64,000 nucleotides of DNA, taken from assembly GCA_003116975.1 (NCBI GenBank), contig BGKB01000124.1:124001-188000 (forward strand), given 5' to 3'. The notes beneath the pieces were generated by a model. That model searched no databases, had not been told where the DNA came from, and saw only the letters and a program-made list of their open reading frames with translations. Position numbers and translations under genes: made by a program. Source of the stretch: Aurantiochytrium sp. KH105 (Eukaryota; Sar; Bigyra; Thraustochytrida; Thraustochytriidae). Shown here piece by piece: positions 1-64,000 of this stretch (the stretch's first letter is position 1; every line of letters starts with the position of its first letter).

Positions 1-117
1 CGAGCAGATCCCGGACCTTCTGGCAAGTCTGTTTCACATGGTGGGAATGAGGAATCCCCATCTGCGCAAAAGGATCCATCCAATGAATCAGCCAACGGCG
101 CCTTGGCACAAGTTTAG
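1..117 (+). CDS. Possible C-terminal end of an upstream gene (partial)
   Basis: From base 1 the first frame is open for 38 codons and ends at TAG (115-117). The peptide is rich in Ser, Gly, Asn, Glu and Pro (for example SHGGNEESPSAQKDP), as expected for a disordered tail. The second frame is also open, to base 226, but it runs through a poly-T tract and gives a hydrophobic tail, so I prefer the first. Neither shows a recognisable domain, and the choice of frame is a guess. Confidence 0.3.
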   Translation, partial: RADPGPSGKSVSHGGNEESPSAQKDPSNESANGALAQV

Positions 118-595
118 CTGCGCAATCGAGGCTCAATACAAGCTTTTGTCTCCGCTCCCCTCTCCTCGGCCCTCTTTTGTCCTTTTTTTTTTTTCCTCGT
201 TTGTAGCTATACCCGTCGGGTTTTAAAAATTCAAAAACTTGTTGTAGGTTACCTAACTCCTCGCGAATTCCTGTTTTCATATTAATTCGAGGCCATTGAC
301 AATTCACCCTATCCTCTGATACCCCCTTTCACCTCCTTTCCTTCAGGCAGAACCAAGCAAAACTGTGAACAGACATTTCCTTTTCATTCTCTTTCTCTTT
401 CGACTTTTATTCCTATCGCTATAATACGTTTCCCGTGGCTGCTGACGGCTTGGGAGAAAAACTAAGGGCGCGAGGTCCGCTCGCTCGCGTCAGCAGGACT
501 CCTTGCCTCTTTCCATTCTTCCTCCCTTTCAATCTTGCTTTGCACACCATCCGCAGACTTCGCGCCGATATAAATCATCATCATCATCACCATTA
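118..595. other. Intergenic, T-rich 3' flank
   Basis: No gene is seen. The stretch is AT-richer than its surroundings, with a poly-T run near 186-195 and CT-rich tracts. It lies downstream of the possible partial gene and downstream of the minus-strand RRP45 stop, so it is probably shared 3' flank. A CAT-rich tract at about 576-595 adjoins the RRP45 stop. Confidence 0.5.
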
Positions 596-1465
596 TCAAG
601 AAGACACAGTCGAGTCGGAAATCACCTTACACAAGAACGCAGAGCGCTCGGCTGCCAGAGAGACCAGACGTGCGAGCTGCGCAGGCTCGAGGGCAGGCGA
701 GCCAAATTTGTGGACGCCGCAAATCTCGCGGTGCGCATTGACAATGACAGTCAGTTTGCCGTCCTGCGCAAGCTCCTCGCGATCTGTGGGATCGAGCAGA
801 AAGAACTTTTCCTGGTCCTTGGTCACCTCAGAGTCGCCATCAATGTCTTCTGAGCGAAAGAGAGCAAAGGAAATTGCCAGAGGCGTGTGATGAACGCTCA
901 GAGGCACCGGTTCACGGTCTTCGAGATCAAAAATTTTGACCGTGTTTCCGACGACAGAAACGTCCGGGCGGCGGTAATGGCAAAGAGCCCCAAAGGCCGC
1001 CAAACAGCCGCAATCGGCAATGTTGCCAGCATCATTGATGATACTCACATCCACCTGAATGCACCAAACTTTGCGGCCTGCCACGATGCACAGACCTTCG
1101 AGGTCGATGGTGCGGGACTCGAGCAGAGCGTTTTCCAAAAGCGTCGAAACCTGCGCAGCCTCGAGGCCCATGTTTCTCCGCTGCGAGGCATCCCAGTCCT
1201 CGCGGCCCATGGCGGACAGCACGACATTGACGCGGAGAATGCCTTCGTTCGGGCGATCTGCGAACGGGGCCACGGGGCTGGCGCTCACCACTGCGAGCGT
1301 GCACGTGTCCCCGAGCCGAGCCTCGCACTGCGCCTGGCCCGTGGCGCGGTTGCGTTGCACCTTGAGCTCCACGTCGCGGCCCATGTTCGCCTCGCGGCCG
1401 TCGCCGCGGAACCTGCCCAGCCTGCGAATGAACGCCTTCTCCACGTCCGACTGCGCGCCCATCAT
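596..1465 (-). CDS. EXOSC9: Exosome complex component RRP45 (EXOSC9), RNase PH-like
   Basis: This 289-residue protein is a subunit of the nine-member ring of the RNA exosome, which degrades and trims RNA in nucleus and cytoplasm. It shows the RNase PH fold along most of its length: FIRRLGRFRGDGRE near residue 13, the NEGILRVNVVLS strand near 80, and a run very like animal RRP45 (CIVAGRKVWCIQVDV, then DAGNIADCG, then CHYRRPDVSVVGN, then LSVHHTPLAISF). The C-terminal NAHREICGV motif is also typical. Eukaryotic RRP45 is a structural, non-catalytic subunit. Two adjacent ATGs (1465 and 1462) open the conserved part. A further ATG-less extension of the frame upstream is ignored. The gene is divergent from the dihydrouridine synthase. 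Confidence 0.93.
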   Translation of the reverse strand: MMGAQSDVEKAFIRRLGRFRGDGREANMGRDVELKVQRNRATGQAQCEARLGDTCTLAVVSASPVAPFADRPNEGILRVNVVLSAMGREDWDASQRRNMGLEAAQVSTLLENALLESRTIDLEGLCIVAGRKVWCIQVDVSIINDAGNIADCGCLAAFGALCHYRRPDVSVVGNTVKIFDLEDREPVPLSVHHTPLAISFALFRSEDIDGDSEVTKDQEKFFLLDPTDREELAQDGKLTVIVNAHREICGVHKFGSPALEPAQLARLVSLAAERSAFLCKVISDSTVSS

Positions 1466-1801
1466 CGTCTCCGCCTTCTCCGCGCCGCGCCTCTCCCGGT
1501 CTGCGCGCAGCCTCCGCGGCCGCCGCGCCCCTGCTCCGTCGCGCGAGCCCTTCCTCAGGCTCGGGGTCTGCGCGCCTGCCGCCACCAACAGCTCGGCTGT
1601 GATGACCAAAAATGAGGAATAAATTTGCGCAACGCATTTTGTATGCGCAACGCATTTTGCATCCCAGAGCGAGCGCGACTTGCCCGCCAGTCTTTCTGTC
1701 AAAAAGAAAAAAGGCTGACTTGCGGGCGCTGCATTCCCGACTTTGCGGGCGCGAGAAATACCGTGCTTTTCCATTGCCGGCACGCTTTGCAAGTGGTGGG
1801 T

Positions 1802-1828
1802 GGCGAGGCGAGGCGAGGCGAGGCGAGC
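1802..1828. repeat. GGCGA pentamer microsatellite
   Basis: About five perfect GGCGA/GCGAG units lie in the divergent promoter region between RRP45 and the Dus gene. Length instability here would alter the 5' UTR of the Dus gene if transcription starts upstream. Confidence 0.7.
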
Positions 1829-1914
1829 AAAGGCCCATCAGGAGCGAGAGACCCGCGCGCACCGGCACGGCGTGCGAGCGAGGGGAGAGCGCGAGCGCCG
1901 CGAAGGGCTCGTCG

Positions 1915-3363
1915 ATGCGCTCGGCGTGGACTCGAGCGAGCGCTTTGCTGTGTGGAGGAAACGCGCGGGCAGTGGGAAGCGCGCAGACGAGGACGAGGAC
2001 GCGAGACGCGGCGAGAATGGCGACGACCGCCGAAGGCAGCTGCCGGGCCAGGCCGGAACTGTCGGTGGCGCCCATGATGGCGTGGACGACGAGGCACCAG
2101 CGATTCATGGCGCGAATTCTGGCGCCCACCATGACGCTGTGGACAGAGATGGTCGTCGACCAGACCGTCGTGCACTGCGGCGATAAATTATGGCAGCACT
2201 TTGGACACGACGACACCGAGCACCCTCTTGTGCTGCAGCTCGGCGGGAACAGTGTCGAGGCCATGCGACAAAGTGCCGAACTTGCGAACGAGTGGGGATT
2301 TGACGAGATCAACCTCAATGTCGGCTGCCCGAGCAAGACGGTCGCGCAAAAAAATGCCTTTGGCGCCAGTCTCATGCTCAGACCTGAACTCGTACGCGAG
2401 ATCATCACCACCATGCAGTCTGTCTCAAGCGTGCCTGTCACCGTCAAATGCCGCCTTGGCGTCGATGATCAAGACGACTATGCATTTCTGTATAATTTTG
2501 TGGCATCCATCCCCGAGTGCGACCATTTCATTGTCCACGCGCGAAAGGCACTGCTCAACGGCATCAACACGCGCCAGAACCGCGCCGTACCACCGCTCAT
2601 CTATGAGAGGGTATACAAGCTCTGTGAGGACTTTCCGGACAAAAAGTTCTCCATCAACGGCGGAATCGCGTCCGTAAAGGATGTCCAAGCCGTTTTGGAG
2701 GCCGAGCCGCGCTTGCACGGTGTCATGTTGGGTCGTGCCGCGTATCGGAACCCGTGCTTGCTCACGAACCTAGAGTACCACATCCTTGGCAATGAAAGCG
2801 TTGCTTCGCTTACTCGTCGCGAGGTCTTTGACCGCTACGCAGAATACGCGATCGAAATGTCGAAAAAGGGCTATCGCACGCGAGACATCGTCGCACCTCT
2901 GGGCAATCTTCTTGCGGAGCAGCAGTTCAGCAAGTCTTTTCGCAAGGTGCTCATGTGCAGCGACAAGCCCAAGGGCGAGCGCAACCCTCCGATGGAGGAC
3001 CTTCTCCAAGAAGCGCGCGCCTGTCTCTCGGACGAGATCCTCGACAAGCCCATCGTCGACGTGAGCCTCGATCATCACATCGTCGCTGGCCGCACGCCCC
3101 TTGCGGGCCTCGGCGAGTGTGGCGAGGCGGACTCCGATGATGCCTCTTCGGTTTCCTCTTCTTCTGTTCGTGACGTGGCCGCGTCACCGTCTGCGTCCAC
3201 GTCGGGTACCCATTCGGACAACGACGATGTCAACAACACCAACACAGAAAACACAGAAAACGATGTCGCACACCTTGGGGGTCCCCGCGCGGACCCTGAG
3301 GGCTCAGACGTTTCGTGTCCCCAGAGCGAGGTCGAGCCTCGTGCACAGGTCCCGGCAAGCTGA
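1915..3363 (+). CDS. dusA: tRNA-dihydrouridine synthase, DusA type
   Basis: An FMN enzyme that reduces uridines in the tRNA D-loop using NADPH. The order of motifs is that of bacterial DusA (which targets U20/U20a) rather than eukaryotic Dus1-4: SVAPMMAWTTRHQRFMARI, EHPLVLQLGG, INLNVGCPS (with the catalytic Cys), TVKCRLGVDDQDDY, HARKALLNG, and SINGG followed by GVMLGRAAYRNP. DusA-type proteins also occur in plants and algae. The ATG at 1915 gives 482 residues with an Arg/Ala/Ser-rich leader resembling an organelle presequence. An ATG at 2017 would remove it, and one at 1612 would add an unlikely extension. The last 120 or so residues form an acidic, Ser/Asn/Thr-rich tail absent from bacterial DusA. 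Organelle import is inferred, not shown. Confidence 0.9.
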   Translation: MRSAWTRASALLCGGNARAVGSAQTRTRTRDAARMATTAEGSCRARPELSVAPMMAWTTRHQRFMARILAPTMTLWTEMVVDQTVVHCGDKLWQHFGHDDTEHPLVLQLGGNSVEAMRQSAELANEWGFDEINLNVGCPSKTVAQKNAFGASLMLRPELVREIITTMQSVSSVPVTVKCRLGVDDQDDYAFLYNFVASIPECDHFIVHARKALLNGINTRQNRAVPPLIYERVYKLCEDFPDKKFSINGGIASVKDVQAVLEAEPRLHGVMLGRAAYRNPCLLTNLEYHILGNESVASLTRREVFDRYAEYAIEMSKKGYRTRDIVAPLGNLLAEQQFSKSFRKVLMCSDKPKGERNPPMEDLLQEARACLSDEILDKPIVDVSLDHHIVAGRTPLAGLGECGEADSDDASSVSSSSVRDVAASPSASTSGTHSDNDDVNNTNTENTENDVAHLGGPRADPEGSDVSCPQSEVEPRAQVPAS

Positions 3364-3537
3364 TCTGCACATAGAGGCGGGCGGGCAGGCGGACGGGCCA
3401 GGCAGGGCAGGGCAGGCAAGCACGGAGTCCGACTTGTCCCGAAGACTCTGACGCACGCGCGCACGCTCCTCAAGCCGCGCAAGCCTACTTTGTTTTTCTC
3501 ACGCTCTTCGTAGTGCGTGTGGCAGTAGTAGAAGTAG

Positions 3538-4062
3538 ATGGGAGAACTCGCATCTGGACCAAGCGACAACATGACTCTCGACGTAGGCTTTGGCCTAGAT
3601 CTGTGTGGAGAGCGCGGGCGCGAGCGCGAGCTGCAGCCACGCAAAGACACGCAGACGGAACTTGACTCGGGCAAGGACGCCAAGGAAGCTCTCGATGACG
3701 AGCGTTGCACCGCCGAGGTTCTTCGCGGCATTCCACTCGAGCTCGTCCACCAGGTGGCACAGTATCTCGATGGCCGAGACTTTGTGCGGCTCGCCATGTG
3801 TTCAAAGCCCACGAGCGTTATGGTTCGAGGATGGACACGTTTATGGCGCGAGCAGATCATGAAGTTTGCTCTTGGTCACGAGGCTGAGCTCATTTTGAGA
3901 AAGGAACAAGCGATGTCTTGGCCTGCCATTTATGCCCGACTTTGGTGCCACGAAAACAAGCGATGTGTGCATTGCGCGCAGCCGTGCGAGCGCCCAGAGC
4001 TTCCCACCAAGGTTCCTAAATCCGCGCGGCCTCTCTGTTTGTGGGCAAAGAGATTCGTCTGA
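3538..4062 (+). CDS. Small F-box protein
   Basis: A 174-residue protein with an F-box of the usual form at about residues 62-110: LRGIPLELVHQVAQYLDGRDFVRLAMCSK, then a Trp-rich segment LWREQIMKF. F-box proteins normally bind SKP1 and bring substrates to SCF ubiquitin ligases. No repeat-type substrate-binding domain follows. The C-terminus has a Cys pair (RCVHCAQPC) that might bind metal. It lies 175 bp downstream of the Dus gene on the same strand. The start is the first ATG of the frame, and an alternative at 3571 would lose only 11 residues. The substrate is unknown. Confidence 0.75.
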   Translation: MGELASGPSDNMTLDVGFGLDLCGERGRERELQPRKDTQTELDSGKDAKEALDDERCTAEVLRGIPLELVHQVAQYLDGRDFVRLAMCSKPTSVMVRGWTRLWREQIMKFALGHEAELILRKEQAMSWPAIYARLWCHENKRCVHCAQPCERPELPTKVPKSARPLCLWAKRFV

Positions 4063-4458
4063 TGAAGAAAGGGAAACATGTACATCACAATCACAATCAA
4101 ACCCATCCATCCATCTTTTCAGCATCGTTTTCAGAGTGGATAGCTTCGGCCGCGCCATCGCATAAACCCTGCTTTGTCGCATTTTTTCAATTTCTCTGGT
4201 CTAGCTGTCAATCTACCGGCAAGCACGCGAAAGCATTCGAGTGGAATTTTTTTTTTTTCCACAAACACGCGTGAGCTTTTTGACGCACACTTATTACTTT
4301 CCCACCAAATATGGAACACCTCTCTACGTCGGCATTTTTTCTTCGTCTGGCCGTTCACTGACAAAGAGGTCGACGCTGCTTTGACAAATCGATCGTGGAT
4401 GACACGGTTGCCAGCTTGCCTGGATAATATAGGGTCGGCCCGTAGAAACGAATATGGC
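4063..4458. other. Convergent intergenic spacer
   Basis: No gene recognised. It separates the 3' ends of the F-box gene and VPS39. It is AT-richer than the genes and has short poly-T tracts near 4247-4260 and 4336-4343, consistent with 3' processing signals. Confidence 0.5.
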
Positions 4459-7400
4459 TCATGATTTGTCGACTTTTGCGTCTGGGAGAGTCTCCGGGTC
4501 AAAACCAACGTCGCGGAGACATGCATAATGAACCACTGCACCACTCGGAAGCCGCGCCACGGCCTGGCCATCGAGAAATTGGCGTTTACATTTGGGACTC
4601 GCGCATATGGAGGTCCGCGTCACGACCGAGTACCTTTTACGAAGGCGTGCCAACGACTGCCGCGCAGACACCTCTTCCTTCTTGAGTAACTGTTTAATGA
4701 CTTGCGTATCACGGAAACGCGATTCTTGATGACAAAATGTCGCCCTGAGAAACGGCTGCAAGTCTGCTAACGAAAGACTTGCTGGCATCAAGTCGAGCAC
4801 CTTGGCTGCATCGACCTCACGCGGATGTCGCTCCGTAAGACGAAGTGCATCATCTACGTTACCTGCGCCAATCATGGTCTGCACCAAGAGAGGGAATACC
4901 TCATCAGCACCGGCCTTGCCCGATTTATGCACACGAGCACAGTACGCCTCGGCGCGGTCAAGAGACTTTAATTCATCCACGTAAACACGAAGAGCCTCCG
5001 CGTGGCGACCCAATCGACCGAGAACCAGCGCATACGCTGCATAATGCGAGGTTCCTTCGAGCTCCGATGCTAGAACGCTCGCGTTCAGATGCTTGGCCTT
5101 CTCCAAGAAAGTCAGCAGCTTTTGCTCCGTCCCCGTGGTCGCGCGTCCAGCTTCCTCAAGGTGTTCCATGTGTCGCAGATACAGAGAAGCCAGCTTATTG
5201 GATTCCGCAGGCTGGAGGCCACCTGTCTGCTCGATCGCGTATTCCAAGTACGCAATGGCAATCGGCTCCTCGAGTGTTTCCCCTGACTCGCGAGATTCCT
5301 TACGTGCCGCCTCGTCGAGGTCTTCCAAGGTACTTACTACGTGCGCTGGATCGAGCGGTTTAATGTGCGGCGCAGGTTTGAAAATTTCCAGGGCGTCGCG
5401 CGGCACGCAGGCATTCACGACCCACCTTGCGTGCGCGAGGACAATCTTTTCATGCGCTGCACCAAGCCTTCGCAGGTATTCAATCGTTCTCGAAACGTAC
5501 GGCGAGCTTACAGCGCGACCTCGTCGAGCGTATTTCCGCCGCCCTTGCTTGGGTAGGACTCCACCTTCGTTTTGTTCAAGCTTGTGGAGCCAATTGAGAG
5601 CGCTCTCATGCTGGCCTTTGCCAAAATATAGCCACAGCAAGGTTTCCCACGACTCTGGGTACTGCAAGAGGAGCTGCTCGCAGGACTCCACAGAGCACCA
5701 GTTCTCTTCCCGGAGGAAACGCATCTTTTGATCTCGTACATGAGCCATCATAGCTCGCATCTCGGCAGACTCCAAGGCAGATGGAGACCCAGGCGATCCG
5801 GGCGTCTTTCCTGCACCTCTTCCTCCTCGTCCTCCAAGAGCACCAGCTGCCGATCGAGAGCGCTCGCCTGGCGGAGAGCCTGCCGTCGCGTCACACAGAA
5901 CAAAGGCGCGCAAAATGAGGTCGTCCACCGTGCTCAACGTTTCGACAATGATGCCGTCAATTGAGGCCAGGACACGCGACTCCGCGCTCGATTCTTTGTC
6001 CTTGTTTGCGCCCACCATGAGTTGCGCGCGCATAGCCAAGAGCTCGCGTCTATGCTCGAGCGCAAAAGGCAAAAACACACTTAAAAGAGCAAGTGCGAAC
6101 TCAGCGCCACGGAGGAAACATAAATCAGGCGTCGATTCCACGATCGAACTTTGCACAACGTACTCGGGCTCGAAATCGATCGCCAGTATAGGCGGCGAGG
6201 CGCTCGAAGTTGGAGCGTTTGTGCCGCGAGCTGCGCGCAAGTGACCATGATATAGCTCCCCCAGCTCGGTGCGCAGGTCAGCAAGATTAAGTGAGGTCGT
6301 CACAGCAGCTTCGGGGCTGTCAAAAAGATCAGAGCGCGCAAAAAGCATCACCACAAAATCAATTGGGAGTCTCCCCGTCGCCTTTGCGCCCTCGAGAAGC
6401 TGCCCAGCCCGCCTGAAATCCCGGCGCGGCGCGCACTCTCGAAAGTAAAAGAGCGCTGCGCGAGCTCTTGCATCTGCTTGCATGAGGCGCAGCCCTTGTG
6501 CAGTGACCCCGGCACCTGGGTAGGTCGCGGGAACAATGCTGGTCCCAGGCCGGTCCCATGCGGCCAGACCAGCGGCATCGCAGAGCTCCAGAGCGAATGT
6601 GAGCTTGCGCTCGTCAGGTTCGATCTCGAGGAGAGACTTGAGCATTTCCGGGAGCGTCCGAAGCAAAAGTACGTGCACATACTTTTCGCTCGCAAGGAAA
6701 ACTGCGGTCCTGCGAGCGTATGCGTGGGTTTGCGCTTCCTTCGCATTCACAGCAAACGATGGACCACTCAAGCGATCAGTTGTTTTCACTGCAATGGTAC
6801 ACCCTGGCAGTGTCAGCACCTGGGTGCGTCTGCAGCTGGAAGCGAGATGGATCTCAATTTTGCGATGCAATGCCCCCACAATAAAAGGCTGGCATGATGC
6901 GACGGCAAGCGGAACTTCGCTCCAGCTCACACATTCACCCGTGTCGACAGTGCTAGCGTAGCGTGATGGCGCTTCAGAGGTTTCGGAATACTCGTTTGTA
7001 CGAGACGACGATGCCATGCCACGGCGCGAGGGCAGGCCATCAAATCCCACAAAGAAACCCTGATCATCCTTGCATAAAAGAACCTCCCCTCGACTCGAGT
7101 CTTGGACGTCTGGGCTTCGAGTCCAGGTGCTTGACCCGCCGTCAGAGCTATTTCCCTCTTGCGAGTGAAGGTCGCCGTTGGCTTCCGTCGATGCCGAAGG
7201 GGTGATATTGATTCGCGGAGCGCTCCGCACGTCGCACATGAGCGGGTGTTTGCGTCCTCCCGTACGCATTCGAGGACGCTTCTGTTCTGCGCCCGTCTGC
7301 ACATCGTAGAAAGTGTAATCTTTGGCAAAGCCCACGCAAATTTGGTCCGGTCCGGCCCATCGCATTGATCGCGCTGTTTCGGCCATGGGAAGTTGTCGCA

Positions 7401-8184
7401 CAATGCGAAACTTGCCCACGCGGGGAGCCGCACCCCCGCCGCCATTGTTACTGTTGGAGTTGCTGCTTGCGGCGGGCGCGTTGCTGCTACTATTACTATT
7501 GTTGTTATCACGAGACACTTTATAGAGGAGAACGACAATGAGACGCTTGAAGGCCACGCAAAGGAAGTCGCTCTCTGGATCTGGGGCATAGCAGACAACA
7601 GATCGCGACGAAAGCAAATCATTTGCGCCGAGCTCGGCCGTGATGGCCTCTGTTGGTCCATGCGTCACGGTCTGCAGCAATGGTTCGCCCCCAAAGTGGT
7701 GTGCGACTAAATTTCCGTCCAGCACGCTGAGAAGAATACCCCATTTTTCGACGAATTGTAGCTGGCTCACAGCCTTTTTCGAGGGATTGAACCTCTTGAG
7801 AGCCACGCGAAGTCGCAGCGAGACATTTTCGCTGGTCATGTCAGTCTGTGACGCTGCAGAGCTTGGCTGGCGGTTCTCATACACATAGAGCGCACCGTCT
7901 GCAGTGCCCACGAAGAGCGTGATTCTCTCCAGAGGCGTGACATCCATGTCAACCCAGTCGCCGCCTTGAGTTCTCGGGCCGCCTTGATCGGCCTTGTCGC
8001 TCTGGCCATGATCGCCCCCGGCCTTGCCGGCCTTGGAGGGCGGGGCTCCCTGCGTGAGCACGGCGAGGCTTTCAATGCGCGCGCCCACGGGCGGCTGCAG
8101 AGTCTCCGCGCGAAAACACGCCGTCTGAACAGGCCGTCCATCTTCCGGCCCGGCCCCGCCGAGGGCCGCGCCCCCGCCCAGCAT
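4459..8184 (-). CDS. VPS39: VPS39/VAM6-like HOPS subunit
   Basis: A 1,241-residue protein of the HOPS tether, which joins Rab7-positive late endosomes to vacuole or lysosome. The N-terminal third reads as a citron-homology beta-propeller (LFVGTADGALYVYE, LQFVEKWGILLSVLDGNLVAHH, VVCYAPDPESDFLCVAFKR). A helical clathrin-repeat solenoid follows. The C-terminus is diagnostic: AKVLDLMPASLSLADLQPFL, then a zinc-binding Vps39 domain (CASPKCKRQF, then LPSGAVVHYACLR). The closest relative outside VPS39 would be TGFBRAP1/VPS3, but the terminal domain fits VPS39 better. It is about 350 residues longer than human VPS39. The extra length includes an Asn/Ser/Gly-rich insert near residue 230 and a Ser/Gly/Arg-rich insert near 780-820. 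The start is the only upstream ATG in frame. Confidence 0.88.
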   Translation of the reverse strand: MLGGGAALGGAGPEDGRPVQTACFRAETLQPPVGARIESLAVLTQGAPPSKAGKAGGDHGQSDKADQGGPRTQGGDWVDMDVTPLERITLFVGTADGALYVYENRQPSSAASQTDMTSENVSLRLRVALKRFNPSKKAVSQLQFVEKWGILLSVLDGNLVAHHFGGEPLLQTVTHGPTEAITAELGANDLLSSRSVVCYAPDPESDFLCVAFKRLIVVLLYKVSRDNNNSNSSSNAPAASSNSNSNNGGGGAAPRVGKFRIVRQLPMAETARSMRWAGPDQICVGFAKDYTFYDVQTGAEQKRPRMRTGGRKHPLMCDVRSAPRINITPSASTEANGDLHSQEGNSSDGGSSTWTRSPDVQDSSRGEVLLCKDDQGFFVGFDGLPSRRGMASSSRTNEYSETSEAPSRYASTVDTGECVSWSEVPLAVASCQPFIVGALHRKIEIHLASSCRRTQVLTLPGCTIAVKTTDRLSGPSFAVNAKEAQTHAYARRTAVFLASEKYVHVLLLRTLPEMLKSLLEIEPDERKLTFALELCDAAGLAAWDRPGTSIVPATYPGAGVTAQGLRLMQADARARAALFYFRECAPRRDFRRAGQLLEGAKATGRLPIDFVVMLFARSDLFDSPEAAVTTSLNLADLRTELGELYHGHLRAARGTNAPTSSASPPILAIDFEPEYVVQSSIVESTPDLCFLRGAEFALALLSVFLPFALEHRRELLAMRAQLMVGANKDKESSAESRVLASIDGIIVETLSTVDDLILRAFVLCDATAGSPPGERSRSAAGALGGRGGRGAGKTPGSPGSPSALESAEMRAMMAHVRDQKMRFLREENWCSVESCEQLLLQYPESWETLLWLYFGKGQHESALNWLHKLEQNEGGVLPKQGRRKYARRGRAVSSPYVSRTIEYLRRLGAAHEKIVLAHARWVVNACVPRDALEIFKPAPHIKPLDPAHVVSTLEDLDEAARKESRESGETLEEPIAIAYLEYAIEQTGGLQPAESNKLASLYLRHMEHLEEAGRATTGTEQKLLTFLEKAKHLNASVLASELEGTSHYAAYALVLGRLGRHAEALRVYVDELKSLDRAEAYCARVHKSGKAGADEVFPLLVQTMIGAGNVDDALRLTERHPREVDAAKVLDLMPASLSLADLQPFLRATFCHQESRFRDTQVIKQLLKKEEVSARQSLARLRKRYSVVTRTSICASPKCKRQFLDGQAVARLPSGAVVHYACLRDVGFDPETLPDAKVDKS

Positions 8185-8686
8185 CGCAGCGCCCGCGCCC
8201 CGCGCGCCTTGCGCGTGAAGCGAGCCTCTCGGATCTTCGCGTTATGCTTGCTGTTGCTTCGCAGGCGGTTGTTCTTCCCCTGCCCTTTTATTATTTCGCT
8301 TCACCAGCACATGGCCTGTTTATTATTTAAAAAAAAGCATTCTTTGTATTGGCCTATTGTCTCGGAGAGCCGCGCGGAGTTTTGCTCGACTGTGTGTGGA
8401 CTATACTCGACTTTCCCGTCCCACGGTGCAAGTCAAGAATGGACGGAGTTCGCCGCGGGAAAAGGTAAAGTTGATCTCGAGCGAAGAAGAAAGGCCAAAC
8501 CCGAACTCGAAGCGTGGGCGAAGGGCCGGGGGGTGGAAGGGGCCGCAGGAGGCTCGTGCCGCCCAGGTGGCCCCCGCGCGGCGGGCACTCCGCAAGTTCA
8601 ATCCGAATTCGCGCGTTGCTCGCTTGCTCGCGCGGCTTTTGTCGACGTATCGCGTGGGCGACGCCGACCTTGCAGGGTTTGAAAGC
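8185..8686. other. Divergent promoter region, VPS39 / repeat-protein gene
   Basis: About 500 bp between two divergent start codons. The plus-strand frame is open from about 8357 but has no ATG until 8687, and its composition (Arg/Ala-rich) looks like translated UTR. No other gene is seen. It includes an AT-rich patch at about 8290-8350. Confidence 0.5.
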
Positions 8687-10588
8687 ATGACAGACGGCGC
8701 GACGATGAGCCCCCCGGTCCCGCCTCTACCAAGAAACGCGGACGTGGATGTGGATGTGGACGTGGATGAAAAGGAGGATCAGAACGAAAGGCAAGAGCCA
8801 ACGCCTTTGCCTCCAGAACTCTTGACGCCGTCCTCGAAAGGTCCGCGAAACCCCGCGGGGAAGGCAGCAAAAGACGGCGACGCCAGATCCCCGTCGTCAC
8901 GCGTGGAACGCTTGTACGAATACGGCAAGGAGTCCGCACGACGACGTCGCCTTGGCGAAGGTCGCACGCCCGAGCAGCAAGGGTGCACCTTTAAGCCCCG
9001 TATCAATTCATCGCGCCGAAGAGACCCAGCAAGATCGCCAAGGAGCCCCGTTAGCGATGCCAGCCGCTTCGATTCGCTGTATGAGCAAGGAGTAGCACAT
9101 CGTGCTCGTCTCGAAGCCTCCAAGAAGCTTGCGGAGCGTGTCAACACACCCTCATTCAAGCCAAAAATCAACTCTTCGCAGGCTGGCCGTCCAGCCAACG
9201 CCGCGACGACGAACGATCAAGAAGGCTCTGCGCGTTTTGAAAAGTTGTACGCGCAGGCGATTGAGCAGCGCAAGGCCTTGGAAGAACGTCAAAAACGCGC
9301 CGTCGATGCAGAGTGCACGTTCCGGCCACAGACTTGGAATGGGCAGCGCAAGATCAAGGGAGACTCACCCAAGAGTACGAGTCCCTCCAGCCCCGCGACG
9401 CGCCAAGAGCGTCTTAATGAATTGTACAATCATGCCAAGCAAGTGGAGGAGAAGAGAAAAAAAATGGCGGAACGTCTCGCATCCGAGTATACCTTTACGC
9501 CGCGGACAAATGCGTCTGTTTCTGCCCGAAACACCCCTCGACGGTCGCTGGATTCTCTGTACCCAGACCCAGCCGAGACAGCGGCGCGAGCAGCAGAGCT
9601 CGAGTCGATCCGACAGCTGCGAGAGATGGAGGGCTGCACGTTTGCGCCAAGTCTTGAGACGCGGGGCTATGGACCTCCTCAGAGCCCTGCCCTCAGTGGC
9701 CGTAGGCTAAGTGCGTCCGGTGCCGATGCGGGCGAGACTGCGGCCAACGCAATGGACGTGCATGCGCGTCTGTACGAGCAAGCCCTCGTCAAGACGAAGC
9801 AGCGTCGGTCGGCAGAGAGCTCGCAAGCTCTCGTGGGAGCGCATTCCTCGTCGTCGTCTGCCTCTGTCGCAGCGCTCTCCGCGGTCAGTCCATCAGGTCG
9901 AAGGCTTTCGCATGACAGCGCTGAGAAGCTCTTCACAAGGTTGTATCAGCATGGCAAGGACTGGGCCCAGAAGAAAGCACGCGAGGACGAAGCGGCGCAG
10001 CAACGCCGTGAAGAACGAGAGTGGGCTGCCAACGCCGACGAGTGCACGTTCAAGCCGAACATTCCGCACTCTTCGCGCGCCATGGCGCAACGTGCAGAGC
10101 GCGGTTCGGAAGTAATCAAGCACGACGGCACTATTTTTGAGCGCCTTTACGCTCAATCTGTTGAAAAACGCGCAAAGCAGCGCATGGGCGCTGCCGACCG
10201 TCTTGGGCTTGACTACGCGTGCACGTTCCAACCACGGATTAATGCCACTAGTAAGATGCTTGCGCAACGGCGACACAGCACTGGAGTCAGTGACCGCGAG
10301 CGGATCATCAGGAGTCGACTCGAAGCGCAGCGTGCCAGTGCTCGTGCTGGACTGCCGGAGGACGACGACGTTGACCCGCTAGTGGACCCCATGGAGCGCA
10401 TGGGTCGAACGTCCGCGAATCGGCTTGCTGCCGTTGATTTCTTGACCGAAGAAGCCGAGGAGGAAAGTGTGCAGTCCATCTCGTCTCGCGAGCTCATGGC
10501 CTCTGTACTCGCTGAAGATGCGCGCGACCACCGCTTCAATGCAATGCGTGAAGAATCATGGGACACTGCCGACCTCCTTGACAGCTAG
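8687..10588 (+). CDS. Protein with eight CTF-P-IN / RLY repeats
   Basis: A 633-residue protein built from a repeated block of about 40 residues. Each block begins R-(L/F)-x-x-LY, runs through a charged helix, and ends with (C/Y)TF-x-P-(R/K)-(I/T)-N. The ends I can read are CTFKPRINSS, SFKPKINSS, CTFRPQTWNG, YTFTPRTNAS, CTFAPSL, CTFKPNIPHS and CTFQPRINAT; one block keeps the RLY helix (HARLYEQALVKTKQRR) but lacks the CTF end. Linkers are Ser/Pro-rich. To my knowledge repeats of this kind occur in several flagellated protists without an assigned function. No enzyme domain is seen. ATG 8687 is the first in frame and precedes an acidic Asp/Val-rich segment. Confidence 0.8.
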   Translation: MTDGATMSPPVPPLPRNADVDVDVDVDEKEDQNERQEPTPLPPELLTPSSKGPRNPAGKAAKDGDARSPSSRVERLYEYGKESARRRRLGEGRTPEQQGCTFKPRINSSRRRDPARSPRSPVSDASRFDSLYEQGVAHRARLEASKKLAERVNTPSFKPKINSSQAGRPANAATTNDQEGSARFEKLYAQAIEQRKALEERQKRAVDAECTFRPQTWNGQRKIKGDSPKSTSPSSPATRQERLNELYNHAKQVEEKRKKMAERLASEYTFTPRTNASVSARNTPRRSLDSLYPDPAETAARAAELESIRQLREMEGCTFAPSLETRGYGPPQSPALSGRRLSASGADAGETAANAMDVHARLYEQALVKTKQRRSAESSQALVGAHSSSSSASVAALSAVSPSGRRLSHDSAEKLFTRLYQHGKDWAQKKAREDEAAQQRREEREWAANADECTFKPNIPHSSRAMAQRAERGSEVIKHDGTIFERLYAQSVEKRAKQRMGAADRLGLDYACTFQPRINATSKMLAQRRHSTGVSDRERIIRSRLEAQRASARAGLPEDDDVDPLVDPMERMGRTSANRLAAVDFLTEEAEEESVQSISSRELMASVLAEDARDHRFNAMREESWDTADLLDS

Positions 10589-10834
10589 CCTCGTGCGCGG
10601 AATTTCCAAGCCCCTGTGTACGAGCCCAACCAGTCAGTTTGCCATCGTAGATGCCAATGCCAGCATCTTTATCATCGTCAGAACCGAGTCTGCCAGTGCC
10701 GTCGATTATTTTCGCTGCGCACGCTGAAGAACTCCATCTTCTTCTCCTTTGGCCACCTGTAGTCTTCCGAGCACTTACTTTTCTGTTTCACACAAATTTT
10801 CAACAACTTGCCACAATTGGAATCCTCCAACTTG

Positions 10835-11320
10835 TTACACGACATCGAGATCCACGGCCCCGACACCGAGCACTTCCCGAATGGGAGCTCCGCCTTGAAC
10901 ACCTTGGACACCATCGAGCCAGGCGTCCCCGTAGATCGCCAAACCTTCTTCATCATGTGGTGTCGGTATGATTTCCCGAGCAGTCAACGCTCGACGATTC
11001 AAGAGAGCCTTTCCGAGTCGCTCCTTTGCCTGAGCAAATATACCTTTGTTCTCCTCATACATGCGTTTTCGTTCTCGCAGCTTCCCTAAATCGCGCATTC
11101 GTGACAGCTCGGACTTTTTGGCTTCAAGTCGATGCCTCATGCGGATCTCCTGCAGCTCAAGGCTCGAGTATCGAGGCCTGCGCAAACATCGGCAAATAAG
11201 TCTCGATAAAACGAAAGTCCACAAGACCCAAAGCACAAGCATGCCGGCCATGGCGAGTGCAAAGTACGAGATGCACGTGACCGTGTGCGGATTCATCCGT
11301 CCTGTCGGTCGGCGCACCAT
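10835..11320 (-). CDS. Small single-pass membrane protein with basic coiled coil
   Basis: A 161-residue protein of unknown function. After about 14 residues there is one clear hydrophobic segment (CISYFALAMAGMLVLWVLW, continuing to about residue 40), then a Cys/Arg-rich juxtamembrane stretch, then a charged helix rich in Arg, Lys, Glu and Leu (RHRLEAKKSELSRMRDLGK). The tail has a Gly/Val-rich end. A second ATG at 11296 would shorten the N-terminus by eight residues. The gene is divergent from METTL6. No family was recognised; the coding call rests on frame length, the membrane segment and the orderly helix. Confidence 0.55.
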   Translation of the reverse strand: MVRRPTGRMNPHTVTCISYFALAMAGMLVLWVLWTFVLSRLICRCLRRPRYSSLELQEIRMRHRLEAKKSELSRMRDLGKLRERKRMYEENKGIFAQAKERLGKALLNRRALTAREIIPTPHDEEGLAIYGDAWLDGVQGVQGGAPIREVLGVGAVDLDVV

Positions 11321-11751
11321 CTCGTTGACTTCGAAACGATCGGGGCCGAGCGTAAGCGCTGTTGAGCTGCAAATGAGCTATGCTTAGTGCTGCGACCGCA
11401 AGCAAGCCTTAGTTTGAGGGGATAGACGTTGTGAGATACCTCTTTCTCAGCCGAACGCTAGTAGCGAATCAAGGGCACATATAGAACGTCCACTCCTGGA
11501 GACACAGACTGTGCAGGAGACAAACCTAAGCTAGTAATCTGTCTTGGCAGGAGAAAATAGACGATCAACTGCGAGTACCAACGGCGGCTTCAGAGTCCGA
11601 CTCACGGCCTGACAGTGAGTCTCGGACTCGATCAGACGGCACGTTGACGCAACGGATCGATTTATTTCGTTTAGGCCTATTTTATTTTGCAAGCCCCGGG
11701 CCGACGAATGGACGTCACAACAAATACAGATTGTGCGAGCCCAGTGCCAGG
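11321..11751. other. Divergent promoter region upstream of METTL6
   Basis: No gene seen. The METTL6 frame is open back to about 11644 but the only earlier start would be TTG. The stretch probably carries promoters for both flanking genes. Confidence 0.45.
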
Positions 11752-12819
11752 ATGCAGGAAGCGAGCGGGGCTTCTGGTGCCGACAACGCCTGGACGAGGT
11801 CAGCAGCCCTAGTCCTCGCGCTAAAGGCTTCCTTGAAGTCACAAGACCGAAGCCAAACAACGATAGACCTCATCCAGAACGAGACGCTTGCCGGAGCCCA
11901 TGCGTCGCGAAGTGCGGCCGCCAAAGAGTTGGCAGCAAGCTATGCTAGAGAGGAAGACATTGATGACCCTTCTCCGCAATCGTCGTCGCCAGCGTCCTCT
12001 GAAGGTGAAGTTTTCTGGCATGTCGAAGAATTTGTCGCTGATCACGAGGACCAGGCCCGAGACGCGGTTGTGAGTCGCGTCGGGATCGCAATGGAGCCCT
12101 CGCAAATCGAGCGCCTTGAACGCGAGGCTGCAAAGCACTGGGACATCTTCTACAAGCGGAATACAACGAATTTCTTCAAAGATCGTCACTACCTGACCAA
12201 AGCCTTTCCCGTTCTCCGCGAAAAGCTCGAGAGCGGCGAGCCGTGCAAAATGGTCGAGTTCGGATGCGGCGTGGGCAACGCCATTCTCCCCTTGGCAGAG
12301 ACGTACAAAAACTGTCTCGGATTCGGAGTTGACTTTTCTGACAAGGCCATTGCCCTTCTGAACGAGCGGGAGCACCCGCGCTGTCGTGGCTTCGTCGACG
12401 ATATCACGGGCGCACAACCTCTTCCGGCCGAATTGCACGGCGCGAACCTAGCTTCGCTGCTCTTTGTTCTCAGTGCTGTGGACCCTCCACGCATGAAAGA
12501 TGCAGTTGCCAAGGTGGTTGCGTGCATTCGTCCTGGCGGTTTCCTTCTCTTTCGTGACTACGCCGAGCTTGACCACGCTCAAATTCGCTTTTCCCCAGAG
12601 CAACGGCTTGGGCTCAATCACTATGTGCGACACGATGGGACACGAACATTCTTCTTTTCGTTAGAGGGGCTAACATGGCTCATGGAGGAGACGCTAGGCC
12701 TCGAGTGCGTGGAAGCGGCTTACATTCGTCGCGTTGTCGTCAATCGTCAAAAGGATCTTCGCATGCGTCGCATCTTTGTCAACGCTGTCTACCGTGTACC
12801 GTCTGTGCCGGCATCATAG
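11752..12819 (+). CDS. METTL6: METTL6-type tRNA 3-methylcytidine methyltransferase
   Basis: A 355-residue SAM-dependent enzyme expected to form m3C at position 32 of tRNA(Ser). The family entry motif FYKRNTTNFFKDRHYL (about residues 131-146) matches METTL6 more closely than METTL2/8. SAM motif I is MVEFGCGVGNAILPL at about 167. Later motifs are LLFVLSAVDPPRMK, GGFLLFRDYAELDHAQIRF and NHYVRHDGTRTFFFS, all typical of the METTL2/6/8 group. The N-terminal 120 residues are low-complexity and not conserved. The first ATG of the frame is 11752. The gene is convergent with the CAF16-like gene, 114 bp away. Confidence 0.9.
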   Translation: MQEASGASGADNAWTRSAALVLALKASLKSQDRSQTTIDLIQNETLAGAHASRSAAAKELAASYAREEDIDDPSPQSSSPASSEGEVFWHVEEFVADHEDQARDAVVSRVGIAMEPSQIERLEREAAKHWDIFYKRNTTNFFKDRHYLTKAFPVLREKLESGEPCKMVEFGCGVGNAILPLAETYKNCLGFGVDFSDKAIALLNEREHPRCRGFVDDITGAQPLPAELHGANLASLLFVLSAVDPPRMKDAVAKVVACIRPGGFLLFRDYAELDHAQIRFSPEQRLGLNHYVRHDGTRTFFFSLEGLTWLMEETLGLECVEAAYIRRVVVNRQKDLRMRRIFVNAVYRVPSVPAS

Positions 12820-12894
12820 CTTGTACCAAGCCGAGGGTTGGATAGCCTTTTTTCTTTTTCCCCAATGCGCGTCTGGTACGCACAATACGCATTC

Positions 12895-12933
12895 TGTCTG
12901 TCTATGTGTCTGTCTGTGTGTCTGTCTATCTGC
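12895..12933. repeat. TCTG/TGTC tetranucleotide repeat at a convergent 3' junction
   Basis: Imperfect TCTG/TGTC/TATC units sit between the stop codons of METTL6 and the CAF16-like gene and end directly against the latter's stop codon. Confidence 0.65.
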
Positions 12934-13866
12934 CTACAAGTCCATCTCGGCAAGGCGACCAGGCGTGTAGCCGCAATTGGGTCGATCCGCAAAGGGGACA
13001 ATCTTTTGGGGTTTCTCTTCGTTGCCCTTTTTGTCTGCCTCGGACGCAGCCGCGTTCTGCTCGGCGCGTGCTTGGTCGCGGAGCTCACGCAAGGATGCCT
13101 CGACAAACTTGTAAAGAGAGCCATACTTTTGGTCCGAGGAAATGGCGCCATAAGGTGTGTTGCGCAGGACACGACCTTTATCGAGCAGGACGAGATCGGT
13201 CGGCCATTCGTCCATGCCGTCGAAAATATGAGTGGCGTAAATGATAGTGGCGCCCCGCTCCTCGCACTCACGCTTCAGGTACGCAAGAAAGTCGGCACGG
13301 ACAACGACGTCGAGATCGACCGTGACCTCGTCGAGCAAAAGAAGATTGAATGGCCTGAGGAGACCCAACATGATGCGCACGCGCCGCCTTTGGCCGTCTG
13401 ATACCATGTGCATGCGCCACTCCGGATTGATGTCGAGAAGCTTGTACAGCTCGTCCCGTCGCTCGGGATACTTTTCCTGCAAGTGGAGCATCATTTCCTT
13501 GACGGGGATATCCGCCTCAAAGGCGACGTTGTTTCCCGCAAAAGCAATGGACCGTGTCCATCCGCTCGCGCCGAGGTAGCTTACGCCAGACACCGCACCG
13601 GTCTGGTAACACGCGGCGGTGCCCAAGACGATAACCTCTTCCTTTTTATGCAGGTGCTTGCCCGCGAGGACGCGGAGCACAGTGCTCTTGCCTGCGCCGT
13701 TTTGTCCGAGCAAAAGGCACCTCGCACCTCGTTTCAACTTAAAGTTTACATCTTCAAGCGCCTGTACCTCTTTGCCGTACGAGTTCGGGTACGCGAACGA
13801 GAAGTTCGTCACTTCCACGGCGTACTCCTCGCCGCCCTCCTTCTGAGCGTCATCGTTGTTGCCCAT
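12934..13866 (-). CDS. CAF16-like soluble ABC ATPase
   Basis: A 310-residue single ABC ATPase domain without membrane segments, of the CAF16/ABCI type (in yeast linked to the CCR4-NOT complex). Features in order: an A-loop region with FSFAYPN, Walker A GQNGAGKST at about residue 49, the family hallmark YLGASGWTRSIAFAG, the signature MVSDGQRRRVRIMLGL (a SDGQ form typical of CAF16 instead of LSGGQ), Walker B LLLLDEVTVDLD, and the H-loop IIYATHIFDGM. The C-terminal tail is Ala/Glu/Lys-rich and ends in a PGRLAEMDL-type motif. The ATG at 13866 gives a length near the family's (about 290). An in-frame ATG at 14301 would add 145 unconserved residues. Confidence 0.88.
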   Translation of the reverse strand: MGNNDDAQKEGGEEYAVEVTNFSFAYPNSYGKEVQALEDVNFKLKRGARCLLLGQNGAGKSTVLRVLAGKHLHKKEEVIVLGTAACYQTGAVSGVSYLGASGWTRSIAFAGNNVAFEADIPVKEMMLHLQEKYPERRDELYKLLDINPEWRMHMVSDGQRRRVRIMLGLLRPFNLLLLDEVTVDLDVVVRADFLAYLKRECEERGATIIYATHIFDGMDEWPTDLVLLDKGRVLRNTPYGAISSDQKYGSLYKFVEASLRELRDQARAEQNAAASEADKKGNEEKPQKIVPFADRPNCGYTPGRLAEMDL

Positions 13867-14895
13867 GTTGGCGATTGCAAGCCCTTTCGAGGCGCCTGGA
13901 GCGTGAACTTGAGACACCCTTGAGGCTTGCGGCGAGCGAGGACTGTTGTGGGTCTGCTCGTCTTGCCGCGACCTCGAGCCGCTGCCGCCGTCGCAGCTCT
14001 CGCCGTCGCTGCTTTCGGCGTGACTTGTTGGACTTTTGCGCTTGGAGCTGGTCAAAGAATCGCCACTGCAAACAAGCAGAAGCGAGCAAGCAAAGCGAGC
14101 AAGGCCAGCCCGCCCAGCCCGAGGCCTCGCCCGCAACACCTTTCTGGACTCCGCATCTAGTACGTCGACACGAGAACGCGACGCATCGCAGGTCGCCGCG
14201 CGCCGACGGCTTCGCGAGCTCCGCGTCTGCGTTCCGCCATGGCCCTCTGGCGCTGCGCGAACGGAGACTTCGCTCGACGATCCTGGATGCTTTCGACGCA
14301 TCTCTCTCTCTCTGCCAATGCGCGGACAGACGCGGTTCCGCGATAGTTCTCCACTGGTTCCGTAGAAAGGAGGAGGGGGACACCTCGCGTTCGTCCATTG
14401 TTACCGTTGCGCTCTTAGCAGCGGCGGCGGCGGCGGGGGCGGCGCCTCTCGAACTCTGCCTCGAAGTTGGACTTGCTCGCCCTTGGCGCTGCTTGCAGGG
14501 CATTGGCATCGATTGATCTCAAGGGGAAGAACAGTGAGTAAACAATAGGCAGCTCGTTCACGAGCTGTCCAGCTAGCTAGCTAGCTAGCTAGCAAGCTGG
14601 TAAGCTAGCTCTTCAAGTTGGAGCGGGGTGGTTTTCGCTGCAACGTTTGACAAAAGCAGCAAGGCGAGCAAAGCAAAGTGCCCAAACCAAGGCCGCGCAG
14701 GCGAACTGCGCGCTCGTGGATCGGTGGGTGGGTTAGGTGGACGCCCGCTGAAAAAGCTCTGGACACGAGAGCGTAAGGCGGCGCGGGCCACCCTGGCGCT
14801 TCAGTGTGCTCGTCACGGCGCTCGATCCGGTGGAGGAGAAAAAGAAACAAATCAGGTGCTCCATAGAAGCGACCACCTTCTTTGCCTCGTCAAGA
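13867..14895. other. Divergent region between CAF16-like gene and CFAP47
   Basis: About 1 kb with no supported gene. Open frames on both strands here are Arg/Ser/Ala-rich and look like GC-driven shadows. An in-frame ATG at 14301 could extend the CAF16-like protein. A tetranucleotide repeat is annotated within it. Confidence 0.5.
14571..14594. repeat. AGCT/GCTA tetranucleotide repeat
   Basis: Six tandem AGCT units (each self-complementary) lie about 300 bp upstream of the CFAP47 start, followed by degenerate copies to 14609. The run can fold on itself as a hairpin. Confidence 0.7.
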
Positions 14896-17800
14896 ATGCA
14901 TGATGCAGACAAAGAAGGCCCAGCGCTGGCGGGTGGCCTGCGCGTGTTCCCCCCTCGAGTCTGCTTCGAAGACGTACAGCCGAATGTGCTCTACGTGCTG
15001 ACGCTCTTGCTGCAGAATGGCGCAAGCAAGGCCGAGCGCATTCGCTTTCGTCACCCGAGAAGCAACTATTTCACACTCAACTACACCGCAACAGGTGCTG
15101 TCGCGCCGGGACTTGAGGTACGCGCAGAGGTCGAGTTCTGCATTCCCGATGGCCTCGACGACAAAGAGTTCCACGATGAGCTCGTGGTCATGTGTGCAGG
15201 CCATGAGACTGTCATTCCACTCGTCGGCCAACGGCCGTGCCCGCGTCTGGAAATCGAAGGCAACGGGCTCGTCGACCTCGGCACGGTTGTTCGAGGCAAC
15301 ACGCAAACTCGATTTCTAGAGCTACGTAATACTGGCTCTCTGCCAGGTGACTTTACCATCTCCGAAGAGCTCGGAGAATGTCTCAGTGTTTTCCCGAAAG
15401 AGGGCACCATTCCGGGCACTTCGACTGGGTCCACGCGTCTTTCCGAGAGACTCAAAGTCGAGTTTTCGAGCGACACGCTCGGCAGTTTTCGCAAATCTGT
15501 CACTCTCGAGATTGCCGGTCAGGCGCCGCTTACTTTAGATGTCTGCGCGAACGTCGTTGACCAAAATCTAGAGCTTGTCATGCCCGCGAACGGCGGACTC
15601 GTTGACGGAGAATTGGCCTTTGCCGCTCTGCACTTTGGCCAAAAGGCAACACAAGAGATCATGCTCGTCAATAATAGCCCAGTCTCTTGCCAGTACAGCA
15701 TCGCCTTCAAGGCTGGAACCGGATTTGAGCTTTATCGTACCCCCGTGGCTGCCTCGGCCGAGAGCCTTATCAGCACGCAAAGCGACGACGCCGAAGCGGA
15801 TGGGCTCCCTGCAGGATTTGTGCAGGACATTGGAATTCGTGATGCCCCAATCCGCATGACGCCAACGCAAGGTGTCTTGGCTCCATACACGAAAATCCCT
15901 CTTGCAGTCGTCTTCGCACCGCGTCCTCCACCTCAAGCAAAAGGATTCCGCGCACGAGGAGATCAAGACCTTCATTCTGACGTCTCCTTCGAGCTGAGTG
16001 CCGTGGTGACTTGCGTTGACACCGGCCAGCAAATTCCCCTCAAGCTCACGGCCCGGGCTCTCAAGCCGCTCGTGAGTATTAATCGGAAAACCTTCAAATT
16101 CGGAACTTGTGCCGCCGTCGATCGACGCGATATTGTCTTTACAATCGCAAACAAAGGCGAGGTGCTACCCATTCGCTACTCCATCAACAAGGTGGCCTTC
16201 TTCTCGTGCAAACCCAACGCAGGCCGCCTTCTTCCCGGGCAGTCACAAAATGTCCTGGTCTCCTTTATGCCGGCGCAGCTCGGATCATTTCGCAACACCT
16301 TGCACGTCGTACTCTGCGATGGCGTCCGTGTCGTTCCGCTCACCGTGGCGGGAGAGTGCGATGCTCTCGGATCGCCCAAAAAAATCCCCGGCGGCCCGGA
16401 CGCGATCTTGGCTGACTTCAAGCCCGAGATTAAATATGTCGATGATGATGAGGTCCGTCGCCAGGCGCGCCACTCGAAGCCACGCTTCAAGCGTCTTCCT
16501 CCCTGGGAAAAGAAAAAACTAGCAATGCGAGAGCACGCGATCGCAGAGGACCTCGAGCAACCGGCTGATTCGCCAAGTGTAATGTCTGCAAATCAGCTTG
16601 GCGCAGAGGATTCGGGTGACCTCGGACCCGACGTCTTTGGTGGTGTAAAGTCATACGATCCCACTTACACGTACAGCACCGCTGACCTTGTCCGAAAGCA
16701 GCAGCATCGTGACCAATACGCCGACTTTCTCATTCGCGCGCGTCGGAGCCGCAAGGATCGCGCCGCCAAAAAAGCCAAGGATGCCAAGAGTCCGCGTTCC
16801 AGTAAGAATGCCAAGTGGCGCGAGGAAGCGAAAAAGGCGAGCTTTCGCCCGGGCAAGCATCGCCACGATCATGACGAAAACAGTAGCGATGAGGAAGCAG
16901 ACGACGATGCCGAGGCCCGTCGCGGACTTGAGGACGATCCGATCAACATTGGTCTCGACCCGCGCGAAGGCCTTCGCAGTCCACGACTTCGTGTCCCCGC
17001 AGAGCCGGAGCCACTCTGGCTCGAGCGACCACTTGATGACGATGGAGCCGCTGGAGATGGCAACGGGGCCTCAGGCGGGCGGCGCAGGCACCGGGGCAAG
17101 ACGCACGACGAAAATCGTCTCATCAAACGCAAGTTCAAGGACGCCCCGACTTCTCAGAGTGAGATTACAGACTGTCGCTCCGTCATCACGCCCATTGACC
17201 TCGCGCACATTGGGGTACAACCCAAGCAACTCGACTTTGGGACTGTTTGTGTGAACTCCAAGAGCGCAAAGTGTCTCGCGATCGCCAACGACCTCATGCA
17301 GAACATTCTCGTGGAAATTTGCGTCGATGGCGTCGACGAACTCTCCCACTCGACGCCAAAAGCGCAGGTCATTCCCCCGGGCTCGCAGGCCGGATTTGAC
17401 ATCATATTCTCCTCCTCGACACAACCGGCCGCCAATCAGTCGAATCGTTTCCGCAAATCCATTACATACATTATCAATGGGCATCACAAGTTCAAGTATA
17501 GCATCGTGGCCGAGGTGATCCCCATCAGAATTGCGCTTAGCACGAGCTGCGTGGACCTACGCTTTGATGAAACCAACCTCAATCGGTCCGTCAGTGAGAC
17601 TGTCACGCTCACCAACACGGGTAACGCATCGGCTTACTTCTCCTGGGTCGCCGCTGCGCCTTCTTCCTCCGCCGCGACCTCGGATGACGCCAACAGCAAT
17701 GCTGGGAGTAAAAAGCGCGGTGCAACCGAAGCACCGACCTTCAAGATTGAGCCCGAAACCGACGTCATCGAGCCTTTTGAGACGAAAGATGTCATCGTCA

Positions 17801-20800
17801 CCTATGCGCCAGTCGTTCGCGGCGAAAAGACAAAGAGCTTGGCACTTCGCGTCCGCGGTGGCTATGATGAAATGCTCGAGTGTGTCGGTCACCACGAGGA
17901 ACCGACGTGCATCTTTACGCAAAAGAAACTCGACTTTGGCTTCGTCTCCGTGGGTCGCGAACAAACGGCCAAGCTCGATGTGAAAAATACTGGCAGCTAT
18001 GTCGCCGTCCTCTTTGCTGAAGATGCACCGCCTGGAATCAGTGTCTTGCCGGAAACGTGCAAGATTCCCCCAGGCGCGACGGCAACGCTCGAGGTTCGCT
18101 TTGAGCCCGCCTCGCCCTGCAAACTCGACCCGTCCAAACACCAACTACGACTTGCGCTGCGCGGGGGGCGTGACTTGCGACTTCCGCTGCACGGAGAAGC
18201 TGTCGTCCCCGTCGCAGAGGTTCTTCAGGCGCAGACGGACTTTGGAGGCATTACGATTGGCTCCAAGGCTGTGCAGACGATAACCCTTTCGAACTCGGGC
18301 GATGTTCCTGCCGTCCTCACGCTTGACCTCAGCGAGCACTTTGAATTTGAGGTTGCCCTCGCGCCGCTTCCGACAGCTTCTGGCCAAAGACGCAACTCGA
18401 GTTTTGCAAAGAGCACGAACAGTGCAAGCGCAAGCAGCAGGCGAAAGAGCATCGGAGGAACGTCGACCACCAGCTCGTCTAGTTCCAGAAATGAAGCTGC
18501 TGACACTGAAAGCGAAGGGAAGAACGATGCACAGGCCCTCGTGCACGAGGATGACGAGGCCCTAGACGCCAACAGCGTTGGCGAAATCGTTGATCCAGAC
18601 GATCTCGAGAATTTGCTTCGACCAGTGAGCGCAATCTCAAACACCCGTGCTCCGCTTGGAACCTTTTTAGAGGACGAGCCGGCAGAGGATCTTGCTGTGG
18701 ATGACATTCGCGACCTTGACGAAGAATGCGTGTACTTTGAGATACAAGTTCCGGCGAAAAAGCGTCTTCACATTCAGCTCATCTTCGTGCCCAAGAATGA
18801 GCGCTCGCACGCTTTTCAGTTGCCGCTCGCACTCGCAGGCACGTCGGAAGTCTTACAGCACGCAATCACGGGTGAAGGCCTGCGGCCCAAACTGCTTCTT
18901 AGCTCCACGCTCGTGAATTTTGATACAAAGGTTGTATCCAAGGATCGTCTGAAGAAGGTGCCAACGTACCGTGAGATTTCGGTCACGAACCATCATGAAG
19001 AAACGCTTCGGTGGGAAATCGGGACGGAGCCACTCAGCAACATGGATGCTGGTGCAGACGACCAGAACGCGACCAAGTTTTTTTCGGTCAAGCCGACAGG
19101 CGGGGTACTGCAGCCAGGCGACACGTGCATGGTCAAAGTTGGCTTTCTTCCGAGCGGCGAGGAACAATACTGCGTTTCGCTTCCGGTATTCATTGACGAA
19201 GACCGCGAGCGTGAATATCTCTCGCTCGAGCTCCTAGGTATGGGAGTCTACCCCAAGCTGCGCTTTGACACGAGTGAGGTCGTTCTTCCGACAGTACCGC
19301 TGGGCGTCAAGGCTAAAGGCGTCTTCTATATCCAGAATGACGGCTATGACAGCCTTGATTTACGCTACCGTTTGCCCGCGGAGACGCAGCGCGTCCCGCT
19401 CGCCATATCGTTTCCGGAGGGAAAGAACATCGGTCTGAGTCGCCCGCAAATTCCCGTCGAGGTAACCTTCACGTCGCGCAAGCCAATGTCCTTCACTGCA
19501 AAAGTAGACTTTGTCGATACGGATGGCAATGCCTTTGGCATTTACATTACCGGCACGGCCGAGAATTGTCTTCTCACCGCATTTCCTTTTGTGGCAGCCG
19601 TGCGCGCTCAATTTGACTACACTGCAACGGCATCCGACAGATCTGTTCAATTTGTGCCCCGCCCCAACGCGCAATTGCTCTTGCAATCGAAAAAGACGCA
19701 CCGGGAGTCAACGATGAGTTTGGCAAGTCAGCTTGACTTGAAGCCACCAAGTGCCGCGGAATCAAAGGAAAAGCCCGGCGACGAAGCAAAGAACGAGCGC
19801 AAGGGAACTTCAAAGCCCGCAGTGGACTTTGTTGCCGATGCTTCGCTCGTGGAGACGGCCTCGGCGAGCGCAACATCGGTCCACACCCTTGTTCGCTTTC
19901 TCAACGTCACAGCACTGCAAGTTCCCATCACGGATTTTCCCGCGGATTTGATCTCCTCGAGCGGAAAGCAGGTCTTCGAGCTCATTCAATCCCTCTCAGG
20001 CAAGGCTGCCCCGGGACGTATGAAGACAGGGGGTGCAAAAGGCAAGGCCGCAGCCGTGAAGAAGGATTTGACCAAGGATCTACTCATGCAGTACGAGGCT
20101 CTTCTGAAATTCCTCAAGTCCCGAGGTGCTCTTCTCCATGACATTCGTCCCGAACACTTTCTGCCCCGCGATGAGTACATTCGTCATCGCGCGCGGACCG
20201 ACCCAGAAATGGGGCTCGGAGACGGCGCGGGTGGCTCGTCCGGCATGACAATGATTCTGCAAGGCTCAGGAATGTCTTCGTTCAGTGCATCGAATTCGCA
20301 GGCGCACGCCCGAATTCTCCAGCAGCGACACCAGCTCGAGCGAGAATTTCCGCCCGTATCTACCAACGCATGGGCCAGTGTCATTCTTCAGATTCTCAAG
20401 TTGTTTGTACTGAACCGTGTTACAGTCAAACAGCTGCGAGGTCTACCGGGCTGCGCAGATGCTATTTCTCCGGAAGATGTGCGCGCGCTTTCGTCCAGCA
20501 GCAGCAATATTTACAGTGTACCGGAGGGCATCCTTTTGCACTGGCTGAGCTTGCATTGCTCCCAAGGTTCCAACACAATCCTCAGCTCTGGGGGCGGGGG
20601 TATGCCTGCCGCAGATGTTCTTATGCCAGGACAAGAGAACCCCTACCGACACAATTCGCCAATTGTCAATCTGGATACAGATCTGGGCAGCGGCGTGGTT
20701 CTCGCGACGCTTCTAGCATCGCACATCCCCACTCTCATTCGCCCTGGCTGTGCACTCGCCTCGGTGATTCTGGAACCTACGGATGAGACTCAATGTGTGG

Positions 20801-23800
20801 CGAACCTCACGGCTGTCATGAATGCGATGCAGGAGCTTGGACTCCACTACACACGAAACCCAGAAGACATGCTTCCCACGGTGGCCAACGCCCGAGACAA
20901 TCTTCTCTTTGTCCTATACCTCTATCAGAACCTTCCTCAGTTTGTCCCCAAGGCGACAATTGAGTTTAGCTGCTCATTGGGTTCCAAGGTCACCAAGGCC
21001 ATCGAGCTGCGCAACCCTTCGAGCCAGCTCGTTTCTTACGATGTCCAGCTCGATGGCTCATTCGAGTTTAGCGTGCCGGTACGAACTGTGTCGATTGAGG
21101 CTGGAGAGACGGCAGAGCTCCCTGTCGAGCTCACCAGTCGCTTTTCGAGACCCGCAGAGGCCATTTTGTCCCTGAAACCGGACCGCGCTGCAGGTGGGGG
21201 TAGTGGCGGTGGGCCTGGCGGTGCACCGTCGGCCCTAGTCTTCAAGCTCACTTCGCAAGTTCATTCTCGAAGGTCGATCCGGACCATCAAGTGCGCCACG
21301 CGAGCGTACGAGCCGCTTCCTGTGGAGGTACAAGTGACCAACCCATTTAGTCAGGACGCGCGATTTGTTGTCGAGCTGGTGCAGGAGCGCACCAAGGAAG
21401 AACTTCGCGCCCCACGTGGCAAAGCTGGGAAAAAACGAGGAGGGAAGGCCGGTGCTGGTGCTGGTCTTGCGCGTGGTGCGTCTAAGCGGGGGTCTGGTAA
21501 GGCATCGAAGCGGCCCATGAGCCGTGAGGGCACGGGAACCTCCATGATGAGCACGCCTTGCAACGAAACTCTTCCTGACGCCTTCCACTGCAAGCTGTCG
21601 ACACTCAAACTTCGCGCAGGTGAGACCGCGACGCTCTCCTTGCAATACCTTCCGTTCCTTCCTGGTGAGTACCGCTGTCAGCTGGTTTTTATCGACGAAA
21701 AGGTCGGCGAATTCCTCTACGAGGTAATCGGAGAAGCCGCTCGCCCCGTGCCTTTGGAGAAAATCACCTTTGCGACTGAGGCGAAGAGCGTTTTTAGCAA
21801 AAGGATCGCTCTCGGAATGGGCAACAAGTTGCTCGAAAAGGCAAAGACCGCTCTGGCAGCTGTTTCTTCGGATGGTGCCGGCATTGAGTTTACGGGTCAG
21901 ACATTCAAGAACCCCGACAGCGTGGACTTTGAGGTTGAGTTTGAGTCACCCTTCTTTTCCGGTCCTTCATCTGTGACGGTGACTGCTGCTTCTTCTTCTT
22001 CTTCTTCTTCTTCATCGGGACCAACCAAAGCGTACGGGGCCGCTAGCAGCAGCCTTGCAGGTAGCGAGGATCGCGAGAGCGTCGCGAGCACCAAGGAGTC
22101 GGTTCTCGCCGTAACAAATGCCCTTACTGTGGACTTTCAGCCACAAAGTGCTGGTGTATACCCTTGCTACGTGATTCTTCGCTCTCCAAAGCAAATTCGC
22201 ATCATCGAGCTCGAGGCCACAGTCTCCAACCCAACAGTGACCTCCGAGCTGGACTTTCTCGCCCCTGCCCGGCAAAAAATCAAGCAGGGCATTCCCATTC
22301 TCAATACCACAGATGCCGTGTGGAATATTCAGGCCAGACTTGAAGGAAGCGCGTGCTTTACGGCCCCACGCTCTTTGTCGGTGTCCCCAGACGGTGGCGC
22401 TGCCGATTTCACGCTCGAGTTTGCACCAACATGGGTCGGAGAATTCTCAGGGAAGCTTATTTTGCACAACGCGACCACCAATGAGGATATGATTTACGTG
22501 CTGTCCGGTGTAGGCCAAGAGCCCCTGGCAGAAGATCATATTGTGATCGAGTGCAAGGCGCGGGAGAAGGTATTTCAAGCTTTTGCTGTGAGCAACAACT
22601 TTGGGAGCTGCTCAGATGTGTACACAACGTTTGCGGTGGAGTCAGACTTGCCACACGTTGGTGGAGACCCAACCATTTCAGTAGCCAAGGGTGCAAGCGC
22701 GGACTATATGCTGACGGTGAATCCACTTCTGGGCGGGACCTATACTGGCTCAGTGACCTTTTCACTCGGACCGGAGCGTCCCTTTCTTTGGTATACTGTG
22801 GAGATTCGCGCGACCAGCCCTGCCCCAGAGGACACGTTGGAAATCACCACCTTTGTACGCAAGGCTGTGGCTGTGGAGATCACCTTGGTGAACCCACTCG
22901 ACCAGGCGGTAGAGTTCGAGGTCAGTCTCCAGGGTCACGGACTCTTGGGCGAGCCTCGATTCGTCCTCGAGGCATCCGAAGCTGCCTCGTACGAGCTCAT
23001 CTACTCGCCTCTCGTGGCAGGCGAGGTTGAAGGCGCGGTGTCATTCGTCAACGATATGGTTGGAGAAGTTTGGTATAAGCTTGCGCTCTCTGCGCAGGCA
23101 GCTCCGCCTGAGTCGCTCGAACTCTTTCGGTGCGCTGTTGGCACGCATATCCGTCAAGCCGTGGTGCTCGAGAATCCAACCGACGAGGCTGTTGAGCTGC
23201 GCGCAGTGTTGTCAAATCGCCGAAACTTTTCCGTGCGTCCGGCCAACCCCACGCTCGCACCGTACGCACAGACTTCTGTCGAGATTGAGTACCTGCCCAG
23301 CAGTATTGGAGAGGAAGAGTCTGGCGTCGTCAAGTTCACAAGCCCCAAGCTTGGCGAGTGGGAGTTCCATGTCGTTGGCGAAGGCACAATGCCAAGCATC
23401 ATGGATAATGTGGAAGTTTCGACCAGCGTCGGGAACTCGGACACATCATCGGTGGTGTTTAGAAACCCTTTTCAAGACCCGCTTCAGGTGGTGGTCGAGA
23501 TCGAGACGGATGGCTCGGACACCCTTCGAATGCTTTTGGGCAGAGCGCGGCAGACTGTGGCTCCATTTGCCAATCTGATGATTCCATTTTCCTTCACACC
23601 GCTCGAAATGTCAGAACAGACGGCGAAGGTACGAGTACATGCGCCAGACCGGGACACAACATGGGAGTTTCCCATCCGTGCCTTTGCGGAGGCCCCGCCG
23701 CACCCGGAGATCTTTTACCTCACCACACGGGCACGCGACGCTCTCATGGAGACAGTCGAACTTCCGCTTCTAGGCTTGAACAAAGTGGCTGCCCCAGAGC

Positions 23801-24438
23801 CGTTCATGCATGAGCTCATAGTACCCGAAGCCATGCAAGGGCTCGTGGCGCAATCACTGACGCTGACGCCGCTCGAGACACGGATTTCGAGGCCCAACCA
23901 GGTAATTCCATTCAAGGTGTCCTTTCATCCGCTCAAGCCCTTTTCCACGAGTGTAGATCTGTTGATCTCGAAGCGATCAGGTGGGCGCTGGCGTTTTCAG
24001 ATTCGCCTCGATGCAGCGGAGCCCGTGATTGATGACGTCATTGAGGTCCAGGCCAGCTTGCATCACACAGCCTCCGTCTCGTTCCAGCTCAAGAATCAGT
24101 TCAACGTGCCTGCTCCCTTTGAAGCGTACCTTACTGTGGAATCTGCGTATCAATTTTCGGTGTACCCGACCAATGGCGTCTTGCCTCCTGTGGACGGTCA
24201 AGAAGGATCGACGTTTGTGGTGAGTTTCACACCTACAGAGTACGGTAAGGTCATCAAAGCCAAGCTCGTCATTGTTACGGATGAGATGCAGTGGAGCTAC
24301 CTTTTGCGCGGCACGCATCCGGACTTTAAGCCTCCGGCAGGCGAGGCCAAGGTTGTGTCTCGCCCGGATACAGGGGTACTCAAGGCGCTTCAAGATGCAC
24401 AAGCAAAGCGCAAGACTCGCAGGAACTCAGCCTTGTAA
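14896..24438 (+). CDS. CFAP47: CFAP47-like flagellar protein (ASH/MSP repeats plus CH domain)
   Basis: A 3,180-residue protein, almost the length of human CFAP47 (about 3,190), a component of motile cilia linked to the central apparatus and to sperm motility. It is a chain of ASH/MSP-type beta-sandwich domains, recognisable by recurring strands such as FKFGTCAAVDRR, LDFGTVCVNSKSA (about 778) and LDFGFVSVGREQT (about 1012). Between them lies a charged low-complexity region at about 520-760. A calponin-homology region follows at about 1820-2015 (NAWASVILQILKLFVLNR, then GSGVVLATLLASHIPTL, then NLLFVLYLYQNLPQF). More ASH-like units run to the C-terminus. The first ATG in frame is 14896; the frame is open upstream only from a GTG. 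The ASH order and CH position favour CFAP47 over HYDIN, which is larger. It is convergent with CFAP58. Confidence 0.88.
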   Translation: MHDADKEGPALAGGLRVFPPRVCFEDVQPNVLYVLTLLLQNGASKAERIRFRHPRSNYFTLNYTATGAVAPGLEVRAEVEFCIPDGLDDKEFHDELVVMCAGHETVIPLVGQRPCPRLEIEGNGLVDLGTVVRGNTQTRFLELRNTGSLPGDFTISEELGECLSVFPKEGTIPGTSTGSTRLSERLKVEFSSDTLGSFRKSVTLEIAGQAPLTLDVCANVVDQNLELVMPANGGLVDGELAFAALHFGQKATQEIMLVNNSPVSCQYSIAFKAGTGFELYRTPVAASAESLISTQSDDAEADGLPAGFVQDIGIRDAPIRMTPTQGVLAPYTKIPLAVVFAPRPPPQAKGFRARGDQDLHSDVSFELSAVVTCVDTGQQIPLKLTARALKPLVSINRKTFKFGTCAAVDRRDIVFTIANKGEVLPIRYSINKVAFFSCKPNAGRLLPGQSQNVLVSFMPAQLGSFRNTLHVVLCDGVRVVPLTVAGECDALGSPKKIPGGPDAILADFKPEIKYVDDDEVRRQARHSKPRFKRLPPWEKKKLAMREHAIAEDLEQPADSPSVMSANQLGAEDSGDLGPDVFGGVKSYDPTYTYSTADLVRKQQHRDQYADFLIRARRSRKDRAAKKAKDAKSPRSSKNAKWREEAKKASFRPGKHRHDHDENSSDEEADDDAEARRGLEDDPINIGLDPREGLRSPRLRVPAEPEPLWLERPLDDDGAAGDGNGASGGRRRHRGKTHDENRLIKRKFKDAPTSQSEITDCRSVITPIDLAHIGVQPKQLDFGTVCVNSKSAKCLAIANDLMQNILVEICVDGVDELSHSTPKAQVIPPGSQAGFDIIFSSSTQPAANQSNRFRKSITYIINGHHKFKYSIVAEVIPIRIALSTSCVDLRFDETNLNRSVSETVTLTNTGNASAYFSWVAAAPSSSAATSDDANSNAGSKKRGATEAPTFKIEPETDVIEPFETKDVIVTYAPVVRGEKTKSLALRVRGGYDEMLECVGHHEEPTCIFTQKKLDFGFVSVGREQTAKLDVKNTGSYVAVLFAEDAPPGISVLPETCKIPPGATATLEVRFEPASPCKLDPSKHQLRLALRGGRDLRLPLHGEAVVPVAEVLQAQTDFGGITIGSKAVQTITLSNSGDVPAVLTLDLSEHFEFEVALAPLPTASGQRRNSSFAKSTNSASASSRRKSIGGTSTTSSSSSRNEAADTESEGKNDAQALVHEDDEALDANSVGEIVDPDDLENLLRPVSAISNTRAPLGTFLEDEPAEDLAVDDIRDLDEECVYFEIQVPAKKRLHIQLIFVPKNERSHAFQLPLALAGTSEVLQHAITGEGLRPKLLLSSTLVNFDTKVVSKDRLKKVPTYREISVTNHHEETLRWEIGTEPLSNMDAGADDQNATKFFSVKPTGGVLQPGDTCMVKVGFLPSGEEQYCVSLPVFIDEDREREYLSLELLGMGVYPKLRFDTSEVVLPTVPLGVKAKGVFYIQNDGYDSLDLRYRLPAETQRVPLAISFPEGKNIGLSRPQIPVEVTFTSRKPMSFTAKVDFVDTDGNAFGIYITGTAENCLLTAFPFVAAVRAQFDYTATASDRSVQFVPRPNAQLLLQSKKTHRESTMSLASQLDLKPPSAAESKEKPGDEAKNERKGTSKPAVDFVADASLVETASASATSVHTLVRFLNVTALQVPITDFPADLISSSGKQVFELIQSLSGKAAPGRMKTGGAKGKAAAVKKDLTKDLLMQYEALLKFLKSRGALLHDIRPEHFLPRDEYIRHRARTDPEMGLGDGAGGSSGMTMILQGSGMSSFSASNSQAHARILQQRHQLEREFPPVSTNAWASVILQILKLFVLNRVTVKQLRGLPGCADAISPEDVRALSSSSSNIYSVPEGILLHWLSLHCSQGSNTILSSGGGGMPAADVLMPGQENPYRHNSPIVNLDTDLGSGVVLATLLASHIPTLIRPGCALASVILEPTDETQCVANLTAVMNAMQELGLHYTRNPEDMLPTVANARDNLLFVLYLYQNLPQFVPKATIEFSCSLGSKVTKAIELRNPSSQLVSYDVQLDGSFEFSVPVRTVSIEAGETAELPVELTSRFSRPAEAILSLKPDRAAGGGSGGGPGGAPSALVFKLTSQVHSRRSIRTIKCATRAYEPLPVEVQVTNPFSQDARFVVELVQERTKEELRAPRGKAGKKRGGKAGAGAGLARGASKRGSGKASKRPMSREGTGTSMMSTPCNETLPDAFHCKLSTLKLRAGETATLSLQYLPFLPGEYRCQLVFIDEKVGEFLYEVIGEAARPVPLEKITFATEAKSVFSKRIALGMGNKLLEKAKTALAAVSSDGAGIEFTGQTFKNPDSVDFEVEFESPFFSGPSSVTVTAASSSSSSSSSGPTKAYGAASSSLAGSEDRESVASTKESVLAVTNALTVDFQPQSAGVYPCYVILRSPKQIRIIELEATVSNPTVTSELDFLAPARQKIKQGIPILNTTDAVWNIQARLEGSACFTAPRSLSVSPDGGAADFTLEFAPTWVGEFSGKLILHNATTNEDMIYVLSGVGQEPLAEDHIVIECKAREKVFQAFAVSNNFGSCSDVYTTFAVESDLPHVGGDPTISVAKGASADYMLTVNPLLGGTYTGSVTFSLGPERPFLWYTVEIRATSPAPEDTLEITTFVRKAVAVEITLVNPLDQAVEFEVSLQGHGLLGEPRFVLEASEAASYELIYSPLVAGEVEGAVSFVNDMVGEVWYKLALSAQAAPPESLELFRCAVGTHIRQAVVLENPTDEAVELRAVLSNRRNFSVRPANPTLAPYAQTSVEIEYLPSSIGEEESGVVKFTSPKLGEWEFHVVGEGTMPSIMDNVEVSTSVGNSDTSSVVFRNPFQDPLQVVVEIETDGSDTLRMLLGRARQTVAPFANLMIPFSFTPLEMSEQTAKVRVHAPDRDTTWEFPIRAFAEAPPHPEIFYLTTRARDALMETVELPLLGLNKVAAPEPFMHELIVPEAMQGLVAQSLTLTPLETRISRPNQVIPFKVSFHPLKPFSTSVDLLISKRSGGRWRFQIRLDAAEPVIDDVIEVQASLHHTASVSFQLKNQFNVPAPFEAYLTVESAYQFSVYPTNGVLPPVDGQEGSTFVVSFTPTEYGKVIKAKLVIVTDEMQWSYLLRGTHPDFKPPAGEAKVVSRPDTGVLKALQDAQAKRKTRRNSAL
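21987..22014 (+). repeat. TTC trinucleotide run encoding poly-Ser in CFAP47
   Basis: About nine uninterrupted CTT/TTC units within the CFAP47 coding frame encode a Ser tract. Length changes in steps of three would be tolerated. Confidence 0.75.
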
Positions 24439-24671
24439 GAAGGACACTTGATACAAGTTTTAAGAAAAAAGAAGACAATTTTTCCGAATCGCCGTAGGCT
24501 TTGGTACAACGGGTCTAAAATTTGCTATGGGTTATCCTTTCCGATACAGCAGCTTTGGAAGAACACACCAAAAGACGAAAAAGCAAAACGAAAATATGGC
24601 CCTTTTCCTTTTTCAAGTTCTTCTTGTAACACGACGAACACGACGGAATCTTCTTATTTGTCAAAGCGTTA
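24439..24671. other. Convergent spacer between CFAP47 and CFAP58
   Basis: A 233-bp AT-rich spacer with A-rich tracts near 24463-24476. It must hold the 3' ends of both transcripts. Confidence 0.5.
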
Positions 24672-27428
24672 CTATGACTTCGTGTCCTCTTTCGTCTCTT
24701 CTTGTTCTTGATTCGATGTTGGCGCTGCTGGCACTGAATGAGTGCTCTCTGACGCAATGTATGGTTTGCTCGCATGTGATGCTCTTTTAAGGGAGGAGCG
24801 AGACGCTGCAGCAGATGAAGACGACGACGCCGACGAAGAAGAAGACCCGGAGGATGAAGACGAGGAGCCAGAAGAGGTGGACTCGTTGTCCGAATCATCA
24901 CTCGAGTCAGACTCCTCACCAGAATCGTCGGGGCTTCGGGCTCTGGGACGACGGCCCTGACGACGGAGATGACGGAGGTTTCTGCGGATATAATCCTTTT
25001 TGAGGCCTCTCATTTGGTTGTTGAGCGCTTCAATTTCAAACTTGTATTCATTCACCTTTGCGCGATGTGTTTCGAGATCCGCTTCCATTTCTTTAATCTG
25101 GCGTTGCTTGTCCTTGAGGTTTTGCTGATACACGACAAGCTGTTCGGCCACTTCGGGGCCTGGCTGACGCGCGAGAACGTTCTTTAGTTCGACGTAGAGT
25201 TTCTCCTTCTCCTCAATCTGCTTGGCCTTGAGGGCAACCTCCTCAGTCTTTTCGATGAGCTTGACTTGGGTCGACTGAATTTTCTTGATCAGGGCGAATC
25301 GCTCTGGGTCAGAGCTTTCAAGTTTGCGCCATCGATGGACATTCAGAGGTCTCTCCATTTCATCGGAGAGCGCCTTAACTTTGGAGCGTTCCTGGGCAAT
25401 TTCACGCTCGAGACGGATGATCTCTGTGTCAAGCTCCGGAATGCCGGAGACCTGCTCGTTGAGCTTCTTTCGCTCGCGGTGCAACACACGCACCGTACGC
25501 TGAAGACTGCGAAGATCGCCAGAGAGCGCATTAAACTGGCTTTCACCCTTGCGGAGTGCCGACATCTGCAGCTTGATTTTCTCGTACAAGGATGCCAATT
25601 CTTCATTGCGACGAATGAGCTGTGAGCCGAGAATGTCGCGCTCGCTAATAATGGCCCGGTATTCCTTTTCTTGGCGAGCTCGCTCCTCCTCGGCCTCGCG
25701 CATGATTTGCGTCAGTTTTTGGATCTCAAACTCTTGATTGTTGATGATCTGCTCGGAGGACTGCGTCTGCTTCCGAATCTTGGTGAGCTCATTCTTGAGT
25801 TGTTCCTTTTCCTTTTCAACCTTTTGATGCGAAAAGTGTTCCTTCACCAGCGAGTGGTCTTTTGTGGTAATTTCCTCTTTGAGTTGCTCGATCTGGTGAT
25901 TCATGATCTTGAATTTGCGCTTCATTTCAGCAATCTCTTCCTGGGCCTCGATGAGGTTCTTGGAGTACAGGTTGCGATCCGAACGCACGGCCTCGTAAAG
26001 GTTTTGCTGCTGTTTGAGCTTGCCTTCGCCCTCGGCAATGCGCTTTTGCAGCTCTGAGATTCGCGCATCCTGAAGTCGAACTTCCTCGAGTGCGTTGGCG
26101 AATCGCTGCGATTCGAGAGCGGCCTCCTTTTCATACTTTTGGACTTCCTCTTCGAGGGCCTCGATGCCTTGCCGGTCGGTGATGGCGTCGGTTTTGTAGC
26201 CTTGAATCTCGTTCTCGAGATTTCGCTTCGTGTTGTTGTACATACTGATAAGGTCGTGAACCTGCTTGGTGCGGTCTTCGGCTTTCATCAGCGTCTTGTT
26301 AAGGACCTCGCGCTCTTTGACGAGGTCATCGACCTGGCGCTGCAGCGTGTCGTTTTCTTTTCGCGCGACACGGATCTCACGCTCTACGGTCTGCGTTCGC
26401 TCGCGGATCTGGACGCGATGGGCCTCGGCCTTTTCGCGGAGTCCATCGGTTTCAGCAATACGCTTTTCGGCATGTGCCATCATACGTTTAACCCCATCCA
26501 TTTCTTTTTTCACGGCCTTGGACTCTTTGCGCTTGACCTCGATGTCGGCCTCGCGCTTGCCAAGCTCTTCCGTAAGGAACTTGTTAATTCGCGTTTGGTC
26601 ATCGAGGGCGCCGGTGAGACGCTGCGTTTGCTGGAAAAGGTTGTCGTACTCATTGAGGTAGTGTTCCATTTTGGTTTTTGCAGCCTTGAGCTTGTTGTCC
26701 AGAGCGTCGATCTCCGCGTTTCCGCTGGCGACCTTGGTTTCTTTTCCGCTCAGCTCGAATTGTAGATTCTCTACCCTGGCCTTGAGCGTTCGGAGATCCG
26801 TATCAACGCGGTCGCGACGCAATTGTGCTTCTTTGCAGCTGTGTTCGTTGTCTTCGACTTGGGCACGAAGGTCGGCAATTTCATCTTCGAGTGTGACGCG
26901 TTCGGCTTCTGCTTTGGCAACCGTTTCGCTGATAATTTGAACATCCTGGCGACTCGTCTGCAGCTTGGAAATTTTTTGCTCAAGGAGATGCTCAAGATCG
27001 ACCTGTCGCTTTTGCAGCTGAGCAAGACGCTTTTCTTGCTCAGGGGTCCATCCGGGGCCGATTTCGACCTGCTCTTCAAGTTCTGCGATTGCCCTCTGCA
27101 GCTCTTCGAGCATGGTGGACTTTTCTCGATGCAGCAGCTTTTGCATGCCGATTTCTCGCTGGTTCTTTTCGATCTCGTCTTGAAGATCCTTTTTCTCCAT
27201 TTGTTGAAGTTCCTCCTCGGACTTGGCGCGCTGCACTTTGTCGGACTGTGCGAGAACTTCGGCCTCGAGCTCTGCGGCCTTTTGCTGCAGCTTTTGGTTG
27301 CTGTCATTCGACTTGATGAGGGCTTTCCACATTTTGTCGAACTCGTTCTTTAGCCTGTCCTGACCCTCAAGTTTGCTTAGGGCAGCGTTGTAGGCCTCCT
27401 GGCAGGCCTCCATCCTAGGGTCCGCCAT
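24672..27428 (-). CDS. CFAP58: CFAP58 (CCDC147)-like coiled-coil flagellar protein
   Basis: A 918-residue coiled-coil protein (human CFAP58 is about 870). It opens with ACQEAYNAALSKLEGQDRLK and continues as almost unbroken heptads to about residue 850. Near residue 700 it carries the family-specific PLNVHRWRKLESSDPERFAL, followed by IEKTEEVALKAKQIEEKEKL and the C-terminal block YKFEIEALNNQMRGLKKDYI. In animals the protein is needed for sperm flagellar axoneme and mid-piece assembly. The last 70 residues are a species-specific Ser/Asp/Glu tail with long Ser runs. ATG 27428 begins the conserved MADPRMEA segment; upstream the frame is open for 120 codons but has no ATG. It is tail-to-tail with CFAP47, with the two stops 233 bp apart. 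Confidence 0.93.
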   Translation of the reverse strand: MADPRMEACQEAYNAALSKLEGQDRLKNEFDKMWKALIKSNDSNQKLQQKAAELEAEVLAQSDKVQRAKSEEELQQMEKKDLQDEIEKNQREIGMQKLLHREKSTMLEELQRAIAELEEQVEIGPGWTPEQEKRLAQLQKRQVDLEHLLEQKISKLQTSRQDVQIISETVAKAEAERVTLEDEIADLRAQVEDNEHSCKEAQLRRDRVDTDLRTLKARVENLQFELSGKETKVASGNAEIDALDNKLKAAKTKMEHYLNEYDNLFQQTQRLTGALDDQTRINKFLTEELGKREADIEVKRKESKAVKKEMDGVKRMMAHAEKRIAETDGLREKAEAHRVQIRERTQTVEREIRVARKENDTLQRQVDDLVKEREVLNKTLMKAEDRTKQVHDLISMYNNTKRNLENEIQGYKTDAITDRQGIEALEEEVQKYEKEAALESQRFANALEEVRLQDARISELQKRIAEGEGKLKQQQNLYEAVRSDRNLYSKNLIEAQEEIAEMKRKFKIMNHQIEQLKEEITTKDHSLVKEHFSHQKVEKEKEQLKNELTKIRKQTQSSEQIINNQEFEIQKLTQIMREAEEERARQEKEYRAIISERDILGSQLIRRNEELASLYEKIKLQMSALRKGESQFNALSGDLRSLQRTVRVLHRERKKLNEQVSGIPELDTEIIRLEREIAQERSKVKALSDEMERPLNVHRWRKLESSDPERFALIKKIQSTQVKLIEKTEEVALKAKQIEEKEKLYVELKNVLARQPGPEVAEQLVVYQQNLKDKQRQIKEMEADLETHRAKVNEYKFEIEALNNQMRGLKKDYIRRNLRHLRRQGRRPRARSPDDSGEESDSSDDSDNESTSSGSSSSSSGSSSSSASSSSSAAASRSSLKRASHASKPYIASESTHSVPAAPTSNQEQEETKEDTKS

Positions 27429-28302
27429 GGGGCCCGTTCGTTTGGCTTTTTCTCCAAAGCTCTTGCTGGCGAGCGAGAACGCTTGCCCGCCCTTGTTTCC
27501 AGCACTTGCTTGCTTCTTTGCTTGCCTGTCTGCTCGCACCTTGTGTACGAGTCGAGCGAACGCGAAAACAAGAGGCGCGCAAGTGGTCGGTCCCTCGGCA
27601 GGCAGGTCGTGGCCGTTCGCCACCTCTTGCGTTTGGCTCGGCCAACTGAGCCACGAACAGCGCTGTAGACTGGTGTAAGCTACGACAGCAGCAGCAATAC
27701 CTGTCAACTTGGATAGGAGGTGAGCAGATGCCCCTCTTACCTTCGTGGACCTACTGCGGTCAAGAAGCGCTGCGACAAGAGGCAGCAAGCACTCCTTCGC
27801 TCCTCCTGCAAAAACCAGCGAATCGAAAATTTCCTAGGCTCGACCTATTATCAAAACGCGAATCCGCAAGCCAGCACGCCGCACGTTGACCATAAACAAA
27901 CAAGCTAATCAACCAAGAATAAAAGCGCAAAGGGAAAATAAGGAAAGAAAGAGAGACTGAGACTCTCGTGCAAGTGTCCTTGAAGTTCAACTTCGAAAAA
28001 GGTCTAACGGATAGGAGGTTCTCTCTTCTTGGACCACTAATGACCGTGGTAAGCCTGTCTTCCATTCCTTCATTGATCCGAATCATGCTGCAACTCGCAG
28101 ACCTGGGTCGCCGCGGGCCGCGGCGAGCGAGCGATAAGCCAGGTTAGTGTACTGGCCAATGGGCCTTCGCGACGGTGGTCAAGCAATCGCCGTTCTTCCC
28201 AGGTCGGTGTCTTGCGCATTTGACAGCGACAGCTGCGAGGGATAGAGAAGAAAAGAAGCCGCTGAGCAAGCCCAGGTCGTCAAGACTCTGAGCAGCGCGG
28301 CG
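27429..28302. other. Divergent promoter region CFAP58 / ABHD gene
   Basis: About 870 bp with no supported gene. The portion next to CFAP58 stays open in the CFAP58 frame but lacks ATG. A less GC-rich stretch at about 27880-28010 contains A-rich tracts. It probably contains both promoters. Confidence 0.5.
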
Positions 28303-29493
28303 ATGGCGAACTTGAAGCCGCCGCGAAAGCCGTGGCCGTGGTCGTGGACGACGCTTGCCTGCGCCTTTGCAGCAGTGTACTGCGCAGACGGTCTCGTTCG
28401 CAAAGGATGGCTCCGTGGCAAGGTCCGTGTGTTGCACAAGGAAGACGACGAACGCATGTCGCGGATCCTGCGGCGCATGACGACCGTGCACGGTCGATTC
28501 TGGCCCGTGTGCTGGGCGCATGACGCATACGCCCAGTTCGGCGTCTTTATGCTGTACAAAGCCCTGCATCGCAATAGCCTGCCGGTGCGCCGGCACACCG
28601 TGAAGTGCGAGGACGGGGGAGAAGTCGCCGTCGATGTATATGGACCTCCCCGCGGCAAGCCAGAGCTGCCAGACGAAGCGCCGCTGATGCTCATCATGCA
28701 CACGATTACAGGCACGACGCAGGACGAGATGGAGCTTGCGGCGGCGGCCTATGCAAAGGGATGGCGAGCTTGCTTGCTCGTCCGGCGTGGACACATGGGG
28801 ACCCTTTCGCACCCCAAGTTCAATCTCATGGGATGCGTCGACGACTCGCGACGTATGATCGCCAAGGCGCAGGAAGTGTTCCCGAAGGCCAGTTTTATCG
28901 GCGCGTGTGGTATTTCTGCAGGATCGGGCCAGGTTGTTTCGTACATCGGCCAGCAGCCCGCGGGCGGACCGGTGCAGGCGGCGGTCTCGCTCTGCCCCGC
29001 GTACAGCATCGAGAACGCCTTTGCGAACTTTCAGCAGCGCAGCCCGCTGCTGGCTGCATTTATCCTTGCGAGTCTGAAGTCTTTTTTTCTGGCGCCCAAC
29101 GAGCACGTTCTGCGCGACAGCAAGGGTTTTCAAGAATGCCTGGAAAGCACCTCTGTGCAGAACTTCATGCAAGCTCACGCGCAACTTGCTGGCTTTCCTG
29201 ATTTTCAGACATATCTTGCCAATTCCAACCCGATGCAGCACTACGCTGGCTCCCGCGTGCCGTGCCTAATTCTCAATGCGCTCGACGACCCACTCTGCGT
29301 CGAGGAGAACATCCATTACGACATCGCGAGTGAGACTGAGAATTACTGTCTCTGCCTCACGGACTACGGCTCCCACGTCACCTTTCGCGAGGGTCTTCTC
29401 GGCCAGTCTTCCTTCATGCATCGTGTGGCGCTCGACTTTCTCGAGGCCGCGCGAAGGGACTCTCTCCACTCGTCTCGTGGCTCGAGCCAGTAG
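28303..29493 (+). CDS. Alpha/beta hydrolase, ABHD1/ABHD3 (YheT-like) family
   Basis: A 396-residue serine hydrolase with an N-terminal hydrophobic anchor (WTTLACAFAAVYCADG, about residues 15-30), as in the membrane-bound ABHD1/2/3 group, whose known members act on phospholipids or acylglycerols. The lid and core show PLMLIMHTITGTTQDEM. In this family the oxyanion stretch usually reads HGLTG; here it reads HTITG. The nucleophile elbow is GISAGSG (Ser 205), followed by VSLCPAYSIENAF. Asp about 328/329 lies in LNALDDPL and His 358 in YGSHVTF, completing the triad. The start is the first ATG and leaves the anchor intact. The exact substrate cannot be read. Confidence 0.88.
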   Translation: MANLKPPRKPWPWSWTTLACAFAAVYCADGLVRKGWLRGKVRVLHKEDDERMSRILRRMTTVHGRFWPVCWAHDAYAQFGVFMLYKALHRNSLPVRRHTVKCEDGGEVAVDVYGPPRGKPELPDEAPLMLIMHTITGTTQDEMELAAAAYAKGWRACLLVRRGHMGTLSHPKFNLMGCVDDSRRMIAKAQEVFPKASFIGACGISAGSGQVVSYIGQQPAGGPVQAAVSLCPAYSIENAFANFQQRSPLLAAFILASLKSFFLAPNEHVLRDSKGFQECLESTSVQNFMQAHAQLAGFPDFQTYLANSNPMQHYAGSRVPCLILNALDDPLCVEENIHYDIASETENYCLCLTDYGSHVTFREGLLGQSSFMHRVALDFLEAARRDSLHSSRGSSQ

Positions 29494-30196
29494 AAGATCC
29501 TGAATCCGCAGGAAAGCCGTCACGATCGTTCGGCAGGCCACGCAAACGGGCTCATATTTTAATTTTAATGCATCAATTTTCCTCACTCCGCAGGCTTGCC
29601 GACTGACCTAGACCTGGCTGGGGCTCGCCGTTCGTCCTCCTCGCCTTGTCATCATCAAGCGCGTTCTTGCTTGCAGTTGCCAGCTTGCTAGATTCGACTA
29701 GGTTAGGTTCCCTTCATCAATCTCGGGACAATCTCGCCCGACCGCAGCCCACGAAAAACGCTGGCTCGGCCTCGCTGCTCCTCGTCGCGGCCGCTGCTGA
29801 ATCGCCGGCAGCTTCCGCGCGGGCTTCTTTCTCTCTGCGCAGGCAGGGTCGCATGTAGTAGTGCGCGCGTCCGCATCGTGAGCGCTTCGCCGCGCGTCTC
29901 CGCGGCGGGAGCCAGCCGCGCAGAACGTGCCGAGTTGCAGCGACGGACCCGCTGCTGGCACGATGACCCCGCCCACGGCCCCCCTTCCCCTCTGCAGCCA
30001 TCGCGCGACTCGACGGCGCCCTCGGCGCAGCAGACTCGCATCCGCCTCGCGACCTGGCTGGCGCCTATCCTCCACTGCGCCGCGTCCTCGACGCGCAACT
30101 TGTGCTGCGCCATCGTCGCAGCCCGGCCCGTCGTCCATCATCCATCGTCGCAGCCGGCCAGCGAGCCGACCATCACCTCCACGCTGCGACCTGACC

Positions 30197-30285
30197 GCAG
30201 AGCAGAGCAGAGCAGAGCAGAGCAGAGCAGAGCAGAGCAGAGCAGCGCAGAGCAGAGCAGAGCAGAGCAGAGCAGAGCAGCGCAG
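30197..30285. repeat. GCAGA pentamer microsatellite
   Basis: About 17-18 units of GCAGA/AGCAG, with the same single-base variant (AGCGC) recurring twice at a spacing of about 35 bp. That pattern points to expansion by duplication of a larger block. All frames stay open through it because the pentamer has no stop codon, which creates spurious long open frames. Confidence 0.9.
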
Positions 30286-30333
30286 TCGCTGCAGCCGCGC
30301 CGTCCGTGCTGCCCTCTCGAAGGACCGGCGCGT

Positions 30334-30387
30334 GCTTTCTGCTTTCTGCTTCCTGCTTTCTGCCTTCTGCTTTCTGCTTCTGCTTTG
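30334..30387. repeat. GCTTTCT heptamer repeat
   Basis: Seven or eight degenerate units of GCTTTCT (variants GCTTCCT, GCCTTCT) give a strand-asymmetric pyrimidine tract about 370-420 bp upstream of the ABCA start. Confidence 0.8.
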
Positions 30388-30468
30388 TCCCGCACTGCGA
30401 CCTTAATTGGTTCCAACAGTTTCCAGCGCGGACGCGGGACACGGATTGGTGAGAGTACTTCTCCCCGA

Positions 30469-30575
30469 GGTTTGAATTCAAACCCGGGTTTGAATCGATT
30501 TGACTGTGAATTCGAATTCGAACTCGAGGTTGGTTTGAATTCAAACAAACCAAACCTGGCTGGCAAGGTTTGAAT
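30469..30575. promoter_or_regulatory. Cluster of GTTTGAAT octamers forming overlapping palindromes
   Basis: The octamer GTTTGAAT occurs four times forward (about 30470, 30488, 30533, 30568) and twice inverted (30476, 30539) in about 107 bp. Perfect palindromes result: 16 bp at 30469-30484, 20 bp at 30476-30495, 12 bp at 30508-30519 (two GAATTC) and 14 bp at 30533-30546. The cluster lies 180-285 bp upstream of the ABCA start, so a multi-site regulator-binding element is a reasonable guess. Function is inferred from position and symmetry only. Confidence 0.45.
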
Positions 30576-30752
30576 CTGGGCACGCGAAGAAGTCCCCGGC
30601 GGGCGGGTGGGCGGGCGGCAGACCTCGATCGGTCGCCGCGGGGCCGCGCTGGGCGGCTGGCCGAGGCTGCGCGGCGACGCCTTCGCGAGCGGAGACGGGC
30701 TGGGCTGGTTGGGCTTTGGGCTTGGGCTCGCGGACACAAAGCGAGGCCCGCG

Positions 30753-33700
30753 ATGCCGCGCGTGCAGGCGGAGCCGAAGGCCGCGGGCGAGGACGAGGCG
30801 CGCACGAAGGTGCCCTCGAGCGCGCAGCGGCTGCTCATCCTGGTGCGCAAGGAGGTGCGCGATGATCTGAGGGACACCGGCAGCGCGCTGAGATTTCTCG
30901 TGCGCGTGGTCATGGGCTGCGTCTTCGTGGCCGTTTACGGAGTGTCCTTTTTGAGCGCATTCAACCAGTACGGAGACACGGTCCGCGGCGGAAGCGAAAT
31001 CTCCAGCGCGGACGCGTACCCGCAAACAGCATTCGCCTACGGTCTCGCTGATGTCTCGCCAGGTGCGCTCATCTTTGCCGGCGCCGACGGCAGCGCCGTA
31101 GATGACCTCGCACAGGAAATGGTCAGCCTCGGCTTCGCGACGAACGAGCAGGTGAACTTTGCGTCGGGCAACTCGTCCCTCGATACCTTTGAGTCCTTTC
31201 TCGAGGCAGAAGCTACGCCAGACAACTTTGCAGTCGGCATCTTCGTTTCACAGGGCTCCCCCGACTGGGCGTACTCCATCATCGTCAATGGAAGCAGCCT
31301 CCCAGACGTGGGCTCGAGCTCGAGTACCTCGTACTTTGCGGAATGGATGGCTAGTCGCGTCCTTAGCGCACAATTTGCAGCTGACCAGAGTATCGCCAGC
31401 CTCGAGGGCGTCGCCAGTTCGGCCATGGCCTCCTCGCTCGTTTCCTACGTGCAAGGTCTGCCCGAAGCCGGCGGAAACGACATCAGCATCGAGCTTATTG
31501 CGCTCCCCGGACTCTATATTCTGCTCGGCGCTCAATTCGCCATCAACATGTATCTGGTACCCATGATGCGGGACAAGCGCAAGGGGGTGGTGCGTGGGCT
31601 CACGCTCATGGGCGTCCCCCCAGCAGTGTATTGGACTCACTGGGTCGTATATCACATCATTGATGGCGCACTCATTGCTGCACTCATGACCGTCTTCTTT
31701 TTCGTGTGCCGCTACGTTGTGCTGGCCAATGGCTTCTTTGTCTTCTTTCCTTTTTTCCTTTTTATGGTCGGCACCGGGCAGTTCGCTGTTCTCATCACGA
31801 CCGTCGTGAATACGGACACCGTTGCGAGCATTGTGCCTTTCATGGCATGGCTTGCTTTTAGCGGTGTCTCGACGGTCGTCATCATTGCCAATGTTTCAAA
31901 TGCAGTCTTCTCCGTTCTAACCTTTTTACATCCCTGGTTTGGGCTCTATCAGGTGGTCTCCATTCTCATTCGCTGGGACTGGGCAGGCAAGGACCTTGGC
32001 GTTGATGCCTCAACTGCCATTGAAAGCGGCATGGTCGGTGCAATCTGTGCTCAAATTGCGCAAATCATTTTCTACCAGACCCTCATTCTCTGGAAGTTTC
32101 GCGAGGGGTCATCTGCGAAGCGAGGCGAGTCGATTTCTAGCGAGCCTTCAGAGGACGATCTGGGCGCGCGGCCTGAGTTCGAGGCTCTCCCACAAAACAC
32201 AGAGCCGCTCCTGCGAATTCGAGGACTACGTAAAGAGTTCTCCCTGGGCTCTTCCGGCATGTGCAACAAGGCATCGAAAACTGTCAAAGCTGTCAACGGC
32301 CTCGACATGACCGTGCTAAAGGGCGAGATCTTTGGTTTTCTCGGTCACAACAGTTCCGGTAAAACTACAACGCTCAAGATGATCGCAGGCGAGTACCCGC
32401 CCACGGCAGGTGCTGCAGAACTACACTTTGCCCATGGCACGTATCGTGTCGGAGCTGGGGCCGACAACGAAATACGGAATCGCATTGGCGTCTGCGCTCA
32501 AGAGGATCTTCTCTTTGATCAAATGACGTGCCGGGAGCATCTCGAACTCTTCGCTAGGCTCAAGGGCGGCATTCCGTGTGCGGCTGGGGAGTCCGAAACA
32601 GAGGCCATCGCAGCCGAGGTGCAGCGCCGCATCGACCAAGTCAACTTTACGACACCGTCGGATGTCGACAAGCCTGTCAGTACGTACTCGGGCGGTATGA
32701 AGCGCAAGGTGAGTATTGCGGTCGCCTTTCTTGGTAACCCAGAGCTCGTCATGCTCGACGAACCGACCGCTGGCGTTGATTCGTACGGCCGCCGCGCCAT
32801 CTGGGACATGATTGCTGCTTCTAAGGCCGGTCGCAGCATCATTCTCACAACTCACTTCATGGACGAGGCCGATGTGCTCTCGGATCGCATCGGAATCCTG
32901 AATCACGGCAAGCTCGTTACGTGCGGCACGAGCCTCTTTCTCAAGCACCACTTCGGAGCTGGGTACACGCTTAAATTTGATGCTCCGAACAAATTGGCCA
33001 TGGACGCGACCGCTGCGTCGGTGCGCAGCGCTGTACCCGGGGCCGAATTCAAGTACTCAAACCAGCTCACGCAACACTGGAAGCTGCCCACAGGTGCCGA
33101 GCAGGCTTTTGCAGGACTTCTTGAGCGGCTTGATGGTAGCGGATGCGCCGCGGTCTCGCTCGAGCTCACTACACTGACGGACGTCTTTCTCAAAACCGGG
33201 GCAGAAAACCCGTCTCGGGATGAAGAGGGAGACGAACCTGCAGCAAGTCAATCCACAGAAGATCGCTTTCTCACGAATGACGCACAAAAACACATGAACG
33301 AAGCGGGAAGTGACGAGCACATCATTCCCAATATGGATTCTCTTACGGAGAAAATTCGGCTCATCTGGACCGACCCACGTGACGCGAGTCCTGGGGCGCC
33401 GGCATCGGTGTCGACCTGGAAAAAAATCCTTGCTATTTCGCGCGCACTGTACAAACAGTCGCTTCGATTTATCGAGTTCAAGATTTTTAGCGTTGCCATG
33501 CCAATGGCGTACATTGTCATAGCCTTTGTGCTCGTCTACGTATATGAGGAATCTGATGAAGTCATCACCGTCGCCCCCCTCTCGCTCAATGGGGCCGCCT
33601 TCTTTGAGGCCGCGGACATTTCCAGCGGCAGTGCTGCACGAGTCTTCGACCTTCCCAATATGGCAGTCTCCACACAGCCTGCAGGAAACGGCAATGTGAT

Positions 33701-35855
33701 CGACTTTGTCGATGAGGCTCCACCCAGCGCAAACGACCTTTCTTGGTACGTCAATCAAGGCCTCGTCGCCGGCGGCTACCTCTCCACGAATGCGACGCTC
33801 ATGTACAATCGTACTGTGTCGACCTCTCTTCCTCTCATGTACGCGTTTTTGTCGAACGCAAGCCTTGGCACGATAGGAGGATCCATTGCATCGCAGGTGC
33901 GCGGCCTTCCTTACCCAGCAAACTCCAGTGGTTACAGTTTCCCTCAGTTCATGCTTGCTTTGTTCATTGGTTTTGGCTTCGTTTCTCTCGGCTACCTGGT
34001 CATTACCCTCGCAGAGTTCAAGGAAGCCCGTCTCTACACATTTTGTCGACTGCACGGCATCAAGCGTCTGCACGTTTTTATTGCCGCATCACTCAACGGC
34101 GTGGTGGTTAGTTGGCTTCCTTTCTTTGTGGTGTGCTTAATTTTCGCCTTTGGCTTCAGAAATCCGATTGTCGGCAATGGTGGGCGAGGCCTCGCCTTCT
34201 TTTTGCTTAGTGTTTCGTATGCCTTTGCCATGATCCCGTTTGGCTTCCTGTTCGAGCCACTCTTCATGACCGCTGAGCAAGCGAGAAACTGGGTACCTCT
34301 TATCATGATTTTCCTCATTGCCGCCCCATATGCGGTCTACGGAACGATGATCATTTACACAACCGTCGAAGTGCAGCAAACAGTGGGTGACATCATCTCC
34401 TTTTTACCGGGTTTTTCGTTTCAGCGCGGCCTCAGCGAGCTGTTTGCAATCTCACCCAAATTCGATGATCCCGCGCTCACGTGGGCTGATACCTGGGCTT
34501 GGAATGCCCGTATATCTTATTCGATTGTGCTGTTATTTGCCTCTGGATGCTTTTACTGGATTATGGTTTACCTCCAAGTGCGTCACGCGAGCTATCTTGC
34601 CGTGCCTGGCAACGCCGAGGGCGAGATTCCAACTGATGAGGACGTTGCACGCGAGCGCGAATTGGCAATGGATGGCGTCGCGGCAGGCGACAAGATGCTG
34701 CGCGTCCAGGACATTGTCAAGAACTTTCGCATTGCGCCCGACTCCATGAGTTACCGCTTTCGCTTTCTCGACCTGGGCTACTGGTTTCAGCGGCTTTTTA
34801 CTTGTGGGGCCGATCCCTTCGAGAGCAAGTACAAAATCAACCACGCCGTCAAGGGACTCTCCTTTTCCGTGCGCCCGAATGAGATTTTTGCCTTGCTTGG
34901 ACCAAATGGGAGCGGCAAGTCTGTCACAGCGTCCTCTATTTTGCGAGACTTGCCGCTCAATGGTGGGGACGTTGCTCTCGACGGCATTTCCATCCATAAC
35001 GTGTCGGCGACAGAACAGCTGTATGCTGAAGGTCGTGTTGCATACTGTCCTCAACACGATGCAGTCTTCAACAAACTCAACGTAGCTGAACACGTTGACT
35101 TTGTACTGGCCGCACACGGTCTGGACAAGAAGGACCCGCGTGTTGCGGCGCACGTGAGTGCTGTGCTGGACACGCTAAACCTCACGCAGCACTTGCACAA
35201 GCTTGCTGTGGACCTCAGTGGCGGCTACAAGCGGCGTCTCTGTCTGGCTCTTGCACTCATTGACAAGGCTGAGCTCATGCTCATTGATGAAGTTTCCTCC
35301 GGCATTGATCCTGCAGGTCGTCTCCAGTTGTGGAATGTGCTCAAGCCGGAGCTCGCCATTCGGAATGCGTCAGATGCTTCTCGGGTAGAGAACTTGCAAC
35401 TACCTGGGATGCTCCTTAGCACGCACTACATGGACGAGGCTCAGGCACTCGCCAACAAGATTGGCATCATGGTCAACGGTTCGATGCTTACGGTTGGGTC
35501 TCTTGATCGTCTTCGCGACAAGCACTGCAGCAAAATCTTTGTCGATCTCACCTTTCAAAATCCTGCGCCTACCTCGGACGAAGTCGAGGCAGCCTTTGGC
35601 AAAGCGGACTTTGATGCCTCGATTGTGGAAGTCTTTCAGAACCGCATGAAGCTGCAGATCAACTTTGAGGATCACGACTGGTCTCGCGTGAGCATGGCGC
35701 GCGTTTTGGCTTCTGCCTTTCGCTTCGTAGAGTCCGCCAAAGCAGCACTTAATATCGAGCTCTACACTCTTGCAGTCATGGATCTCGAGAAGATCTTCAT
35801 CGAGCTGTCTAAAGAGCAGTTTGACCGCGAGTCCGGCGTCGTACCCGGAATCTAG
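30753..35855 (+). CDS. Full-size ABCA-family transporter
   Basis: A 1,700-residue exporter or flippase of the ABCA (lipid) family with two halves. Half 1: a membrane helix near residues 50-68, a large extracellular loop, a helix bundle at about 260-440, then NBD1 with Walker A GHNSSGKTT (about 531), Q-loop CAQEDLLF, signature YSGGMKRK, Walker B LVMLDEPTAGVD and H-loop LTTHFMDEAD. Half 2 repeats the layout: a first helix at about 910-930, the bundle at about 1065-1270, and NBD2 with GPNGSGKSV (about 1383), YCPQHDAVF, LSGGYKRR, LMLIDEVSSGID and STHYMDEAQ. NBD2 Walker A has Val where Thr/Ser is usual after GKS, so its ATPase may be weaker. The first ATG is 30753. The substrate is unknown; a lipid is the family expectation. 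Confidence 0.93.
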   Translation: MPRVQAEPKAAGEDEARTKVPSSAQRLLILVRKEVRDDLRDTGSALRFLVRVVMGCVFVAVYGVSFLSAFNQYGDTVRGGSEISSADAYPQTAFAYGLADVSPGALIFAGADGSAVDDLAQEMVSLGFATNEQVNFASGNSSLDTFESFLEAEATPDNFAVGIFVSQGSPDWAYSIIVNGSSLPDVGSSSSTSYFAEWMASRVLSAQFAADQSIASLEGVASSAMASSLVSYVQGLPEAGGNDISIELIALPGLYILLGAQFAINMYLVPMMRDKRKGVVRGLTLMGVPPAVYWTHWVVYHIIDGALIAALMTVFFFVCRYVVLANGFFVFFPFFLFMVGTGQFAVLITTVVNTDTVASIVPFMAWLAFSGVSTVVIIANVSNAVFSVLTFLHPWFGLYQVVSILIRWDWAGKDLGVDASTAIESGMVGAICAQIAQIIFYQTLILWKFREGSSAKRGESISSEPSEDDLGARPEFEALPQNTEPLLRIRGLRKEFSLGSSGMCNKASKTVKAVNGLDMTVLKGEIFGFLGHNSSGKTTTLKMIAGEYPPTAGAAELHFAHGTYRVGAGADNEIRNRIGVCAQEDLLFDQMTCREHLELFARLKGGIPCAAGESETEAIAAEVQRRIDQVNFTTPSDVDKPVSTYSGGMKRKVSIAVAFLGNPELVMLDEPTAGVDSYGRRAIWDMIAASKAGRSIILTTHFMDEADVLSDRIGILNHGKLVTCGTSLFLKHHFGAGYTLKFDAPNKLAMDATAASVRSAVPGAEFKYSNQLTQHWKLPTGAEQAFAGLLERLDGSGCAAVSLELTTLTDVFLKTGAENPSRDEEGDEPAASQSTEDRFLTNDAQKHMNEAGSDEHIIPNMDSLTEKIRLIWTDPRDASPGAPASVSTWKKILAISRALYKQSLRFIEFKIFSVAMPMAYIVIAFVLVYVYEESDEVITVAPLSLNGAAFFEAADISSGSAARVFDLPNMAVSTQPAGNGNVIDFVDEAPPSANDLSWYVNQGLVAGGYLSTNATLMYNRTVSTSLPLMYAFLSNASLGTIGGSIASQVRGLPYPANSSGYSFPQFMLALFIGFGFVSLGYLVITLAEFKEARLYTFCRLHGIKRLHVFIAASLNGVVVSWLPFFVVCLIFAFGFRNPIVGNGGRGLAFFLLSVSYAFAMIPFGFLFEPLFMTAEQARNWVPLIMIFLIAAPYAVYGTMIIYTTVEVQQTVGDIISFLPGFSFQRGLSELFAISPKFDDPALTWADTWAWNARISYSIVLLFASGCFYWIMVYLQVRHASYLAVPGNAEGEIPTDEDVARERELAMDGVAAGDKMLRVQDIVKNFRIAPDSMSYRFRFLDLGYWFQRLFTCGADPFESKYKINHAVKGLSFSVRPNEIFALLGPNGSGKSVTASSILRDLPLNGGDVALDGISIHNVSATEQLYAEGRVAYCPQHDAVFNKLNVAEHVDFVLAAHGLDKKDPRVAAHVSAVLDTLNLTQHLHKLAVDLSGGYKRRLCLALALIDKAELMLIDEVSSGIDPAGRLQLWNVLKPELAIRNASDASRVENLQLPGMLLSTHYMDEAQALANKIGIMVNGSMLTVGSLDRLRDKHCSKIFVDLTFQNPAPTSDEVEAAFGKADFDASIVEVFQNRMKLQINFEDHDWSRVSMARVLASAFRFVESAKAALNIELYTLAVMDLEKIFIELSKEQFDRESGVVPGI

Positions 35856-36397
35856 CTCGCTCGTCCGTTCCCTTTTATGTCCTCGTCACAGTCATTGTTG
35901 ATCGATTTGTTGTTGTCATCACTCAGAACTTGCCTTTCGTTGCTATCGTTGTTCAATCTTGCACGGAGCAGAGACATATTTCTGCCTTCCAGTCCGAGCG
36001 TATATTTTCATTGTGCTTCGTGGGACCTGGTAGATAATAAGGTAAAGCACAACCTCCGCTCCACTTCGATTCGTCGCTCGGCACAGGTTTGTGTGCTCTA
36101 AAGTAGGTAGAAGAATACATTTGGCTCTTCGCAAATCTCGACGTCCCTCTGCAAGCACGAGTGTTCTCCCTCCGCATGCACCTGCTGCTCGTCACTCGTA
36201 GGCCCTTCGCGTTCTTCGATGCTGCGTTAGCCAGCAACTCTGGGGCAATGCGACAAAGCGCAGTCGCAGTAGGCCTAGACCTAGGCCTAGTGCCTCCACA
36301 TGTCCGCCAAAGTATAACATAGGGACGATCGAAGCAAACCGTCAAAAGCAAGCTCGAGTTGGTCGGTGGTTTTTCCCGCCTCGGCCTCGACCGCGCG
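35856..36397. other. Spacer upstream of the multi-GAF gene
   Basis: About 540 bp without a supported gene. It includes a short symmetrical tract of AGGCCTAG-type repeats at 36270-36292 with a 10-bp palindrome. The following gene's frame is open from 36359 (TTG) but the first ATG is 36398. Confidence 0.5.
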
Positions 36398-39300
36398 ATG
36401 CGCGCGGGACCAGGACCGGGACCGGGACCAGGCCCAGGCGGCGCGGGGGGTCGAGGCCCAGGCGCGCGGACTGCGCCTGGGTTCGCAGCGCCCTCTCGCT
36501 TAGGCGCGACGGCGGGCCGCCAGGACGCGTCGAGGATGAGGTCGCTGCTGGCACCCGACCAGGTGGGCCGCGACGCGCGCGCCCGGACCGAGGAGGCGGC
36601 CTCGAGGACCTCGAGCGTGACGAGGCCGCGGGGCATGGACGTCAGCGGCGTCTCCGTCTCTGTCTCGGGCGCGGCCATCCCTCGCAGCCCGGCGAGCGAC
36701 CTCGCCGTGGAGGCTCCGTCAGGAGAATGGTCGCGGACTTCCACGACGCTCCAGGACATCCTGGGCAGCGCGGACAACGAGAACCATGGCGCCGCCGCCA
36801 GCGAGGACATGTACTCGTATGGGAGCGAGCGCATGATAAGCGGGATATCGGACGACCAAGACGACGTCGCTGACGTCGTCGACGATTTCGGGGCCAATGG
36901 GGAGCCACCTTCTGAAATTGTCGAACTCGAGAATCGCCTCGCCCTGCTTCCCGTCCTCGTGAAGCAGAACAGCGATCTGCGCGGACTCTGGGACGCCGAA
37001 CGAGAGCGCGCAGGTACCCTTAGCGAGGCCATTGGGCACTTGCAAAGCGAAGTGCGCGCCGTATCTGCAGCAAGAGACGAAGCTCGGCTCTGGGAGGGTC
37101 TGTATCGCTTTCGTCTCGAGCTTCATCAGCGAAGAGCTTGCGGAGAGGTCATGGCTCTCATACGCGCGGATCTTCCTGCTCTCTTGCAGGTGCCGTCCTG
37201 CGAGCTCATCATGGCTGACGATGCTGATTCCACAAGGCCAACCCGCCTTACGGAAGCCATCGCATTTGTACTCGAACATCGCGAGACGCTCGAGAGCGAT
37301 GGAATGCGTTTTGTTCCAATCTTTGCAGACGCGCACGGGGTGTGCGCTGTGCTTCGTATTGAGGGCACATCTTCTCGCCAACCAGAGGCAATTGCGCAGT
37401 CGGCGTGCGAGGAAATTGGCGTTGTGCTCGCCTATTGCCTCGTGGATCGTCTCAAGGACGAAACGCTTGCGAGCGTTAACAAAGCCCTCGCAGACGCCGA
37501 ACACCGCCTCGGAAGCTCGGACGACGATATTGACCGGCGAGCAGAGGCCCTTCGTATTGGTGGCGAAGTCATTGCCGAAGCCATAGAGCAAACCACTCTC
37601 CACGACTCGGAAATTCATTTCATTGAGCTCTTGGAGCGAGGCATACGCACGTGCGTTCAGGCTGATCTGTGCGCGCTTCAATTCATGGACAAGCGCATTG
37701 AAGTTCAAAAAGCGTTAGCAGTGAGCACAAGTCTCCAGGTCACGCTAGGTGATCGACGCGCCGAACTCATCCTGGGCCGACGTCAACGTATCCATGGTCC
37801 CTTTGAGCCTTGGGAGCAAGCAGTAGCACTCAAGCTGGCTGAAAATGTCTGGGGCCTCTACGAGCTGTCAAAGAAGCTTGCGCAGAAAACAGCAGAGATC
37901 CAGGATCGCAAGACGGACCTGCAACAACGTCTCGAGGCTGCAGAAGCGCGGATTGGCCAAATGCAATCCGCGCACAGCCGCGCGGCGCGCATCGAGGCTC
38001 TCTATACACTGGTGAGCAGGCTTCTGGCATCTGACTCGGAAGAGAGCCTCGTCAAGATTGTCCAAGATCATGTCCCTAACGTACTTGAGGTCACTTCCGT
38101 TCGTCTGGTGTTGCGGCACGAATCTTCTTCCAAGGACTCGTCTTCATCATCAACACAAGCGTTCCATATCCACGAAGATGCTCATCTATTTGTTGACGGG
38201 AAACCCAACGTCGAATGGGCCGACACCGTCGTCGACCTTGTGGGCTGCGCGCTCGACCAAGCTCGCAAGCGCAATCAAAATGCCGCCTCCATTGCCTCCC
38301 TAAGTGCCGCTTGTGCAAGAAGTCGTGACGACGCTCAGGCGAATGAGTCGCTTCGTCTTCGCGCTGAAGCTGAAAGTGTGCGCATCGCAGAGACGGCACG
38401 GGTTATTTTGGAAAAACTTGCGAGCCCAAAGCCACCCTCGCTCGAACAAGTTTGCCTCATGGCGCAGGAGAGCGTCAATACGGTCGTCGCACCGGACGAG
38501 CATGCTGTTGGCCATCGCCAGTGGGTTCGAGTTCTTATTCTCGATCTCGATAGCATGGACGAGAGCAATCTTTTCGAATTAAATACGGACCAAGAGGACA
38601 CGATCAGCGCAAGAGCATCGACGCGCGAGCCTATTGCACGTGTTGTTGTGCCATCAAATCTACAAAATATCAAGGTTCGACTTGGTCAGGGACTTGTCGG
38701 TCGCGTTCTGAGCTCGGGACGGACTCACATTGTCACCGGTGACCGCATTGCACGTGAGGAAGCCCTGGTTCGCGATCTCGATCGCCCAGACACAAGTGCG
38801 CTTCTTTGCGTGCCTATTGTCGGAAGCCGAGCTGCGGAAGCGCTAAGCCCCGCGCAGTCGAATGATGGCGATGCACAAAGGGTTTGGGCGTCCTCGTCTG
38901 GACTCGCTTCTGGCGTGCTTGGCTGCATTCAGGTTGCAAGAGTTGCCGCAGGCTCGAGCTTCGGCGAGCTTGACGGCAAGCTTGTTCGCATGATTGCAGG
39001 GCATCTTGCGCGCCAGATCGAACTTGCGCGCGCACAGACACGTGCAGATGACTCCTTTACGCAGAGCGCGACGGCCCGCAGCGAGATCGCTGATTTTGCT
39101 GCCGTCCTGTGCGCGCTCGAAGTTCCCCGGTCTTCCGGGGTCTCCCTCCTGCATTCTCACATTATCCCACTTGTCGAAAAGCTCGGATGCCGATTGCGCG
39201 TGGCTGAAGTCGGTTCTTCTCCATCAGCAGGCAAGCAAGAGCACGTTCGGCGCTTTGAGACACGCACACTTGAGTCGAGGCATCAGGGAAAGTCAGATCA

Positions 39301-42300
39301 CGTCCTTTTGAGCTGCTCGAAGCCAACGGCGGTATTCCATTACTTGTGTGATGTGATGCCTCTCGCTCTACGTCTCGCGGACGCTTTGGAACAGATTGGA
39401 GCCGACGCTTCTTCTTTGCGCTCTCGGGACTCGGACCTTTCACAAGTTCAAGCAGAACGTGATGAGCTCGCCTCCAACGTCGAGCGATTTCGCAAGCTTG
39501 TTGCCATTGCCGCAAGCGTGGGTGGCAGCAACGCTCCAGCGAAGACGTCAGAAACCTCTTACGCCGCCGTTGTGTCATCCGAGGAAGACCCCGTCGAGCG
39601 TCTGAGCTGGTATGTCGAAGAGCTTTTTGGATCTCAACTACATGGAATCTGGTACAGCAGGAACGCAGTACCTGCCATCTTTAAGTCTGCATGCGAGGAG
39701 GCCGTCAATGCGCCTCACTGGGCAGGGGTGCCGGCTGGCGAGGCTCATGTCCTTGTTGTCGAGGAGGACCGCGAAAGTGAAGTCCCCTTCAGTCCGGGGA
39801 GACGTCTTCTCGGCCGAGACGACTTGGAGATTCTCATTCTTCTTGCATCATGGCTTGGACGCGCACATCAGCGATTTGCGCAAATCTCGCAGTTGCAGGT
39901 TGCACTCCGTGACGCATCGCAGGGTCTAAGCGACACCCGCGCTGGTGCCGAGGGGGCCGCGTCATCGCTGTCCATCACTTCCGAGGCAATGCGTATGATA
40001 ATTGCATGCACGGAGGTGGGTTTCCTCGAGCGGCATACCTTGGACGTGGAAACACTTCGGGATGAGCTGCCGGCTTGGATATCTCGTGGGGCACCCGAAG
40101 GCCTCTCCTGCACGCTTCTTGATAATGAGAAAGCTCTCGAGGCAGCGATTCGAGCGGGCCATGTTATCATCGAGTCTCCCTGTGAACATGAAACCGGGTT
40201 GATGGTGTCCGTTGCCGGCGCAGAGGAGGCTCACGTCACAGCAGCCTTTGCTGTTGCGCATGTGCATGCGTTTGCACTCACACGCGCTCTGGAGGCCCAG
40301 CGGGAGAGCGCGGATCGGGAAGATTTGTCTGTACAGCTCCATCAAAGCCGTCATCACGTCTTTTTACAAGATCTTGCACTTCGCATGGGTGCTGGGGCAA
40401 ATGTTGCAGATGCTATTGGCACAGAGGGCATACTTCGCAACCAGTGCGCGGACCTCTGTGCAGAGCTCGGAGCGAGTTTCGTACACGCTTTTGAGCTGGG
40501 GCCTGGCGGCGTGCTCACCTGCCGGACGCTTCCATCGTCTTTGCAGGCTGCCATGCCCAATGTGGGAGAAAGCTGCTCTCTTGTCTTGCATCCGCCGCTC
40601 CCAGCTGATTTTCGCAAGCTGGTTGACGCGAATCCTGTGAGTCCTCATCCCATTGATGCTGGCGCTCCATGGGTGGAGCGCTGCACCCTTACGCTGGCGC
40701 ACAATGTATTTGAAAGGTGCAGGCTCGTTTTTGTAGCGGGGCATATTCTGAGCGAGGGCGAGACACTCAATGCTGAGCATGTGCGAGACTTTTTGGAGCG
40801 TGCTGTTTGCCTCATTGGCAATGCCTTTGAAACGAGACAGGCCCTTGAAGATCTGCGAAGCGAAAAGGCGCGAGCTGAGGAGGGCCTGCAGTCAGCCATC
40901 GAGGCCCACACGCGCCTCGAAGCCGCCAAAGAGGATCTCGAAAAACGTTTTATTCAAGCAAAAGCTTTGGATGAAACATTGTCGGCTTTGGCGAGTGCCA
41001 GCACGGTGGAGGAGATCGCAACGCTTATTCTCGCGCATCTCGAAAGCGGCCACCCTGGACGATGCTGTCTCTTTATTCGTCAAGACATCACGGCGTTCCA
41101 AGAACAAGAATGTGACGCGACTATGGTCGACTGGACGGAGCCTGCGCGTCAAACGAGCGATGATGGCTTGGTGGGCGTCTGTTCCAAATCACAATCTGTA
41201 ATTTACATTCGAGAGGACCTCGTTTCAGACGCGCGCTATGTATATCGAATTGATGGGGCCGGCATGGCATCGCATCCCTCAAGTCTTGTCTGCGTTCCGA
41301 TTCTTGCTTCGCTTCACGCGGAAGAGAATAAGTCGACTCTTGGCGTCATCTGCGTGGCGAATCCAGAGCGTTCTAGAATCGACAGTCTGAGCGTTTTAGC
41401 CTCAGCAAGCGCATTGGCCCTTGCAGGCCAGACCCTTCACCATGCTAAAGAAGCGGCACAGGAAGCGTTGCGAGATATCGAGAGTGCCATGGTCGATGTG
41501 AAACGGACTGCGGTTACCGGCGAGGATCTAGCGCGTCTTCAGCGTCGGAGTGAGGATATGATCAAGGAAGTTGACACGGCCATAGCCAGAGCTGTCAGCG
41601 TTGCCACAAGCGGTGGCGGTGGAGAGTATGAAAACAAGGACGACGTGGAGCGAAAAAGCGAAAGCCAGAGACCCCCCATTATAGTAACATTGCTTGGACA
41701 CGTACTTTGCGAAATGCAAGAGCTACTTTCTTCTTGCGCAGAAGAAACAATTGCGATGATGATGCCGTCCTCAATTGATAAGCGCAAAGATGTATGGTGC
41801 GTCAATCGAAAGAACCGTCAGTGGGCATTTTCACAAAGCACATTGGAGCGCAGCGTTGTCATTGCATCCCTGGAGGAAAGAGAAGTAGCTGCCGTTGCCG
41901 AGGACGACCCGCTGCATGCTTGTGTTCTACGGCAAAGTACGCATCTGGCGCAAAGCCAAGAGCTCTTTGCTTGCGCGTTGCGCAATGCAGATGGCAGCGC
42001 AAACGGCCTGCTTCTCTTTTGCAATCCCCAGCCCGCGACCCGCGATCGTTTAGGATGGGAGTTCGCTCGCGCGCTTCGCCCCCTCTTGGCGCACGCTCAT
42101 TTGCGAGAGGAGAACGAGCTCGCAGCAGACGCAGTACGCAAACAAAAGTCAGAAATTGCACTTGTGCAAGAAAGTCTTCGCGCGGAAACAACCTTGGCCA
42201 AGAACGAGGCCTCGCTGCATTCCGCACAAGCAAAATTTGGCAAGTTGCTCCTCGAAGGTGTCCTCAAAGGGAAGCAAGCTCTTTGCGAGATTGTGCAACA

Positions 42301-45300
42301 TGGATTTGTGGAGCTTTTGCACGGGCCAGACCTTTGCGCAGCACATCTTTTCCTCCCTCAAACACACATGGATCAGGACGACGAAGCGATCGGTCAATCA
42401 CACCCGGTCTCGTCCTCGCTGGGCCTCTTTACGTTCACGGATAATATGGGCAAGGCAAAGAAAGCGTGCAAGGTTGTTGAGTACGTAGCATCCATGGGTC
42501 AATCGGTAAAGTCGTCGACCCGAATGACCTTGCCAGTGATCGAGGCAGAAAATGGGCGCGTCCTCGGTGTTTTGGACCTGCATGCCACGGAGGATGACCA
42601 AGCTCAAGGATTCGACAATGTTTCATCATGCTTTACAAGAAATTTGCGCGCAGGCCTCGAATGGTGTGCGTTGGCCATCGAGAATGTACAATGTAGAGCG
42701 AGTGACACGGCTGCGCTTGACAGATACGAGGAGCTTCTAAATGTGCGAGACCTAGAAATTGCGCGTTTGGAAGAGCACGCACAAAATCAGTCAAATGCTC
42801 AGGAGGAACGCGCTCTACAACGCGACGTTTATTGGGAAGCAGTTACAAGCGCGCTCGGACGCATTGCTGCAAGCACGGGATCTGTCGACTCGCACGAAGA
42901 TCTACGTCATACGTGCCGTGCTACAGAGCGCGAGCTGGATATTATTTGTGGAGCGGAGCAGGGTAGCTGCCGTGTGGTATTAAGCTCGCAAAACGCGTCA
43001 GCGCAAGGCTTGCTTGCGGGCTGCGTCATACCCCTGCACCCCTATGGAGAGGAGAGTGAGCCAGCAATTGGGTTTCTGAGCGTTCCGCTCGACGCTGAAA
43101 ACCGACGCGCCGCGGAGATGCTTGCGCCTGCGCTCGCGGCACTCTTGAGGGCAGCGGGGAGTCTCGCGAGCGCAAAAGCGGCTCTGGCAGATCAGGCGTC
43201 GCGGATTGCTGTTTCGGAGGCTTCTGCACAACGTTTTGAGTCACGTCTTTCAGAACTTGAGGAAACGGCAGGGATGCAGCAAGCGAAGGAGACTCTTCTC
43301 CGTCATATGGTATCTTGCCGCAGCATTTACGAGATCCGCGAAGCAGTCCGCGCACACGCGTCAGCGTACTTTTGTCCGGGCACGAGCAGCACCTGCGTTG
43401 CGGAGTTGCACTTACAAGGTGCAAAAAACCAGATGCGGGAAGGCCTTGGTGCAACAGCATTGTCTACGGGTCAGATTGTGTGCGCTCGTGATGTTCTCGA
43501 AGACGCTCGTTACAACCCTGATGCGGATGCACGCGTCATTTGCAAGCAGCAGGCACGGGGTCTGCTTGCGGTGCCACTTCGCTCTCAAGGATCCAGTCTC
43601 CAAGCATTCTCATCCAGCATGTCAGCACGACGAGCTGCCTCGTCCATTCAACCATGGGAGCGCGATCCTCTTGGGGTTCTGATAATTTGGACTGTTGACG
43701 TTTTGAGCGCTGCGGACATGGAGCAGATGCAGGCGCGGTGCGAGTCTCTTCGTCGTGAGCTCGTGTTTGTTCTGTACTATCTGCTCGCGCAAGACCAGTT
43801 GACCCGCCGAAAGGGAATGGATGGGCCATGGGCTAGTCTGTGTCGCGAGCTCTGCGCGGATAAGACGCGCCCAGGACCGCTCAAGCGTTGCCTCGAGGAG
43901 CTTTGCGCAGACGAGGCAAAGTGTACTTTTGAGGGTATCTCTGTGGCATCCCCAGATCGCGCTGGGGTTTTTCTGTACTTGCTCGAGGATAGTGCCAAGG
44001 CCCTCAAGGGAGATGCCGAGGTCGTTTGCAAGTCAAAATCACCGTATATGGCGAGTCGCAGCCGCCGCGTTGCAATTCCCTGTTCGTATCGTGATTCGAG
44101 GGGAGTTGTGCGTGTGGTGGGCGTCTTACACGTCTGCCGTGGCGGCGGCTTCGATGCTACCTCAAGTTTAGCAGCTCTGCAGCACATTGGCGAGCTCTTG
44201 GGCGCATTCATGCGGCGTGTCCTTCGCGAGCGCGCAAGCCTAGCAAAGTCAATGGCGTATGAAAAACGAGTCTCACAGCTTGAGCACCTCGCAAGTACCC
44301 GCAAGTCGTCTGCCAGCCCTGGTCGTCCAGGCACTGCGCAAGTGGGTGGAAGAGATGCCGGTTCAAGCGGGATGCTCTCGCGTGATTTGCTAGAAAAGTG
44401 CAACAAGCTCGAAGACCAGCTCATGGACGCTGAATTGAGTCTTGAACGCGCTGATCGCGACCGCGCCTCCTTGCGGACGGCCTTGCAGCACGCCGAGAAG
44501 AAGGTCGAACAATTGCGAACTGCTGTGAAGCGTGCAGATGCGCGGCAGCACGAGATTGAAACCAATGCTGCTGTCGTTCTCGAATCAGCGCGCAAGATGA
44601 AGGCAGACGCCGAAGTAAAGCGTCGCGAGCTTGAGCGCAGGCAAGCTGATATGGAGGAAGAGCGCGCGCGAGCGCAAGAGAGGTCCCTTCAAGAGCGCCA
44701 ACTTGCCCTTCAAGAACGTGAAGCGGTTGAGCAAGAGCGCCAACTTGCCCTTCAAGAACGCGAAGCGGTTGAGCAAGCGCGTTTGCGGGAGTCGGAGCTG
44801 CACGTCGAGCGGCCAAGACAGCGTGCTCAAAGGGTTTGTGCAAGTGACAAGAGCAGCGGCACAGGCAGGGGAAATGGTGCTGATAGCGACTGTGAGCTCT
44901 TTGATGAGTCCAAGGTGATGATTTCGGAGAACCTTTCGCGCTCGGCTTTGTCGGGAGGGCCTGCCATGACCGCCGTGGCCGCAGCCATGCGTTCTCGTCC
45001 GCTGCCCCCGCCGCATCCGAGTGGAACCCTCAAAGAATTACAGCGTGTTTGTGAGCAGATGCGCGAGTCGCAAACTAAGCGTGCCGCATCAATTCGCGAG
45101 CTCATCAATCTCGAGCAAGTTCAACTTGATGGCGAGGCGAAATTATCTGCATCGCGACTTCCAACCCCTTCTCAGCTGGGCACCCCTATTCAGACAGTTC
45201 CATGGTCAACTGTGAAGCGTGTGGCGCAGCGATCGGCGCAAAAAGCAGCATCGCAGCAGCGCCGAGAGCGAACCAGGACAAGGCCACAGCCACAGGAAGA

Positions 45301-45310
45301 GCCGAAGTAG
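36398..45310 (+). CDS. Giant multi-GAF coiled-coil protein
   Basis: A 2,970-residue protein of unknown function. It begins with a Gly/Pro run and a disordered segment, then alternates coiled coils with GAF-like modules. Clear module pieces: FVPIFADAHGVCAVLRIEG (about 305), VRLGQGLVGRVLSSGRTHIV with SALLCVPIVGS (about 757-810), DGLVGVCSKSQSVIYI with SLVCVPILAS (about 1588-1640), RMTLPVIEAENGRVLGVLDL (about 2045), and STGQIVCARDVLEDARYNP with GLLAVPLRSQG (about 2353-2395). At least eight modules seem present. From about 2650 to 2860 it is a charged coiled coil with an internal 14-residue duplication. No kinase, cyclase or phosphodiesterase domain is seen, so it is more likely a scaffold or sensor than an enzyme. 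An alternative ATG lies at 36536. Neighbouring flagellar genes hint at, but do not prove, a flagellar role. Confidence 0.8.
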   Translation: MRAGPGPGPGPGPGGAGGRGPGARTAPGFAAPSRLGATAGRQDASRMRSLLAPDQVGRDARARTEEAASRTSSVTRPRGMDVSGVSVSVSGAAIPRSPASDLAVEAPSGEWSRTSTTLQDILGSADNENHGAAASEDMYSYGSERMISGISDDQDDVADVVDDFGANGEPPSEIVELENRLALLPVLVKQNSDLRGLWDAERERAGTLSEAIGHLQSEVRAVSAARDEARLWEGLYRFRLELHQRRACGEVMALIRADLPALLQVPSCELIMADDADSTRPTRLTEAIAFVLEHRETLESDGMRFVPIFADAHGVCAVLRIEGTSSRQPEAIAQSACEEIGVVLAYCLVDRLKDETLASVNKALADAEHRLGSSDDDIDRRAEALRIGGEVIAEAIEQTTLHDSEIHFIELLERGIRTCVQADLCALQFMDKRIEVQKALAVSTSLQVTLGDRRAELILGRRQRIHGPFEPWEQAVALKLAENVWGLYELSKKLAQKTAEIQDRKTDLQQRLEAAEARIGQMQSAHSRAARIEALYTLVSRLLASDSEESLVKIVQDHVPNVLEVTSVRLVLRHESSSKDSSSSSTQAFHIHEDAHLFVDGKPNVEWADTVVDLVGCALDQARKRNQNAASIASLSAACARSRDDAQANESLRLRAEAESVRIAETARVILEKLASPKPPSLEQVCLMAQESVNTVVAPDEHAVGHRQWVRVLILDLDSMDESNLFELNTDQEDTISARASTREPIARVVVPSNLQNIKVRLGQGLVGRVLSSGRTHIVTGDRIAREEALVRDLDRPDTSALLCVPIVGSRAAEALSPAQSNDGDAQRVWASSSGLASGVLGCIQVARVAAGSSFGELDGKLVRMIAGHLARQIELARAQTRADDSFTQSATARSEIADFAAVLCALEVPRSSGVSLLHSHIIPLVEKLGCRLRVAEVGSSPSAGKQEHVRRFETRTLESRHQGKSDHVLLSCSKPTAVFHYLCDVMPLALRLADALEQIGADASSLRSRDSDLSQVQAERDELASNVERFRKLVAIAASVGGSNAPAKTSETSYAAVVSSEEDPVERLSWYVEELFGSQLHGIWYSRNAVPAIFKSACEEAVNAPHWAGVPAGEAHVLVVEEDRESEVPFSPGRRLLGRDDLEILILLASWLGRAHQRFAQISQLQVALRDASQGLSDTRAGAEGAASSLSITSEAMRMIIACTEVGFLERHTLDVETLRDELPAWISRGAPEGLSCTLLDNEKALEAAIRAGHVIIESPCEHETGLMVSVAGAEEAHVTAAFAVAHVHAFALTRALEAQRESADREDLSVQLHQSRHHVFLQDLALRMGAGANVADAIGTEGILRNQCADLCAELGASFVHAFELGPGGVLTCRTLPSSLQAAMPNVGESCSLVLHPPLPADFRKLVDANPVSPHPIDAGAPWVERCTLTLAHNVFERCRLVFVAGHILSEGETLNAEHVRDFLERAVCLIGNAFETRQALEDLRSEKARAEEGLQSAIEAHTRLEAAKEDLEKRFIQAKALDETLSALASASTVEEIATLILAHLESGHPGRCCLFIRQDITAFQEQECDATMVDWTEPARQTSDDGLVGVCSKSQSVIYIREDLVSDARYVYRIDGAGMASHPSSLVCVPILASLHAEENKSTLGVICVANPERSRIDSLSVLASASALALAGQTLHHAKEAAQEALRDIESAMVDVKRTAVTGEDLARLQRRSEDMIKEVDTAIARAVSVATSGGGGEYENKDDVERKSESQRPPIIVTLLGHVLCEMQELLSSCAEETIAMMMPSSIDKRKDVWCVNRKNRQWAFSQSTLERSVVIASLEEREVAAVAEDDPLHACVLRQSTHLAQSQELFACALRNADGSANGLLLFCNPQPATRDRLGWEFARALRPLLAHAHLREENELAADAVRKQKSEIALVQESLRAETTLAKNEASLHSAQAKFGKLLLEGVLKGKQALCEIVQHGFVELLHGPDLCAAHLFLPQTHMDQDDEAIGQSHPVSSSLGLFTFTDNMGKAKKACKVVEYVASMGQSVKSSTRMTLPVIEAENGRVLGVLDLHATEDDQAQGFDNVSSCFTRNLRAGLEWCALAIENVQCRASDTAALDRYEELLNVRDLEIARLEEHAQNQSNAQEERALQRDVYWEAVTSALGRIAASTGSVDSHEDLRHTCRATERELDIICGAEQGSCRVVLSSQNASAQGLLAGCVIPLHPYGEESEPAIGFLSVPLDAENRRAAEMLAPALAALLRAAGSLASAKAALADQASRIAVSEASAQRFESRLSELEETAGMQQAKETLLRHMVSCRSIYEIREAVRAHASAYFCPGTSSTCVAELHLQGAKNQMREGLGATALSTGQIVCARDVLEDARYNPDADARVICKQQARGLLAVPLRSQGSSLQAFSSSMSARRAASSIQPWERDPLGVLIIWTVDVLSAADMEQMQARCESLRRELVFVLYYLLAQDQLTRRKGMDGPWASLCRELCADKTRPGPLKRCLEELCADEAKCTFEGISVASPDRAGVFLYLLEDSAKALKGDAEVVCKSKSPYMASRSRRVAIPCSYRDSRGVVRVVGVLHVCRGGGFDATSSLAALQHIGELLGAFMRRVLRERASLAKSMAYEKRVSQLEHLASTRKSSASPGRPGTAQVGGRDAGSSGMLSRDLLEKCNKLEDQLMDAELSLERADRDRASLRTALQHAEKKVEQLRTAVKRADARQHEIETNAAVVLESARKMKADAEVKRRELERRQADMEEERARAQERSLQERQLALQEREAVEQERQLALQEREAVEQARLRESELHVERPRQRAQRVCASDKSSGTGRGNGADSDCELFDESKVMISENLSRSALSGGPAMTAVAAAMRSRPLPPPHPSGTLKELQRVCEQMRESQTKRAASIRELINLEQVQLDGEAKLSASRLPTPSQLGTPIQTVPWSTVKRVAQRSAQKAASQQRRERTRTRPQPQEEPK
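44693..44776 (+). repeat. Tandem 42-bp coding duplication in the multi-GAF gene
   Basis: Two adjacent 42-bp units (44693-44734 and 44735-44776) differ at one base and encode ERQLALQEREAVEQ twice, exactly two heptads each. The coiled-coil register is therefore kept. The near identity means a recent duplication. Confidence 0.9.
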
Positions 45311-45590
45311 CCGCATGAGAATTTCTCCATGATGATGACTTTTTGTAGTGAATGTGTAAAATTTTGGTTTCATTGCTGGTATAACAGTAGAGTGAGCGAA
45401 CGTCTGATGAGGGCGGCGTGTTCCTGGAGCAATATTTTTATTTTATAAAAAATTGTGAGGCTTTAGATTTGCAATGAAGCGCATTTGTTTTTTCTGCCCC
45501 CAATGCAAGCGAGCGGCAGTAAAAGATAGCGTGCTTCTGGAGTGTATTTGACGCATGATTTCCCCCAAGAAATAAAAGTGCAATCATGTT
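45311..45590. other. Convergent spacer, multi-GAF / CNBD genes
   Basis: A 280-bp AT-rich spacer with AATAAA on the plus strand near 45571, shortly before the CNBD stop codon. It contains a degenerate copy of the CNBD gene's 3' coding end (annotated separately). Confidence 0.5.
45481..45549 (-). repeat. Degenerate copy of the CNBD gene 3' coding end
   Basis: On the minus strand this reads NTLQKHAIFYCRSLALGAEKT, parallel to the true C-terminal codons NALSPGARFYCRSLAFWAEET at 45595-45662. The two stretches align over about 70 bp with a few small gaps, roughly 115 bp apart, so the 3' end of the coding sequence was tandemly duplicated and the outer copy has decayed. Confidence 0.8.
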
Positions 45591-47918
45591 TTAGGTCGTT
45601 TCTTCTGCCCAAAACGCGAGCGAGCGGCAGTAAAAGCGTGCTCCAGGACTGAGTGCATTTTCGTACACGTGCCTCGTGAGCATGAAGCCATCCGCGAGAA
45701 GGCCATCAAGTTCGTGCGCCCCCTCTTTGAGACGGCTCCGCAGCGCCTCGCGATTCTTGGCGCGAAGTTTGGATCGCTCAAGGGAAGTGAGCGTCTTGTA
45801 CTGCCCAGCAAGCACCGAGGCTCGCTTTGCATTGAGAAGTTCGGGCTCGACCTCAGTTTCGTGCCGACTTGCGTCCTTGACATCTGCTACGCAGGCATAG
45901 GCCTTGCGAATCGGCGTTTCGTCAGAATTCTTCTCTGCAAGCTCACACCCCGCGGCGGTGGCAGCCTTGTGGGCTGAAGAGGCCCTTCGGGCACGCTCAA
46001 AGCAGCTAATGCGGTTTGGATTGCGCCGCTTGCCGCTCGAATTCAATAAACTAGCGCGCGTGTTTCGTCGCGCCTTTGAGCTGGAGTCGCGTCGCTGTGC
46101 GTTTTGCTGTGCTCGAGGACGCGCAATTTCAAAATCGACAAGGCGCGACTGCAGCCTCGCTCCTGTCTCGGGCGCTGTGTAAGGACTCAGACGCGCAAAG
46201 CCGGCAGGGCCCTTTTTTTCTTTGTTGGCGAGAATCTCGCAAACGAGACTGGCCTTGTACGCTTCCCAGCCACGGTTCACGGCAAAAGCATTTCGCAAGA
46301 GACGCGTGCTGGGGAAGTGCGATATGCGTTCCTGCACCGTCGCCAGAGAGGCTCGAGAAAGCTTGCCAAAGAGGTCGTGCTTTGAGATCGAGTAATACTC
46401 GCATAGCGTCTTGGCAACGACCGTAAAGGGGTATTTGTAACTTGTATCTTCTCGACTCGTGAGCGTCTGGTGGTCGCAAATGCTCTCTGTAGGCCCCATC
46501 AAGCACAAGGTCATGACCTTTGTGGCGCGGTGGACATTCTTTGCCGTATCCTCTTTCGGGATGTACCCAAGATGCGAACCGGATTTGGATGTCGTTTTGG
46601 CCATCGTCGAGGGACTTTGCGCGACCAGCTTGCGAACTTCAAGTTCACCGCGTTTGACGATGACGAAGAAGCGAAGCGGGTCGAGGGAATCGCCCTCTTT
46701 CATGATGGAAGTGCCGACGCGGGCGCGATTCGTGTGGAGAGAGATGCACAAATTGAAGAATTCCTTGTCCGTGAGATCCTGAAGTGCAGGAACGGATTTG
46801 AGGAATCGCATCTTACGATCAAAAACTTCCTGATGTGTATTTTGAAGAATGCGCTGATAATCATCCTTGTGGATGACGAGGAGAACGCAAGGCTCAATAG
46901 TGACGACGGCGGCCGTTCGCACTGTGTACTGTGTGGACAGTGCGATTTCCCCAAAGCTTCCCCCGGCCTCGAGTTTGGCGACGGTGTGAGCGACCCCCGA
47001 ATTGTCAACGTCTCGCTGAACGAGAACAGATCCTTCGAGAATAATGAAAAACTCCTCGCCCGTGTCCCCTTGATGGAAGATGAATTCATGCGACTTTTTG
47101 AACGTGCGCATTTTCATGATGCGACAGATTTCGCGGTGCTGCGAGTGGGTGAGATGGGCCCCGACCGTGACGTCAGAGGCGGCGACATCTACGGATGCCT
47201 TGCCGAACGAGCTCACCTTTGACGAGAAAATGGCCAGATGCGAAGTGGATGCCATCATGAAATCGAGGTCTGCGTCCGAGCGCGAAGCAGGATGCGTGTC
47301 GAGAAGTTTGATGAAGCGAGTATAATTTTTGATGCCGACCTGGCTGTCCGCCTCGGCCTGTCTGTTTGTAATGGCTGAGAGCGAGAGCGCGGCTCTCGCG
47401 ATCTGCCTTGCAAGGTCCCAGTTTCTTCGTACTCGCTGGCGGCGCGCGCCCACGGATTCTTTGTTAAGATGCCCAATTGCAGATGCGACCTTGACAGCCG
47501 CACGGACCCGCGACCACATTTCGGCTGTTCGACGCTGCATCGCGGCGTGATCGCTTGCAGGGCCTGCATGGTTCGAAAGCGAGTGCTGTGACCTTGCCAC
47601 GGACCGCGTGGTATCGGCGCGTCCAAATTTTGGTCTCGAGTCTGTGCGACTTGTCCCCAAGTTTCGCGTTGTGCTTTCCTTGCGGAGTCGCTGGTCCAGT
47701 ATGCTGGGCCGACGTGGCCGTGAGGCGTTCTGGGGTCGCTTCGGCGCATGGTCGCTGCCCTGCTCGCTCCCGCTGTTCCTCGGTTCTGCCGTGGCTCTCA
47801 AGTCCGCGAGCCCCGCGTTTCGCTCGGTTTGCTGGCGCTGGAATGGCGTCGCTGCCGAAGCGGTCCTCGTCTCGGGGTCCGTCTTGGACGGTGTTGCAGG
47901 TGTCTGTGACGTGGCCAT
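45591..47918 (-). CDS. Cyclic-nucleotide-binding domain protein, CNBD2-like
   Basis: A 775-residue protein with a disordered Ser/Arg-rich N-terminus (1-150), a helical stretch, and a cyclic-nucleotide-binding fold at about 255-345: REICRIMKMRTFKKSHEFIF, HQGDTGEEFFIILEGSV, then the phosphate-binding-cassette region GGSFGEIALS with VRTAAVV. A second, weaker CNB-like unit follows (DKEFFNLCISLHTNRA, then IMKEGDSLDPLRFFVIVKRG). No kinase or channel domain is present. The double CNB layout and LRFFVIVKRGELEV resemble CNBD2 (CRIS), a cAMP-binding sperm protein. The C-terminus is basic and disordered. In the cassette the usual F-G-E-x-A-L and R-x-A are kept as FGEIALS and RTAA, so nucleotide binding is plausible. 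The start is the first ATG. Confidence 0.78.
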   Translation of the reverse strand: MATSQTPATPSKTDPETRTASAATPFQRQQTERNAGLADLRATAEPRNSGSEQGSDHAPKRPQNASRPRRPSILDQRLRKESTTRNLGTSRTDSRPKFGRADTTRSVARSQHSLSNHAGPASDHAAMQRRTAEMWSRVRAAVKVASAIGHLNKESVGARRQRVRRNWDLARQIARAALSLSAITNRQAEADSQVGIKNYTRFIKLLDTHPASRSDADLDFMMASTSHLAIFSSKVSSFGKASVDVAASDVTVGAHLTHSQHREICRIMKMRTFKKSHEFIFHQGDTGEEFFIILEGSVLVQRDVDNSGVAHTVAKLEAGGSFGEIALSTQYTVRTAAVVTIEPCVLLVIHKDDYQRILQNTHQEVFDRKMRFLKSVPALQDLTDKEFFNLCISLHTNRARVGTSIMKEGDSLDPLRFFVIVKRGELEVRKLVAQSPSTMAKTTSKSGSHLGYIPKEDTAKNVHRATKVMTLCLMGPTESICDHQTLTSREDTSYKYPFTVVAKTLCEYYSISKHDLFGKLSRASLATVQERISHFPSTRLLRNAFAVNRGWEAYKASLVCEILANKEKKGPAGFARLSPYTAPETGARLQSRLVDFEIARPRAQQNAQRRDSSSKARRNTRASLLNSSGKRRNPNRISCFERARRASSAHKAATAAGCELAEKNSDETPIRKAYACVADVKDASRHETEVEPELLNAKRASVLAGQYKTLTSLERSKLRAKNREALRSRLKEGAHELDGLLADGFMLTRHVYENALSPGARFYCRSLAFWAEETT

Positions 47919-48821
47919 GATGGGCGCCTTGTCATTTGCTGGCTCGCCAGCCAGGCAGGCGGGCCTCGGGCCTCAGCAGCAGCAACAGCAGCTGCAGCAG
48001 CGTCGGCAAGCTCGAGCGACACAGCTTGACGCTCTTGGGTTGGCGCGGACCTGGACCAGCTACTCGCGAAGAAACGGTGTGTACCTCGCAAAGTCTGCAT
48101 TCTATGACCCCCAATTCCCTTTATGCGGGGATCTTGTGGGGGGCATGACACGCGCATCAGGGATGTCTCGATAATCTTGGAACGCGAAAGCTATGGACGA
48201 CTGGATCCTACTTGTATGCAGCTGCAGAGCAGCTTTTGCCAGAGGAAGCATGCAGAGTGCGTTGTGGGCATTTCCTTTGGAAAGAAAGCGTTTGACTTTT
48301 CGTTTGTATCTGATCTCTAAGAGTACTGTGTCGCTTCTTTACAGACGGGCAGAGACGGACTTGGCATTCCAACGAAGAGTTCACGAGAGGCTGCTTGCAC
48401 TGCAAGCTTGAAGCGGAAAGTCGACGTTTGTAGAAGCAGGTTAGTTCAAGTCGTGGTCGAGCTCTATGCTCTCTGCAGCTGTTTTCAGTCTGCCAAGAAA
48501 AAAATGGCATAGACTAATCTTCCTGCATGATGACATACATTGTTCTATGCTCACGCGCCCCCACCTCGAAACAAGCACACCAATCCTGCGCTGCCAGCCA
48601 GCCAGCCCCTACGAAGTCTCTCCGCTCGGGAGGCGCTCGATCTGTGCCAGGATGAAGAACAAGAAGACGACGAAGCCGCCGTTTGTTACAAGTCCGCGAC
48701 GCTCGCCTCGCAGACCGATTGATTGATACATATCCCAAACCGCGGCGGCTGCCCTGGACGCGGGCGGGCGGGCGGGCGGGCGGGCGGGCGCGCGCGCGGG
48801 CGGGCAGGCAGGCGGGTAGCG
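47919..48821. other. Divergent region between CNBD gene and RGP1
   Basis: About 900 bp without a supported gene. It contains a short CAG/CAA run at about 47978-48003 and, next to RGP1, a G-rich tract annotated separately. Frames open through it are shadows or lack ATG. Confidence 0.5.
48761..48817 (+). repeat. GGGC tandem tract directly upstream of the RGP1 start
   Basis: Nine or so GGGC units, a CG run and more GGGC/AGGC units end five bases before the RGP1 ATG. Runs of GGG at 4-bp spacing are the pattern of a G-quadruplex on the coding strand, so in the mRNA leader it could impede scanning. That effect is inferred. Confidence 0.7.
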
Positions 48822-50268
48822 ATGTCGTCGTTCGCGTCGCCGGCGTCGTCCTCTCGGCGCGCCGCGGGCGCCAGCTTCCGAAGACAGGCCTCACGCCTTG
48901 GCGATGGCGTCGTGACCTCGGGCACAACGTCGGCGTCTTCGTCGGGGCCAGCGTCGGGGCTGAGCGGCTCGCAGGGAACCCAGGGCGTGGGTCTGGACGT
49001 GGTGGTCTCGCAGCGGTCGTACTTTGCAGGAGACGTGGTGAAGTGCCGGATCTACTTTTACTTTCCCGAGTCTTTGCGTGAGCCCGTGTTTTTAGAGTGG
49101 GCAAGCGCGCAGCTGCACGGGCACGTGGCCTTCGACCCGCACCTTGTCTCGCCCAAAGACGCAGAGCTCGTCGCCGAGGCCGCCGAAGGCGCTCATCTTG
49201 ACTTTGAGGATCGTGAAAAGAGGCTCCGCCAGCAGCATGAGGCGAATGCGGTTTTACATAGGGCGCGGGACAGCATGCGCGTGCTTCGTCGCACGAAGTC
49301 CGAGGTTCAGGTTGGGCGCAGGGATCGCGCGACAGGCCAGGGCGCCCCAGCAGGAACTGCTGCGGACGAAACGAGCCACGATGGCTATGAGGCGACCCTC
49401 GATTTTCTGTCGCAGGCTGCCTCGCTGCCCACGCCCAGTATGCCGGATGTGACGCTTCTAGCGGGCAAGTACGGAAGCTGCCTCTTTTCAAGTCCACCAG
49501 AGGTATTCGCTTGTGCATATGAAGGTCGCCCTGGACGCGAAGTTGCCTTTGCTTTTGAGGCAAGATTGCCTGCAGAGTTGCCACCATCCTTTCGTGGATG
49601 CGCAGCTCGATACTTTTACGTCCTCAGCGTCGGGGCCAAGCTGGACCATCACGAGACGGCGCAGGTCTTGCATGTTCCAATCCGGATATGCTCAACGATC
49701 GATCCAGAGCCGCCCTTGCGTGGGAGTCGGGCGCGACGCACCAAATCGCGAGGCTCGACGTATTCGCGAGGCTCTTCGCAGTCGCTGGCGCAGCGACTTT
49801 CTCGCAATGATCGTGTGCGGTCTTTTTCGTCCTTTCTCGTGGAGGAACACGACTTTAATGCGCGCAGCTACATGCTCGGCGAGACGCGTTTTCGGCGCAA
49901 GGCTGGACCTGGGCCCAGCGAGATGTTCAAGGTCGCATCTGAGGACCTGCCCCTCAATGTGCGACCCGGTGCCGTCAGCCTCAAGGTTGTCGATTATGAC
50001 TGCACCGGAATTGCACTGGAGGAGCGCGCAAGCCAGCACGCTCTGGCGGCCGGCGAGCGTCATAGAAGCACTAATGGTCGTTCGTCGCTAGCACATCGGG
50101 GAAGTTCGGCCGGGTCCTACAAGTCAGATCTTGACAAGGGCATTGGCGCCCTGGGTCACGGCTCAGACGACGGCAGCGCGAACGAGGCTCCGGACAGTGA
50201 GGCGGGCGAAGACGAGAACGAGGGTGAAAATGACAATGCGAATGACGATGACGATGACGACGGCGACA

Positions 50269-50299
<31 letters not shown>

Positions 50300-51047
50300 C
50301 GAGAGCACTGCTGGCGCCGGGACACGCATTTTTCGCATTGGGAGCGAAGCTCGACACATGGCTCTTTTGCACATGTTTCGAGATGCTGTGCGACCCGGCG
50401 ACCAAGTTCTCATGTCTTTTGACTTTCGCAACGCAGACGTGAACTGCTACCAGGTCACGGTCGCGCTGGAGATCGAGGAACGCAGCAAGTGCCCCCCGTC
50501 GTTGCAAGCAGCTTTAGATCCATTGACAGACGCAGATGGCTTTGGCATGGGTCCATGGCAGCGCGTCCTGACCTCACGGACGGTGCAAGTGGGCTTTAAT
50601 TTGCAACGCAGCGTTATTTTGACTGTGCCTACGGAGACAACGCCGGACTTTGAAACAGACTTGGTGTCGGTTCATTCTTTTTTGCGCTTTGAGTTTGTCA
50701 CTGCTCGCGAGACTCCCAACGAAGGGGATGGCGCGAATGGAAGCGAGGGCGATGGGGAGAATGAGGAATGGGTCGGCCCGGGCGCTGTTCAGGGCGGGCT
50801 TCCCGTGACCAACTCGCGCACGCAAACTTCCCCGTGGCGAATCCCGCTCAAGGTGTTGCCTCCTTTTGACCGACATGCCCGGCACAAGGCGGCCGCGCGT
50901 GCCAAGCAGGTTGTAAATGCGATCGAGGGCAATAATTCTATGGGCTCTTTGTCTGCTGTGGGAAGCGAAACGTCCTACGATAGCGGAATCCTGATGTTGA
51001 GTAGCAGCACACAGGCATCCATGCTTCATGTGCACGTATGGTTCTAG
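48822..51047 (+). CDS. RGP1: RGP1-like subunit of the Ric1-Rgp1 Rab6 GEF
   Basis: A 741-residue protein matching RGP1, the arrestin-like partner of RIC1 that activates Rab6/Ypt6 at the Golgi. The arrestin-fold N-terminus reads VVVSQRSYFAGDVVKCRIYF (about 58-77), EWASAQLHGHVAFD (about 94), then PAELPPSFRGCAARYFYVLS (about 250), the best-conserved RGP1 segment, followed by VLHVPIRI. The C-terminal half holds FRIGSEARHMALLHMFRDAV, GDQVLMSFDFRNADVNCYQV and the closing IPLKVLP strand. It is longer than the animal protein (about 390) because of Ser/Arg-rich inserts and an Asp-rich run near 465-495. ATG 48822 is the first in frame. The last 125 bp of the gene are part of a duplicated block. Confidence 0.88.
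50240..50300 (+). repeat. GAC/GAT run encoding an Asp tract in RGP1
   Basis: About 20 consecutive GAC/GAT-type codons, interrupted by Asn and Gly, encode an acidic linker between the arrestin-like and C-terminal parts of RGP1. Confidence 0.8.
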
Positions 51048-51208
51048 ACTTTGCATGATATTTTGACTTTTCTTTGTTCTTCTTTTACAAATAAATATCA
51101 AAGGACAACGGAACAAGTTCGGGTGAACTGATTTGGTTGCTGGACAAATACTTATATATATAAAATTGTAGAAACGCAGCGAGCGTCGTGCTCTCCTCAT
51201 CTCCTCCC
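50923..51208 (+). repeat. 286-bp direct repeat, copy A (RGP1 3' end)
   Basis: Spans the last 125 bp of RGP1 coding sequence, including the TAG at 51045-51047, and 161 bp of 3' flank with AATAAA near 51090. It matches copy B at 51352-51637 without gaps, at a constant offset of 429 bp. I count five differences, all transitions (four in coding sequence, one in flank), so identity is about 98%. The duplication is therefore recent. Copy A belongs to the working gene. Confidence 0.95.
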
Positions 51209-51357
51209 TGCCCGTGCTTACCATGCCTAACGACGACATCGCCCACCCGATTCCCGATCTTACGGGATAAATTACGGAGGGTCAGATTTACGTCGACCGC
51301 GCGCTCCAGAACGCCCAGGTCTAGCCTCCCATCAACCTTCTCCCCTCGCTCTCGAGG
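51208..51357 (+). pseudogene. Fragment of V-ATPase subunit B between the RGP1 repeats
   Basis: Read in one frame, this stretch gives [20 protein letters not shown], a stop (TAA, 51268-51270), ITEGQIYVDRALQNAQV, a stop (TAG, 51322-51324) and PPINLLPSLSR. It is the conserved region of the V-type ATPase B subunit (in animals and yeast [19 protein letters not shown] and onwards), about 50 of roughly 500 codons. Both stops sit exactly where the family has Tyr. The rest looks uneroded. It cannot make a V-ATPase subunit. It is filler between the two copies of the RGP1 3' end; the true gene must lie elsewhere in the genome. Confidence 0.9.
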
Positions 51358-51637
51358 GCAATAATTCTATGGGCTCTTTGTCTGCTGTGAGAAGCGAAAC
51401 GTCCTACGACAGCGGAATCCTGATATTGAGTAGCAGCACACAGGCATCCATGCTTCATGTGCACGTGTGGTTCTAGACTTTGCATGATATTTTGACTTTT
51501 CTTTGTTCTTCTTTTACAAATAAATATCAAAGGACAACGGAACAAGTTCGGGTGAACTGATTTGATTGCTGGACAAATACTTATATATATAAAATTGTAG
51601 AAACGCAGCGAGCGTCGTGCTCTCCTCATCTCCTCCC
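51352..51637 (+). repeat. 286-bp direct repeat, copy B (RGP1 3' end)
   Basis: Second copy of the RGP1 C-terminal codons and 3' flank, fused at its left edge to the V-ATPase B fragment. The frame of the last 41 codons is intact, including the stop, but it has no promoter or start. The right edge reaches to within 31 bp of the Nudix stop codon, so the duplicated flank now also serves as that gene's 3' side. Confidence 0.95.
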
Positions 51638-51668
51638 ATTCTCTCTCTTCAGCTCGCCATAGATTGGA

Positions 51669-52742
51669 TCAAAGAGACGCCGCGCGCTGCTTGCGATTGA
51701 GTTCACGTTGCCGCACGATAAAATCTAGTGCTTTGAAGCTGGGGTTGACAGTTTCGGTTTCGCCGAGACGAGCAAGAAAGGCCTCTTCAACATCGTCGTT
51801 GGTCATGCCAGGAAAAAGCCATTGCTCGCCCTCACGCAAGGCGTCAAGGTTGGTGGACGAGCAGAATGCGCGGAGCGCGTCAAAATCAGGAAACATTTCG
51901 AGCTCGATGAGTGCCGCTCCAGTCATGATCATGGGGTCACGGCGGGTGCGGTTGAGTCGCTCGAACTGCTCGCGTTGCCAATCATTGACATACGAGATAC
52001 CTTCATCCATGACGGATGTGAGGCAGTATTCGACGGCCTCCTCGAGCGGAACCCAGCGCACCTCATGGACCTCGGGGGAGATTTCTTCCTTTTCTTCGAC
52101 GGGCATGGACCAGTAGGGAGATTCGGTGGACTCGATGAGCTTGTAAAACTCCCTGCGACGTGCGCGCAGAGACTCATTGACCTCGTCAATGTCGAGGTTC
52201 GCAAGCCAGGGATTCTCCTCAGCAATGGCAACAAAGTTGTACATGAGGTTGGATCGACTGCGGATCGGGCGCGTTTGCTTGACGCTAAAGGGCCGCAAAA
52301 TAATGTCCTCGAAGGGCACCTGCGTTTCCGCCGGCCGAAGGAACTCCTCGCTGAGTTCCCGCTTGGCGGCTTCCTCGAGTGTTTCGCCCTTGTCCACATT
52401 GCCACCGGCGAGCTTGTACTCGCCGGGATACCGCATGGTGGTGATTTTTTCAGGGGTGCTGCGAAGCCAGTTGATGACCTCATTCTGGCCAAGCAGGACC
52501 TCCCAGCCACTCTCAAAGCACAAGTTCTTCTCCGCGTCCGACCCCTTGAGGTATCCCTTGAGGAAGGCGTTCTTGGTCGTCAAGGCGTCTCCATACTTAT
52601 CTTTGAGCCGCCTCGCAAAGGAGACAGCTTCTCCCGGCTTCTCCCCCTCTGCCTCGCAGCGTCTGCGCACGCAGATCACCGTCGCCGCCTCCCTCACGGC
52701 CAGCTCTCCGCGCACCTCGAACGGGTTCGTCGCCGCCGCCAT
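51669..52742 (-). CDS. Nudix hydrolase domain protein
   Basis: A 357-residue protein with one Nudix fold. The box GGNVDKGETLEEAAKRELSE (about residues 112-131, continuing EF) keeps the G-x5-E-x7-RE-x2-EE core needed for metal binding, but the glycine usually following EE-x is Leu (EEFLRP). It begins with REAATVICVRR, a typical first strand. Later parts are SRSNLMYNFVAIAEE, a DEVNESLRARRREFYKL helix, SPEVHEVRWVPLEEAVEY (the usual strand-helix after the box) and a C-terminal helical extension. The substrate (NDP-X) cannot be named. The ATG at 52742 is preferred; the frame upstream begins only with TTG. It is convergent with RGP1 across the duplicated block. Confidence 0.82.
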   Translation of the reverse strand: MAAATNPFEVRGELAVREAATVICVRRRCEAEGEKPGEAVSFARRLKDKYGDALTTKNAFLKGYLKGSDAEKNLCFESGWEVLLGQNEVINWLRSTPEKITTMRYPGEYKLAGGNVDKGETLEEAAKRELSEEFLRPAETQVPFEDIILRPFSVKQTRPIRSRSNLMYNFVAIAEENPWLANLDIDEVNESLRARRREFYKLIESTESPYWSMPVEEKEEISPEVHEVRWVPLEEAVEYCLTSVMDEGISYVNDWQREQFERLNRTRRDPMIMTGAALIELEMFPDFDALRAFCSSTNLDALREGEQWLFPGMTNDDVEEAFLARLGETETVNPSFKALDFIVRQRELNRKQRAASL

Positions 52743-53338
52743 CTCGCCGCGTCGCCAGTCCCGCCCGCGCCCAATCAATCAATCAATCAATCAACCAGCG
52801 CCCGCGCGCCGCCTGCCCTCGCGACGCCGCACGCCTCGCGCCGCTGCGGCGACCTGCACGCTCGGGCTCCACGCCGCGCGCCCTTCCGGCATTGCCGTCG
52901 ACCGAGATCGCGATCGGGGCGTGCGAGTCCGCCTCCCCGCGCCGCTGCCGCGCACGTTATAGTCCCCGACTAGATCCGACTAGTCGTCGCGCGCAGGATC
53001 GCGCCGGGCTTGTTCAAATTCAAAACATCATCATCGACAGCGACAACAACAGCAGGAAGGGCGACCGCAGGAACGACGCGGGGGAGGACGACGACAGCGA
53101 GCACGAGCGGGGCCGCGGGCGGAGAAGCTCCGGACGCGGGCCTCGGGGCAGAGCGCGGCCGCCGCTGCCCGGCGCGGCGCGAGCCTTGGTGCCGCTGAGG
53201 CGCCGCGACCGCGGGCGAGGAGACGACCTCGCTGCGCAGGCCCGCGAGAGGAGGAGCGAGGGCGCCGAGGGAGGCCAGGCCCTGGCGGACGCGGGCGCAG
53301 ACGCGGGAAGCTCGTTGCTGAGGTTGGCGCGCAGCGCG

Positions 53339-54352
53339 ATGAGCTCGACGAGCGTGTATTACTTTGTTCCGGAGGACGGAGATGACGAGGCGCACCCGAA
53401 CTTTTTCTCGTTGAGCAAGCCGGCGGCCAAGGTCCGCGCCGCAGACGTGCGCGCTGCATTTCCTCTGCCGGGGGCCTACCACCTCCGCTTCAAAAAGGCT
53501 TTTAAGAACACATATGTGTGGCTGGATGCCGTCGACGACGGTCAGATTGTGCCACGTTTCGAGGGGCAAATTTTTGCCAAGATCTCGCGGTTATCTGCAC
53601 AGCATGGCGCGGCAGGAGCGGGTGGCAGCAGGACTGCAGCTGCACGCGCAGGCTCTTCAGGCGCAGAAAATCGATCTGCAAGGCCAGTTTCGTCGTCATC
53701 GTCATCATCTTCGTCGTCGACTTCTTCTTCGGCGGCAGCAGCAAGATCAGCACCAGGTTCATCAGCGCCAGCAGGAGGCAACGCAGCCCCTCGACGAGCA
53801 CGGGCTCCGAGCGGAGGCGGTGCATCCTCGGGCGGGGGAACGCCTCCTCTGCAGGCCGCTCGGTCAACTCGTATGCCAGAAAAGATGAACAGTGGAGATT
53901 TGCTAGGTCTGCATTCATCGGCTGGGACGGCGTCCGGGGCGATCGCTGCGCCTGTTCCGGTTCGTGGCGGTTCAGCAGGGCAAATGGGCTCCGGAGGATC
54001 GTCTTCACCAGTTCCGTCACCAACGCTGGTGAGGCCGGGCTCCGGCACCGGGTCTGCTGGGGCAGCGGCCGGTGCAAGTTCAGGACTCCGCAAACCCCCG
54101 TCCGCTGGCGGGTCCATGTCCTCCTCTTCGGCGGCGGACGCCCTGCACAAGATGGATCTTGATTGGTCACCCTCAGCCCCGTCACCAACGCCCTCGCCGC
54201 CAATGATGCCGACTGGATCGACACCCATGCCCATGAACGGTGCGCGGTCATCGTCACCGGTGCGTAGGCCCGCGTCACGGAATGGCGCGACCAAAAGTAG
54301 TCTTTCCATCCCGAGCGATTTGTCAAGCGCTGCCAAGGACTTTAAGTTGTGA
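53339..54352 (+). CDS. DIX-domain protein (Dishevelled/Axin/SOSEKI-like fold)
   Basis: A 337-residue protein. Residues 1-85 resemble a DIX domain: SSTSVYYFVPEDGDDEAHPN, then AADVRAAFPLPGAYHLRFKK, then VWLDAVDDGQIVPRFEGQIF with AKI. This follows the DIX order of a short first strand, a helix before GAYHLRFK (compare GAKYFFK in Dishevelled) and the closing DD-x3-P-x-F-x-G strand. DIX domains polymerise head to tail; they build Wnt signalosomes in animals and polarity complexes (SOSEKI) in plants. The remaining 250 residues are Ser/Ala/Pro/Gly-rich and disordered. The first ATG in frame is 53339. It is divergent from the Nudix gene. Assignment rests on motif reading alone; the polymer role is family knowledge. 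Confidence 0.65.
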   Translation: MSSTSVYYFVPEDGDDEAHPNFFSLSKPAAKVRAADVRAAFPLPGAYHLRFKKAFKNTYVWLDAVDDGQIVPRFEGQIFAKISRLSAQHGAAGAGGSRTAAARAGSSGAENRSARPVSSSSSSSSSSTSSSAAAARSAPGSSAPAGGNAAPRRARAPSGGGASSGGGTPPLQAARSTRMPEKMNSGDLLGLHSSAGTASGAIAAPVPVRGGSAGQMGSGGSSSPVPSPTLVRPGSGTGSAGAAAGASSGLRKPPSAGGSMSSSSAADALHKMDLDWSPSAPSPTPSPPMMPTGSTPMPMNGARSSSPVRRPASRNGATKSSLSIPSDLSSAAKDFKL

Positions 54353-54449
54353 ATGTTATTTTTCCCCTTGTGCAAGAAATGGTCCCATCGCGCCAAAGAA
54401 TGCCCCCTCGTGTATTCATTCTTCTCTGGTTCTGAATTTCTAACAGGAG

Positions 54450-55125
54450 ATAAAGTTTGATGTCGTCATGGCAAAGTCAGGCTCTTCGATGAGTTAATAA
54501 AGACTATAACTGGACAACTGAAAGTGAGGCAAAGTTTGATGTCGTCATGGCAAAGTCAGACTCTTCGATGAGTTAAGACGAGCACTGGACAACCGAAAGT
54601 GAGGCAAAGTTTGATGTCGTCATGGCGAACTCAGGCTCTTCGATGAGTTAGGACTAGAACTGAACAACCGAAAGTGAGGCAAACTTTGATGTCGTCATGG
54701 CGAGGTCAGGCTCTTCGATGAGTTAGGACTAGAACTGGACAACCGAACATGAGGCGAACTTTGATGTCGTCATGGCGAAGTCAGGCTCTTCGATGAGTTA
54801 GGACTAGAACTGGACAACCGAACATGAGGCGAACTTTGATGTCGTCATGGCGAAGTCAGGCTCTTCGATGAGTTAAGACGAGCACTGGACAACTGAAAGT
54901 GAGGCAAACTTTGATGTCGTCATGGCAAAGTCAGGCTCTTCGATGAGTTAAGACGAGCACTGGACAACCGAAAGTGAGGCAAACCTTCGTCATGGCGAAG
55001 TCAGGCTCTTCGATGAGTTAATTAAGACTATAACTGGTCAACTGAAAGTGAGACAAACTTTGTTGTCGTCATGGCGAAGTCAGGCTCTTCGATGAGTTAG
55101 GACTAGAACTGGACAACCGAAAGGC
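54450..55125. repeat. Minisatellite: nine 75-bp units, each with a nine-codon mini-ORF
   Basis: Nine copies of a unit, usually exactly 75 bp, with ATGs at 54468, 54547, 54622, 54697, 54772, 54847, 54922, 54992 and 55071 (spacings 79, 75, 75, 75, 75, 75, 70, 79). Every unit holds ATG-GCN-N-TCA-GNC-TCT-TCG-ATG-AGT-stop, encoding MAKSGSSMS with changes only at residue 3 (Lys, Asn, Arg) and residue 5 (Gly, Asp). The unit frame is 25 codons ending in its own stop. Units 1 and 8 share the same 4-bp longer spacer, pointing to block duplication. The array starts about 100 bp after the DIX gene stop and may lie in its 3' UTR. Confidence 0.92.
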
Positions 55126-55198
55126 GAACCTGATCAACAGAAAATCCAAAGTAAAATTTCAGATGCTCGCGCCGCATGACAGCTCGAAAGAGTAGTTA

Positions 55199-55437
55199 CT
55201 AAAGAGCAACAACATCCTCGACCGCGCCATTGGAAAGAAAGAAACGTAGCTTGATACAGCTCGCATCCCGCAATTCTTCCTCAAGACTTCTTATCTCACC
55301 AACACGTAATGGACGATGCTCTTGCGATCCGTCTGCACTCGCTTTACTCTTCAGCACTAAACGTTTGGTCTTCTCTTTCAACCGCACGAGCGTTCGTGGG
55401 AATGGCGCTGCTCGTTGTTTGTTTTCATCGCCAGCTT
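55199..55437 (-). other. Coding-like segment without ATG (possible 3' exon or gene remnant)
   Basis: On the minus strand a frame is open for about 79 codons from a stop near 55437 to TAG at 55199-55201. It reads like protein: KTKRLVLKSKASADGSQEHR, GEIRSLEEELRDASCIKLRF and a FLSNGAVEDVVAL end. There is no in-frame ATG, so it could be a last exon (an AG lies just upstream on that strand), a truncated gene, or chance. No family was recognised. Confidence 0.25.
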
Positions 55438-55783
55438 ACGCCGAGCACGCAGCCATTCTAGTCATTCTTCGCGCGAGCGATGACTTGCCATCACTGCTAC
55501 ATATGTATTAGGATGTTAGAGCGAGCCTCCTTTGAAAATAGAGACTTATTTCTAGTTAGGTCCGTTCGAAGAAAGCTGCAAGTTGCCAGTTGTAAGTTGT
55601 TTGGAGGTTTCTTTTGTTGTCTTGGCAGCGGTGGCGGAGAAAGGAAGGTTTCAACATTGCACATCGTGGGAATAATAATCGTACTATCTCTATTCTATCT
55701 AGGTAAATCAAGTCAAACAAACACAGGTCATTCAGGTGATCAGGCTCAGGCACAACAAGGTCGCTGTCGGCAGCGGGCGGCGC
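55438..55783. other. Intergenic, AT-richer
   Basis: No gene recognised. It is AT-richer than the flanks and lies downstream of the small basic protein gene on the minus strand. Confidence 0.4.
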
Positions 55784-56137
55784 TCAGACGCGGGTGGCGG
55801 TAAAGTAGCGCGCGCGGGTGAAGCGGCTCACGCGCTTGGGCTTCTTAACGCTACGGACCTTGTCTCCATTGGGCATGACCTGGTTTCCTGCGACAACAAC
55901 GGTCTTCATGGCCTTGTTCTCGAGCTTGCGCTCGCGATCGGCGGCGGCCTGAATCTCAAGGACTTGCTTGAGGTCGCCAAAGTTGAAGCTGGCGGCGCGC
56001 GCGATCTCGATCTCTGCGTCTTGCTGGCGCGCCTCGGGCGCGCTGTTCTTGCGGCCATCCTTCTTCATCTCCTTCTTGGCAGGCTCTGCCCGGCGCACGG
56101 GCTGCTCAATGTTCATTCTGTGGCCGCGGAGGAGCAT
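55784..56137 (-). CDS. Small basic protein with strong codon bias, function unknown
   Basis: A 117-residue, Lys/Arg-rich protein. Codons are strongly biased (AAG, GAG, CTC, ATC, CGC, GCC dominate), as in highly expressed genes of this window, which supports a real gene. A central helix (ASFNFGDLKQVLEIQAAADR) is followed by MKTVVVAGNQVMPNGDKVRS and a basic C-terminus with KKPKRVSRFTRARYF. No family was recognised; a nuclear or ribosome-associated role would fit the charge but is not shown. ATG 56137 is the first in frame; ATG 56116 is an alternative. Upstream the frame stays open through a GCAAA repeat with only a TTG to start, so a spliced 5' exon is possible. Confidence 0.6.
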   Translation of the reverse strand: MLLRGHRMNIEQPVRRAEPAKKEMKKDGRKNSAPEARQQDAEIEIARAASFNFGDLKQVLEIQAAADRERKLENKAMKTVVVAGNQVMPNGDKVRSVKKPKRVSRFTRARYFTATRV

Positions 56138-56139
56138 CT

Positions 56140-56229
56140 TGTGCTTGTGCTTTGCTTGTGCTTGTGCTTTGCTTGTGCTGTGCTTTGCTTTGCTTGTGCT
56201 TTGCTTTGCTTTGCTTTGCTTTGCTTCTG
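56140..56229. repeat. GCTTT/GCTTGT repeat upstream of the small basic protein gene
   Basis: About 17 pentamer or hexamer units of GCTTT and GCTTGT (GCAAA and ACAAGC on the gene's strand) end at the ATG of the minus-strand gene. They form a purine-rich tract in its presumed 5' leader. Confidence 0.8.
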
Positions 56230-57646
56230 GTTCTTGCTCTTGCTTCGTCTCCAAGGTTGCGGTTCTGCTTCGTCCCGCGCCGCGCCCTCGGCCTCTCGCT
56301 GTCCCTCGGGTCGCTGGCTGCCCCTGGCCGCCGTCAGATTCGCCCTTCGACTCTTCCTTTTCGGCCGCCGCCCTTGTGTCGCGTCCGGCACTTTCCCGAC
56401 GGCCGCCGACCGACCGCGCGAGGCGCTCCCGGCCGTGATCAGCGACCGCCCCGAGAGCGCCGCCGCGCCGCGCAGCTGCCCCGGACCGTTTTCCGGACGC
56501 CGCCGTCGCGCCGCGTCTTCACGCTGAGGCGCTTCGCTGGACGCCGCGCTGTCTTCCTTCCTTGGCGCATTTTGCGTTGCGCACCCCCTCTCTTTCGCCT
56601 GGAATATGCTGGCGTGGCTGGCGCCGCGCCGTGCACAAGGCCGCCCGCGAGAAGCCGGACGCGCAGCGCGGCGCGGCAGGACGGTACGTCTGCCGGGCGG
56701 TACGTCCTGCCGGCCGGCTGCACGGGCCGCAGAGTTTGCGGCAAGAGGGTGCAGCAGCGCAATACTGTGCAGTGCAGGGCAGTGCAGACGCAAGCGTGGG
56801 CGGCGGCGTGCGCAGACCAGGCTGCAGAACGGCCGCCGCTGCTCGCGCGTTCGCTTCCTCGTATGATGCGTCCAAGGGCAGGTCGAACTCCCAAGTCCGC
56901 TCTGCGTGCACGACCAACCAACCAAGCGCAACCACGAGACGACTGACCAAAATTACTTTCCGAAAGAAGGTTACGTACGCCTTTTTGGCCCACTGACCTT
57001 GCAAAAAAACCGCGGCGTGTGCGCGCGCGTGCTCTCGTGCGTCCGTGCGTCTCCAGCTGGCTGCTGCTGCAGCTGCAGATGCGCGCGGTCGATGGCGATT
57101 CAAGCCGCGAAGGATGGAGACGGATGCGTCTCGAGTCCTCCCTCGCCCAGCCAGCGCGGCGACCTGCCTCACACCCGTGCGACCGGCCCGCTGCGGCCAG
57201 CCTCGGCACGCGGTACGGCCCGGATTCGGGCCGCCGCGCGTCCACCCGAGGCCGTGGCCGCAGCCGCCTGCAGCCAGCTGCGCCTTGCCGCCGCCGACCA
57301 TTCGCGCCGCCGTCGAGCCTCGCCGACTCTCGCTGCCGTGAGCCTGCTGTGTTTTCCTCTTCCGTGCACACCTCGCTGACGGTTTCTCCCGCCTCGGAAG
57401 CGCCTGCCCCGTCTGCCAAACCACGCGGCTCTGCTTGGTCTTGGCTGGCGACTCGTGTCGCTCTCGCTCGATCGCGCAGCTGCCGCCGCTGCCGGCACGG
57501 CCGTGCAGGCGTGGCTCCGCGGCGGCGAGACCGCAGGCGCTTGTGGCGTCGTGGCTCATGGCGAGTGGCCCGAAGCAGGGGTACAGGGAGAAATAACTGG
57601 CCCTCGGTGGTTGAGCGAGTCACTCACATTCGCATGCCGCGTTGCG

Positions 57647-57672
57647 CCGACCGACCGACCGATCGATCGATG
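57647..57672. repeat. CCGA/CGAT tetranucleotide tract
   Basis: Three CCGA units pass directly into three GATC/CGAT units. A short low-complexity tract inside the gene-poor region. Confidence 0.7.
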
Positions 57673-59097
57673 GCCGAGGGACGGCTGGCGGGCAGCATGC
57701 CGCATTTTAGCTGCAGCGCGGAATGGTCGCCGAAAGGCGATGCAAGACCAGGGGCCGGCGCACGTCGTCGCTTCTTGCTGCGGCCACTGCCAGCATGCGA
57801 AGCAGTGCTTTTGTCTCTTAAGCTGACGAGCGTGCCGACGGAATTCTCGCGAAGGCCGCTCTGCGTCATACACGAAGCGTAGCTTCGATTGACCCTGCTG
57901 ACCAACGATGAGCGTCGCGCCTCAGCCGTACGTCGCCCGTCCGTCCGCTGCCGTCCGTCGTCTGTCCTGGCCGCGCGGTTTGCGCCGCCGTCGTCGTCGT
58001 CGTCAGCTCGCGATAGACGTTACCATCGTCGCGCCGCGGCGCACGTCCCTGGCCTCAAACCGTGGCCGTTGCTTGCAGTTGGTTGCCGTTGCCATAGTTC
58101 ATGATGCCGCTGCCGCGTGTGACGACAGCCCGAGGATGACGGCGATGCAAAGTGCGCGCAAAGACAGCGCGCGCATGGTAGTCCAGGCCTTCGAGGCAGC
58201 AGTAGCATTGCAGAGCTCGCACTGCGGTCGGTCTCGGCAGCCGCGGTCGCTTCGCTGCGCCCCGCATCGCACAAAAGCGCGCGCGGCCATCGGAAGAAGA
58301 GCCAGAGAGGGAGAAGAAGCAGCCCTTGTACTGATGAGTGGTTGCAGCTTTTGTTGGTTGTCCGGCGCCCCGACGCACCGCATCTGCGGCCACTCGTTTG
58401 CCTGTGTTTTCCTCTGCCTCCCTGCACGCGCTGCCAGCAGCAGCAACGGCTGGCTGTGGCTAGTGGCCAGGGCATGGAGATGCGGTAGCGGAGACAGCAA
58501 CTCTGCAGCCAGCAGCCAGATGCATAGGCAGGCTATGGCTCGTGTAGTGTAGGCAGTGGCGGTGCGCCCTGCTGCAGCAGTCTGATGCAGCCGCAGCTGT
58601 CGACCGGGGCGGCCGCACCTGGCTGTTCAGGACGAGATGCGATTCGGCGCGCGCCGGAAGCCAAGCTGACCTAATCTAATAATGCCCAGGGCGAGATTGG
58701 CGGGAGATTCGGTGAAGGAAATGAAAAAGTTCTTTCACGCGAGTCGGAGGCGCTCTTGGTCATCCCGGGAAATTCGCGCCAACCTGCAGGGCACTAACAG
58801 ACGTGCGTCCCGGATTGATGGCGGGCGGGGAGCGCCGTGCCGCGAGCGAGACCCGGGCCAAGTAAAAGTAGTAGTAGTGACGAGGAGGCTGGAGACAGGA
58901 CTTGCGAATCTTCAAGACCATGTAAACGATGCAGCAGTCGCAGTCAGGAGTCAGGCATGGGGAAAGCAAATACTTTTGTTACTTGGCAATTCGTTGGTCT
59001 TAAAACTGTAAGTCGTTCACATCATGTGGAGTTGAATGGGCCTACGGCCGGCCACATTGGCGTGAGGACGTCACTTTTTCCTTGTGGCAGCCAGATC

Positions 59098-59115
59098 AGC
59101 CAGCCAGCCAGCCAG
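59098..59115. repeat. CCAG tetranucleotide repeat
   Basis: Four to five CAGC/CCAG units. Its complement type (GGCT) recurs at 59447-59468. Confidence 0.7.
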
Positions 59116-59166
59116 CTGCAGATTGGCGCCAAGTCGGGAAATCTAGACTAGGTAGGCCTTGGTCCA

Positions 59167-59217
59167 TCACTCATTCACGCACTCACTCACTTACTCACTC
59201 ACACACTCATTCGTCTC
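59167..59217. repeat. CTCA/ACTC tetranucleotide repeat
   Basis: About ten imperfect ACTC units (variants ATTC, TTAC, ACAC) inside the gene-poor region. Confidence 0.75.
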
Positions 59218-59446
59218 ACCCAGGCCGTGCTGCCGAGCCGAGATGCATATCCTCTTGGATGGATGGACGGTTCCCCGAAGCGACCCGGCCGCTGCCGTCA
59301 CCGGTCAGTCGGCCGATTCCCCGGCGCCTCCAGATTAGGTCTTCGGGTCCAAGACGTTTCACAAGTCCAGGCTCCATCCCGGACGCGTTGCCCGCCGTTG
59401 CCTGCTGGTGCTGCTGGCCGCATCGCTACTGGCCATGCTGGCAGGG

Positions 59447-59468
59447 CCGGCTGGCTGGTTGGCTGGTT
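59447..59468. repeat. GGCT/GGTT tetranucleotide repeat
   Basis: Five units of GGCT with GGTT variants; complementary in type to the CCAG tract about 340 bp to the left. Confidence 0.65.
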
Positions 59469-60283
59469 GCCAATCGTCCGTTCACGTAATTCTGTCCCCT
59501 GGAAGAGGCCGTCTCGCTTACTTAGGCACGGCCTACCGCCGCAGTGGCCGGTAACAGGCCAACGTCTCGTGCCGTCCGTCGTCGTGATTTCCATGACGGT
59601 CACTGTCAGTGCAGCTGCAGATGCCGGCTTTCCGCTGGCTAGCGCGCCATGGCTGGCTGTGGCTGGCTTGTGACCACGGATTCGGAATCTCGGGGTCTGT
59701 GTTTTCCTGCATCTGCTTGCGGCTTTTTCTGAAACCAAGGCGAACCGCCGTCCTCCTTTGCAGGTCACACTTTTCTGGGTCCGTGCATCTCGTCGCCGTC
59801 GCGCTACAGTCCGATTTCACTCAACCGCAATCGTCGCAACCGACGCCAACCGTAGCTGCGCTCGCCCGGCAGTTTTCCCACCACAGGTCTTCCTCCTCAT
59901 GGTGCCTCCTCATGCAAACACCCAAACGCGGCCTTCTACTGCTGCTGCAGCTGGCAGTGAGTGTGGCAGCTCGTTTCACATGCAGACCACATGATGGCGA
60001 GCGGCCTCTCGCTTCGTGAGCCACACCAAGCACGAGACCCGAGGCCCCGTCGTACGCACAGGCATCGCACGTCTGCCCTTTTCCTCCGCGACATCGTCTC
60101 TCCTCGCGCGTAAAAAGAAGACGTGTGCGCTCCTCATCCCATCTCATCTCCTCCATCTCCCGACGAGTCCTAACCCAGGAAACGCACCCCGCGCGAGCGC
60201 AGCGGCATCGGGAATGGAGCGGCGCCGCAGACGCCGCCCGCCGAGCCCTCCGCGCCGGCCGTCCCTGTGAAAGCGGCGCCGCG

Positions 60284-61915
60284 ATGAAGAACGACGGCGC
60301 GGACGATGACGATGCCGGTGTCGAGGACGCCTTGGCGGCGAGCAAAGCAGAACAAACCTCCAACGGAGGAGCCTCGGCACGTGCGAGCACGCGCAGTGCG
60401 GGCGCGCGTGCGGGCGCGACGGGCGGGCCCGGCCGCGCAGAGCCGCAGAGCCGCAGCGGCGGCGGCGCGGGGCGCGGAGGGGCGGGCATCAGCGACGCCG
60501 CGGCGCCGAGGAAGCTTCAGCGGAGCATGGCGACGACGGTGACGCCCGCGCCCAAGCGCGGCGGCGGCGGGCGCGTCCACCTGGGGCCCGGCTTCAGCCA
60601 GCTCGACTGGTTCAAGCTGGCTGTGCACGCGAGCGACCCGGCCGGCAGGAATGGCGCGCCGCTGCGGCCCATCACCATGGCCGAGCTGCGCGCGCACAAC
60701 AGCACGAGGACGGATTTCTGGATGGCGCTCCGAGGGAAGGTCTACAATGTCACCAAGTACGTGCCATACCACCCCGGCGGTGCTGACGAGCTCGCGCGCG
60801 CGCTCGGCGAGGATGCCACCCTTCTCTTTGATGAGGTCCACCCCTGGGTCAGCGAGAGCATGATCAACTCACTCGAGGTCGGCTGGCTCGTCGATGGCGA
60901 CGAGAATACCGGCGCCGCGGCATCCAGTGCCAAGGCGTCCAACGTCAAACCTCCTGCCTCTCGCGCACGACTACTTGCGCGCGCGGTGGGTCTGTCTGGG
61001 AACCGCGGCGCCGAAACCGCGACGGCAAAGCCACGGGCGGGCCCGACTTCTGGACCAGGGGAATCCAATGCTTGGCTCGACTGCTCGCTTGTCTCGGCCG
61101 AGCCAAGCGATACCAAGCATTGCTTTTGGATCCGTGTTCGCGTTGATGACCTTGCACAAGATGCGCAAAAGCTTCTCGCCACGCCAGGCGTCTATGTCAA
61201 GCTGCTTGCAACCATTGGCGAAAAGAAAATTGAACGACCTTTTACACCCCTTCTGTCTACAAGTACGCTTACGAGCAGACCTGCCTGCGAACCGGGAGAA
61301 ATCGACATGCTCATCAAGCTTTACGAAGATGGAATGATGACGGCGCACCTTGCGGGTGCGCTCGCAGACGGAAACGCGCTCGATGGTCTCAAGGTACAGC
61401 TTCGTTCTGCTCCTTACCGAGTTGGAATCGTGGACGGCCGTTTTGCTATGGCTGCATATGGCGCTGCTTCATTCCGTCGCGCCACGCCTGATGTACGAAT
61501 CAAACATGTGTGTATGATTGCGCAAGGCACTGGGGTGATGCCGTTTACGCAGCTTCTTGACGCAGCTTCGACAAGTCTCGAGTCCTCAACCGACGAGGAA
61601 ATGGACTTCCCTACGTTTTCCATGCTTCTTGCTAGTCGCACCCTCGACGAAGCGCCGTTGCACGAAGAGCTTGCGGCTTCCGATTTGCTTCAAGACTCCT
61701 TGGAGCTCGTCTTGAGCGAAGAGGACAATCGCATCACTGAGTCGCTCTTGAACCTCCATTTGGAGAAATTTTATGGCTGCACTGCACAAGAAGAGTCTTC
61801 CAGTGCGCCAGGACTTCGTATTGTGGTGTGTGGCTCCTTTTTCTTTGCTGAAGCAATGCAAAAGGTCATTCTCAAGGCTGGTTGGCCCTCAAGCTGCGTC
61901 ATCATTCTTGACTGA
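60284..61915 (+). CDS. CYB5R4: Cytochrome b5 / b5-reductase fusion, CYB5R4 (NCB5OR)-like
   Basis: A 543-residue redox protein. After a disordered Ala/Gly/Arg-rich N-terminus (1-130) comes a cytochrome b5 domain at about 138-200: LRGKVYNVTKYVPYHPGGAD with heme ligand His 163 and LLFDEVHPWVSE with His 186, the same 23-residue spacing as in NCB5OR. A b5-reductase module follows from about 265: the flavin motif RPFTP (Arg 318) and the nucleotide-binding GTGVMPFTQLL (about 418). The end reads VVCGSFFFAEAM where reductases usually have CGPPP, so NAD(P)H binding may be altered. The CS-type linker domain of animal NCB5OR is reduced to a short low-complexity linker. Expected role: electron transfer from NAD(P)H to heme in the cytosol or at the ER. 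The first ATG in frame is 60284. Confidence 0.85.
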   Translation: MKNDGADDDDAGVEDALAASKAEQTSNGGASARASTRSAGARAGATGGPGRAEPQSRSGGGAGRGGAGISDAAAPRKLQRSMATTVTPAPKRGGGGRVHLGPGFSQLDWFKLAVHASDPAGRNGAPLRPITMAELRAHNSTRTDFWMALRGKVYNVTKYVPYHPGGADELARALGEDATLLFDEVHPWVSESMINSLEVGWLVDGDENTGAAASSAKASNVKPPASRARLLARAVGLSGNRGAETATAKPRAGPTSGPGESNAWLDCSLVSAEPSDTKHCFWIRVRVDDLAQDAQKLLATPGVYVKLLATIGEKKIERPFTPLLSTSTLTSRPACEPGEIDMLIKLYEDGMMTAHLAGALADGNALDGLKVQLRSAPYRVGIVDGRFAMAAYGAASFRRATPDVRIKHVCMIAQGTGVMPFTQLLDAASTSLESSTDEEMDFPTFSMLLASRTLDEAPLHEELAASDLLQDSLELVLSEEDNRITESLLNLHLEKFYGCTAQEESSSAPGLRIVVCGSFFFAEAMQKVILKAGWPSSCVIILD

Positions 61916-62670
61916 TGCGTTTTTGGCTCCTTTGTTCATCTGCACGTGTTATATCACATCCACATTGTTCGGACGTTAGTTCTCTCTCTTCCTTCTCTCT
62001 CCCTTTCGCACACACACATATACAAACAAACAAAAAAGCAAGCTTGCGTTCCTGTCTTCTTTCATCGTCATAAACGCAGCAAACATTCTGCGCAGAGCCC
62101 TTCCTCTCCATTCATGACAAACCAAGGTGGAGGCGTTTCAATCCTTTTTTCAACAAAAAAAAAAGCCAACAAAATTTGCGAAAAGAATAACACGACTCTT
62201 GCTTGTCCACATAGTTGCAGTGCACCTCACGAGGATGCGAACAAAAATGCAGCTGTGGTGCTTGGAAGAATGCACGGCGTATGCTCTACATGGATGAGTG
62301 GAATCAAGTAGAAATGGTGATTCTTTAGATAAAATTCGAATCGCGAAAAAATGATGAATTTTTGAGGTCTAATTATCGAACACCCATGCAACGCTGCCGT
62401 TAGGAAAGAAATAGAGTACGAAAGGAAGAAAAAGAGAGAAGAAAAAAGATCGAGTGATTCCGGCTTTCCCAATCATTAAAATTGACCTGGCTCTCGGTCG
62501 GTAGTGTCGTGGGTTATTTGAACAGAGTACTTTCCATCGTCCGATATCCTTTCTGCGTCTGCTGCAGGCGTTTGCTGCCGAGACGACCGGCCACCATATC
62601 ATCTTCATCATGCTCATCATTCAGCTGGCATCATTCATTACCTTGCCAACTAGAGTGAGTTTGAAGGCAT
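61916..62670. other. Convergent AT-rich spacer
   Basis: About 750 bp between the CYB5R4-like and Ig-domain genes, clearly AT-richer than the genes, with CT tracts (about 61980-62010), poly-A (about 62155-62164) and A/G tracts (about 62424-62450). Short frames inside have no recognisable domain. Confidence 0.5.
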
Positions 62671-64000
62671 TTATGCGCCCGTGAGTGCACTGAGCACCAG
62701 GCCTACGAACCTGGTACGAGCGTCGGAGCCTGTGCGATCTGAAGACGTTGACGCGCACTGAGGCGTACTTGCGCAAAAAAGGCCAGCCTGAAAAGCAACC
62801 CGTGTGAGAAGGTCATCGTGATACCGAAGCAAGGACGCATCTTGCTGCGCATCGATACGCGCCTTGGCAAGATCATCGAGGGCGGCAAACACATTCACAA
62901 GCAGCGAACGCTTCTTTGATGTACCGTGCAGAGCGCGCAGCATATCGAGTGCTTGATCCTGTTTCTGAACAAGCGCTGCGTCCGAGTGCGCTTGCAGCAA
63001 TAGAGATTGCAGCGACGGAAAGCAGTCGAGATATTCAGCGCGAGGCCCTGCGGCAATGACCGCGGCTCCGCCATCAACAGATGCCGCTCGCATAATGTTG
63101 TCTGGAGCGTGGCGGAGCAAACAGGTTCGGACCTGGCGCACGCGCGTCGAGTCTCCGCGCTTGGCCTGCTCCTCAAGCTCAATCAAAGACGGGACGAGCA
63201 TGAGAGGAGGCTCAACGCCAGGCAGAGGATCTTGGTGCGGGACCTCAGATACCACCTCGGCGGCATCCCTTGAGGGCCGAGTTTCCTCGCCGTCAAGGAC
63301 ATTTAGATATCCCTCCTCCCAAACGAGCCTGCCGGCCTCGTTCTCGACGACACACGAATACGTGCCGCTGTCTCGCATCGTTGCACCCCGCACGCGGAGC
63401 ACACGGTCTGTGGCGCCGGCAACGTTGACACCGTTGAGACGCCATTGGAAAGCCGGAGCCGGCTCGCCCTCGGCCTCGAGTTCGAACTCAAAGGTCTCGC
63501 CCAGGCTTACAGCGTGGAAGAACGACTTGCTTGAGGCCACGGGGGCGACCGGAAGGGGACCGGCATTGGCCCATTGGTACGTCGCCCCAGCGATGGCGGC
63601 CACGACGGCGAGCACAGCTGCGAGAACGCCAAGAGTGCGGAAAGAGGTACGGGGACCCGAGGCCGGTGCGTCGGCATGATCATCAAGAGCTGACGCTGCG
63701 GCACTGCTGTCGCCATGCGCATGTCGATCAAGATCCTTCTGTTTCGTGTCGGTGCTGCTGGCGGTTGCAGCGGCGACGCCCATGTCGCACTCTGCGTGTG
63801 AAACATTCAGCAGGTCTGTCTTGGTCTTGCTCGCCTTGCTCTTGGTCTTGCCATTAGTCCTGATCTTGGGGGCGGCACTCTCTTGGGCGTCCTGCTTCGT
63901 CAAGGCCGGTGCATTGATATCTGGGATCTTTGCGCGCGCATCTATTGCGGCTACATTTTGATCGTGTTGCTGTTGTTGTTGTTGTTGTTGTTGGAAGTGA
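62671..64000 (-). CDS. Single-pass membrane protein with Ig-like domain (5' end beyond the window)
   Basis: The minus-strand frame is open from the window edge to the stop at 62671-62673, 443 codons seen. The first in-window ATG is only at 63783, so the true start is probably outside. Order: a poly-Gln run at the edge, a Lys/Ala-rich disordered stretch, one membrane helix (LGVLAAVLAVVAAIAGATYQ), then an I-set immunoglobulin-like domain (GETFEFELEAEGEPAPAFQW, then DSGTYSCVVENEAGRLVW). A helical C-terminus follows (SLIELEEQAKR, SLLLQAHSDAALVQKQDQAL). The second Cys of the Ig pair is present, but the first position reads Leu (FELEAEG), so the usual disulfide is missing. A type II topology is inferred. 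Function unknown. Confidence 0.78.
   Translation of the reverse strand, partial: HFQQQQQQQQQHDQNVAAIDARAKIPDINAPALTKQDAQESAAPKIRTNGKTKSKASKTKTDLLNVSHAECDMGVAAATASSTDTKQKDLDRHAHGDSSAAASALDDHADAPASGPRTSFRTLGVLAAVLAVVAAIAGATYQWANAGPLPVAPVASSKSFFHAVSLGETFEFELEAEGEPAPAFQWRLNGVNVAGATDRVLRVRGATMRDSGTYSCVVENEAGRLVWEEGYLNVLDGEETRPSRDAAEVVSEVPHQDPLPGVEPPLMLVPSLIELEEQAKRGDSTRVRQVRTCLLRHAPDNIMRAASVDGGAAVIAAGPRAEYLDCFPSLQSLLLQAHSDAALVQKQDQALDMLRALHGTSKKRSLLVNVFAALDDLAKARIDAQQDASLLRYHDDLLTRVAFQAGLFCASTPQCASTSSDRTGSDARTRFVGLVLSALTGA

Follow-up and report, generated by a model that had tools for sequence, protein, structure and literature searches.

The duplicated gene end

The locus described here raises the question of how the 3' end of one gene came to stand twice, head to tail, with a single 143-bp piece of an unrelated gene lying exactly between the two copies. 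The DNA is a 64,000-nucleotide stretch of contig BGKB01000124.1 from Aurantiochytrium sp. KH105, with a GC content of 57%, and is called the window below. The piece between the copies is called the filler.

An initial annotation of the window had described two gap-free 286-bp copies separated by five transitions, and these were found again both by a repeat search and by direct comparison of the bases. The search returned two direct copies of 286 nt each at 98% identity, with their starts 429 nt apart. The base comparison gave five differences, all of them transitions, and no indels, which is a divergence of 1.75%. Without a mismatch the copies agree over at most 97 nt in a row; in three shuffled windows the longest such runs were 15, 15 and 16 nt. 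Head-to-tail copies of this length without indels support the tandem duplication that the annotation had proposed. Four of the five differences fall in the 125 nt of coding sequence and one falls in the 161 nt of flank, a clustering that is not significant (p 0.17); two of the four would alter the protein sequence of copy 2 and two would not. The copies are twice as long as the filler, so that the repeated unit of 429 nt is three times 143, and this ratio is probably a coincidence.

A search of the window for direct repeats with a minimum length of 45 and a seed of 16 gave, besides the copies, just one tandem array of a 75-bp unit (54452-55123, 8.9 copies). It lies 100 bp downstream of a DIX-domain ORF (domain E 3.3e-8, approximately 53348-53584). 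Shorter arrays are also present in the window.

Table 1. Features of the RGP1/NUDIX interval, in window coordinates.
Feature	Position	Strand	Description
RGP1-like ORF	48723..51047	+	Pfam Rgp1 PF08737, E 1.8e-25; start codon uncertain; TAG stop inside copy 1
Copy 1	50923..51208	+	final 125 nt of RGP1 (stop included) and 161 nt of 3' flank; AATAAA at 51090
Filler	51209..51351	+	V-ATPase subunit B fragment, frame from 51208; TAA at 51268-51270, TAG at 51322-51324
Copy 2	51352..51637	+	detached duplicate of the RGP1 3' end; second AATAAA at 51519
TCGAGG	51352..51357	+	common to the start of the copies and the right edge of the V-ATPase match; possible microhomology, 3 to 6 bp
NUDIX-domain ORF	51669..52778	-	convergent to RGP1; start uncertain

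RGP1, a trafficking gene, has an uninterrupted reading frame, because the filler and copy 2 both lie behind its stop, and the scar sits in the gap between two convergent genes. The distance from the RGP1 stop to the NUDIX stop is 621 nt now and would be 192 nt without the 429-nt unit. A search for solved relatives of RGP1 returned none at E 0.01. On the minus strand, an ORF of 221 codons (50574-51239) runs antisense to the RGP1 3' end and takes its ATG from the filler. The part of it between 51000 and 51239 has no Pfam match above the cut-off, and the ORF is probably mechanical.

Elsewhere in the window there is an uninterrupted HYDIN/CFAP-like ORF of 3210 codons (14806-24438, of which the first 1331 codons were scanned), and beside it CFAP58 on the minus strand (24672-27788). 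Taken with the long unbroken ORFs and the GC content, these flagellar genes suggest a flagellated, intron-poor protist. Another minus-strand ORF (62671-63903) carries an immunoglobulin-like (I-set) domain (E 3.6e-9), a domain that is unusual in a protist.

Identity of the filler

The annotation had named the filler as 143 bp of V-ATPase subunit B coding sequence. The homology to this proton-pump gene was borne out over all 50 codons, with one feature the annotation had left unmentioned: the frame holds two in-frame stops. With phmmer the best PDB chain is 6vq6 (E 4e-23), aligned over all 50 residues without a gap, and the filler matches Pfam ATP-synt_ab at 1.4e-13. Identity is 40/50 to 6vq6, 40/50 to 7u8o and 39/50 to 7uw9, and no indel interrupts the reading frame in its 50 codons. 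As aligned, the V-ATPase match fills the gap between the copies exactly.

The stops are a TAA at codon 21 and a TAG at codon 39, counting 50 codons from 51208. Six eukaryotic chains have tyrosine at both positions, except that 7u8o has phenylalanine at the first. Prokaryotic relatives have tyrosine at the first position in 23 of 23 aligned loci and at the second in 6 of 23. There are three tyrosine positions of 6vq6 within the stretch, and two of them are stops in the filler, which is otherwise well preserved. Given the two in-frame stops, the filler is no unaltered piece of a functional gene.

Prokaryotic genomes supplied 279 candidate stretches, of which 24 were confirmed as relatives of the filler, all under bacterial or archaeal titles. 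One of these loci, L023 (46 codons), gave no gap-free alignment and was left out of the aligned set of 23, in which identity to the filler ranges from 33/50 to 39/50. Plain identity thus separates eukaryotic from prokaryotic relatives poorly. The filler is placed nearest the eukaryotic form because of the PDB bit scores (best eukaryotic 82.6 vs best prokaryotic 61.8) and because of a glutamine at position 37, which eukaryotic chains have and none of the 23 aligned prokaryotic loci has.

The codon choice of the filler scores higher than 97.5% of 202 stretches of 50 codons taken from nine ORFs of the window. This would fit a donor in the same genome. The donor was perhaps well expressed, as the codon bias fits such a gene, with the amino-acid make-up of the fragment also affecting the score.

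The two junctions

The relatives of the filler indicate what should have stood on either side of it in the donor. To the left of its first residue, 22 of the 24 prokaryotic loci have glutamine (the others phenylalanine and leucine), as do five of five eukaryotic chains, and copy 1 reads TCC there. To the right of its last residue, an arginine, the prokaryotic loci have leucine (22), isoleucine (1) or methionine (1) and the eukaryotic chains have leucine in five of five, and copy 2 reads GCA. The possible microhomology is then 0-1 bp on the left. On the right it is 3 bp (TCG), growing to 5 bp if the donor arginine codon was AGA and to 6 bp if it was AGG; among the 1156 arginine codons of thirteen window ORFs, AGG makes up 7.1% and AGA 6.0%.

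Both junctions had been described as carrying short shared bases. The left one, given as CTCC/CCC, fails, because glutamine precedes the start of the filler in the relatives where the copy has TCC, which leaves at most 1 bp. The right one, given as TCGAGG, holds for its first three bases, and the remainder depends on the donor arginine codon having been AGG (6 bp) or AGA (5 bp).

A proposed origin

Based on this anatomy, we are led to suspect that the locus is the product of a single repair event, in which a break at the 3' end of RGP1 was joined through a captured patch of V-ATPase B and left a neutral scar; we consider this probable. A double-strand break would have arisen at the RGP1 3' end, either after two nicks, one on each strand and some 286 bp apart, or from an extended repair intermediate. 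Both break ends would have retained or copied the 286-bp stretch, whether by paired nicks and fill-in or through an abandoned copying intermediate. Joining would have followed only after some 143-150 bp of V-ATPase B had been placed between the ends, by capture or by copying; the source was probably the host's own genome, in the form of DNA or of cDNA/mRNA. At one join 3-6 bp of sequence would have been shared (TCG to TCGAGG), at the other 0-1 bp. The resulting arrangement of copy, patch and copy would have been tolerated as neutral, because the intact stop of RGP1 and a poly(A)-like signal come before it, and would have been gathering base changes since.

Age of the filler and of the copies

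The annotation had called the duplication recent. The copies, at 1.75% divergence, agree with this, and the two stops in the filler fit that age poorly. If the filler is aged in simulation like the copies, with 1.3-2.6 changes expected, at least two stops appear in 0.06-0.2% of simulations (P 0.0006-0.002). At least two stops appear in 4-5% of simulations at 10% divergence and in 16-21% at 30%. The codon bias, for its part, argues against heavy decay of the filler: when a maximally biased source was decayed by 20%, the score of the filler was still reached in 47% of runs, and at 30% decay in 11%. The stops could be reconciled with the low divergence of the copies by a dead donor, by homogenised copies or by chance.

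A dead donor would be a V-ATPase B pseudogene or retrocopy in which the stops were present before the patch was taken, so that they need no extra time. If the source had tyrosine at both positions, both stop changes would be transversions, as against the five transitions between the copies (Fisher p 0.048, on seven changes only). A second copy of the filler was looked for in the window and not found, and nothing points to a dead donor directly. We regard it as unlikely on balance, while taking it seriously; it is a variant of the break-repair account, and their probabilities overlap.

The window was also scanned with Pfam for other misplaced coding fragments. Of the 19,339 bases outside the thirteen ORFs, six-frame translation covered 12,734, another 3,421 were read in part of the frames and 3,184 lay outside the scan, which ran in batches of 7, 10, 6, 9 and 9 translated stretches that included one NUDIX control. 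In the scanned part no second misplaced fragment was found: the matches above the cut-off were the filler, NUDIX, the DIX domain, and ABC_tran and AAA_21 on one ABC transporter frame. Matches below the cut-off (DUF6863, Phage_blade, QLQ, DUF5580_C, Nudt16-like and Abhydrolase_1) were dropped.

In a second variant of the break-repair account, whose probability likewise overlaps with it, the event is older: gene conversion would have held the two 286-bp copies similar to each other, with the filler free to decay. This would account for two stops in the filler beside 1.75% divergence of the copies, and also for the alanines that the filler has at two positions where eukaryotic chains have glutamine and arginine, the second of these alanines being absent from all 23 aligned prokaryotic loci as well. 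Against it, the filler retains host-like codons and has no indel in 50 codons, and more decay lowers the codon score, with the reservation that a loss of about 20% from a maximally biased source still reaches the score of the filler in 47% of runs. We hold this variant to be doubtful.

It is also conceivable, at a low probability, that the patch derives from a strongly expressed V-ATPase B transcript, a scrap of which was captured, as RNA or cDNA, while the break was undergoing error-prone repair, and that the stops were made at that time. If true, such capture would be a natural RNA-templated tandem-duplication scar in a protist.

Other explanations

The annotation had ordered the events differently, with the filler inserted first and the tandem duplication following later. 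This order would also permit a filler older than the duplication. A duplication that spanned the insert gives two fillers, or one of them must later be lost, and the window has one, exactly at the junction. One event suffices for a single filler in that position, so the two-step order is not needed, and we find it improbable.

An assembly or library chimera also seems quite improbable. Joining two real fragments makes neither the five substitutions between the copies nor the two stops in the filler, although the substitutions could be allelic. The stops in particular make a chimera of two real library fragments less likely, and host-like codon use and precise edges speak against it as well.

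The donor could instead have been foreign, the V-ATPase B gene of a prey organism, a symbiont or a prokaryote. The best prokaryotic locus reaches 39/50 identity, compared with 40/50 for the eukaryotic chains, and two of the 23 aligned loci, both with archaeal titles (L001 and L002), share the motif IYVDRA with the filler. For these reasons the case for a donor in the organism's own genome leans on codon choice, which in the filler is that of the window, and on the glutamine at position 37; the PDB bit scores also favour eukaryotes. A search of viral contigs gave 55 pattern-matching stretches, none of which was confirmed as a relative of the filler, and neither the exact filler pattern nor the exact 3'-flank pattern occurred in them. 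Plasmids and phages gave two records each, covering 9-10% of the query within its V-ATPase part (71-81 bp, 76-83% identity). The searches of viral contigs, prokaryotic genomes, plasmids and phages all ended without a close DNA relative of the filler, and a foreign donor would be a considerable surprise.

Direct repeats around a fragment of a host gene resemble the order LTR, insert, LTR, and capture of such a fragment by a small element with terminal repeats, TRIM or LTR-like, was considered. The marks of LTR and TRIM elements are repeat ends of the form TG..CA and a short target duplication, and neither is seen at this locus: the copies end in TCGAGGGC and CTCCTCCC, and the flanking bases differ (ATGCGA vs ATTCTC). 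The sequence after copy 1 starts with TGCCCG and the sequence before copy 2 is pyrimidine-rich, with nothing at the locus that looks like a primer site or a purine tract. A comparison for terminal inverted repeats at the locus matched 6, 6 and 2 of 20 positions. The left copy is in-frame RGP1 coding sequence, and the window holds no third copy of the 286-bp unit. An element of this kind is very hard to credit.

As improbable is an altered code, in which the fragment is intact and TAA and TAG are read as tyrosine, in the host genome or in a foreign donor. Some ciliates read the two codons in this way, and the eukaryotic chains have tyrosine at both stops (7u8o excepted at the first), as do all 23 aligned prokaryotic loci at the first; at the second, tyrosine in only 6 of 23 prokaryotic loci speaks against it. 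The thirteen window ORFs lack internal TAA and TAG by construction, so the argument is from their length: they run for 370-3211 codons between such stops, with 263 tyrosine codons, which is unlikely if TAA and TAG were common codons for tyrosine. They terminate in TGA (4), TAG (6) and TAA (3). As a control, the extensions beyond the nine ORF ends in TAA or TAG were scored and gave -0.21 to 0.07, most of them below genes, whose mean is 0.096 (sd 0.064). The control is not clean: three extensions (0.01, 0.03 and 0.07) come near the gene range, and one beyond a TGA has 0.10. We hold a changed code in this genome to be unlikely.

Known duplications and insertions

For tandem duplications at paired nicks or long overhangs, Vaughn and Bennetzen 2014 reportedly provides a natural parallel in rice. 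Copy-number variants have also been studied in Plasmodium. Usual target duplications are far shorter than 286 bp. The systems compared below are described from extracts of the cited papers.

In C. elegans helq-1, brc-1 and brd-1 strains, duplications follow the joining of failed repair intermediates by polymerase-theta end joining (PMC8654963, PMC7368036). In helq-1 worms the duplicated tracts are tandem and measure about 100 bp to 10 kb; their junctions show microhomology and now and then a templated insertion (PMC8654963). The account for brc-1 and brd-1 is similar, with larger duplications of 1 kb to 1 Mb, mostly about 10-20 kb in brc-1 worms, and among the deletions in brc-1/brd-1 strains 24 of 33 inserts of at least 5 nt were of nearby origin (PMC7368036). 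On these accounts the present locus is like the theta-type duplications of worms in its head-to-tail order, its junction insert (an occasional feature there) and its possible short shared bases, and 286 bp is within the helq-1 range. It differs from brc-1/brd-1 in that the inserts there come mostly from close by, whereas the filler comes from another gene.

Paired nicks yield tandem duplications mostly through Ku/Lig4 joining and not through polymerase theta (PMC5730883, PMC8355091), and those that theta makes at nicks carry in-cis inserts (PMC5730883). As described in these extracts, filling both overhangs and joining them predicts the order copy, junction, copy that is seen here. However, 286 bp is longer than the overhangs of 43-46 nt that were tested (PMC5730883, PMC8355091), and the filler is long and from elsewhere.

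Insertions from distant loci are described at breaks in yeast (PMC11724301) and in human cells, where those of 73-414 bp form class 2 of templated sequence insertions, and class 1 has a duplication of the recipient of at least 5 bp (PMC5110952). The filler resembles a class 2 insertion as described there: it is a patch from a distant locus, its 143 bp are within the size range, and there is no poly(A). It is unlike one in being flanked by a 286-bp target duplication, and the locus is not filed as class 2 for that reason. With respect to class 1, 286 bp formally exceeds 5 bp. Neither a poly(A) nor an A tract, as in class 1 insertions or LINE-type processed retrocopies, lies next to the filler, which ends in CCTCGCTC before TCGAGG. 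What the locus does show is the make-up of a tandem duplication with a templated insertion: the copies are head to tail, and homology to V-ATPase B over 50 codons indicates an insert from elsewhere. In the extracts on such duplications, no patch of this size from a distant locus was found inside a junction.

What the locus may mean

Altogether, the locus is most likely a further case of a known kind of repair scar, best explained by ordinary repair of a chromosome break. Many such scars in the genome would amount to a repair signature, and one alone is an anecdote. The intact gene ahead of the scar suggests why a scar of this kind could persist. From an arrangement of copy, patch and copy with a recognisable donor, the end-joining habits of a lineage may be inferred, and the donor gene itself would date the event.
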